Below, piece by piece: positions 1-37,677 of a DNA stretch of 37,677 bases (position 1 is the first letter of the stretch; the number at the start of each line of letters is the position of its first letter). This stretch comes from Deltaproteobacteria bacterium. Lineage in GTDB: Bacteria; Desulfobacterota; Syntrophia; Syntrophales; Smithellaceae. The stretch is from NCBI GenBank assembly GCA_025355175.1, contig JANYAF010000051.1, positions 1-37,677 on the forward strand, written 5' to 3'. Below the pieces are notes generated by a model, which saw nothing but the letters and a program-made list of their open reading frames with translations, was not told where the DNA came from and did no database searches. The position numbers and the translations under genes were made by a program.

Positions 1-51
1 GAACAATGGATAAAGAAAAGGAGCGCTAATATCTTTTTCAGGAGGTGGAGT

Positions 52-1905
52 GTGACAAAGCCATACAAGGACAAAGTTGTTTCCGCACAGATGGCGATCA
101 GTTCCATCTCACGTGGTAAAAGGGTCTTTATCGGTTCTTACTGCGGCGAACCGCAGTATCTCGTGAACGCGCTCATTGACCACACAGACCATTTTTCCGA
201 TGTGGAAGTTGTTCGCTTCCTCAATCTGGAAGGATCGCTCATGGGGCTGATTGCGGAAGAGACGAAAGGGCGCTGTTATCATGTGCGCTCCATCTATCAG
301 GGATCGGGCATGATCAAGGGACTCACGGCATCCCGGCGTTTTCTAACGCCCATGAATCTTTATACGGTGCCCGCTTTATTTCAGAAACGTCACATCCCCA
401 TTCACTATGCCCTGATTCAGACTGCGCCCCCCGATGCGTTCGGCTGGCTCAATCTTGGTATTTCCGTGGACATCACGTTGGCTGCCGCCCGAGCGGCGGA
501 TGTCGTTATCGTCCAGGTCAATCCGAACATGCCGGTGATTCCGGGTTACGGTATGATTCATGTGGATGAGGCGGATTATATTGTTGAGCATCAGGAAGAT
601 CTCCTGACGGTTTATCCCACGCCTGAAATCAAAGGCGCCGAGCAGGTGGCCAAGCTTCTGTCGAGCCTTATTGAAGACGGTTCGACCCTCCACATCAGTC
701 CCGGTTTTACACCGGAACTCATTTTTGCGGCTCTGGGGAATAAGACCGATCTTGGCATCCACTCCCTGATGATTCTGGATGTCATGCAGGAGCTGGCCCA
801 GCGGGGCATCATCACAAACCGGAAAAAGGGATTTAACGAAGGCAAGATGGTGGCATCCGGCGCCATCGGTTCCGATGATCTTTACCATTTCCTGAACGGG
901 AATCCCGCCATTGAATTCCGGCCATGTGATTATGTAAGCAATCCCGTCATGATTGCCCGCCACCACAAGATGACCGCTATCAATCGTGTGACATCGATTG
1001 ATCTCAAAGGCCAGGTGGCGGCCGACGGCATTGCGCAAAATCATTTTGCCGATGTGGCGGGGCTGGTGGACTTCAGTCGGGGGGCGGCGATGGCGCCGGG
1101 CGGCAAGTCCATTGTCGTTGTCGGGTCGGTGAGCGACGACGGGCAGGTAAGCAACATCGTTCTGGAACAGGCAGCGGGGACCGTGGCCATTCCAGCAGCC
1201 GATGCGACTTACGTGGTCACAGAATATGGCGCCGTCAACCTGTTCGGCAAAAATGTCCAGGAACGCGCCATGGCCATGATCAGCGTTGCCCATCCTGATT
1301 TTCGCGAGCAACTGTTTGAACAGGCGCGGCGCGAGGGTTTAATCGGTGAGGAGCGCAAGTTATACGAATCCCAGTTTGGTATTTATCCGGCCTGGCTGGA
1401 AGAAGTCGTGACGATCGCGGGGCAGAAGGTTATGTTCCGTCCCGTCAAAACCGTTGACGACCGGCTCATCCAGGATCATTTTTACGAAATGAATGAGCAG
1501 GACATTGCCAAGCGTTTTTTTGGAAGGCGGCATCACTTTTACTGGGATGAAGTCAAAGACATGTTCATTGTCGATTACACCCGGAATTGTTCCATCGTCG
1601 CCTATCTGGGTGAAGAGGGGTATGGCCGGATTATCGGCATCGGCGGTTATTTTCTGGAAGGAAGCAGCGCCGGCGAGGTTGCCTATTCCGTAGCCAAGGA
1701 TTGGCAGGGGAAAGGTATCTCCGTTACGCTTCAGCAAAAAATTGTGGATGCCGCGCTGGCGAACGGCCTTAAGGGTCTGGACGCTATGGTTCTCGAAGAA
1801 AATTTTTCCATGCTCGGTTTGTTTAAAAAGCTGCCGTATCAGATCCACACCTCGTATGAGAATGGTATTTTAACCCTGAAATGCCGGTTTGATGAACCGG
1901 CGTGA
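52..1905 (+). CDS. CoA-transferase-like domain fused to GNAT acetyltransferase
   Basis: 617 residues. Residues about 1-440 align from memory with the acetyl-CoA hydrolase / 4-hydroxybutyrate CoA-transferase family: the family patterns GQVAADGI, GGKSIVVV, VTEYGAVNLFGK and ERA..MI..AHPDFR are all visible. Residues about 455-610 form a GNAT N-acetyltransferase domain with an acetyl-CoA-binding loop (DWQGKGIS). In active family members a catalytic Glu lies in a segment like LGIHTEM; here the segment is LGIHSLM, so Leu239 replaces the Glu. CoA-transferase activity through a glutamyl-CoA intermediate is therefore doubtful. I infer a role as an acyl-CoA-responsive protein or small-molecule acetyltransferase. 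The GTG start follows a strong AGGAGGTGGAG ribosome site at 41-51. The gene converges on the acyl-CoA operon to its right. The cytoplasmic location is assumed because no signal peptide is seen. Confidence 0.85.
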   Translation: MTKPYKDKVVSAQMAISSISRGKRVFIGSYCGEPQYLVNALIDHTDHFSDVEVVRFLNLEGSLMGLIAEETKGRCYHVRSIYQGSGMIKGLTASRRFLTPMNLYTVPALFQKRHIPIHYALIQTAPPDAFGWLNLGISVDITLAAARAADVVIVQVNPNMPVIPGYGMIHVDEADYIVEHQEDLLTVYPTPEIKGAEQVAKLLSSLIEDGSTLHISPGFTPELIFAALGNKTDLGIHSLMILDVMQELAQRGIITNRKKGFNEGKMVASGAIGSDDLYHFLNGNPAIEFRPCDYVSNPVMIARHHKMTAINRVTSIDLKGQVAADGIAQNHFADVAGLVDFSRGAAMAPGGKSIVVVGSVSDDGQVSNIVLEQAAGTVAIPAADATYVVTEYGAVNLFGKNVQERAMAMISVAHPDFREQLFEQARREGLIGEERKLYESQFGIYPAWLEEVVTIAGQKVMFRPVKTVDDRLIQDHFYEMNEQDIAKRFFGRRHHFYWDEVKDMFIVDYTRNCSIVAYLGEEGYGRIIGIGGYFLEGSSAGEVAYSVAKDWQGKGISVTLQQKIVDAALANGLKGLDAMVLEENFSMLGLFKKLPYQIHTSYENGILTLKCRFDEPA

Positions 1906-1936
1906 CAACACGTTGGAGAGAGTCCAACAACGGCGT

Positions 1937-2004
1937 GCTCGGGGAGCCCGCCCTACGAAACGGATGAAATGACCATCGTGAATTGTAGGGACTGCTCCCC
2001 GAGC
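1937..2004. repeat. Long intergenic inverted repeat (REP-like family)
   Basis: GCTCGGGGAGC at 1937-1947 pairs perfectly with GCTCCCCGAGC at 1994-2004. CCCTAC at 1951-1956 pairs with GTAGGG at 1985-1990, making a stem of about 17 pairs interrupted by one three-base internal loop. The word TCCCCGAGCAGTCCG (1996-2010) recurs inverted near 20375-20389. ACCTAAAGGTCACACG (2047-2062) recurs directly at 20400-20415. This marks a dispersed element rather than a one-off terminator. Confidence 0.7.
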
Positions 2005-2089
2005 AGTCCGAAAACAACAAAAGGGTAAACAGCGCAATCGGGTATAACCTAAAGGTCACACGTTGCGCCTTGCAAATAATGCCTTGTGT

Positions 2090-2121
2090 TAAACAAAAGG
2101 GCGGGGGAAAACCCCGCCCTT
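2090..2121 (-). terminator. Rho-independent terminator of the acyl-CoA operon
   Basis: A perfect 10-base-pair GC-rich stem (AAGGGCGGGG at 2097-2106, loop GAAAA, CCCCGCCCTT at 2112-2121) is followed on the minus strand by TTTTGTTT. It lies just beyond the gcdA-like stop codon. On the plus strand no U-tract follows, so it is oriented mainly for the minus-strand operon. Confidence 0.8.
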
Positions 2122-2135
2122 ACATCTAAATACTC

Positions 2136-2156
2136 CAGTCTTCAGTCTTCAGTCTA
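2136..2156. repeat. Tandem heptamer CAGTCTT x3
   Basis: Three consecutive copies of a 7-base unit (CAGTCTT, CAGTCTT, CAGTCTA; on the minus strand TGAAGAC phase). The last unit contains the stop codon of the gcdA-like gene. The same kind of unit recurs at 18079-18099, and a relative (GTGAAGC) recurs at 13631-13658. Confidence 0.7.
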
Positions 2157-3917
2157 CGCCGGTCTTTCCAGCCCTTTCACAATCTGCGAGCGGATGATGC
2201 GTGGGAGAATCAGTTGATGCTGCGGGCAGATGGCGCGGGGATTCTGATAGGCGCAGTTGGCGAAGCCTATCAAATAATTTCTTAATTCGTGATAGCGGAC
2301 GATCTCATCGACAAAGCCTTTCTTCGCGCAAAACATCGGCCCTGACGTATCATCGTAATGCTGGACCATCTCATTCATTTTGTCGATGATGGGCCCGAGC
2401 GGCTTTCCGGCATCTTTCTCTTTAACGAGCCTGCGGGCGTAGCTGGCCGCCGCTGCGGTTTCGCCGTGCATGACGTTGATTTCCGTCGTCGCAGTGCCCA
2501 GTGAAAAGGCGTTGTTATTGTTGGCCGTGGGGCCGCCCAAAACATAATGTGCTGCTGCCGTGCCTTTGCGTAAGACCACCAGCATCATCGGCAGCTTGGA
2601 ATTTTCAATGGAGTAAATCAGCGACTGACCCAGGCCAAGGAGTTCCGCCTTTTCCGCCGTATCGCCCACGTCAATGCCTGAGGTATCCTGAAACCAGATC
2701 ATCGGCACTTTGTCGCGCGAACACAACGTGACGAATTCGCTCATCTTGATCAGGCCCTGGCGGTAAAGCTTTCCGCCCACACCCATATACTCTTTGGTGT
2801 ATTCAGGATAGTTGGGCAAGATGCCCTGACGGTTGCCGATCACGCCCATTAGATAACCATCCACTTTTACCAAACCGCAATACATTTCTGGTCCGAATCC
2901 CGGACGGAATTCCATATGCTCGGAGCCGTCAACTAGTCTTGCCAGCACTTGTTCAAAATCATAGACCCGCTTTTTGTTCACGGGGACAATCGAGGCGATT
3001 TCAGAAGGAGGATACGCGGGCTCGGCAGGCTGGGCCACGCGGAAAAAGCGCGGGTTGTAGGCGGGTAGATCGTCCATGTAATCCTTGATCGCGTCGAGCA
3101 CCTGCTTTTCTTCATCAAAGACGGCGCGGAAAAAACCTGTAACGTCATAATGAACCTTCACGCTGCCGGGCGGAACGGATTTGAAATGCCTGGTGGCGTT
3201 AATGATTTCTTCAGCGCCCGCTTCGTCAAATGACCCTTTGGGTGACATGCCGCTGACAATGCCGCTGCCGCCCACGGCCATGTTGGCTTTTTTATGCGCC
3301 AGCAATATGGTCGGACTGATCGACTGATAGCCGCCGCCTGCGGGATTTGTGCCGTAAATACCGGCAATGACCGGGATGCCCATCTGCTCGAGTTCCGCGT
3401 GACGAAAAAAGCAGGTTCCCTGACCGCGGCGGTTGGCATACATTTTTTCCTGCTCAGGCAACTTCACACCGGAGCAGTTCACCAGCCACACCAAGGGAAT
3501 ATTGAGAATCTTGGCAATGTCCGTGACACGCAGATTATTTTCCGGCTGCCCGGCAATCCACGCGCCGGCCATCCATTTATTATTGAACCCGATAAGCGCA
3601 CACCACTTGCCATGGATGCGGGCCAAGCCATCGACTACGCCGGTGCTGCCGGACTCTTCATTTTCCGGATCAAAGATGCTGTGCAGCGGGCAGAAGGTTC
3701 CGGGATCAACCAGATAGTCGATGCGTTCCCAGACACTCATCTCGCCCCGTTCATGCATTGTTGGCAGTGGTACGCCGACGTTTTTAATGCGCTCGACTTC
3801 CGCGTCGATCTGTTTCATGATGTCTTCGAGTTTCATGCAGTTTTCCTGCATGCTTTCGATCTGTTTGGCCGAGAGCGGTTTGCCCAGCGGATCCATTTTT
3901 TCAAAGTATTGTCTCAT
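2154..3917 (-). CDS. gcdA: Glutaconyl-CoA decarboxylase alpha-type carboxyltransferase subunit
   Basis: 587 residues, the same length I recall for the Acidaminococcus GcdA protein, and it can be followed against that family end to end: NCSGVKLPEQEK, NRRGQGT.FFR.AELEQ, GIYGTNPAGGGYQSISPT and, in the C-terminal half, MGVGGKLYRQGL, WFQDTSGIDVG, RKGTAAAHYVLGG and GTATTEI. These are the two crotonase-fold carboxyltransferase halves that move a carboxyl group between an acyl-CoA (glutaconyl-CoA in characterised members) and biotin on a separate carrier. The start follows AGGGAG seven bases upstream. It is the last gene of the minus-strand operon. No GcdB-type membrane subunit and no biotinyl carrier are present in the window. 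Another beta-carboxylated enoyl-CoA substrate is possible. Confidence 0.88.
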   Translation of the reverse strand: MRQYFEKMDPLGKPLSAKQIESMQENCMKLEDIMKQIDAEVERIKNVGVPLPTMHERGEMSVWERIDYLVDPGTFCPLHSIFDPENEESGSTGVVDGLARIHGKWCALIGFNNKWMAGAWIAGQPENNLRVTDIAKILNIPLVWLVNCSGVKLPEQEKMYANRRGQGTCFFRHAELEQMGIPVIAGIYGTNPAGGGYQSISPTILLAHKKANMAVGGSGIVSGMSPKGSFDEAGAEEIINATRHFKSVPPGSVKVHYDVTGFFRAVFDEEKQVLDAIKDYMDDLPAYNPRFFRVAQPAEPAYPPSEIASIVPVNKKRVYDFEQVLARLVDGSEHMEFRPGFGPEMYCGLVKVDGYLMGVIGNRQGILPNYPEYTKEYMGVGGKLYRQGLIKMSEFVTLCSRDKVPMIWFQDTSGIDVGDTAEKAELLGLGQSLIYSIENSKLPMMLVVLRKGTAAAHYVLGGPTANNNNAFSLGTATTEINVMHGETAAAASYARRLVKEKDAGKPLGPIIDKMNEMVQHYDDTSGPMFCAKKGFVDEIVRYHELRNYLIGFANCAYQNPRAICPQHQLILPRIIRSQIVKGLERPA

Positions 3918-3931
3918 GCTTTGCTCCCTCT

Positions 3932-3998
3932 AGAACAGGGTCTTGCTGCCCTTCAGTGGTGGTTGCCACCCTTCGGTGGTGGCAAGACCCCTTGTTCT
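3932..3998. repeat. Nested hairpin in the gap between acyl-CoA dehydrogenase and gcdA
   Basis: Outer arms AGAACA (3932-3937) with TGTTCT (3993-3998) and GGGTCTTGC (3938-3946) with GCAAGACCC (3982-3990) enclose a small CCACC/GGTGG hairpin (3966-3979). The word GGTGGCAAGACC is shared with intergenic elements near 20485 and 27364. Lying inside an operon, it could stabilise or attenuate the message (inference). Confidence 0.7.
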
Positions 3999-4019
3999 GA
4001 CTGTGCCTGGATAGTTCAG

Positions 4020-5177
4020 TTATGCCCGGTTCGGGGCAAATCCCATCGCCGCGTTGGCGACGATCATCGTGTGCATATTGGAGGTGCCTTCCAGCGTTTC
4101 GAATTGCTTAGAGTCGCGCAGGAAGCGGCCGCAGGGATATTCATCGGAATAGCCGAAGGAGCCGTAAAGCTTCATGCATTCATTGGCGTCATGCACAACG
4201 ACTTTCGCGCCGTAGAGTTTGGACATCGATGTTTCCATGACATTGGGCAGGCCCTTGTCTTTGAGCCAAGCCGCCTTATAAACCAGCGCCGCCAGCGTCT
4301 CGTGCCCGCACTTCATGTCTGCGACCTGCTGCTGGATGAGCTGATATTTGCCGATTTGCTTTCCAAACTGACAGCGTTCCGTCGCGTATTTTGCCGAAGC
4401 ATCCAGGATTGCGCTGGAAAGACCCAGGGCGCCGGCGGAACAGCCCAGGCGCGTGGAGTTGAGTTGCGTCATGCACATCTGGAATCCTTTGTTGAGTTTC
4501 CCCAGTAAGAGGCTCTTGGGCACTTTCACGTCTTCAAACGTCAGCTCCGCGGTATCGGATGCCCACAGGCCGACTTTCTCGTTAATTTTTTTACGGGCGA
4601 TACCGGGAAGGCTATAGTCCATGATAAAACAACTCACACCGTTGGCCCCCGCATCTTTATCGGTCTTCACATACAGCAGACCGTGATTACAGACGGTACC
4701 GTTGGTGATCCACATTTTATTGCCGTTGATCAGATAGTGGTCGCCCTTGTCGTCGGCGCGGCATTTCATCGAGGCGACGTCCGAGCCGATGTCCGTCTCA
4801 GTCATGGCGAAGCTGCCGATATATTCACCACTGACAAACTTGGGAATGTAGTGTTGCTTTTGCTCTTCCGTGCCGAATTTCTGAATGGTGAGCGCGGGTC
4901 CCCAGCATTGCATGTTGAAGGCCATGCGCCAGGATGTGTGCACCTTAGCAATCTGTTCGATGGCCAAAGCGCCTTCCAGAAATCCCATGCCGTTTCCGCC
5001 GTATTTTTCATCGATGGAAAAGCCAAAAAATCCAAGGTCGGCCATCTTCTGAAAAATTTCCTTGCGCCAAAAATGATTTTTTTCGTCTTCCTCGACGTGC
5101 GGCGCAATTTCTTTTTCGGCAAAACTTCTTGCCGTATCCTGTATCATTGTTTGTTCTTCTGTTAATGCAAAATCCAT
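4020..5177 (-). CDS. Acyl-CoA dehydrogenase, glutaryl-CoA dehydrogenase-like
   Basis: 385 residues, a full-length FAD acyl-CoA dehydrogenase: FAMTETDIGSD and MWITNGTV in the middle domain, TERCQFGK..G.YQLIQ and the C-terminal LEGTSNMH, where Glu363 is in the position of the catalytic base. Arg84 (TSWRMAF) aligns, by my recollection, with human glutaryl-CoA dehydrogenase Arg94, which binds the distal carboxylate. The residue before the catalytic Glu is Leu362, whereas decarboxylating glutaryl-CoA dehydrogenases have Tyr and the non-decarboxylating Desulfococcus enzyme has Val. A non-decarboxylating glutaryl-CoA to glutaconyl-CoA step is the best fit, especially beside the gcdA-type gene. A related dicarboxyl or alicyclic acyl-CoA cannot be excluded. 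A GGAGG ribosome site precedes the start. Confidence 0.85.
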   Translation of the reverse strand: MDFALTEEQTMIQDTARSFAEKEIAPHVEEDEKNHFWRKEIFQKMADLGFFGFSIDEKYGGNGMGFLEGALAIEQIAKVHTSWRMAFNMQCWGPALTIQKFGTEEQKQHYIPKFVSGEYIGSFAMTETDIGSDVASMKCRADDKGDHYLINGNKMWITNGTVCNHGLLYVKTDKDAGANGVSCFIMDYSLPGIARKKINEKVGLWASDTAELTFEDVKVPKSLLLGKLNKGFQMCMTQLNSTRLGCSAGALGLSSAILDASAKYATERCQFGKQIGKYQLIQQQVADMKCGHETLAALVYKAAWLKDKGLPNVMETSMSKLYGAKVVVHDANECMKLYGSFGYSDEYPCGRFLRDSKQFETLEGTSNMHTMIVANAAMGFAPNRA

Positions 5178-5290
5178 AATTCTTTATCCTCCAAGGTCTT
5201 TGATTAATTTTTATACTTTATAGCATGTTGCCTTCACAGGGTAACGCGACGACGCAGCCAACAAAGTTAGCCGAAGAATGCAGCTTGCTG

Positions 5291-6556
5291 TTATTTTCTT
5301 TCAATAACCATACATATCCCCTGGCCGCCACCGCCGCAGATCGTCTCCAGGCCGAAACGCTTGTCGGACCGCACCATTTCGTTAATCAGTGTGGTGAGCC
5401 GCATCGCACCGGTTGCGCCGATGGGATGCCCGAGCGAAATACCCGAACCGTTCACATTAACTTTCGCGTCCATCTGCTCGTCGGAAAGGCCGGAAAGTCG
5501 AGAGTCCGCCAGACACTGGACGGCAAATGCCTCCTGTACTTCGATCAGATCGATCTGATCAATTGTCGCGTTAATCTTTTTCAGTGCTTTTTCCACCGAT
5601 GCCGGAACTGCGGGGTAGGTGAGCGTCGGGTCGGTAGCCGCCACCGCGCAGGAGCGGAAATAGGCCAGCGGCTTGACGCCCAGCTCCCTGGCTTTCTTTT
5701 CAGACGCCATCACCACCACCGCCGCGCCGTCATTTTCCGACGACGAATTGCCCGCCGTACAGACGCCGTTTTTATAAACAGCTTTAAGCTTGGCCAGGCG
5801 TTCCAACGTGGTTTCGCGGCGCGGTCCTTCATCGGTTTTCAAATAAACGGTTTCACCGTTCTTATCTTTGCCGGTCGCAATCGGGACAATTTCATCGACA
5901 AACTTGCCCGCGTCCTGCGCCGCAATCGCCCGCTGATGAGAGCGCAGGGCCCAGCGGTCGGCTTCTTCCCGGGTGATTTTCTCTTTTTGGGCGGCGGTTT
6001 CCGCCCAGGTCATCATCGAACTTAGCTCGCCGTATCGCGCAATGGGCTGAGACATGACTCGTCCGCGTTGAAGTCTGTCATAAAAAGGAATTCCCCACAT
6101 GGCCAGCGCGCCGTGTCCGCGGGGCATGAAGCCGTATTTTTCATGGCTTTTCCCGCCCAGTCCCCACTTGATGTCGCCGGGGATATAAAGTTCGCCCTGG
6201 CTCATCGATTCCATACCGCCTGCGATGATCAGGTCGGCGTTGCCGGTTTGGATTTTCATGGCTCCGTAAAAGATGGTATCCAGCCCCGAACAGCAGCGTC
6301 GATCCAACATGATTCCTGGAACAGTATCCGGCCACCCTGCGTCGAGCACAGCCATGCGTGCGCCGTTGGCGCACTCGCCGTTCTGGTAGGCTGATCCCAT
6401 GACGACATCATCAATCATCGCGGGATCAATTTTGGCCTTTTTGGCCACTTCCTGCAAGACCAGACTAGCCAGGCGGTAAACCGGAACATCTCTGAGCGCT
6501 CCTCCGTAAGCGCCGATCGGCGTTCTCGCACAACTGATAAAAACGACATTTTCCAT
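5291..6556 (-). CDS. Acetyl-CoA acetyltransferase (thiolase)
   Basis: 421 residues. The thiolase active sites are visible: nucleophile Cys88 (DRRCCSGLD), His377 (SLGHPIGATGA) and Cys407 (CGGGGQG). The usual NEAFA motif reads QEAFA (Gln341). The reaction would be thiolytic cleavage of acetoacetyl-CoA, or a longer 3-ketoacyl-CoA, to acetyl-CoA, the last step after crotonyl-CoA beta-oxidation. The gene lies 13 bases downstream of the malic enzyme gene, so the two are almost certainly co-transcribed. AGAGGTG acts as the ribosome site. No hydratase or 3-hydroxyacyl-CoA dehydrogenase accompanies it here. Confidence 0.92.
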   Translation of the reverse strand: MENVVFISCARTPIGAYGGALRDVPVYRLASLVLQEVAKKAKIDPAMIDDVVMGSAYQNGECANGARMAVLDAGWPDTVPGIMLDRRCCSGLDTIFYGAMKIQTGNADLIIAGGMESMSQGELYIPGDIKWGLGGKSHEKYGFMPRGHGALAMWGIPFYDRLQRGRVMSQPIARYGELSSMMTWAETAAQKEKITREEADRWALRSHQRAIAAQDAGKFVDEIVPIATGKDKNGETVYLKTDEGPRRETTLERLAKLKAVYKNGVCTAGNSSSENDGAAVVVMASEKKARELGVKPLAYFRSCAVAATDPTLTYPAVPASVEKALKKINATIDQIDLIEVQEAFAVQCLADSRLSGLSDEQMDAKVNVNGSGISLGHPIGATGAMRLTTLINEMVRSDKRFGLETICGGGGQGICMVIERK

Positions 6557-6569
6557 AAAGCAGCACCTC

Positions 6570-8231
6570 TTATGAATTATTTGTTAAACCATTATACAGC
6601 TGATAGACCGGGTCGTACATCTTCGACTTGATGTAACCGGGTAAATTGGCTGGTTCCCTCATTGTGGTAAGTTTTCTGGCGAATACAACTTTTGCAACGG
6701 TCAGTGCGATATTGGCCGAAACATCGCGGATGCGCGTCAGTGAAGGAAAAATCCGCCCCTTTTCAAAATCCTCTCTCGAGACCTGTTCATCCAGACATTT
6801 GGCTGCCGCGGAGAACATCTCATCCGTCACGCGGGTTGCTTCCGAGGCCATCACGCCCAACCCGACGCCGGGGAAGATGTAAACATTGTTGGCCTGCCCC
6901 GGTATAAAGGTTTGCCCATCCATCTCCACCTTGGGAAACGGACTGCCGCTGGCGAAGACGGCGCGCCCTTTTGTGTGGCGATAAGCGTCTTCAGCCGTGC
7001 ATTCCGCCTGGGAGGTCGGATTGGAAAGCGCAAAAATAATCGGACGCTCGTTTAGACGTGCCATTGCCGTTAAAATTTCCGGCGTAAAGGTTGCGGGTTG
7101 TCCCGACGCTCCGATGATGGCTGTAGGTCGGATGGCTTCAACCACCTCCGGAAGATTCCGATGGAAGGGAAAATCATGGGCAAAGTGCTGTTTGTGTTGG
7201 GCCAGGTCCGTTCGGCTCTCCACGACAAGGCCTTTGGAATCGACAAACCAGCAGCGGCCTATGGCCTCTTCTTCAGGAAGGCCCTGCTGGACCATCGCGG
7301 AGGCCACCAGGTTCCCGATACCAAGAGCTGCCTCGCCTGCGCCTAAAAACACCAGCCGCTGTTCGGTTATTTTGCCTTTGATCATGCGCAGGGCGGAATA
7401 CAGTCCGGCCAGCGCGACACTGGCGGTGCCCTGAATGTCGTCGTCGAACATACAGTATTGATCGCGATACCTGGCGAGCAGGCGGAAGGCATTCTTATTT
7501 CCGAAGTCTTCCAGTTGAATCATGACGTTGGGGAATATCTCGCTTGCCGCCGCCATAAACTCATCAATAAGCGAGTCATAGTCTTCACCTTCCAGGCGCG
7601 GTTCCGGCAAACCGATGTATTGCGGATCACTCCACAGCTCGTTATTGTTTGTTCCGACATCGATCATAATCGGCAGGCATGCCGCAGGGTCAATGCCCGC
7701 GCAGGCGGTATAAAGCGACAATTTCCCGACAGGGATTCCCATGCCGTTGGAGCCGAGATCGCCCAGGCCCAGGATGCGCTCGCCATCCGTTACCACGATC
7801 ACCCGGACATCCTTGGCAGGCCAGTTTTGCAAAACCTCTTTAATGCGGCCGCGATCATACCGGGTAATGGACAACCCGCGGGGACGGCGATAAACATGGC
7901 TGTATTCCTGGCACGCCAGGCCAACGGTCGGCGTGTAAACGATGGGACTGAGTTCCTCCAGGTGGTCAGTGAGCACTTTATAAAACAGCCGCTCATTGCG
8001 GTCCTGCAAACCGATCAGATAAAGGTATCTTTCCAGGTTGTTGGGCTTGCGGCGAATGTTATTGATGACGTGTTGAACCTGTTGTTGCTGAGTCGAGATA
8101 CGCGGCGGAAGCAGCCCGTGCAGGCCCAACGCTTCGCGCTCAGCCGCCGTAAAGGCCGTTCCCTTATTCAGACTCGGATCGTGCAGCAACTCAACACCAC
8201 TCGGAAATTTTCCAGTACAGCCATTATTCAT
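6570..8231 (-). CDS. NAD-type malic enzyme (oxaloacetate-decarboxylating)
   Basis: 553 residues, matching the long malic enzyme class (MaeA/SfcA-like). Motifs seen are YTPTVGLACQEYS, VTDGERILGLGDLG, FEDFGNKNAFRLL-like residues (LEDFGNKNAFRLL), FDDDIQGTASV with metal-binding acidic residues, the nucleotide-binding FLGAGEAALGIGN and ALSNPTSQAECT. It interconverts malate with pyruvate plus CO2, with NAD(P)H. It lies between the 5S-type carboxyltransferase gene (126 bases upstream) and the thiolase gene (13 bases downstream), so it probably supplies or removes pyruvate for the neighbouring carboxyltransferase (inference). AAGGAG stands about 12 bases before the ATG. Confidence 0.93.
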   Translation of the reverse strand: MNNGCTGKFPSGVELLHDPSLNKGTAFTAAEREALGLHGLLPPRISTQQQQVQHVINNIRRKPNNLERYLYLIGLQDRNERLFYKVLTDHLEELSPIVYTPTVGLACQEYSHVYRRPRGLSITRYDRGRIKEVLQNWPAKDVRVIVVTDGERILGLGDLGSNGMGIPVGKLSLYTACAGIDPAACLPIMIDVGTNNNELWSDPQYIGLPEPRLEGEDYDSLIDEFMAAASEIFPNVMIQLEDFGNKNAFRLLARYRDQYCMFDDDIQGTASVALAGLYSALRMIKGKITEQRLVFLGAGEAALGIGNLVASAMVQQGLPEEEAIGRCWFVDSKGLVVESRTDLAQHKQHFAHDFPFHRNLPEVVEAIRPTAIIGASGQPATFTPEILTAMARLNERPIIFALSNPTSQAECTAEDAYRHTKGRAVFASGSPFPKVEMDGQTFIPGQANNVYIFPGVGLGVMASEATRVTDEMFSAAAKCLDEQVSREDFEKGRIFPSLTRIRDVSANIALTVAKVVFARKLTTMREPANLPGYIKSKMYDPVYQLYNGLTNNS

Positions 8232-8251
8232 TAGCGCGTAATCTCCTTTAA

Positions 8252-8338
8252 TCCCGCTGTTGCGGGACGAGCGTCAATTCTCCGCGAGCTTGCTCGCGAT
8301 ATAATGACGTTCATTTCATCCCTCGACAGCGAGCTCGC
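8252..8338. repeat. Three palindromes between carboxyltransferase and malic enzyme genes
   Basis: TCCCGC-TGTT-GCGGGA at 8252-8267, CGCGAGC-TT-GCTCGCG at 8283-8298 and the perfect palindrome GCGAGCTCGC at 8329-8338 fill the 126-base gap. No U-tract follows on the minus strand, so this is more like a REP-type element or mRNA-stability structure than a terminator. Confidence 0.6.
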
Positions 8339-8357
8339 GAGGTGGTTGATTCTTTCA

Positions 8358-9779
8358 TCATTCCTTTGCCGACGCGCTGGGCGGCACATCGTTTCCATAT
8401 TTTGTCTGCAGATACTTTTCCATGGTCTGAGGGAATAAAATCCAACCCAACAGGTCTTCGTCCGTTCGTGCCAGATGGCCGATCGTTTTTTTCGCTTCCT
8501 CGATTTCCGGTGGCAGCTCATCGGCCGGTCGGCCGGTGATCGGCGTCTGTCCGCGTTTATAATTTTTGAGTATTTTTGCGGTCAGATCCTTATCAATCGG
8601 TGCGGGGGTTTTACCATACAACCCCAAAACGAGGTCCTTAAGCTGATTGGATATTCTGGCATATCGTCCGAAAAGTACATTCAACACGGCCTGCGATCCG
8701 ATGATTTGAGAGGCCGGTGTCACCAGAGGCGGATAGCCCATGTCTTTTCGCGTCTGAACGACTTCCGTGTAAATCTCGCTTAATCTATCCAACGCTTTCA
8801 TTTCTTTGAGTTGGCTGGTTAAATTGGAGATCATCCCGCCCGGAATTTGATGCGCAAGAACGCCGGTGTCAATGATGGAAAGCCTGTGATCCGCTAAAAG
8901 GTGTTTATACTTGGGGGCGATGTTTTCCAGGTGTTCACTCAGTTCCAGAAGCTTGTACAAATTAATGCCTGAATCCTTGGGGGTTCCCTGAAGAGCTGCA
9001 ACGATGGGTTCGCAGGCGGGCATCGATGTTCTCAGCGCAAAGGGCGCAAGGCAGGTATCGATAATATCCACGCCGGCCTCTATGGCTTTTAAGTAGGACA
9101 TGCTGCCCATGCCGCTGGTATAGTGAGTGTGCAAATGCAACGGTACTTTTACGGCCTTTTTTAATGCGGTGAAAAGATCAAATGCGTCATAAGGAGAAAG
9201 CAATCCGGCCATGTCTTTGATACAAATGGTATCCGCGCCCATTTTTTCCAGTTCTTTGGCTTTGGCCACGTAAAAATCGAGGGTATATATTTCGCCGCCC
9301 AGCCGGCTTTCCGTCAGCGAATAACAAACCGTTCCTTCCAAGTGTTTGCCGTTGGCTTTAATTCTTTCCACGCAGGTTTCGATGTTACGGAAGTCATTGA
9401 GCGCATCAAAACAGCGGAAAATGTCAATTCCGATTTCACAAGATTTGTCGACGAAAGCGCGGACGACGTCGTCCGCGTAATGACGGTAACCGACCAGATT
9501 TTGTCCGCGCAAGAGCATGCTGAATGGTGTTTTCTTGGCATATTTTTTTAGAATCTTGGGCCGCATCCATGGATCTTCGTCAAGAAAGCGATGCATCGTA
9601 TCAAACGTCGCTCCCCCCCATACCTCCATAGCCCAGAAACCGCAGTTATCCATTTCCTCGGCAATGGGGATCATGTCCTCCGTTTTCATTCTGGTTGCAT
9701 AAATGGACTGATGACCGTCACGGAACGTATTATCCTGAATTTTGATGGGTTGGGGCGAACTTTCTTTTCTGTCTTTCAT
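8358..9779 (-). CDS. Carboxyltransferase 5S-type subunit (pyruvate/oxaloacetate), no biotin domain
   Basis: 473 residues. It can be followed against the 5S subunit of propionibacterial transcarboxylase and the pyruvate carboxylase B / oxaloacetate decarboxylase alpha family: DNTFRDGHQS (metal ligand Asp21), WGGATFD, MLLRGQNLVGYRHY, CIKDMAG (Lys188, the carboxylated lysine position), LHTHYTSG (His217 and His219, metal ligands), PGGMISNL and PLVTP.SQI.G.QAV. It stops about where the biotin-carrier domain would begin in OadA/PycB fusions, so a separate biotinyl protein is needed. The reaction is carboxyl transfer between biotin and pyruvate/oxaloacetate. It is the first gene of the minus-strand operon. 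AAGGAG precedes the ATG, and sigma-54-like promoters lie upstream. Confidence 0.9.
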   Translation of the reverse strand: MKDRKESSPQPIKIQDNTFRDGHQSIYATRMKTEDMIPIAEEMDNCGFWAMEVWGGATFDTMHRFLDEDPWMRPKILKKYAKKTPFSMLLRGQNLVGYRHYADDVVRAFVDKSCEIGIDIFRCFDALNDFRNIETCVERIKANGKHLEGTVCYSLTESRLGGEIYTLDFYVAKAKELEKMGADTICIKDMAGLLSPYDAFDLFTALKKAVKVPLHLHTHYTSGMGSMSYLKAIEAGVDIIDTCLAPFALRTSMPACEPIVAALQGTPKDSGINLYKLLELSEHLENIAPKYKHLLADHRLSIIDTGVLAHQIPGGMISNLTSQLKEMKALDRLSEIYTEVVQTRKDMGYPPLVTPASQIIGSQAVLNVLFGRYARISNQLKDLVLGLYGKTPAPIDKDLTAKILKNYKRGQTPITGRPADELPPEIEEAKKTIGHLARTDEDLLGWILFPQTMEKYLQTKYGNDVPPSASAKE

Positions 9780-9825
9780 AGATCACTCCTTAATTCAAAT
9801 TTATATATTTCAGTCTATTTACTAC

Positions 9826-9841
9826 AGCAAATACCATACCA
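9826..9841 (-). promoter_or_regulatory. Sigma-54 promoter candidate, proximal
   Basis: The minus strand reads TGGTATGGTATTTGCT, with GG and GC separated by exactly ten bases as in the -24/-12 consensus TGGCACGRNNNTTGCW. Transcription would start near 9815, leaving about 35 bases before the carboxyltransferase ATG. The mismatches are in CAC (TAT here). Confidence 0.55.
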
Positions 9842-9945
9842 GCAAGTTATTTATGATTATAAAATTCGTAATTGCACCCAGGAAGGCATTGGTTTGCAGT
9901 TCTTGATGATATCAATGCCATTGCGTTGGAAATACGATGATGCGC

Positions 9946-9961
9946 CGCAATGTGCCTGCCA
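9946..9961 (-). promoter_or_regulatory. Sigma-54 promoter candidate, distal
   Basis: The minus strand reads TGGCAGGCACATTGCG. TGGCA, the G at position 7 and TTGC match the -24/-12 consensus, with the correct ten-base spacing of GG and GC. It points toward the carboxyltransferase operon, with a predicted start near 9935. Either this or the proximal site, or both, may be used. Confidence 0.55.
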
Positions 9962-9970
9962 ACATTATAT

Positions 9971-9999
9971 TTGACAGAAGTGTATTATTTATATACAAT
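9971..9999 (+). promoter_or_regulatory. Sigma-70 promoter of the sigma-54 activator gene
   Basis: TTGACA at 9971-9976, a 17-base spacer and TACAAT at 9994-9999 form a near-consensus housekeeping promoter about 40 bases upstream of the regulator ATG. It is divergent from the sigma-54 candidates. Confidence 0.8.
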
Positions 10000-10016
10000 A
10001 CGTTCCCAAAACGTAT
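9998..10016. promoter_or_regulatory. Dyad, possible operator / upstream activator site
   Basis: ATACGTT-CCCAA-AACGTAT is a perfect 7-base inverted repeat overlapping the -10 box and start region of the regulator promoter. It lies about 70 and 190 bases upstream of the two predicted sigma-54 start points. That position would suit both autoregulation and enhancer binding by the Fis-type domain (inference). Confidence 0.4.
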
Positions 10017-10047
10017 ACTTTATAAACAATATACATTATAAGCAACC

Positions 10048-11109
10048 ATGACCGGAAATGACAATCAGAAAACAGATGGGGTAACGCCCAAAGTCGGGAA
10101 TCCGCAGAGCGTTGAAGAGGCCTTTCGGACAGAAAAGCTCGGAGTGGCTTTCGATGAGTTGATCGGCGCCAATATCGCTTTTCGCAAGGCTTTGGTCACG
10201 GCCCAGCGGGCAGCAAAATCGGATATTTCCGTTTTAATCATCGGGGAGAGCGGCACGGGCAAAGAAATCTTAGCGCGTGCCATTCATCAGACGAGCGGCC
10301 GTAGGGATCAGCCGCTGGTGGATGTCAATTGTGCCGCCATTCCCGATTCGCTGATTGAAAGCGAACTTTTCGGCTATGAAAAAGGCGCCTTTACCGGCGC
10401 GCGCACCGAGGGCCGCAAAGGCTATTTTGACGAAGCACACGAAGGGACGATCCTGCTCGATGAGATCGGTGATTCCTCCCTGTCCGTCCAAGCCAAGCTA
10501 TTGCGTGTTTTGGAATCCGGTATTTTTAAAAGAGTCGGCGGAACAAAAAACATCAAAGTGAATGTGCGGATCATTTCTTCAACCAATCAGGATCTTGCCG
10601 GGCTTATCGAACTCAAAAAGTTTCGTGATGATCTTTTCTTTCGTCTGAATGCTTTTACAATTCAACTACCGCCGCTGCGTGAGCGCAGGGAAGATATCGG
10701 GCTTCTGATCGACTATTTTTTAAAACGCAATGGTGGCGGAGAGAAATATAAATACAGATTCTTGCCCGATGTTCTCAAGGTTCTTTATGCTTATCACTGG
10801 CCGGGCAACGTCCGGGAACTTAAGGGCGTCGTGAGCTACGCGGTGAACATGACGCAGTCGCCGGTCATTGATCCCGGCTCTTTGCCTAATTTCCTTTTTG
10901 TGGGAAAGTCCTATCAGGATCGATTAGCTGTTCCGGCTGTCGAGGCGGTGCAGACTTCCCGCAATCTCACGGAAGCGGTCAAAGCTCTGGAACGCAAACT
11001 CATCGGTGAGGTTCTGGCCACCGCCCCTAATAAGTCGGAAGCTATTAAAATACTGGGGATCAGCAGGCGCACCTTTTATCTGAAGTTGAAAGAATATGGT
11101 TTAGGATGA
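10048..11109 (+). CDS. Sigma-54-dependent activator with AAA+ and Fis-type domains, no sensor domain
   Basis: 353 residues. The central AAA+ domain has Walker A GESGTGKE (66-73), the sigma-54-contact motif GAFTGA (113-118), Walker B ILLDEI (135-140) and PPLRERREDI. A Fis-like helix-turn-helix ends the protein (SEAIKILGISRRTFYLKL). Only about 35 unstructured-looking residues precede the AAA+ domain, so there is no receiver, GAF, PAS or V4R sensor, as in PspF-type activators. It probably activates the divergent carboxyltransferase-to-gcdA operon through the -24/-12 sites. Control may come from expression level or from a separate partner. It has its own strong sigma-70 promoter but no clear Shine-Dalgarno sequence. 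Confidence 0.92.
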   Translation: MTGNDNQKTDGVTPKVGNPQSVEEAFRTEKLGVAFDELIGANIAFRKALVTAQRAAKSDISVLIIGESGTGKEILARAIHQTSGRRDQPLVDVNCAAIPDSLIESELFGYEKGAFTGARTEGRKGYFDEAHEGTILLDEIGDSSLSVQAKLLRVLESGIFKRVGGTKNIKVNVRIISSTNQDLAGLIELKKFRDDLFFRLNAFTIQLPPLRERREDIGLLIDYFLKRNGGGEKYKYRFLPDVLKVLYAYHWPGNVRELKGVVSYAVNMTQSPVIDPGSLPNFLFVGKSYQDRLAVPAVEAVQTSRNLTEAVKALERKLIGEVLATAPNKSEAIKILGISRRTFYLKLKEYGLG

Positions 11110-11113
11110 ACGT

Positions 11114-11131
11114 TTCCAGTTGAGACTGGAA
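11114..11131. repeat. Small hairpin between regulator and lyase-like gene
   Basis: TTCCAGT-TGAG-ACTGGAA forms a 7-base-pair stem just after the regulator stop codon. No U-tract follows, so read-through into the next gene is likely. Confidence 0.45.
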
Positions 11132-11180
11132 CAACTTATGCATTAACTGAAAAGAAATTTTATTTCGAGAAAGTAGAAAT

Positions 11181-12182
11181 ATGCCAAGCAGCGCGACATC
11201 GGCTGTCAAAGCCATGAGAAAAAAAGACACGCAGGTCACTATTGTGGAAGTATCACCGAGAGACGGCCTGCCGGAAGTTTGTGAAGAATTATCGACAGCC
11301 GATAAAATTAAATATATCAACAAATTGTCGGAGACGGGTCTTCGGAAAATTGAATGTGCATCTTTTTCGCATCCCCGTCTTTTGCCCCAGGGCTATGACG
11401 CGGAGAAACTCATCGCAGGCATTTCCAAAAAATCGAGTGTGGCCTATGTAGGACTTGTTCCAAACGAAATCGGCTGTCGCCGGGCGGTGATTACACAAAT
11501 AGATGAAATCCTTATCTTGCTTGCTGCGAGCGACACCTTCAATAAGCTGAACCTGGGCAGAACCCTCAAAGAAAGCCTCAATAAAATGCTTCCTGCCATC
11601 CTGGATACAGCGGTAAAAAATTCCCGCAGCGCCCGGGTTTATCTCATGACTGCCTTCGGCTGTCCTTACACGGGCAAAATCAGAACAGAAGATGTTGCGC
11701 AGTTGTTGTTGAAGCTCAGTTATATGGGAGCATCCGAAATTGTGCTGGTCGATTCCACCGGCATGGCCAATCCCAAGGTGGTCAAATCGACGATCCGCAC
11801 TTTGATGGAGTTGCAACTCGATATCGACCTGGCTGTTCATTTCCATAATACGCGTGGCGCGGCGATTGCCAACTGTGTGGCCGCCTATGAGGCGGGCATC
11901 CGCATTTTCGATACGTCGCTGGGCGGTATGAGTGCGACGCCTTACGGCGTGAGCGAACTGGACATTGGCTACTGGAATGTGCCGACGGAAGACCTGGTGC
12001 ATTTATTTGAAGAAATGGGCATTAAAACGGGTATTGATCTGGAAAAGCTTCTGGATTGTGTCCTTCTGGCAGAAAAGATGGCCGGGATCGCCCTGCCCGG
12101 CCATCTTCTGAGAGCGCGGCAGGCGTCGCAGATTGCCGAAATACCGCAACATCTGAAGCGGCAACACATCATGGATCAATAA
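11181..12182 (+). CDS. HMG-CoA lyase-like DRE-TIM metallolyase, atypical active-site loop
   Basis: 333 residues. Family features are VEVSPRDGL (Arg27, Asp28), FGCPYTGKI, and the metal ligands His220 and His222 in HFHNTRG. Asn266 is followed by VPTED, matching the GNVATED end of the HMG-CoA lyase loop. In authentic HMG-CoA lyases the loop begins GLGGCPYA, with a catalytic Cys; here it reads SLGGMSATPYG, so Met250 stands in place of that Cys. The fold and metal site are secure, but the substrate is not: it may cleave another 3-hydroxy-3-acyl-CoA. It lies 71 bases downstream of the sigma-54 activator, in the same direction, and ends at a terminator. An alternative ATG lies at 11214. Confidence 0.8.
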   Translation: MPSSATSAVKAMRKKDTQVTIVEVSPRDGLPEVCEELSTADKIKYINKLSETGLRKIECASFSHPRLLPQGYDAEKLIAGISKKSSVAYVGLVPNEIGCRRAVITQIDEILILLAASDTFNKLNLGRTLKESLNKMLPAILDTAVKNSRSARVYLMTAFGCPYTGKIRTEDVAQLLLKLSYMGASEIVLVDSTGMANPKVVKSTIRTLMELQLDIDLAVHFHNTRGAAIANCVAAYEAGIRIFDTSLGGMSATPYGVSELDIGYWNVPTEDLVHLFEEMGIKTGIDLEKLLDCVLLAEKMAGIALPGHLLRARQASQIAEIPQHLKRQHIMDQ

Positions 12183-12209
12183 AAAAGCGGTTTTAAAAAC
12201 CGCTTTTTT
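12181..12209 (+). terminator. Rho-independent terminator after the lyase-like gene
   Basis: GCGGTTTT (12187-12194) pairs with AAAACCGC (12196-12203), flanked by A-runs upstream and TTTTTT downstream. It overlaps the end of the stop codon and could also work on the opposite strand. Confidence 0.85.
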
Positions 12210-12393
12210 ACGTGAGCTTCAAACTTTAAAAACCCAGGTGGATGGAACGCAGAGGTGTTTATTTTATATACACCATGCAGGTTCAGCCATTTCTTGATCT
12301 TTTCGAGCATGATTTTTTCATCATAGCAAATTCATTAAAGTTCTGTTATTAAACACATACATATTTATCAAAAAGCATAAAGCGAGAAAAAAC

Positions 12394-13611
12394 ATGCCGC
12401 AAGAAGACTTGAGTAAACTGAAAATCGATAAATCGGTCAAAAAAAGCGTCGTGGCCGGCCGCAGAAAAAAACCATTCATTATTGCTGCGCTGGTTGTTTT
12501 GCTGATTGTTTGCGCCGTCCTGTATCGGCTCGGTGTGATCACCCCGACTGCCACGGTGGATGTGACAACCGTTTCGCTGATTTATCCCGCACAGTCTTTA
12601 TCCGTGTTGAACGCCAGCGGTTACATTGTCGCCCAGCGCAAGGCGGCGGTGGCCTCTAAAATGACTGGCCGTTTGACGGCGTTAATGGTCGAAGAAGGCA
12701 GCCTGGTGCAAAAAGGACAAATTCTTGCACGAATGGAAAACGCCGACGTCACCGCCGTGAAAGGTCAGGGCACGGCCAACCTGGCCAACGCCAGGTCGAT
12801 ACTCAAGCAGACCGCGGTGGAGCGGGATAATCTTGCGCAAGAGCATGACCGCTATAAAAGACTGATTGCCGGCGGTAATGTTTCTCAATCGGAATACGAC
12901 ATGATCAATACCCGCTACCTGCGCTCGCAGGAAGCCGTGAAAGGGGCGCAGGCCGCCGTGGAATCGGCCGCCGCTGTTCTTTCGGGCGCCGAGGCGAACC
13001 TTGACTATACCTTAATCCGGGCGCCGTTTGACGGCGTAGTGCTGACTAAAAATGCCGATGTGGGCGATATCGTCACCCCGCTGGGAGCGTCATCCACGTC
13101 CAAAGCCGCCGTCGTCACACTGGCCGATATGAGTTCGCTGCAAGTCGAAGTCGATGTGTCTGAAACCAGCATCACGTTGATCAAAGTCGGACAGCCCTGC
13201 GATATTCAACTCGATGCTTTGTCCGACAAACGATTCCGCGGCGTGGTGCACACCGTTGTGCCGACCGTTGATCGCGCCAAAGCGACGGTCCTGGTGAAAG
13301 TGCGGTTCATCGACAAAGACACGCGGATGCTGCCGGACATGAGTGCGAAGGTGTCTTTTCTTTCCCGCGAACTCACGGGTGAAGAACTCAAACCCAGGCT
13401 TGCCGTTAGTCAATCGGCGCTGGTCAGTGTCAAAGCAAAAAACATCGTTTATCTGATTTCAGATAATAAAGTGCGTGAGACGACCATATCGATCGGCGGC
13501 AAATTGGGAGATATGCAGGAGGTCACGGCAGGCCTGAAACCGGGCGACCGCGTGGCGCTCAAACCCAAAGGGTTAAAAGATGGGGCGAAGATCAAGGTGG
13601 CGGAGAGGTAA
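12394..13611 (+). CDS. Periplasmic adaptor subunit of an ABC exporter (MacA/HlyD-type)
   Basis: 405 residues. A cytoplasmic, Lys/Arg-rich N-terminus is followed by one membrane segment (about residues 24-45) and a periplasmic adaptor: a lipoyl-like half (SGYIVAQRKAAVASKMTGRL), an alpha-hairpin region (about 110-195), the second lipoyl half (LIRAPFDGVVL) and beta-barrel and membrane-proximal parts. It connects an inner-membrane exporter to the outer-membrane channel. The ATPase and two permease genes follow directly, so the four form one exporter. The substrate is unknown. The 183-base gap upstream contains no clear promoter that I could pick. Confidence 0.88.
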   Translation: MPQEDLSKLKIDKSVKKSVVAGRRKKPFIIAALVVLLIVCAVLYRLGVITPTATVDVTTVSLIYPAQSLSVLNASGYIVAQRKAAVASKMTGRLTALMVEEGSLVQKGQILARMENADVTAVKGQGTANLANARSILKQTAVERDNLAQEHDRYKRLIAGGNVSQSEYDMINTRYLRSQEAVKGAQAAVESAAAVLSGAEANLDYTLIRAPFDGVVLTKNADVGDIVTPLGASSTSKAAVVTLADMSSLQVEVDVSETSITLIKVGQPCDIQLDALSDKRFRGVVHTVVPTVDRAKATVLVKVRFIDKDTRMLPDMSAKVSFLSRELTGEELKPRLAVSQSALVSVKAKNIVYLISDNKVRETTISIGGKLGDMQEVTAGLKPGDRVALKPKGLKDGAKIKVAER

Positions 13612-13630
13612 GGACTTGTGAGCGTCATTC

Positions 13631-13658
13631 GTGAAGCGTGAAGCGTGAAGCGTGAAGC
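13631..13658. repeat. Tandem heptamer GTGAAGC x4
   Basis: Four perfect consecutive copies of GTGAAGC, followed by GACACGAACGACGAGATACGC-like sequence and another CTTCACGAGATACC. They sit between the adaptor and ATPase genes. A GTG start inside the repeat would extend the ATPase reading frame, but the extension encodes only repeat-derived residues. Confidence 0.85.
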
Positions 13659-13704
13659 GAAAAAAACGAGACACGAACGACGAGATACGCTTCACGAGAT
13701 ACCG

Positions 13705-14415
13705 ATGATGACGGAACAAAAAAAACCGATTGTTGAAATTAAAAATCTTTACAAGAGCTATCACCGGGCAAGCCTGGTGGTGCCTGTGTTGTATGATATC
13801 ACCTTTGACATCGCCGAAGGGGAATTTCTGGCGCTGATGGGACCATCCGGCTCCGGCAAGACCACGCTTTTGAATCTGATTGCGGGTATCGACAAAGTGG
13901 ATGAAGGGTCGATCCATGTCGGTGATGTCGATATCACCACACTTTCGGAGACGGAACTGGCGGCCTGGCGCGCCAATTCCGTCGGCTTCATTTTTCAATT
14001 CTATAATCTGATTCCCGTGCTCAAGGCCGTGGAAAATGTCGAACTGCCGCTGCATCTGACTACGCTGTCTAAAAGCAAAAGACGTGAACATGCCGAAATG
14101 GCGCTTTCCATGGTCGGCCTTGACCACCGGATGGATCACTACCCCGGTGAAATGTCCGGCGGCGAGCAGCAGCGTGTCGCCATCGCCCGCGCTATTGTCA
14201 CCGACCCGACCATTCTGGTGGCCGACGAACCGACGGGCGATCTGGATCGCGTCTCCGCCGAAGAGATTCTCTCCATGATGGAGCGGCTCAACCGCGATAT
14301 GGGCAAGACAATCATCATGGTCACGCATGATCCGCGCGCGGCTTCCCGCGCCTCCGTGATGCGCCATCTGGATAAGGGGTATCTCAACCATGATGCTGCT
14401 CAAAATCCTCTTTAG
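13705..14415 (+). CDS. ABC transporter ATP-binding protein (MacB/LolD-type)
   Basis: 236 residues from the chosen ATG (a second ATG follows immediately at 13708). Walker [11 protein letters not shown]-loop [12 protein letters not shown], signature [13 protein letters not shown], Walker [13 protein letters not shown] and the H-loop VTHDPRA are intact. It energises the exporter formed with the adaptor upstream and the two FtsX-like permeases downstream. The gene overlaps the first permease gene by 26 bases, implying translational coupling. I rejected the longer upstream start because it lies inside the heptamer repeat. Confidence 0.93.
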
Positions 14416-15547
14416 AAATGCCTTTCATAACAAGCTTAGGAGTTCGCTCACTATTCTGGGTATTGCCGTGGCCATCCTGGCCTTCGGCCTTTTGCGCACG
14501 GTGATCAGTTCCTTTTACGCGGGTGTGGAAGCGGCTTCCGCCTCGCGTCTGGTCACGCGCAACGCCATTTCCATTATCTTTCCGTTGCCCATTTCTTACA
14601 CGGAAAAAATCCGGCAGGTGGAAGGCGTCAAGATGGTTTCCTACGGCAACTGGTTTGGCGGCATTTATATTAATGAAAAAAACTTTTTCCCGAATTTCTG
14701 TGTAGAGCCTCGCACCTATTTTGCTCTGTACCCTGAATTTGTTCTGGAAGAAAGACAGAAAAAATCATTTCTGGCCGACCGCAAGGGCGCTGTGGCAGGC
14801 CAAAAGCTTGCGGCCAAATTCGGCTGGAAAATCGGTGATACGATCACGCTCAAAGGAACCATCTATCCGGGTAACTGGGATTTTGTTTTGCGGGCGATTT
14901 ATACGGGCCGTGATAATACAGTTGATCAAACACAATTTTTCTTCCACTGGACCTATCTCAACGAAGCAGTCAAGAAAAGAGCGCCTGTTTTCGCTGACCA
15001 GGTTGGTTTTTATATGATCGGCGTGACCCGTCCCGATGTCGCGGCGGACACGGCCGTCATGATTGATAAGACTTTTAAAAATTCACTTGCCGAAACGCTG
15101 ACGGAAACGGAAAAGGCTTTCAATCTGGGCTTCATCGCCATGAGCGAGGCGATCGTCACGGCTATTCAGATGGTGTCGTTCATCGTTATCTTCATTATCA
15201 TGGCGGTGGTCGCCAATACCATGGCCATGACGACCCGGGAACGCACCGGCGATTACGCGATCATGAAAACGCTGGGTTTTGGCGCGAAAGACATCACGAT
15301 TCTGATTTTCGGTGAAGCACTGGTCATCACGCTTACCGGGGGGCTCATCGGCATCATTCTGACCTTTCCCGCCGCCCGGATCTTCGGCCAGGAGCTCGCG
15401 ACGTATTTTCCGGTCTTTCTGGTTTCCGCACAAACGATTTATATGGATGTCGCCGCCGCGCTGATCATCGCGTTTCTCGCGGCGATCATTCCCACGCGTC
15501 ACGCGATTCGCATCCGCATTGCCGACGGTTTAAGGAGGATCGGCTGA
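14390..15547 (+). CDS. ABC exporter permease 1 (FtsX/MacB family)
   Basis: 385 residues. It has the expected layout: one N-terminal membrane segment (about 20-40, after [20 protein letters not shown]), a long periplasmic MacB-PCD-like domain (about 45-260), then three C-terminal membrane segments with the FtsX pattern ([28 protein letters not shown]). The start overlaps the ATPase gene, and the stop overlaps the start of permease 2 (ATGA). Confidence 0.9.
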
Positions 15548-16722
15548 TGGCGGTGCCTTTTTCCTACAGTTTCCGTAATCTCTGGAAGCGCCGTATGACA
15601 ACGATCCTGACTGTCTCCGGTATGGCGCTGGTGGTCTTTGTTTTTGCCGCTGTGTTGATGATGGCCGCCGGCCTGCAAAAAACACTGGTGGAGACCGGCT
15701 CGCCCAATAACGTGGTGGTGGTGCGCAAAGCCTCCACCTCCGAAGTGATGAGCTCGATCGAGCGTAAATCCGCCTCCATTGTAGAAATGCTGCCGCAGGT
15801 GGCCGCAGGCCCCCAGGGGCAGCCGATGATGGCCAAGGAATCGGTCGTGCTGATTGCGCTCAAAAAAAAGGGAGACGAACAGTCCTCCAGTCATTCCAAC
15901 GTGGTGGTGCGCGGCATCGGGGCCGAATCCCTGCCGCTTCGTCCGCAGGCGAAGCTGGTAGCGGGCCGCATGCTGCGGATGGGCTCATCGGAAGTCATTG
16001 TCGGGAACAGCATTGCTAAAGGTTTTCAGGGCGTGGGATTGCAGCAGACGTTGAGCTGGGGAATGCGCACCTGGACGGTGGTCGGCATTTTTGACGCCGG
16101 CAATACGGGGTTCAGCTCGGAGGTCTGGGGCGATGTCGATCAGGTCATGCAGGCTTTCCGGCGACCGATCTATTCCTCGCTGATTTTCAGATTGCAGAAT
16201 CCGGACGCCTTTGACGCCGCGAAAACCGCGATTGAAAATGATCCGCGCCTCACGCTGGAGGCCAGACGCGAAACCAAATATTATCGGGATCAATCGGAAA
16301 TGATGGCCAAGTTTTTAAGAATTTTAGGAACGTCGCTGACGATCATCTTTTCCATCGGCGCAATCATCGGCGCGATGATCACCATGTATTCCGCCGTCGC
16401 CAACCGCACGGCGGAAATCGGCACGCTGCGCGCCCTGGGCTTCCGCAGGCGCAATATTCTGCTGGCTTTTCTGACCGAATCACTGCTGCTGGGCTTCATC
16501 GGCGGCAGCCTGGGGTTGTTTTTCGCCTCGTTCATGCAGTTTATCACGATCTCAACGGTGAACTTTCAGACGTTTTCGGAGCTCGCTTTTAAATTTACGC
16601 TGACGTCAGGTATTGTCGTGCAGTCGATGATTTTTGCGCTGACGATGGGATTGATCGGCGGCGTGCTGCCGGCGTTGCGCGCCTCGCGGTTGAAAATCGT
16701 AGACGCTCTACGGGCTACATAA
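15547..16722 (+). CDS. ABC exporter permease 2 (FtsX/MacB family)
   Basis: 391 residues with the same layout as permease 1: FRNLWKRRMTTILTVSGMALVVFVF at the first membrane segment, a periplasmic domain, and three C-terminal segments with the FtsX signature (YSAVANRTAEIGTLRALGFRRR). Its ATG overlaps the stop of permease 1. Two different permeases with one ATPase suggest a heterodimeric exporter of the LolCDE/MacB superfamily rather than a classical MacB homodimer. Confidence 0.9.
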   Translation: MAVPFSYSFRNLWKRRMTTILTVSGMALVVFVFAAVLMMAAGLQKTLVETGSPNNVVVVRKASTSEVMSSIERKSASIVEMLPQVAAGPQGQPMMAKESVVLIALKKKGDEQSSSHSNVVVRGIGAESLPLRPQAKLVAGRMLRMGSSEVIVGNSIAKGFQGVGLQQTLSWGMRTWTVVGIFDAGNTGFSSEVWGDVDQVMQAFRRPIYSSLIFRLQNPDAFDAAKTAIENDPRLTLEARRETKYYRDQSEMMAKFLRILGTSLTIIFSIGAIIGAMITMYSAVANRTAEIGTLRALGFRRRNILLAFLTESLLLGFIGGSLGLFFASFMQFITISTVNFQTFSELAFKFTLTSGIVVQSMIFALTMGLIGGVLPALRASRLKIVDALRAT

Positions 16723-16743
16723 CAAGCTGTTCCCTGCGCGAAA

Positions 16744-18069
16744 TTACGTGCACAGGGTTCGTATAATATCTTTCGTCATCTTGATTCCCAAAAGCAGATT
16801 ATCCATGGAAATCCGCTCGTCGATGCCATGGACGCGGCCGAGATCCATGCGTTCCAAAATCATTGGCGTAAAGCCGTAAGCCGGATAGCCGCTCTCGCGC
16901 CAGTAACGGCCGTCAGTCGCCCCGGCCATTAAAAGAGGAAATACACCGGCGCCGGGAGAATGCTTTTTGACAGTCTCAGTGACAGTCTGAAAAAAGAGAT
17001 TGTCTGTCGGTGCGATTCCCGAAGGAGGCGACGTCTGGATCATCTCAATCTGAATGCGTTCGTCGGCGATTTGTCCGAGAAGCCATCGGTGAAATTCTTT
17101 CGCATCCGTTTCTGGAAGCAGACGGCAATCCAACTGAGCTTCGGCACGCTCTGGAATAACATTGATCTGATAGCCGGCCTCGATGATATTGACGCTGATG
17201 GTGTCGCGAAGCACGGCGTTGGTAAATTTTTCGGCAGCGAGTTTTTCCCCCGCCAGTTTCAACACCAGAGGGTTGGCGAGATGTTGCAGCATGAATGAAG
17301 CGGGGAATTTTTGCGTGGAAGCCAGGCCTGTAAACATGGCAGCCGCGGCTGGTCCAACTTTCAGGGGCCGGGGTTTGTCAATGATTCTTTGCAGAGCGGC
17401 AATAAGCAATGTGTTGGCGCTCCCGGGGTGCGGCATGGAACCGTGTCCCGGTTCGCCTTTCGCGATGAGTTTGAACCGGTAAATTTGCTTTTCGGCAACG
17501 GCGACGGCAAACATTGTTCCTTTTCCGAAAACATCTTTCAGCCCGCCGCTGCCTTCATCCCACACCCATTCGGGATCAATATCTTTTTCGTGATTTTTCA
17601 GAAGCCAGCGCATGCCGTTGTCGCCGCCCGGTTCTTCATCGGGCACGGCCGTAAAGACAATGGGACGGCGGAATTTCACGCCTTCCGCAAGCAGCGATTC
17701 CAGCGCCAGCATAAACATGATGCCCAGGCCCTTGGTGTCGAGCGTGCCGCGTCCCCAGACAAAGCCGTCGGCCACCGCGCCGCTGAAAGGTGGATGGCGC
17801 CATTGGGAAGAATTGGCGGCGACCACATCGATGTGGTGATTGATCATCAGCGGCTTTAGCCGTTCTGTTCCGGCAATGCGCGCGACAACGAGGCCGCGCC
17901 CGAGAATGGGTTCATGGATTTTGATATCGGAGGTAATGTTGCGGCTGACCAGCTGATCGCGAAGCCACAGCGCCGCCGGCATTTCATTGCCCGGCGGATT
18001 GGTCGTGTCGAACTGTACATAACGACTCATCGTCGCCACCGCATCTTCCATTATTTTTGTGTCATCCAT
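16744..18069 (-). CDS. M20-family metallopeptidase / amidohydrolase
   Basis: 441 residues. The zinc-site pattern is intact: His79-x-Asp81 (NHHIDVV), Asp111 (RGTLDTKG), Glu145-Glu146 (DEEPGG), and the dimerisation-domain GEPGHGSMP. It resembles the M20A group (carboxypeptidase S / PM20D1 / succinyl-diaminopimelate desuccinylase-like), enzymes that hydrolyse peptide or N-acyl-amino-acid bonds. No signal peptide is seen. It lies downstream of the frameshifted MFS transporter gene and may have handled the imported compound. The exact substrate cannot be read from the sequence. Confidence 0.88.
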   Translation of the reverse strand: MDDTKIMEDAVATMSRYVQFDTTNPPGNEMPAALWLRDQLVSRNITSDIKIHEPILGRGLVVARIAGTERLKPLMINHHIDVVAANSSQWRHPPFSGAVADGFVWGRGTLDTKGLGIMFMLALESLLAEGVKFRRPIVFTAVPDEEPGGDNGMRWLLKNHEKDIDPEWVWDEGSGGLKDVFGKGTMFAVAVAEKQIYRFKLIAKGEPGHGSMPHPGSANTLLIAALQRIIDKPRPLKVGPAAAAMFTGLASTQKFPASFMLQHLANPLVLKLAGEKLAAEKFTNAVLRDTISVNIIEAGYQINVIPERAEAQLDCRLLPETDAKEFHRWLLGQIADERIQIEMIQTSPPSGIAPTDNLFFQTVTETVKKHSPGAGVFPLLMAGATDGRYWRESGYPAYGFTPMILERMDLGRVHGIDERISMDNLLLGIKMTKDIIRTLCT

Positions 18070-18078
18070 CCTTTTATC

Positions 18079-18099
18079 CTTCAGTCTTCGGTCTTCAGT
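18079..18099. repeat. Tandem heptamer CTTCAGT-type x3
   Basis: CTTCAGT, CTTCGGT, CTTCAGT in tandem in the 44-base gap between the MFS gene and the M20 peptidase gene. It is the same unit as at 2136-2156, in another phase. Confidence 0.65.
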
Positions 18100-18113
18100 C
18101 TAATCCCCTTTCT

Positions 18114-19407
18114 TCATTCCGCCAGAATCGCCTCATCTTTCACTTTCTGCAAGTCTTCGGGATACGTGCGTGATGCGACAAAAAAGAGGACACCCGCCAT
18201 AATACCAAAGAGTCCGCAGAACATAACCGCCATACTCAAACCGTCGGCGCCTCCGCCCAGCCAGTCCGAAACCGCGCCGACGATATAAGGCCCCCATGCG
18301 CCGCCCAGCATATACTGCGCAAAAATCGCCAGCCCCATGGAAAGCCCTTTATGCGCCACTGGCACAACATCCTGCGAGATGGCGGCTTATCGCCGGCATC
18401 GCCATGGCCGCGCAGATACCGTATACACAGGCCAGCGCGATCCCCAGATAACTGAATCCTGTCAGCACAACCACAATCAAAAGCGAGCCGCCGATGATAT
18501 AAGCCACAACCGGAATATACATCCGTCCCCGGGGATTTTTCTTTTGCCAGAAATCCGCTAGAAATCCGCCCAGTGGCGCGCCAAGAATCGCCATCAGGCC
18601 GATGCCGCCGGTGATGATTCCCGCCTTGGCTTCGGAAATATTTAAAACGCGCATCATCAAACTGGGCAGCCAGACTAAAACTGATGAGGTCATGAAAACC
18701 GCAATGCCCAGCCCCAGGTAATACCAGCGCATCGTGGGCAGCTTCAAAACATCAATCAGTGCGGTAAAAAAGCCCTTGATGCCACCCGCGGTATCCGGCT
18801 GTTCAGCGGTTTTATAATCCTTCATGAAGAAAGCCAGGATGCCCAGGATGACGCCGGGTATCGCAAAAAACAGAAACGGTGCCCGCCAGCCGTATTTTAC
18901 AGAAATGATACCGCCTAGAATGACGCCCGCCGCCGCGCCCAGCGGTATCGCAATATGAAAAATGCCCATGGCCCAGCCACGCTTTTCTTTGGGATAGGAA
19001 GCGCTGATCATAGCGGTGCCGCCCGGGACAAAGCCCGCCTCCCCCAGGCCGACAAAGAAGCGGGGAATCAAAACCCCAGTAAAATTCTTAGCCAGTCCCG
19101 TGGTGAACGTCGCAATACTCCAGAGAATGGCCATTAGACCGATCGCCTTCCGCCGGCTCCAGCGGTCAATCAGGTAGGCGATGGGAAAGGAAAAAAATGC
19201 CATGCCGAAGATCAATATGGTTGAGGCCAGACCGCACTGCGCGTCCGTCAATCCCAGATCAATCTTCATCGGTTGAAGAATAACTGAAAAAACCTGCCGG
19301 TCCATGTAATTGATGACGTACAAAAGCGTGCAGACAATCAGGACAAAGTGTGCCCGCCCGCCGCCTGTCTTGTATTGCCCGCTCTGGCCCGACGATACAT
19401 GCTTCAT
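18114..19407 (-). pseudogene. MFS transporter, interrupted by a +1 frameshift
   Basis: Two adjacent frames together make one 12-segment major-facilitator protein of about 430 residues. The first frame (19407 down to 18349) gives about ten membrane segments: NYMDRQVFSVILQPM, the loop-2/3 motif DRWSRRKAIG, and a C-terminal half ending at AMAMPAI. The second frame continues as AAISQDVVPVAHKGLSMG through the last two segments to the stop at 18114. One extra base in the TTAT at 18387-18390 (minus strand GCGATAAGCC) would explain the break; dropping one A restores a single frame. It is either a recent pseudogene or a sequencing error. The N-terminus resembles organic or aromatic acid permeases of the ACS group. 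A GGGGGAT ribosome site precedes the ATG. Confidence 0.85.
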
Positions 19408-19425
19408 AAAATATCCCCCGTGATT

Positions 19426-20214
19426 TTATGCCTTTGTTCCTTCCGCGAGGCACGCTGCGCCGTAAGCCGCGGAAAGTCTCGGTTTTTCCGGAACCAGAAT
19501 TTTTACTTTCAGCGCGCAGCCTATGGCCTGCACCAGTCCTGCGTCCTCGCCACCACCGCCGGTAAGCACGACGTCCGGCTCCAGTTTCAGTCTTTTAACC
19601 AGCATGCTCACTTTGGCGGCCATCGCCCGGTGGACGCCTGCCAGAATATCTTCTGCTTTTGCGCCTTCGGCAATCCGGGAAATGGTTTCCGATTCGGCAA
19701 AGACGGCGCAGTTGGTTGAAAACTCGACGGGCTTTTGCGACTGCAGAGAAAGAGGCCCGATGTCATCCAGACTGACATGCAGAATCCGCGCAATCACCTG
19801 TAGAAATCTGCCGGAGCCGGTAGCGCATTTTTCACTCATGAGAAAGTCGGCGATCCTTCCCTCCGGCGTAATTTTTGCAGCTTTTGTAAATTGCCCGCCG
19901 ATATCAATAATCATTCGCGCCGAGGGGAAAAGACAGTGGCATCCTTTTGCCTGGCAGGAAATGTCGGAAATTTGCCGTGCTGTAAAAGGCGTACTTTCCG
20001 CGCCAAGTCCCGTGACCACCAGGCCGGAGAGTTGCTCCATGGGGATACCGGCTTGGGATAAAACGTCATCCATTACCTTTCTCGCGCCATCTTTATAATT
20101 GCCGCCGGAAGCGATAAGACTCGAAGCGATCAGCCGCTTTTCGCTCGTCAAAGCGGCTTTGATAGAGACGGAACCGATATCGAGGCCGGCGTAGTATTTT
20201 TTTGTGTCGTTCAT
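19426..20214 (-). CDS. BadF/BcrA-type activase, atypical (QFTK variant)
   Basis: 262 residues of the ASKHA ATPase family that activates 2-hydroxyacyl-CoA dehydratases and forms the AD module of ATP-dependent benzoyl-CoA reductases. Seen are the phosphate-1 loop GLDIGSVSIKA, DIGGQ, the two [4Fe-4S]-cluster cysteines Cys130 (SEKCATGSGRF) and Cys169 (STNCAVFAESE), and the adenosine loop LTGGGGEDAG. Standard members read DIGGQDTK or DIGGQDSK; here Phe109 replaces the Asp. It is the second activase of the cluster and is shorter than the first. Two unlike activases fit a heterodimeric BcrA/BcrD (BzdP/BzdQ) arrangement. Confidence 0.85.
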   Translation of the reverse strand: MNDTKKYYAGLDIGSVSIKAALTSEKRLIASSLIASGGNYKDGARKVMDDVLSQAGIPMEQLSGLVVTGLGAESTPFTARQISDISCQAKGCHCLFPSARMIIDIGGQFTKAAKITPEGRIADFLMSEKCATGSGRFLQVIARILHVSLDDIGPLSLQSQKPVEFSTNCAVFAESETISRIAEGAKAEDILAGVHRAMAAKVSMLVKRLKLEPDVVLTGGGGEDAGLVQAIGCALKVKILVPEKPRLSAAYGAACLAEGTKA

Positions 20215-20279
20215 AAAACCTCAACTTTGTCCCCCGCTGGCGCGTCAGTCCGGCGCATGCTGGAGGGGTGCAAGGGGTG

Positions 20280-20495
20280 GTGTTTTTTTAATGCAGTGTA
20301 GGGCGCGTCGTGTGACCGCGAGCCACCTCGGGGCACCTTTAGGTGGTTAGATTATTTCCAAACGCGCCGTGTTTCGGACTGCTCGGGGATAACCTAATGA
20401 CCTAAAGGTCACACGAGGTCACGCGTCAGTTCCTACCACATCCACCTTCGTCGGCGGAGGATACAGGTCGCGACCACCCTGCGGGTGGCAAGACC
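20280..20495. repeat. Composite intergenic palindrome element between the two activases
   Basis: The 286-base gap holds several hairpins: CACCT-TT-AGGTG (20334-20345), TGACCT-AA-AGGTCA (20398-20411) and CCACCC/GGGTGG (20474-20488). It shares ACCTAAAGGTCACACG and, inverted, TCCCCGAGCAGTCCG with the element near 2000. It shares GCGGGTGGCAAGACC and GTCGCGACCACCC, both inverted, with the element at 27364-27429. No coding sequence is seen in it. Confidence 0.7.
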
Positions 20496-20500
20496 ATTCT

Positions 20501-21331
20501 CTACGAGAAGAATTTGACTCCTTCCCGCTTTCGTTCATGTGCCGGTCTCACGCCGCGGTCATAAAAATCTTTTCCAACGAGTGCCGCACCCAGCGCCCCG
20601 GTGATAAAAGGCTCGGGCGGTGTCAGTACGGGGAAGCCGACCTTGCCGGCGATGGCTTTGATGAGCCCGACATTTTTCGCGCCGCCTCCGGTGACAACCA
20701 CATCCTTTTCAATGCCCAGATGGCGCGTCATGTTGACGACGCGACCCGCGATAGCTTCGTGCAGACCGGCGACAATTTCGGCTACACCCGCGCCTTCGGA
20801 CAGGCGCGAGGTCACTTCATGCTCGGCAAAGACCGTGCACATATTGGAAATCTGGACAAAGCCGTTGGCCTTGAGAGCGATCTTGCCCATATCCACCAGA
20901 TTGATGCCCAGTGTTTCGGCGATCACTTCCAGAAAACGGCCGGTTCCGGCGGCGCATTTGTCATTCATGACAAAGTTGGCTACCTTGCCTTCGGCATCGA
21001 GTTTGATGCCTTTGGAGTCCTGACCGCCGATATCGATGATGATGCGCACGGAGGGAAACAGAGAACGGATGCCGCGTGCGTGACAGGTAATTTCCGTGAT
21101 TTGCTTGTCGGCAAACGGAACATTAATGCGGCCATAACCGGTGGCGACGATAAAATCGAGATTCTCGAATTGGAGCCCCGCCTTTTGGATGGTATCTTCC
21201 ATGACTTTGAGCGCCAGATGGCGATGTTCCACACCTGTTGGTCCGATATGCGAGGCAAGCATTTTTTCTTTGTCATCCACAACCACCACCTTCGTCATTG
21301 TGGACCCAATATCAATCCCGGCAAACAGCAT
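20501..21331 (-). CDS. Acyl-CoA reductase/dehydratase activase (BcrD/BzdQ/HgdC-type)
   Basis: 276 residues. Canonical activase features are all present: AGIDIGSTMTKVV, IDIGGQDSKGIK (Asp105 present), the cluster cysteines Cys126 (NDKCAAGTGRF) and Cys165 (SNMCTVFAEHEV), and VTGGGAKNVG. The homodimer or heterodimer couples ATP hydrolysis to injection of a low-potential electron into the catalytic component encoded upstream. It lies between the catalytic subunit gene (186-base gap) and the second activase gene (286-base gap). Confidence 0.9.
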   Translation of the reverse strand: MLFAGIDIGSTMTKVVVVDDKEKMLASHIGPTGVEHRHLALKVMEDTIQKAGLQFENLDFIVATGYGRINVPFADKQITEITCHARGIRSLFPSVRIIIDIGGQDSKGIKLDAEGKVANFVMNDKCAAGTGRFLEVIAETLGINLVDMGKIALKANGFVQISNMCTVFAEHEVTSRLSEGAGVAEIVAGLHEAIAGRVVNMTRHLGIEKDVVVTGGGAKNVGLIKAIAGKVGFPVLTPPEPFITGALGAALVGKDFYDRGVRPAHERKREGVKFFS

Positions 21332-21370
21332 AAAATGACTTCCTTATTATTGTTCTCCACTGGCGGAGGT

Positions 21371-21383
21371 GTCACGAAGTGAC
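21371..21383. repeat. Small hairpin GTCAC-GAA-GTGAC
   Basis: A 5-base-pair hairpin flanked by near-repeats (GGCGGAGGTG, ACGGAGGTGG) in the 186-base gap between activase and catalytic subunit genes. The rest of the gap holds C-rich/G-rich pairs (CTCCCCCT, AGAGGGGG) and no gene. Confidence 0.4.
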
Positions 21384-21517
21384 GGAGGTGGTGATCATGC
21401 TGCAACTGATCAATGTTGACGCTGCATCACGAAACCTCCCCCTACCCCCTCCAGAGGGGGACAACTCCACCTGCACCCTTCTGCGGGGGTCAGATCTTTA
21501 GTCTAGTGGCCTAAAGC

Positions 21518-22822
21518 CTATTTCCCTCTCCCCTCCAGTGCTTCAATAAACGCGCTGATCTGTGCCTTCCACTGCGCTTCCGAGTAATCCCGCAAATCCA
21601 CCATGTCGGAAACCAGCTGCATCATGGGGATGCTGGTGTATTTTCCCAGTTCACTTTTGATATGTGTCTGGCCGATGGTGGTCGCGCGGCAGGAGCGGCA
21701 GGCATGGAAGACAACGCCGTCGATTTTGTAATCGTCAATCAGCCCCAGCAATTTTTCTACAAGGGGGTTGCCGCTATGAGCACGCGCTTTTTCATGATAG
21801 CGCGTGAAGCGCAAAAACGCCCGCCAGGCCAGGTAATCAACCGGGTCTTTCACGTGCGACGGCACTTCCACCGGATCAAAACCGCGATAGACGTTTTCAA
21901 TAACAAACACCGCGCCAAAACTTTCAAAGTAGTTGAATATCCAGAGCGTATGCCAGGGCGGCAGGCCTCCGCCGTAGAGTATCCGGTATTTTTCATCAGG
22001 GATGACACCGATTTTATTGTCTACCTTGTATTTCACTTCGTCGTAGAGCTTCTGGTAAAAATCAATGGCGACCTGCGTGCCCGAGTAGTAATGGCCGGCT
22101 ACCATGATACTGAAATGATCCTGCGACGGCATCGGGCAGGGAACGGCCACACGCAGACGGTCGATGTCATACCAAATTTGCCAGGCCTTGTCGCCCAGAC
22201 GAATAGCTTCCCATAGGCGTTCCTTATCCATTTTCTTTCCGGTCTGTTTTTCCAAAAATTCGATCAAGCCCAGCAGCTGATCGCGCTGGTATTTAATATA
22301 ATAATCGCGCACTTCGTTTAAATCCGCCTGCGGAGGCGGCGCGACAACATCCATGCCAAAGGTGGGCGCCTCCAGATAGCGGCTGGTCGCCTGAAACCAT
22401 TTAAACCGGGGGTCGCACACGGCGGAACTCCCCAGCATCATGTCGGGAACGGGCATGCCGCCATCGGGGCTTCCCTCCGGGATATGCCCCATTTCCTTGC
22501 GCAGAGAGTCAAAGCCCAGACCGATGCGCGCGTAGCTGCACAAGACCTGAGAATATCCGTCCGCTTCCGCCTTCAAAAGAAAGCGGTCCATGTCGCGTTT
22601 GGCGGCGCAAAGGCCGGCGTAATTTTCCGTGGGCAGCGGCACAATATCCATCGCGCGCAGGATTTCGTCATACTGGGACGCGACCATCATGTAGGCCACT
22701 TTTTGCCCTTTGGCCTTGGCTTCGTGCGCGCTCTGATAAATGTTCTTGACCATCGCCCGCACCAGGCGAGCCGTGTCCGTGCCTTTGACGGCTGTCGTTT
22801 TGATCTGCTGATTCGCTTCCAT
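21518..22822 (-). CDS. Benzoyl-CoA reductase / 2-hydroxyacyl-CoA dehydratase subunit, BcrB/BzdO-like
   Basis: 434 residues of the HgdB/BcrB family. Recognisable segments are PLPTENYAGLCAAKRD (Cys72), VLCSYARIGLGF (Cys95), GSSAVCDPR (Cys136), PCPMPSQDHF, and HACRSCRATTIGQTH (Cys375, Cys378) near the C-terminus; some of these cysteines should ligate a [4Fe-4S] cluster. The length is close to BcrB and BzdO. It would form the substrate-reducing BC module with the 379-residue protein encoded 15 bases upstream. Benzoyl-CoA or an analogue is the likely substrate because two activases accompany it, but a 2-hydroxyacyl-CoA dehydratase is the main alternative. Confidence 0.85.
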   Translation of the reverse strand: MEANQQIKTTAVKGTDTARLVRAMVKNIYQSAHEAKAKGQKVAYMMVASQYDEILRAMDIVPLPTENYAGLCAAKRDMDRFLLKAEADGYSQVLCSYARIGLGFDSLRKEMGHIPEGSPDGGMPVPDMMLGSSAVCDPRFKWFQATSRYLEAPTFGMDVVAPPPQADLNEVRDYYIKYQRDQLLGLIEFLEKQTGKKMDKERLWEAIRLGDKAWQIWYDIDRLRVAVPCPMPSQDHFSIMVAGHYYSGTQVAIDFYQKLYDEVKYKVDNKIGVIPDEKYRILYGGGLPPWHTLWIFNYFESFGAVFVIENVYRGFDPVEVPSHVKDPVDYLAWRAFLRFTRYHEKARAHSGNPLVEKLLGLIDDYKIDGVVFHACRSCRATTIGQTHIKSELGKYTSIPMMQLVSDMVDLRDYSEAQWKAQISAFIEALEGRGK

Positions 22823-22837
22823 AATTATCCTCTTTCC

Positions 22838-23977
22838 CTACGAAATCATTTCTAAGAACGCTTGTATGCGTGTTCGCAACTGCCCGATTGTCGATGTTGA
22901 ATAATCGTCCTCGATCATCAGCACGGGCAGCTTCAGGCTGTTTAAATATTCCCGTAGATCCGGGCCTTCCAGTTCGCACGTGTCGCAGTAGCGGACGATA
23001 TAAAAGATCACGCCGTTTGCCTGCCACTGACTGATAAATTCTTTCATGTAACCGAAACGGTTTTCCAGATCCTCTTGGCGATTGCCGATCTGCGGTTTGA
23101 GGCTGCGCGGACAGTGCGTGCAGATATAACGTTTAGCGATGCCGTCGAGTGGATCATTTGTCTCTGAAGCATCCTCCCAGAAAAAGCGCGTTCCCGTACA
23201 CAGGTCATCCATCACAACATGCGCGCCGCATTCCTCCACTAATCGGATAAACGCGACATCGTCAATTTCGTTGCCCCAAAGGAAAATACGGGGCAGGCCG
23301 TCCGCTTTCGGAGCGGGACGGCCTTTGATTTCATCGATATAGTCTTGCAGCAGTTCAATGTGTTCCAAGGCGGGGATGCCCATACCCGCCACCAGCACTT
23401 TGGTGATTTCCGTTCCTGATACGCGCGGCGGATTTTCCTTTCGCAGATCATAGAGTTCGCGAAGCAGGGCGCGTCGCCGGTTGTAAAGTTTCACGGCGTC
23501 CCGAAGTTTGTTTTGATCCAGTTTTGTGCCGGAAAATTCTTCCAGACGTTTGATAAAATAATCCAGCTCCTTGCGGTAGAAGACATCGGAAGACGGTCCC
23601 ATCATATGCGGAACATTGATCATGTGATTGAAGGGAGACGGTTTGTTGCTGCGCCAGATATGATACATCCGTTCGATGGTGTCGCAACTATGTGGCGCGA
23701 CAAACCCGTCGAGAAAATCGTATTCGCCCTTGAGCGCCATGTTAAAACAACTGCGGGCGAAAGGGCAAGCCATCGGTTCCAGCAGAGCGTCCGCTTCGTC
23801 GATGGGATCGTTCTGACTGCCCTGAATGCGGTAGGGCACCATATCAAAGGCGGTGATAATTTCGTCCGGAACAAAACAGCAAAAATAACCGATAATCTTT
23901 TTACCCGCATCATGCAATTCTTTCGCACGTTTGCCTCTCTCATTATATAGGTTTTCAATTTTTTGCAGAGCGCTCAT
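22838..23977 (-). CDS. Benzoyl-CoA reductase / 2-hydroxyacyl-CoA dehydratase subunit, BcrC/BzdN-like
   Basis: 379 residues. Family features are GYFCCFVPDEIITAFDMVPYR, MACPFARSCFN (Cys71, Cys77), VAPHSCDTIERMYHIW (Cys98), a central LWGNEIDDVAF, a late Cys pair YCDTCELEGPD (Cys331, Cys334) and the C-terminal EDDYSTSTIGQLRTRIQAFLE typical of the family. The length and gene order (C, B, then two activases) parallel bcrCBAD and bzdNOPQ. It heads the minus-strand cluster and starts in a 132-base divergent region facing the TrpF-like gene. No good promoter was identified for it. Confidence 0.85.
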   Translation of the reverse strand: MSALQKIENLYNERGKRAKELHDAGKKIIGYFCCFVPDEIITAFDMVPYRIQGSQNDPIDEADALLEPMACPFARSCFNMALKGEYDFLDGFVAPHSCDTIERMYHIWRSNKPSPFNHMINVPHMMGPSSDVFYRKELDYFIKRLEEFSGTKLDQNKLRDAVKLYNRRRALLRELYDLRKENPPRVSGTEITKVLVAGMGIPALEHIELLQDYIDEIKGRPAPKADGLPRIFLWGNEIDDVAFIRLVEECGAHVVMDDLCTGTRFFWEDASETNDPLDGIAKRYICTHCPRSLKPQIGNRQEDLENRFGYMKEFISQWQANGVIFYIVRYCDTCELEGPDLREYLNSLKLPVLMIEDDYSTSTIGQLRTRIQAFLEMIS

Positions 23978-24074
23978 GGCGGCAACCCCTTTCCCCTTGT
24001 AAATTAAAATGACGACGGATTATTGAGTTTATTGCTGATAAAATCAAGCGGATTTTTCAGATATTTCTGGGTTC

Positions 24075-24103
24075 TTGATCAGAGCCGTCCGACATGATAT
24101 GTT
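24075..24103 (+). promoter_or_regulatory. Extended -10 promoter of the TrpF-like gene
   Basis: TTGATC (24075-24080), 17 bases, then TATGTT (24098-24103), with an upstream TG (TGATATGTT) forming an extended -10. The predicted start point falls on or next to the ATG at 24110, and no Shine-Dalgarno sequence is visible, so the message may be leaderless. Confidence 0.45.
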
Positions 24104-24109
24104 TTACCC

Positions 24110-24928
24110 ATGAGAAGAACCATCATACAAATTTATGAAGTACAAAAACCAAAGGAGGCCGAAGCTTTAGCCGATTTGGGCGTGGATCATATCGGGAGCG
24201 TGCTCACTGATTCCGATCAATGGAAAAATGCGACCATTCGTAAAACGAGCCAGGTCATACGGCAGGCGGGAGCCAAAAGCGGCCTGATTCCGCTTTTTAA
24301 AGACCCGGTAAAAATTTTTCAGGCTATTAATTATTATCAGCCGGATTTTGTTCATTTTTGTGAAGCGCTGTCTCCTTTCCCGGGGGATCGGGCGACCGTT
24401 GTGCGCGAATATGACGCGCTGCTTTCTTTGCAGTTGGATGTGAAAGACCGATTCCCCGAGATCGAGATCATGCGCTCACTCAGTGTACCGCAGACGGGAA
24501 TGGGTCAGGCGGACGATATTCAAAAGAACATTCTGTATTTTGCCGAACTCTTCGCACCGTTTTCGGATTATTTTTTGATCGATACAATGCTTGGTGGTGG
24601 TGAACAGCCCGTCGCGGGGTATGTCGGGATCACCGGCCGGGTTTGCGATTGGAAGATTGCCGGGGCCGTTATCGACTGGAGTCCGATTCCGGTTATTCTG
24701 GCGGGCGGTATTTCCGACACCAATGCATTTGAAGCGGTGACAACCTTGAAACCTGCCGGGATCGACAGTTGCACCCAAACCAACGCGGTTGATAAAAGCG
24801 GACAGTCTGTGCGCTTTAAAAAAGATATGAAAAAAGTCAAGCGGCTTGTTGAGGAAACCCGCCGGGCCGACCAGTTTATCGAGGGAGAAGATTTTGCCGC
24901 AGAACCCATCCATACAAAGCGAATATAA
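24110..24928 (+). CDS. TrpF-like (phosphoribosylanthranilate isomerase fold) protein lacking the catalytic Cys
   Basis: 272 residues, longer than the usual ~200 for TrpF. The second half matches TrpF: LIDTMLGG (Asp158 at the catalytic Asp position), YVGITGRVCDWKIAG (compare GGTGKTFDW), LAGGISDTNAFEAV and the final GIDSCTQTN. The N-terminal strand, normally KICG with the catalytic Cys, reads IQIYEVQ, so Tyr9 replaces the Cys. No other trp genes are nearby. I infer a TIM-barrel enzyme or binding protein of unknown reaction. The following YgbA-family gene overlaps its 3' end. Confidence 0.7.
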   Translation: MRRTIIQIYEVQKPKEAEALADLGVDHIGSVLTDSDQWKNATIRKTSQVIRQAGAKSGLIPLFKDPVKIFQAINYYQPDFVHFCEALSPFPGDRATVVREYDALLSLQLDVKDRFPEIEIMRSLSVPQTGMGQADDIQKNILYFAELFAPFSDYFLIDTMLGGGEQPVAGYVGITGRVCDWKIAGAVIDWSPIPVILAGGISDTNAFEAVTTLKPAGIDSCTQTNAVDKSGQSVRFKKDMKKVKRLVEETRRADQFIEGEDFAAEPIHTKRI

Positions 24929-25223
24929 GACGATTACCGCAATGATCCAGCTATACTGCCGGGAGCGTCATCAGACCAATCCTTCTGAGTTGTGTTTTTC
25001 GTGCAGGGAGCTTTTGGCCTACGCCAAGTCACGGCTGGACAAATGCCCCTATGCGAAAGACAAGCCAATGTGCACGCAATGTCCGGTGCATTGCTACAAG
25101 CCCGAGCGGCGAAAACAAATTCAGCAAGTGATGCGCTATGCCGGGCCTCGCATGATGCGTTCCCATCCGTTTTTGGCGATTCGCCATTTGTTGAGAAACT
25201 TCAAAAAACCGAAAGTGCGTTAA
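24894..25223 (+). CDS. YgbA / nitrous-oxide-stimulated-promoter family protein
   Basis: 109 residues from a TTG at 24894. I chose this start because GAGGGAG stands about eight bases before it; the upstream TTG at 24846 lies well inside the TrpF-like gene. The family features are ITAMIQLYCR, ELLAYAKSRLDKCPY, a Cys-rich segment CTQCPVHCYKPERR and MRYAGPRMM. In enterobacteria ygbA belongs to the NsrR nitric-oxide regulon, but the biochemical function is not established. The clustered cysteines suggest metal or cluster binding. It overlaps the previous gene by 35 bases and is followed after one base by the flavoprotein gene. Confidence 0.8.
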   Translation: MPQNPSIQSEYKTITAMIQLYCRERHQTNPSELCFSCRELLAYAKSRLDKCPYAKDKPMCTQCPVHCYKPERRKQIQQVMRYAGPRMMRSHPFLAIRHLLRNFKKPKVR

Positions 25224-25224
25224 T

Positions 25225-26340
25225 ATGAAACTGGCCATTATCGGAGCGGGCCCCGGCGGCCTCTACGCGGCACTCGCGGCGGCAAAAAGAAACAATCAGG
25301 TTGACCTCTTTGAAAAAAGAAAAGTCGGGGAGGGTATTGTCTGCGGCGAATGTGTTTTTGATTCACTGGGGATTATGGCCAAGCCGGGCCGGGGATTGTT
25401 GCGCCCCGTTGATGAGATTATTCTGAAGGGCCGCGGGGAGTTCACGTTTCCTTTGAGCAGGCACCGGAAATTATGGATGCTGGACCGCCGGATCTGGCAG
25501 CAGGAACTGGCCAACCTTGCGGCAAGCCGGGGTGTTGTCATTCATGAAAACGCAAAGATTACGAAGGCATGCCTGCGGCAGATGCAAAAGGAATATGACT
25601 GGATTCTGGATGCCGGCGGCGCTCCGTCGGTAACATCCAGACTCTATCAATTTTCGGGTGATTATTTTCGAGAATATCTTCTGGCGCACCAACTGGTGCT
25701 GGCGGGCGATTTCAGCGTTCTGATGCCGCGCATCAAGGTTGCTTTTTTTTCGAATTTACCTTCTGAGTTTCAACCCGCCTATTATTGGATTTTTCCCAAG
25801 GATGCCGGGCGGGCCAATGTCGGCGTGATCTGCACTGTGCACAGTGCCTTGAGCAAGGAAAGACCGGACTTGAAAAAACTGATGGCGGATGTCTTGCGCG
25901 CGGAAGGCCTGGCCGATGCGACCGTGAGGGAAAAGGGCAGTGGTGTTGCGACCAGCCGGATGCTGCCTCGTCTTGTCTATGACAATATTATCCTGGTGGG
26001 TGACGCGGCCGGGTTGACGTCGGCTCTTCACGGCGGTGGCATTGACATGGCCTGTTTAAGCGCTGTTCTGGCTGTTTCGGCCGTAAGCGAAGGACGAATC
26101 GGCATGGAGGGCTATAAAGGAAAGCTCAAAGATTATCTGCGCGAAAAAAACGCGCTGGAAGAAGTGACCATCCGAAAAATGCGGACGTTAAGTTTTGATC
26201 AATTCGATGATCTGCTGCGCGGTGTCACATCCAAAAGCAAATTTGTCCGTCTGAAAACCGGCCTGCGCCATTTGAATATGCTCTACAAAACGATTAAATG
26301 GTTTGGGACAAAGAAGGAAATCCCCGACTGGCCGATTTGA
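25225..26340 (+). CDS. FAD-dependent oxidoreductase, geranylgeranyl reductase family
   Basis: 371 residues. An N-terminal Rossmann dinucleotide motif IGAGPGGLYAALAAA (residues 5-19) with Glu at the end of the second strand (LFEKR), GEGIVCGECV, the mid-domain YYWIFPKDAGRANVG, and the late FAD motif IILVGDAAGLTSALHGGGI are all typical of the GGR/CHP-type flavoproteins. These reduce isoprenoid double bonds or hydroxylate aromatic or quinone-like substrates. No membrane segments are obvious. The gene is immediately downstream of the YgbA-family gene and likely co-transcribed with it. The substrate is unknown. Confidence 0.82.
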   Translation: MKLAIIGAGPGGLYAALAAAKRNNQVDLFEKRKVGEGIVCGECVFDSLGIMAKPGRGLLRPVDEIILKGRGEFTFPLSRHRKLWMLDRRIWQQELANLAASRGVVIHENAKITKACLRQMQKEYDWILDAGGAPSVTSRLYQFSGDYFREYLLAHQLVLAGDFSVLMPRIKVAFFSNLPSEFQPAYYWIFPKDAGRANVGVICTVHSALSKERPDLKKLMADVLRAEGLADATVREKGSGVATSRMLPRLVYDNIILVGDAAGLTSALHGGGIDMACLSAVLAVSAVSEGRIGMEGYKGKLKDYLREKNALEEVTIRKMRTLSFDQFDDLLRGVTSKSKFVRLKTGLRHLNMLYKTIKWFGTKKEIPDWPI

Positions 26341-26406
26341 TTCGGTTCATATTTTCATCTGTAATGTGCAAACAAGCTTAAGATAAAGTAGAAATATTCC
26401 GTGAGT

Positions 26407-26434
26407 GTGACAGTTAGGGTTTCAGGGGTATTCT
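26407..26434 (+). promoter_or_regulatory. Weak sigma-70 promoter candidate
   Basis: GTGACA (26407-26412), a 16-base spacer, TATTCT (26429-26434), about 34 bases before the ATG of the secreted M15-like gene. Confidence 0.35.
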
Positions 26435-26467
26435 AAAGATAGCGCTACATTGAGTGAGGTTTATCCA

Positions 26468-27241
26468 ATGATTAAATCTGTGGCTGTGATAGCAACGCTG
26501 ATTTCAATATGCTTTTCCATATCCATATCCTCCGCTGCTCAAAGGAATATCAAACCAGCAAAAAAGCAGGCACTCACCCAGTATGTGATTGCTGAGGTCC
26601 TACAGCTCAACGATGAAATCGTAATAACGACAACTGCATACAAAGACCATCTGTTGATTGTACTTGAAAAACAGCAACTGGAATTTGAGCGCCTTACCAG
26701 GGAAGTCGACATACAGCAGCAGTTACTCAGGCAAGACCTAATTTCGCGAAAAGAATTCGAAGAAAACAAACTGGCAGTGGCAATGGCAAATTACTCTATT
26801 AAGATAACGAAACAACGAATCGCTGGAGCCGAAAAACTGATTGTTGAGACGCAGGCTCAAACCAAGAGTGCAATGATGCAGCAAGAAAACAAAGAGCCCG
26901 AGAATGCAACAGGCGTCACTCTCCTGATGCGCTATGACGGTAAAGCTCAATGGTCGCTGGCGGATTCCAAAAAAATTGAGAATTTCTTTTACTCTCGCTT
27001 TGGCTATTCACTGCCGGTGGCTGCTTGGGGTGGGACCGACCTCCACCGACGGATGCATCTGGATCACAGCAATGCGATGGACGTAGCACTCAATCCCGAT
27101 AGTGCCGAGGGACAAGTTCTCATGAATTATCTGCGAGAAGCCGGTATTCCTTACATGGCGTTTCGTGGGAAGATCGCAGGCAAATCCACTGGCGTCCACA
27201 TTCATATAGGCAAACCATCGCTCAGATTAGCGTCTCCGTAA
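26468..27241 (+). CDS. Secreted protein with M15-like (DD-peptidase-fold) C-terminal domain
   Basis: 257 residues from the ATG at 26468, chosen because GTGAGG lies nine bases upstream and a signal peptide follows (MIKSVAVIATLISICF, cleavage after ISSAA). Residues about 40-150 are helical and rich in Gln, Lys and Glu (probable coiled coil). The C-terminal ~100 residues contain HLDHSNAMDVALNPDS, AGIPYMAFRG and GVHIHIGKPS. His, Asp and the terminal His-x-His are arranged as in zinc DD-peptidase folds, although the classical SxHxxGxAxD spacing is not exact. An envelope or peptidoglycan role is inferred. The gene is more AT-rich than its neighbours, which may indicate separate acquisition. Confidence 0.72.
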   Translation: MIKSVAVIATLISICFSISISSAAQRNIKPAKKQALTQYVIAEVLQLNDEIVITTTAYKDHLLIVLEKQQLEFERLTREVDIQQQLLRQDLISRKEFEENKLAVAMANYSIKITKQRIAGAEKLIVETQAQTKSAMMQQENKEPENATGVTLLMRYDGKAQWSLADSKKIENFFYSRFGYSLPVAAWGGTDLHRRMHLDHSNAMDVALNPDSAEGQVLMNYLREAGIPYMAFRGKIAGKSTGVHIHIGKPSLRLASP

Positions 27242-27363
27242 GGGCCTAAATCAGCCTATGCATTGACATGTTGGCCGGCGCATTTCATTCAGAAACCATT
27301 AAAAACCTGACTGCCAAAGTGCAGGAGGTATTAGATTAGAATTAGATTATGGCAATAGGAAAC

Positions 27364-27429
27364 GGTCTTGCCACCCGCATAACCTAACCACCTGAAGGTG
27401 GTACGAGGTTACACGTGGGTGGTCGCGAC
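27364..27429. repeat. Nested palindrome element
   Basis: ACCACCT-GA-AGGTGGT (27387-27402) lies inside TAACCT/AGGTTA (27380-27385, 27406-27411), which lies inside CCACCC/GGGTGG (27371-27376, 27417-27422). GGTCTTGCCACCCGC and GGGTGGTCGCGAC occur inverted at 20467-20495, and CTACGAGAA-AATTT follows both elements. The remainder of the 27242-27472 gap contains no convincing gene. Confidence 0.7.
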
Positions 27430-27472
27430 GCTTCCCTACGAGAAAAATTTCCGTTAACGAGAGACGAGATAC

Positions 27473-28042
27473 TTAAGTGTAGTGAGGTTCCAGCGCGCTG
27501 AAATCGACCAAACCCATGTGCTGCACATTTTTATGAAATTGGGCAATCCCCTGCTCAACGCCTGCTAAGCGCTCTGAAGAAGTAAGCAGACAGATGCTGA
27601 CATTGGCGAGTTTGCTGACGTCATTCGATAAGAAATCAAAAAAACCGGTTATCATGGCTTCCAGCATGCCGGCAGTGGTCAATTCCGAACGCCCTTCTCC
27701 CGGCAGATCAAACGCAAATTCCCGAAGTTTCATGGCGTCAATCGCGCCGGCAATTTCATAGGCCGCGGTGTAAATGCGGTCGTAGGAAAGATCGATAAGA
27801 TTGCCCAGCCCGAAAAGAAAAAGTAATTCGGATCCGATACGTTTCGGGTAGGGGATCGCCACCTTTTCCTTGAACTTGCCATTGATGTGTCCTTGTTTGA
27901 TTTCCCATGAAATCATGCCGTTGAGACGCCAATCCATCAGTCCGCAAATACCCCGCGGCGGTTTTTCATCACTGAAATAACCCAGAACCAGGCACTTATG
28001 GCTTTGCCGATCGGGCGGATGGGTGGACAGATTTAGCTGCAT
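27473..28042 (-). CDS. Stand-alone leucyl-aminopeptidase N-terminal-domain protein
   Basis: 189 residues. It resembles the macro-like N-terminal domain of M17 cytosol aminopeptidases: an early strand [29 protein letters not shown], and a later region of alternating helices and strands. The metallopeptidase catalytic domain is absent. The start overlaps the end of nusB by 47 bases in another frame. I kept it because the first beta-strand would be lost with a later start. The family assignment is from pattern memory and the function is unknown. Confidence 0.65.
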
Positions 28043-28451
28043 TGTTTTTATTCAATTTCAAATTGAGGGCATCGAGGATGCCGTTGATAAATGAGCCGGA
28101 ATTTTCCGATCCGAATATTTTTCCCAGATCGACCGCTTCATTGATACTGACTTTGGGCGGGATGTCGTCGCAGTAAAGAAATTCAAACACAGCCATCCGT
28201 AAAATACTGATATCGACCTTGGACATACGGTTAAGCGACCAATTGTCCGAACAGCCGGATATCAGCCCGTCCAGTTCTTCCCGATGATGCCAGGTGCCGG
28301 AGGCAAGAGTGGCCGCAAATTCCTTGGCCGACTTGGGCGCGACAAAATTCCCCCAGAAAAGTTCCAGGGCCTTTTCCACATCGAGATTGACAAAATTCAA
28401 ACTGTAAAGAACCTGTAAGGCAACTTCGCGCGCCTTTCTCCGTTCTTGCAT
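27996..28451 (-). CDS. nusB: Transcription antitermination factor NusB
   Basis: 151 residues. [14 protein letters not shown] at the N-terminus, [20 protein letters not shown] and [30 protein letters not shown] near the C-terminus are diagnostic for NusB, the all-helical partner of NusE/S10 that binds boxA RNA during rRNA transcription. It follows ribH, as in many bacteria. A short Ala/Lys/Ser-rich tail overlaps the next gene. Confidence 0.95.
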
Positions 28452-28506
28452 CTAATCCTCAAATCCAGAAGCGCCGGGTTATTGTAACGCTGTTTCACTT
28501 CTTTAC

Positions 28507-28977
28507 TTATGCGTTAATTTTTTTGAACAGATCGACCATTTCGATTGCCGCCATCGCCGCATCCGCACCTTTGTTGCCGGACTTTGTACCCGCCCGTTCA
28601 ATGGCCTGTTCAATGGTGTCTGTCGTCAGCACACCGAAGACCACTGGAATTTCCGCGTCCAGTCCGACACTGGCAATCCCTTTGGAGACTTCCGCGCTGA
28701 CATATTCAAAATGCGGGGTCGCGCCGCGAATCACCGCGCCCAGACAGATCACCGCGTCAAAGCGCGCGCTCTTGGCAAGCTTTTTTGCCGCCAGCGGCAG
28801 TTCGAACGCGCCGGGTACTTTGTAAATGACGATATCTTTTTCATCCGCACCGGCCCGAATCAGCGTATCAATCGCGCCTTCAATTAACCGTCCGCTGATG
28901 AAATCGTTGAAACGGCTCGCGGCAATCGCGAATTTCATTCCCTTGGCAACAATTTTTCCTTCAATTATTTTCGGCAT
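28507..28977 (-). CDS. ribH: 6,7-dimethyl-8-ribityllumazine synthase
   Basis: 156 residues from the ATG at 28977, preceded by GGATGG seven bases away. The longer frame start at 29034 was rejected because ribH proteins usually begin MPKIIEG-like. Features are [42 protein letters not shown] and [24 protein letters not shown]. It condenses 3,4-dihydroxybutanone phosphate with 5-amino-6-ribitylaminouracil in riboflavin synthesis, and lies between ribBA and nusB. Confidence 0.96.
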
Positions 28978-29036
28978 GATTTCAGCACCATCCTTAGTTA
29001 AATTATTGATCTGCGTCTGTAGACGCCTCCTCACTT

Positions 29037-30239
29037 CTAAAGCTCCAGAATATGACCCATCTTACTTTTTTTGGTGGTCATATACCGGATGTTACTTTCG
29101 TTGGGCGGAATTTCAATCGGCATGCGCTTCGTGACTTCAATGCCGTAGCCTTCCAATCCGACAATCTTTTTGGGATTATTGGTCAAGAGCCTCATTTTAT
29201 GCACGCCCAGATCCGCGAGAATCTGTGCGCCGATGCCGTAATCTCTCAAATCCGCTTTAAAGCCCAGGGCGATGTTGGCTTCTACGGTGTCGTGTCCTGT
29301 TTCCTGAAGCGCATAAGCCTTGATCTTGTTGACCAGGCCGATGCCCCGTCCTTCCTGCCGCATATAGACAATGACACCTTTACCTTCTTCGCCGATCATT
29401 TCCATGGCGCGATGGAGCTGATCGCCGCAGTCGCACCGGGCCGACGAGAAAATGTCGCCGGTCAGGCACTCCGAATGCACTCGCACCAGTACATCGTCTT
29501 CTTTATGGATTTCGCCTTTCACCAGCGCGATATGCTGCATGTCATCCACATCGTTTTCATAAATGATGATTTGAAAATCGCCGCCGAAAGAGCTGGGGAG
29601 CGATGCTTCCGCCACCCGCCGGATGAGCGATTCGTTCTGCATTCGGTAATCAATCAAATCGGCAATCGTCACGATTTTCAGATCATGCTCGCGGGCGAAA
29701 ACTTCCAAATCAGGCATCCGCGCCATCGTGCCGTCGTCTTTCATGACCTCGCAGATGACACCCGCCTGAATCAGGCCGGCCAAGCGGCATAAATCGACCG
29801 AACCTTCGGTCTGGCCCGTGCGCACCAAAACGCCGCCCTTGCGCGCCAGAATCGGGAAAATGTGTCCGGGACTCACAATATCATCCGCTTTGGCTGCGGG
29901 ATTCACCGCCGCCAAGATCGTTGTGGCGCGGTCTCCCGCCGAAATACCGGTGGAAACGCCGTGACGCGCTTCGATGGAAATAGTAAACGCCGTACCGAAA
30001 CGCGCCTGATTGTCTTTCACCATCAGATGGAGATTCAGACGGTTGGCGATTTCTTCATTAATCGTCAGGCAAATCAACCCGCGCCCCAACCTCGCCATGA
30101 AATTAATCGCTTCCGGCGTGACAAACTGCGCCGCCATAAAAAGATCGCCTTCGTTTTCCCGGTCTTCATCATCAACAAGAATAACCATCTTCCCATTGCG
30201 AATGTCTTCAATTGCTTCCGAAATTTTACTGATTGCCAT
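29037..30239 (-). CDS. ribBA: Bifunctional DHBP synthase / GTP cyclohydrolase II
   Basis: 400 residues. The N-terminal RibB half shows [20 protein letters not shown] and [19 protein letters not shown]. The C-terminal RibA half (from about residue 205) shows the zinc site [39 protein letters not shown] and [14 protein letters not shown]. It makes both riboflavin precursors: dihydroxybutanone phosphate from ribulose 5-phosphate, and the pyrimidine from GTP. It lies 12 bases downstream of ribE. Confidence 0.97.
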
Positions 30240-30251
30240 TTTTTACCCTTC

Positions 30252-30887
30252 TTATTTAATAAAGCCATGTTCGGCGAGAAAATCCTTATCGATTCCCCGC
30301 GGTGTTTGCAATAACTTTTCTACATATTTTCCCAGAATATCCGTTTCAATGTTCACCCATTCGGCTTCTTTTTTTCCGGTCAGCGTCGTGTGGACGGCTG
30401 TGTGTGGAATGATATTAACATAAAATCGGCCTTTTTCAAGCTTGTTCACCGTCAGGCTGATGCCGTCGATGGCCACCGATCCTTTTTCCACAATATAACG
30501 CGACAATGGCTCATCGGCTTCGATGGCGAAGATGATCGACCCGGACTTCTGAGTTTTGGAGAGAATGCGGCCGATCCCGTCCACGTGGCCCAGCACAAAA
30601 TGGCCGCCCAGAAAGCCGCCGATGCGCAGGGATTTCTCCAGATTGACTGGATGTCCGGCCTGCAAGTGCTTGAGTGTCGTCTTGCTCAATGATTCGGCGG
30701 AAACGTCGGCGGTAAATGTTTTAGCCGTTTTCGCGGTCACCGTCAGGCAAGCGCCGTTGACCGCAATGCTGTCGCCCAGGGACACCTCGCTCAAATTGAT
30801 TGCGGCCTCAATTTCCAACAGGGCATCCGCGCCTTTCATCGTCAGGCGAACAACTTTTCCCGATCCTTCGACAATGCCGGTAAACAT
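30252..30887 (-). CDS. ribE: Riboflavin synthase alpha subunit
   Basis: 211 residues. It begins [12 protein letters not shown], the hallmark N-terminus, and contains the two repeated lumazine-binding domains: [13 protein letters not shown] near residue 40 and [13 protein letters not shown] near 140, each followed by an FxxxI/VSAESL-type or [11 protein letters not shown] segment. It catalyses the dismutation of two lumazines to riboflavin. The gene begins two bases after nrdR. The ribD gene that often stands between nrdR and ribE is absent. Confidence 0.95.
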
Positions 30888-30889
30888 AA

Positions 30890-31351
30890 TTATTTTTTGC
30901 CCTTGCTCAACAAATCTTTTAATTCCGCCATAAATTCGCCGACGTCGCGGAATTGCCGATACACCGACGCAAACCGCACATAGGCCACGCCGTCAAGCGT
31001 CTTGAGTTCGGCCATTACTTTTTCTCCAATCACCGAGGATGGAATTTCTTCTCCCTGAAACTCCTGACAGGCGGTTTCCACGTTCTCGACGAATTTTTCG
31101 ATATCCTCCGTACTGATTGGCCGTTTTTCGCAAGCCGTTCTCACGCCGTTGCGGATTTTCGTCCGGTCAAACGGTTCGCGCCGCCCGTCTTTTTTCACCA
31201 CCATCGGCAGAATATCTTCCACATATTCATACGTGGTAAAACGCCGGGAGCAACCCAGACATTCACGACGGCGTCGAATCGCTTTGCCGTCCTTGCTGAT
31301 CCGGGAATCAATCACTTTGTTTTCCGCGTTACCGCAAAAAGGACATTTCAT
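30890..31351 (-). CDS. nrdR: Transcriptional repressor NrdR
   Basis: 153 residues from the ATG at 31351. The open frame extends further upstream but overlaps the deaminase gene and encodes nothing NrdR-like. An N-terminal zinc ribbon (Cys3, Cys6, Cys31, Cys34) is followed by [18 protein letters not shown] and an ATP-cone domain (about 49-139: [16 protein letters not shown]). It senses ATP/dATP and represses ribonucleotide reductase genes. Confidence 0.96.
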
Positions 31352-31371
31352 GATTTCGCTCGACCGATCCT

Positions 31372-31866
31372 CTATAAGTTCTTCAACTGCACAACGCCGA
31401 TACCCGCTTCTTTGAACATATCCGCGGCCAGTTGGTCCCTGTAGTCGTTGCGGATGACAATGCGCGTGATGCCGGCATTGATGATCATCTTGGCGCAAAT
31501 GACGCAGGGATGATTGGTGCAATACAGAGTGGAATCTTTTGCGCTGACACCATGCAGGGCGGCCTGAATAATCGCGTTTTGTTCCGCGTGCAGGCCACGG
31601 CATAATTCATGGCGTTCGCCGGACGGCACGTTGAGCTGCTCACGCAGGCAACCGATATCCAGGCAATGCTGCAATTTGGATGGGGCGCCGTTGTAGCCGG
31701 TGGCCAGAATCCTCCGGTCGCGAACGAGGCCTGCCCCTACCGCGCGGCGCAAACAGGTGCTGCGTCTCGAAACCAGATCAACAATATCCAGAAAATACGT
31801 ATCCCAGTCGGGACGGGAATTGACTTTGTCCGAAACATGATGCGACGGCGTGTGTTTTTCCGTCAT
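31372..31866 (-). CDS. dCMP / cytidine deaminase family protein (ComEB-like)
   Basis: 164 residues from the ATG at 31866; the longer start at 31962 would run into glyA. The zinc deaminase motif is complete: His93-Ala-Glu95 (LHAEQNAI) and Pro-Cys121-x-x-Cys124 ([10 protein letters not shown]). [21 protein letters not shown] and the inserted Cys/His residues ([17 protein letters not shown]) are characteristic of deoxycytidylate deaminases. It converts dCMP to dUMP for thymidylate synthesis, which fits its place between glyA (one-carbon supply) and nrdR. Confidence 0.92.
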
Positions 31867-31919
31867 GTTTTTCCGCTTTCTGATGAGTCGCTGTATCTGC
31901 GCCCCGCCGGAATCCCCTT

Positions 31920-33170
31920 TTATCCTTTTATCCTTTGCGCATACAGCGGGAACCGGGCGCAAAGCGTTTTCACTTTTTCGGCCACGGCTTTGATGGTTTG
32001 CTCATCATTAATATGATTGATCACATCGGCGATCAGCGAGGCGATGAGGCGCATTTCATTTTCCTTCATGCCACGGGTCGTGAGCGCCGGCGTGCCGATA
32101 CGGATGCCACTGGTAACCATCGGGCCCTGTGTATCAAAAGGAATCCCGTTTTTATTGACGGTAATAGCCGCGCGATCAAGAGCTTCCTGCGCATCCTTGC
32201 CCGTCACATTCTTGGAGCTTAAATCCACCAACATCAGGTGATTGTCCGTACCACCCGACACCAGACGGAAGCCTTCGTTCTTTAATTCGTCCGCCATCGC
32301 CTGAGCGTTTTTAACAATTTGCTGCTGATAGTCTTTGAATTCCGGCGACAATGCTTCTTTCAGGGCCACGGCCTTGGCGGCGATGACATGCATCAAAGGG
32401 CCGCCCTGCATGCCGGGGAAAACGCGACTGTTGAGGATTTTAATGTAAGGTTCCTTGCACATAATGAGTCCACCGCGCGGTCCGCGCAGTGTTTTGTGCG
32501 TCGTGGTGGTAACATATTCGCAAACGGGAATCGGCGAGGGATGCAGGCCCACTGCAACCAGTCCCGCAATGTGCGCGATGTCCGCCATGATCACCGCGCC
32601 GACTTCATCGGCCACAGCGCGGAATTTGCTGAAGTCAATCGTCCGTGGATAGGCGCTCGCGCCGACGACAATCATTTTGGGTTTATGTTCACGGGCCAGT
32701 TTGGCCATTTCGTCATAATCTATGGTTTCCGTGTCGCGGTTGACACCGTAGGGAACGATCTTGTAGAACTTGCCGGAAAAATTCGCCGGACTGCCGTGGG
32801 AAAGGTGGCCACCGTGCGACAAATTCATGCCTAAAACCGTATCGCCGGGAGAACACGCCGCAAAGTATACGGCCATGTTGGCCTGTGTTCCGGAATGCGG
32901 TTGCACATTGACTTCTTCCGCGCTAAAGAGCTTCTTGCAACGTTCAATCGCCAGACTCTCTGCAATATCAACATACTCACAACCGCCGTAATAGCGTTTG
33001 CCCGGGTAACCCTCGGCATATTTATTGGTCATCACAGAACCCTGGGCTTCCAAAACGGCTTCACTGACAAAATTCTCCGAGGCGATGAGCTCTAGTTTTC
33101 CCGCCTGACGTCTTGTTTCCAGGTCAATGGCCTTTGCAACTTCCGGATCAACTTGATCTAAAAATGACAT
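31920..33170 (-). CDS. glyA: Serine hydroxymethyltransferase
   Basis: 416 residues. PLP enzyme features include [45 protein letters not shown] and the PLP lysine Lys226 in [14 protein letters not shown]. It interconverts serine plus tetrahydrofolate with glycine plus methylene-tetrahydrofolate. GGAGG stands before the ATG. It is closely spaced with fabF upstream (23 bases) and the deaminase gene downstream. Confidence 0.97.
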
Positions 33171-33193
33171 GAATAAAATTCCTCCAAAAACAA

Positions 33194-34435
33194 TTAATCT
33201 CTGTATTTCTTCAATACGATGACCGCGTTGACACCGCCGAAACCAAAACTGTTGGACATGGCGGTGGAAATTTCTTTATACCTTGCAACATTCGGCACGT
33301 AATCCAGGCCACATTCCGCATCCGGATTTTCCAGATTGATGGTCGGTGGAATGATGCCCTCTTGAATCGCTTTCGCGCAAAAAATTGCTTCCACACCGCC
33401 TGTGCCTCCCAGCATGTGGCCGGTCATGGATTTGGTCGAGCTGACCATCAGCTTTTTTGTATGGTCGCCGAAAAGATTTCTGATCGCCTGCGATTCATAT
33501 AGATCATTGAGTGGTGTGGATGTCCCGTGGGCATTGATATAGTCAATATCCGTCGTTTGCAGACCGGCGTCTTTGAGCGCCACCTGCATGCTGCGGCCAG
33601 CGCCTTCGTGTTCAGGCGGAGGCGCCGCAAGGTGAAAGGCGTCGGATGTGCAGCCGTAGCCAATCATCTCGGCGTAAATCCTTGCGCCACGTCTCAACGC
33701 AAAGGATAATTCTTCCAGGATCAGCACACCGCAACCTTCGGCGATAACAAATCCATTGCGTCCTTTGTCGAAAGGCCGGCTGGCTTTTTGCGGATCGTCA
33801 TTGCGGGTCGAGAGCGCGCGCATGGCGCAGAACCCGCCGACGCCCAACGGCGTCACGGCTGCTTCGACACCGCCGGTAATCATGGCGTCCGCGTCGCCGT
33901 AAGCGATGGTTTTGTAAGAATCGCCGATGGCCGACGTGCCTGCGGCGCAGGCTGTCACGGTACAACTGATGGGACCTTTCGCGCCAAAACGCATGGAGAC
34001 ATGGCCTGATGCCAGGTTGGGCAGGATAGCCGGAACACCAAAAGGCGACACTTTACGAGGGCCTGAGTTATGGAGAACCATGACTTGTTCTTCGATGGTA
34101 TAAGCACCGCCGATGGCGGAACCGATGATCACGCCGACCCGCTCGGCAATCTCCGGGCCAATGGTCAGCGCGGCATCCTCCATCGCCATCTGCGAAGCGG
34201 CCAGCGCATAAATGGCAAAGTTGTCGTAGCGCCGGACTTCTTTTTTATCGACATATTGCGTAGGATCAAAGTTTTTAATTTCGCCTGCGATTCGGGAGCT
34301 GAAAGCGGTGGCATCAAACCGGGTAATGGGGCCAATACCGGACTTTCCTGCAACGGCGCCGGCCCATGATTCCGAAACGGAGTTACCAAGGGGAGTCAGG
34401 GCACCGAGGCCTGTTATAACGACACGCCTTTTCAT
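33194..34435 (-). CDS. fabF: Beta-ketoacyl-ACP synthase II
   Basis: 413 residues from the ATG at 34435; the frame continues upstream but [17 protein letters not shown] is the usual N-terminus. The Cys-His-His triad is present: Cys163 ([14 protein letters not shown]), the His in [12 protein letters not shown] and the His in [13 protein letters not shown]. It elongates acyl-ACP with malonyl-ACP. It lies directly downstream of acpP, the usual order. Confidence 0.97.
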
Positions 34436-34460
34436 GAGCAATGATCCTGATTTAAAAGAC

Positions 34461-34706
34461 TTAAAGATTAATACCTTTTTTCTTAATAAAATCGACGACA
34501 TCTTGAATCGTTCGAATTTTTTCCAACTCTTCGTCGGCGATCTCCACGCCGAATTTTTCTTCCATCTCCATGATCAGCTCAACCAGATCCAGAGAATCGG
34601 CGCCCAGATCATCAATAAATGACGCTTCCAGCTTGCATTGTTCCCGGGTCACATCCAACTGCTCCATGACGAGTTGAATAACTTTTTCTTCTAATTCTGA
34701 TGACAT
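34461..34706 (-). CDS. acpP: Acyl carrier protein
   Basis: 81 residues from the ATG at 34706, which follows an excellent GGAGGAGGG ribosome site. The phosphopantetheine attachment serine is Ser38 in [13 protein letters not shown]. The protein is acidic and helical, of normal ACP length. It carries growing acyl chains for FabF and other synthases. Confidence 0.97.
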
Positions 34707-35014
34707 GAATTCCCTCCTCCAGTCCAAGATTATACTAAAATAAATGATAACAAGCGCTGCTCTTATTACCTGTTTTTGAAAAAAATTTCCTTACTTTTTT
34801 CAATGCAGAAGCCATTTGCATTTTAGATCCGCTTCGTTTTCAACCAGGCGATACCTGCTGGTTAAACCGATACGCCTTTACCGAATCCTTCTCGTCTTTC
34901 ACCGGCAGAGATTTCCACAAACTGAATCATCCGGTCTATTCTGAACCATCTGTCACAAAAACAATCGACAGCCGCTCAAGAAGCCGGCATTTGCCTCAAA
35001 AAGGCTATGCTGTT
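34707..35014. other. 308-base gap between acpP and rpmF
   Basis: No gene is seen on either strand. On the minus strand a TATAAT (34734-34729) could serve as the -10 box of an acpP promoter, but no good -35 sits at the right distance. Small inverted repeats occur at 34802-34822 (AATGCA/TGCATT) and 34950-34971 (CTGTC/GACAG). In many bacteria this position holds plsX, fabH, fabD and fabG, which are absent here. Confidence 0.5.
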
Positions 35015-35200
35015 TTAGGAAATCTTTTCCGCCGAAATCACTTCTCTGCCTTTATACGTGCCGCAATTCGGGCAAACACGGTGGGGCATTTTCGGTTCAC
35101 TGCATTGCGGGCAAACCGACATGGAAGGCTGTTTTAAGAAGTCGTGCGCCCTTCGGGTATTGCGCCTTGTTTTGGAATGTCTCTTTACTGGATTTGGCAT
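35015..35200 (-). CDS. rpmF: 50S ribosomal protein L32
   Basis: 61 residues. It starts [20 protein letters not shown] and carries the zinc-ribbon cysteines Cys30, Cys33, Cys43 and Cys46 (CPQC, CPNC) with GTYKGREVI, all diagnostic. It is a component of the large ribosomal subunit and lies 23 bases downstream of the DUF177 gene. Confidence 0.97.
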
Positions 35201-35223
35201 GGTAAATTATCCTCTTTTTTAAA

Positions 35224-35766
35224 TTAATTGTTTACTCTAAATTTTTTCAGTACGGCCAGACGATCATCCACAACATCTGAACGGCAGTGACAGGAACCGT
35301 TATTCAAATTAACGCCGCAACGCGGGCACAAGCCCTTGCACTCGTCGGCGCACAGAATTTTCATCGGCGCCTGCAGGACAATCTGCTCGCAGACCATCGG
35401 CGCCAGATCGATAAAATCACCGCGATAATAGCTCGTTTCGAGTTCCTGGACGGTAAGCTCCAGATCTTCTTCGACCTCTGCCTTTGCCGGAACCAACGTA
35501 TAGACAAACTCCCCACCGATGGGAATTGTCGCCAGTTCCAGGCAGCGGCCGCACTCCTGGCTGATTTGCGCCGCCAGTTCCCCGCGGATATAAATGGTAT
35601 CACCTGATTTGGTGATCAGGCAATCAAGATCCGCCTTAATCATTGAAAACTCAGGCAGTTCATCATCGGAAAAACATTCTTTGAACCACGCGGCACCTTC
35701 GGAAAAAGCCACTCGCAACCCTTCCTCAGGAAGAATCGTCAGATTAATTTTCAAAGAATCGGACAT
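35224..35766 (-). CDS. DUF177 / YceD family protein
   Basis: 180 residues. The DUF177 pattern is visible: an acidic strand-rich N-terminus, QECGRCLE in the middle, EEDLELTVQELETSYYRGDFIDLAPMVCEQIVLQAPMK-type core (in segments), and a Cys-rich end CKGLCPRCGVNLN plus CHC. The pairing with rpmF is nearly universal. YceD-type proteins have been linked to 23S rRNA accumulation, but the mechanism is not established. A sigma-70-like promoter lies upstream, back to back with the gltX promoter. Confidence 0.9.
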   Translation of the reverse strand: MSDSLKINLTILPEEGLRVAFSEGAAWFKECFSDDELPEFSMIKADLDCLITKSGDTIYIRGELAAQISQECGRCLELATIPIGGEFVYTLVPAKAEVEEDLELTVQELETSYYRGDFIDLAPMVCEQIVLQAPMKILCADECKGLCPRCGVNLNNGSCHCRSDVVDDRLAVLKKFRVNN

Positions 35767-35818
35767 GGAACCCTTATTGCCTTGTTAAAAAAAATAAGCC
35801 AACCGCGCTAAGCCGGTG

Positions 35819-35847
35819 AGTAAATGATAAAATCATCGTGTTGTCAA
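35819..35847 (-). promoter_or_regulatory. Promoter of the yceD-rpmF operon
   Basis: On the minus strand TTGACA (35847-35842), 17 bases, then TTTACT (35824-35819). The start would be near 35812, about 46 bases before the ATG. Confidence 0.5.
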
Positions 35848-35879
35848 GAACAATTTGCTTTTCGGAAGGCAAAAGGCGC

Positions 35880-35909
35880 TTGACAAATGACGAGCCGCAA
35901 CCCTATAAC
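35880..35909 (+). promoter_or_regulatory. Promoter of gltX
   Basis: TTGACA (35880-35885), an 18-base spacer, TATAAC (35904-35909), placing the start about 17 bases before the gltX ATG. This supports the ATG at 35934 over the upstream in-frame start at 35838. Confidence 0.7.
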
Positions 35910-35933
35910 ACTGCAAAAATTAAGGGAAACAAC

Positions 35934-37337
35934 ATGACCACGAAAATACGCACCCGTTTTGCACCGTCCCCGACCGGTTATTTGCACATCGGAGGGGCGC
36001 GAACCGCTCTTTTTAACTGGCTTTTTTCCCGTCACAACGGCGGTGAATTTGTTTTAAGAATTGAAGACACCGATCAGGAGCGCTCAACCGGCGAATCCAC
36101 AAAAGCGATTCTGGATGCCATGACCTGGATGGGCCTGAATTGGAATGAAGGACCGCATTTTCAGGCCCAACGCGTCGACCTGCACCGCGATATGGTCCAA
36201 AAGCTGATCAATGAAGGCAAGGCCTACGTCTGTATCTGTACGCCCGAAGAGCTTGAAACCAAAAGGAAAACGGCGCTTACCGCCGGGAAAAAACCCAAAT
36301 ACGACGGCACCTGCCGCGATAAAAACTTAAAGAAATCGCCCGGCAGCGTTGTGCGTTTTCGCGGCGCGCAAACCGGCATCACGATTGTGGAAGACCTCAT
36401 TAAAGGCAATATCAGTTTTAATAATGATGAGTTGGATGATTTGATCATTGAACGCGGCGACGGGTATCCCACCTACAACTTTGCCGTTGTCATCGACGAC
36501 GCGCTCATGAACATCACGCACGTCATTCGCGGAGACGATCACGTCAACAATACACCGCGTCAGATTTTAATGTATCAGGCATTGGGGTTTGATGTTCCGA
36601 AATTTGCCCATGTCCCGATGATTCTGGGATCGGACAAGGCGCGCTTAAGCAAGCGTCACGGAGCCACCTCTGTTATGGCCTACAAAGAGATGGGCTACCT
36701 GCCGGAAGCCCTCGTTAATTATCTGGTGCGTTTGGGCTGGTCGCACGGAGACCAGGAAATTTTTTCACCAAAAGAACTGATTGAGTATTTCGCTCTTTCC
36801 GCCGTCGGCAAATCGCCCGCCATTTTCAATCCCGAAAAATTGCTCTGGCTTAATGCGCACTATATAAAGGAAGCAACTTCTGAACGATTAGCGGAAGAAA
36901 TGAAGACCCTGTGGCCTGCCGGGACCAATATCGATGATGCCGATTTTACGAAAAAAGTCATTGTTGACTTGCAGCCTCGTGTCAAAACGCTGGTCGAGCT
37001 GGCCGGGGCGGCGAATTTCTATTTTACCGATAAGATTCAGTATGAGGAACAAGCCGCGCAGAAATTTCTGGTATCCGAAGTGGCCGCCCATTTAAAGGCT
37101 ATGGCCGCTGCGATTCCGTCGGTGCAGAATTTTACCAAAGGGGGTCTTGAAGAATTTCTCAAGGCTTTCACCGAGGAAAAGGATATCAAGTTTAAGGTGA
37201 TCGCCCAGCCGCTGCGGGTGGCTCTGACCGGGAAAACAGTCAGCCCCGGCATTGATGAAATCATGGTCACACTGGGCAAGGATCGTGTTGTGCAAAGGAT
37301 CAACGCGGCGGTTGCCTACATTGACCAGAATAAATAG
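35934..37337 (+). CDS. gltX: Glutamate--tRNA ligase
   Basis: 467 residues from the ATG at 35934, with AAGG upstream. Class I synthetase motifs are RTRFAPSPTGYLHIGGAR (the HIGH signature as HIGG) and DKARLSKRHGAT (KMSKS-like). FVLRIEDTDQERST, VIRGDDHVNNTPRQI and YLVRLGWSHGDQEIF complete the GluRS pattern. It charges tRNA-Glu, and in organisms without GlnRS it may also charge tRNA-Gln. It is followed at once by tRNA-Gln- and tRNA-Glu-type genes. Confidence 0.97.
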   Translation: MTTKIRTRFAPSPTGYLHIGGARTALFNWLFSRHNGGEFVLRIEDTDQERSTGESTKAILDAMTWMGLNWNEGPHFQAQRVDLHRDMVQKLINEGKAYVCICTPEELETKRKTALTAGKKPKYDGTCRDKNLKKSPGSVVRFRGAQTGITIVEDLIKGNISFNNDELDDLIIERGDGYPTYNFAVVIDDALMNITHVIRGDDHVNNTPRQILMYQALGFDVPKFAHVPMILGSDKARLSKRHGATSVMAYKEMGYLPEALVNYLVRLGWSHGDQEIFSPKELIEYFALSAVGKSPAIFNPEKLLWLNAHYIKEATSERLAEEMKTLWPAGTNIDDADFTKKVIVDLQPRVKTLVELAGAANFYFTDKIQYEEQAAQKFLVSEVAAHLKAMAAAIPSVQNFTKGGLEEFLKAFTEEKDIKFKVIAQPLRVALTGKTVSPGIDEIMVTLGKDRVVQRINAAVAYIDQNK

Positions 37338-37385
37338 GTCCATGCGGGAAAGCTGCGGCGTTATGCAAAATGCGTCACTTTCATC

Positions 37386-37414
37386 TTGACTTTTAAAATC
37401 GAATTGAATAGATA
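37386..37414 (+). promoter_or_regulatory. Promoter of the tRNA pair
   Basis: TTGACT (37386-37391), 17 bases, TAGATA (37409-37414), about 20 bases before the first tRNA-like sequence. Confidence 0.55.
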
Positions 37415-37438
37415 CTCACGCTCAACTTTCCTTGTTGT

Positions 37439-37511
37439 TGGGGAATCGTCTAGAGGTAGGACTCAAGTTTCTGAACCTGCTACCTAGGTTCGAGTCCTGA
37501 TCCCCCAGCCA
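37439..37511 (+). tRNA. tRNA-Gln (CTG), structurally irregular
   Basis: Acceptor TGGGGAA with TCCCCCA plus a G discriminator and encoded CCA. D-arm GTCT/GGAC, anticodon CTG at 37471-37473 and T-loop TTCGAGT. The anticodon stem is poorly paired (CAAGT against CCTGC, or an 8-base loop), the T-stem has a C-A end pair and the acceptor has an A-C mismatch. The gene is one to two bases short in the variable region. It is either a decaying gene, a divergent functional tRNA or a sequence error. Confidence 0.65.
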
Positions 37512-37515
37512 ACAT

Positions 37516-37590
37516 GGTCCCATCGTCTAGTGGTTAGGACGCTGGCCTCTCACGCCGGAAACCGGGGTTCAACTCCCCGTGGGACTACCA
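37516..37590 (+). tRNA. tRNA-Glu (CTC)
   Basis: A complete 75-base cloverleaf with encoded CCA: acceptor GGTCCCA/TGGGACT, anticodon stem CTGGC/GCCGG with anticodon CTC, T-arm CGGGG/CCCCG and T-loop TTCAACT. It lies four bases after the tRNA-Gln-like gene. Confidence 0.93.
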
Positions 37591-37606
37591 AAATTAAATC
37601 AACAAC

Positions 37607-37675
37607 TTAGAACTCATTATTCGGGAACTTATCGTTGATTTGGAATAAGTCCCCAGCACTATCCCCAGCAGACGA
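37607..37675 (-). CDS. Possible C-terminus of a gene entering from the right edge
   Basis: An open minus-strand frame of 22 codons ends at 37607 with residues GDSAGDLFQINDK and a final Phe. Its place just beyond the 3' end of a tRNA gene is where integrases of integrated elements are often found, and Gly-Asp-rich tails like this occur in some tyrosine recombinases. The evidence is thin because nearly all of the gene is outside the window. Confidence 0.2.
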   Translation of the reverse strand, partial: SSAGDSAGDLFQINDKFPNNEF

Positions 37676-37677
37676 AA

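Follow-up and report, generated by a model that had tools for sequence, protein, structure and literature searches.

A four-gene cluster with the layout of bzdNOPQ in a Smithellaceae-type genome represents a separate BCR/HAD-family clade that may act on 2-hydroxyacyl-CoA

Does a cluster laid out exactly like bzdNOPQ encode a class I benzoyl-CoA reductase (BCR)? The locus that raises this question lies at positions 19426 to 23977 (minus strand) of the window, the whole 37,677-nucleotide stretch of DNA analyzed here, which comes from a Syntrophales metagenome-assembled genome (MAG) of the Smithellaceae type, a bacterium of the methane food chain. With such a layout, its clade can be annotated as class I BCR; it would be a misannotation to label the product an enzyme that breaks the benzene ring. 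One Syntrophaceae bin in which two bcr hits from Prokka, unaccompanied by the rest of the pathway, were read as possible aromatic degradation (PMC10936416) is only a candidate for membership in the clade described below.

Layout and integrity of the cluster

The cluster comprises four intact open reading frames (ORFs), all on the minus strand: subN (22838 to 23977; 379 amino acids [aa]), encoding a BzdN/HadC-like subunit; subO (21518 to 22822; 434 aa), encoding a catalytic-type subunit; actA (20501 to 21331; 276 aa), encoding an ATP-dependent activase; and actD (19426 to 20214; 262 aa), encoding a second, divergent activase. SubN and SubO match HGD-D (PF06050; 321 and 199.6 bits), and ActA and ActD match BcrAD_BadFG (PF01869; 201 and 170 bits), with all four scores well in excess of the cut-offs; the activases also match TIGR00241 (262 and 212 bits). 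In size and order, SubN-SubO-ActA-ActD equal bzdN-O-P-Q. The nearest named loci are in Smithellaceae, Syntrophaceae, and Smithella MAGs, with SubO identity of up to 97 to 98%. The initial annotation, which described two catalytic-type subunits followed by two unlike activases, similar in size and order to bzdNOPQ, in a syntrophic deltaproteobacterium, was correct on these points.

The cluster is under purifying selection and is not a chance arrangement, because dN/dS relative to three congeners is 0.04 to 0.14 for each of the four genes and because it is syntenic in many genomes; in Syntrophales, it is kept as a unit. A 286-bp insertion between the activase genes (20215 to 20500, no strand) is absent from the nearest relatives; it carries a 34-bp dispersed repeat with a palindrome, GGTCGCGACC, at the repeat's end. 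Downstream of the cluster lie genes for an MFS transporter of the galactonate/aromatic acid symporter type (18349 to 19407, minus strand) and, beyond it, an M20-family deacylase/peptidase (16744 to 18069, minus strand), both of which are kept with the cluster across the genus. The MFS gene is frameshifted in the window by a one-base insertion relative to two relatives with an intact 430-aa gene, and its C-terminal part lies in another frame (18114 to 18365).

The initial annotation also considered a glutaryl-CoA operon about 10 kb away to be suggestive. The genes are there (2154 to 9779), ending ∼9.6 kb from the cluster start at 19426: the best match of one ORF (4020 to 5177) is glutaryl-CoA dehydrogenase (381 bits versus a cut-off of 470), and another (2154 to 3917) is 58% identical to a 584-aa protein adjoining HgdCAB-like genes in Fusobacterium, a putative GcdA. 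They and the cluster are separate transcription units, and we dropped a functional link between them.

Family models, trees, and predicted folds

All four proteins miss the Bzd and Bcr cut-offs by about half or more. Against the Bzd equivalogs (TIGR03190/03191/03192), SubN scored 183 of the 454 bits needed, SubO 157 of 449, and the activases 188 and 139 of 380; against the bcr/mbr equivalogs (TIGR02259/02260/02261/02263), scores were 169 of 578, 102 of 487 (SubO, bcrB), 135 of 313, and 165 of 421 bits (SubN, bcrC). Scores against the NCBIfam HadB and HadC equivalogs, which are narrow single-substrate models, were 154 of 750 (SubO) and 169 of 700 bits (SubN). The top NCBIfam match of SubN is double_cubane, the DCCP model (NF040772), though below cut-off (241 of 350 bits); SubO reaches only 86 of 350. 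Among proteins of solved structure, the best relatives are BzdN for SubN (179.7 bits) and BzdO for SubO, while ActA matches HadI (240.8 bits), MbdQ (224.9 bits), and HgdC (204 bits).

In trees from which FldBC sequences were left out, the SubN and SubO families each form their own clade (both 100/99), distinct from Bzd, Bcr/Mbd, HAD (2-hydroxyacyl-CoA dehydratase), and DCCP; on these sequences, the SubN and SubO branch appears to be a separate, undescribed clade. SubO stands apart from the Bzd clade (100/100), including true BzdO of the same phylum, and neither subunit falls inside Bzd. Nor do the proteins show the clear clustering with 2-hydroxyacyl-CoA dehydratases that, according to the initial annotation, would have refuted it. 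In unrooted trees, both SubN (99/97) and SubO (100/98) fall on the Bzd side; in the N tree, MbdN/BcrC group with HAD, not with the SubN family. The best trees show a separate clade, but a topology that unites SubO with HAD withstands the AU test (P = 0.10). ActD forms its own clade; ActA is nearest to it in a larger activase tree (95/92), which suggests that the activase pair may have been duplicated within the family, but a second tree did not confirm this pairing. AU P values for joining ActA or ActD with either Bzd activase were 0.025 to 0.078.

The fold search was not decisive between Bzd and Had. The closest solved fold to the SubN model (pLDDT 88.7) is BzdN (Z = 46.7, root mean square deviation [RMSD] 1.9, 368 residues aligned), with HadC at Z = 43.8, whereas the closest folds to the SubO model (pLDDT 82.4) lie within 2 Z units of each other: HadB (Z = 38.2, RMSD 2.6, 391 aligned), MbdO (36.7), and BzdO (36.2).

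Cluster ligands and active-site residues

SubN has all six cysteines of the [8Fe-9S] double cubane (C33, C71, C98, C260, C289, and C331), corresponding to BzdN C36, C73, C100, C263, C293, and C327, the ligands taken from PMC11971306; 30 of 31 SubN sequences have them. We rejected this set as a mark of ring reductases because Mbd/Bcr N-type subunits lack three of the six, and an HAD-side paralogue in the same genome has them all. The residue set of BzdO (three Cys, Glu65, His131, and Trp46 of the pocket for the aromatic ring) is only partly present in SubO: the three cluster cysteines (C95, C136, and C378) and the glutamate (Glu66) are kept, but the family motif C-D-P-R puts Arg139 where BzdO has His131, and by alignment Ala48 or Ser49 takes the position of Trp46. 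Both activases keep the bridging-cluster cysteines (ActA C126 and C165; ActD C130 and C169). With two HGD-D subunits, BcrAD_BadFG activases, cluster cysteines, and matching folds, the predicted enzyme belongs in the BCR/HAD radical enzyme superfamily.

Genome and operon context of relatives

The family ranges over Syntrophales, Desulfobacterales, Dehalococcoidia and other Chloroflexota, Nitrospinota, and Myxococcota. Operons of its farther members (45 to 62% identity) carry a CaiB-type CoA-transferase, D-2-hydroxyacid dehydrogenase, and 2-oxoacid:ferredoxin oxidoreductases; such operons occur in Chloroflexota, Nitrospinota, and Desulfobacterota, including the Syntrophaceae loci L113 and L145. 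Outside the window's own subclade (SubO identity of ≥63%), family operons contain an alpha subunit of the VorB type (434 bits against a cut-off of 399), an indolepyruvate oxidoreductase (IOR) alpha subunit (788 bits against 650.9), and GlcD accompanied by a GlcF/LdhH-like Fe-S protein. In the O tree, L103 and L105 are among the closest sisters of the subclade (98/90); their operons have the full 2-hydroxyacid set, but SubO occurs there without SubN or activases. Within the subclade, none of ∼25 loci has CaiB, D-2-hydroxyacid dehydrogenase, GlcD, VOR, or IOR within 10 kb; the neighbors are ligases and transporters, and near-clade operons likewise carry acyl-CoA ligase and transport genes. Outside the subclade, family operons hold a type III CoA-transferase, which lies within two genes at 23 of 80 loci (shuffled mean, 14.9; none of 2,000 shuffles as high). 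CaiB adjacency alone beats shuffling; the tests for GlcD, D-2-hydroxyacid dehydrogenase, VOR, IOR, and ligase neighbors were not significant.

True class I BCRs occur in the host's phylum: in L190, a Bzd operon, genes for ring hydrolase and dienoyl-CoA hydratase lie next door, and a Bcr operon (L193) has ring hydrolase. A genome search for these two enzymes and bamBC had been proposed in the initial annotation. Neither ring hydrolase (TIGR03200) nor dienoyl-CoA hydratase (TIGR03189) was found in this genome, its 19 congeners, or other sampled members of the family. None of the 20 genomes with the window's subclade has ring hydrolase; of three AFOR_C proteins in this genome, the two that were scanned match no BamB model. 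The ring hydrolase argument rests on absence, not on correlation, as exclusion from cluster-bearing genomes gave a Fisher P value of 0.11.

Proposed reaction and alternatives

We propose that the cluster represents a new clade of the BCR/HAD family whose ATP-activated enzyme may well be a 2-hydroxyacyl-CoA (de)hydratase, a reading to which we give about even chances. By analogy with homologues, ActA and ActD would form a heterodimer bridged by a [4Fe-4S] cluster, to which ferredoxin would donate an electron; with ATP hydrolysis, the enzyme would drive the electron to the double-cubane cluster of SubN and from there to the three-Cys [4Fe-4S] cluster of SubO, where the CoA-thioester substrate would become a ketyl-type radical. 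The net reaction would most likely be a reversible dehydration or hydration at C2 of a 2-hydroxyacyl-CoA, not aromatic ring reduction; we infer this from the operon partners of farther relatives only, whose CoA-transferase, D-2-hydroxyacid dehydrogenase, and oxidoreductases point to 2-hydroxyacyl-CoA chemistry. The conserved cluster ligands and acid residue, the separate clades, the 2-hydroxyacid operons of farther relatives and of the sisters L103 and L105, the absence of ring hydrolase and dienoyl-CoA hydratase, and HadB as the top fold for SubO speak for this reading. Against it stand the two activases (well-known HADs have one), the full set of six SubN cysteines where a reduced set would be expected of a HAD, the Bzd-side trees, and the lack of CoA-transferase and D-2-hydroxyacid dehydrogenase genes beside the cluster and in its subclade, and the dehydratase identity is not proven by these sequence comparisons.

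A possible but less probable alternative is an ATP-dependent two-electron reductase of a non-benzoyl acyl-CoA (aryl-, cyclic, or enoyl-CoA), in which the double cubane would store two electrons, as proposed for BzdN, supplied by the two unlike activases. All known class I BCRs have two activases; the BzdN/DCCP-like cysteines, the position of the family on the Bzd/DCCP side of the trees, and the SubN fold fit as well, and the near-clade ligase and transport genes would suit an acid that is taken up from outside and then activated. The absence of the six cysteines from Bcr/Mbd and their presence in the HAD-side paralogue weaken this argument, as do the replaced histidine and tryptophan, the 2-hydroxyacid operons of farther relatives, and an ATP cost that a syntroph could hardly pay. 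More specifically, and more doubtfully, syntrophs might have a new ATP-dependent double-cubane acyl-CoA reductase with Asp and Arg, paired at the active-site cluster, in place of the Bzd histidine; if so, it would be used by anaerobes for which ATP-driven low-potential reductions were thought to be unaffordable. Quite unlikely is a two-subunit DCCP relative that would act as a reductase of small molecules, not of acyl-CoA: the double_cubane score and SubN cysteines are consistent with it, but the subunits are unlike, SubO has the three-Cys cluster and Glu of acyl-CoA enzymes, and CoA ligases, CoA-transferases, and acyl-CoA enzymes are neighbors.

A genuine bzd-type BCR in a strict anaerobe, the primary proposal of the initial annotation, is strongly disfavored, and we consider it very improbable. 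Gene order, the best solved relatives, and the true class I BCRs of the phylum would suit it; the missed cut-offs, a clade apart from the phylum's true BzdO proteins, the His131-to-Arg change, and the absence of downstream enzymes that accompany L190 and, for the hydrolase, L193 do not. The alternative offered in the same annotation, a new ATP-dependent reductase or dehydratase that acts on a different acyl-CoA, is supported, as is its assignment to the BCR/HAD family.

Comparison with known systems

DCCP (PDB 6ENO and 7YYL) shares the six cysteines with SubN but is homodimeric with one activase, and SubN scores below its cut-off. The Bcr/Mbd class I enzymes (MbdONPQ; PDB 9G87 and 9GAI) are alike in fold and four-gene composition, and MbdO and SubO share an SCR-type third cysteine motif and the lack of His131; the cluster falls below the Bcr cut-offs, and MbdN/BcrC differ in their cysteines and HAD-side grouping. 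HadBC/HadI and HgdAB/HgdC (PDB 3O3M, 4EHT, and 1HUX) share the fold, with HadB on top for SubO, and the Glu-Asn motif (TEN/PEN) and three-Cys cluster of the alpha subunit, and the farther relatives adjoin CoA-transferase and dehydrogenase genes as in hadA/ldhA operons. In contrast to these enzymes, the window cluster has two activases, a separate clade, no such partners alongside, and, in SubN, all six double-cubane cysteines, some of which are missing from HadC and from the HgdB-like protein of Fusobacterium.

BzdNOPQ (Aromatoleum; PDB 8S02) resembles the cluster in gene order, sizes, fold, two activases, [8Fe-9S] cysteines, the three-Cys cluster and acidic Glu of the O subunit, and its side of the deepest supported split; it differs in identity (∼25 to 29%), clade, the His131 and Trp46 positions, and the ring hydrolase and dienoyl hydratase that this genome lacks. 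Sequence marks that can separate the two are C-D-P-R versus C-C/D-S-H and the presence of ring hydrolase. In this clade, a double-cubane subunit like BzdN is paired with a catalytic subunit like HadB, a combination that would test what separates reductase from dehydratase in the BCR/HAD family.

The four-gene cluster

The initial annotation described two catalytic-type subunits and two activases, and this arrangement holds: SubN (22838-23977; 379 aa), SubO (21518-22822; 434 aa), ActA (20501-21331; 276 aa), and ActD (19426-20214; 262 aa) are intact, consecutive, and all on the minus strand. SubN and SubO match Pfam HGD-D and the activases match BcrAD_BadFG, all far above cut-off. Each gene shows a dN/dS of 0.04 to 0.14 against three congeners, and the closest named loci come from Smithellaceae, Syntrophaceae, and Smithella MAGs. 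An MFS-transporter gene and an M20-hydrolase gene lie downstream on the same strand and are kept with the cluster across the genus.

The window's MFS gene (18114-19407) is disrupted by a one-base insertion, either a lesion or an assembly error; it is intact in two close relatives (430 aa). An intergenic insertion within the operon (20215-20500) carries a 34-bp repeat with terminal GGTCGCGACC, further copies of which occur in the window's genome and between the operon genes of relatives (L071:15579-15613). At another locus, L050, the SubN-SubO gap is ∼0.6 kb longer. Positions 52-1905 encode a butyryl-CoA:acetate-type CoA-transferase whose C-terminal part matches a Pat-like acetyltransferase.

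Relationship to known families

The cluster belongs to the benzoyl-CoA reductase (BCR)/2-hydroxyacyl-CoA dehydratase (HAD) superfamily but, by the tests run, is not a Bzd, Bcr, or double-cubane cluster protein (DCCP) equivalog. The following NCBIfam scores (bits/cut-off) all fell short: those for SubN (bzdN, 183/454; double_cubane, 241/350; HadC, 169/700; bcrC, 165/421), SubO (bzdO, 157/449; HadB, 154/750; bcrB, 102/487), and the activases against bzdQ (ActA, 188/380; ActD, 139/380). Among solved structures, the top sequence matches were BzdN for SubN (180 bits), BzdO for SubO (130 bits), and HadI for ActA (241 bits).

Our trees used references from the PDB (BzdNO, MbdON, HadBC, and DCCP, taken from alignments, with BzdO lacking residues 295-354), from the same phylum (true BzdO above the curated cut-off, L167 to L169, and true BcrB, L178), and from loci that we read as HgdCAB in Fusobacterium (GcdA-like and other neighbors) and hadAIBC in Proteus. 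Rather than falling within the Bzd or Bcr clades, SubN relatives formed a single clade (100/99), as did SubO relatives (87/82 with all rows; 100/99 with three long branches taken out). The SubN family grouped with Bzd and DCCP (99/97), and the SubO family, in an unrooted tree, with Bzd (100/98), both apart from HAD and Bcr/Mbd. Clear clustering with 2-hydroxyacyl-CoA dehydratases, the outcome that the initial annotation had set against its own proposal, was not seen, and a constraint joining SubO to HAD was not rejected (AU p 0.10). ActA and ActD each formed one clade and the two were sisters (95/92), which suggests that the two-activase layout may have arisen independently of BzdPQ. In AU tests, p for pairing either activase with either Bzd activase ranged from 0.025 to 0.078, and a second tree did not confirm the ActA-ActD grouping. 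Two plasmid loci gave long branches: L165 (Rhizobium leguminosarum; N-O subunits plus two activases) and L163 (Azoarcus sp. KH32C; N-O-activase-CaiB-acyl-CoA dehydrogenase).

Active-site residues and models

We took the six [8Fe-9S] ligands of BzdN, like the active-site residues, from the BzdNO structure paper (PMC11971306). SubN retains all six, as do 30 of 31 family members, whereas at least two are missing from HadC and from the N-subunits of Hgd, Bcr, and Mbd. We ruled out these cysteines as a mark of ring reductases, because a HAD-side paralogue on contig C57 of the window's genome also retains all six. SubO keeps C95/C136/C378 and Glu66. From its second cluster cysteine it reads C-D-P-R, with R in all aligned SubO sequences; the corresponding Bzd motif is C-C/D-S-H and includes the catalytic His131. 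Trp46, the ring-stacking residue of Bzd, is replaced by either Ala or Ser according to the alignment used. The SubN model (pLDDT 89) is nearest to BzdN (Z 46.7) and HadC (43.8), and the SubO model (pLDDT 82) to HadB (38.2), MbdO (36.7), and BzdO (36.2).

Benzoyl-CoA degradation genes

Among 99 Syntrophales genomes, including the window's own, 20 carry the window's SubO subclade (≥62% identity or near-identical fragments). The initial annotation had named ring hydrolase and dienoyl-CoA hydratase as genes to look for; neither was found in cluster-bearing genomes. Ring hydrolase (Oah; TIGR03200) was detected in 0 of these 20 and 0 of 51 same-family genomes, and dienoyl-CoA hydratase (Dch; TIGR03189) had no match at E 1e-40 in the same sets, several members of which are 99 to 100% complete; as a control, ring hydrolase was detected in 11 other genomes. 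Across 106 scanned loci, Oah adjoined only two true class I clusters, L190 (Oah, Dch, BzdN, BzdO, and two activases) and L193 (Oah beside Bcr), apart from a weak local match at L107 (28%, 173 residues). With equivalog cut-offs missed, separate clades, and no ring hydrolase, the proposed benzoyl-CoA reductase identity was not borne out, and we consider net reduction of benzoyl-CoA very improbable. L190 (G155; bzd-type) and L193 (G195; bcr-type) are themselves genuine class I BCRs in a mostly strictly anaerobic phylum.

Gene neighborhoods and probable reaction

In the window's subclade (∼25 loci), ligase and transport neighbors suggest a substrate that is probably imported as an acid and converted to its CoA ester: L097 and L098 have an AMP-forming ligase upstream and, downstream, either a TRAP-type protein (assigned by the size and order of the genes) or a periplasmic binding protein, and the window's genus has MFS and M20. 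Beside the cluster are also CoA-transferase and β-oxidation genes (L100) and an enoyl-CoA hydratase (L089).

Wider-family context came from 80 named loci. Members at 45 to 62% identity adjoin a type III CoA-transferase, within two genes at 23 of 80 loci (shuffled mean, 14.9; 23 reached in 0 of 2,000 shuffles). Other neighbors, whose adjacency was no better than shuffling, were D-2-hydroxyacid dehydrogenase, VOR-like oxidoreductase, GlcD with a GlcF/LdhH-like protein, and indolepyruvate oxidoreductase (IOR) alpha. Such a set of CoA-transferase, D-2-hydroxyacid dehydrogenase, and oxidoreductase typifies 2-hydroxyacyl-CoA dehydratase pathways (hadA-I-BC, ldhA, and fldA-I-BC). Two Syntrophaceae operons exhibit this context, combining D-2-hydroxyacid dehydrogenase, SubN, SubO, and ligase with TRAP-type genes (L113) or with IOR and acyl-CoA dehydrogenase (L145); none of the type III CoA-transferase/D-2-hydroxyacid dehydrogenase/VOR/GlcD/IOR set lies near the cluster in the window's subclade.

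By analogy, the enzyme very likely follows the mechanism of its family: ferredoxin would pass an electron to the activase, ATP would drive it to the SubN cluster, and from there it would move on to the [4Fe-4S] cluster of SubO and the thioester. For the net reaction we favor water elimination or addition over reduction, giving it about an even chance; the wider family's neighbors and the HadB-like fold of SubO are consistent with it. Reduction of a non-benzoyl acyl-CoA, with which the grouping with Bzd in both trees is compatible, is possible and distinctly less probable.

Seven loci (L103, L105, L106, L107, L126, L137, and L139) have a SubO-family gene without adjoining SubN or activase; at several of them, CoA-transferase, D-2-hydroxyacid dehydrogenase, and 2-oxoacid oxidoreductase genes share its operon, and the genomes of L103, L105, L107, and L126 carry other HGD-D and activase genes elsewhere. 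L103 and L105 come from Chloroflexota MAGs (G338 and G339; 3.3 and 1.8 Mb) with 67 and 54 HGD-D matches and only 9 and 7 activase matches, a large lineage-specific expansion; sampled loci there (L203 to L210) hold N-O(-O) sets in tandem, most of them Bzd-like and bearing the C-D-S-H motif.

We found no description of the SubN/SubO clade in the literature searched. Class I BCRs with a full pathway are reported in Chloroflexota (PMC5736913); a Syntrophaceae coal-seam bin had two Prokka bcr hits, none with BlastKOALA, and no other pathway genes, and was cautiously reported (PMC10936416). In sulfate reducers, ketones induce two BCR/HGD subunits (PMC7888143, PMC8084838). Three distant members (L078, L079, and L081; 32 to 35% identity), ordered SubO, SubN, and two activases with 391-aa and 138- to 147-aa protein families upstream of SubO, appear to resemble these ketone-induced clusters.
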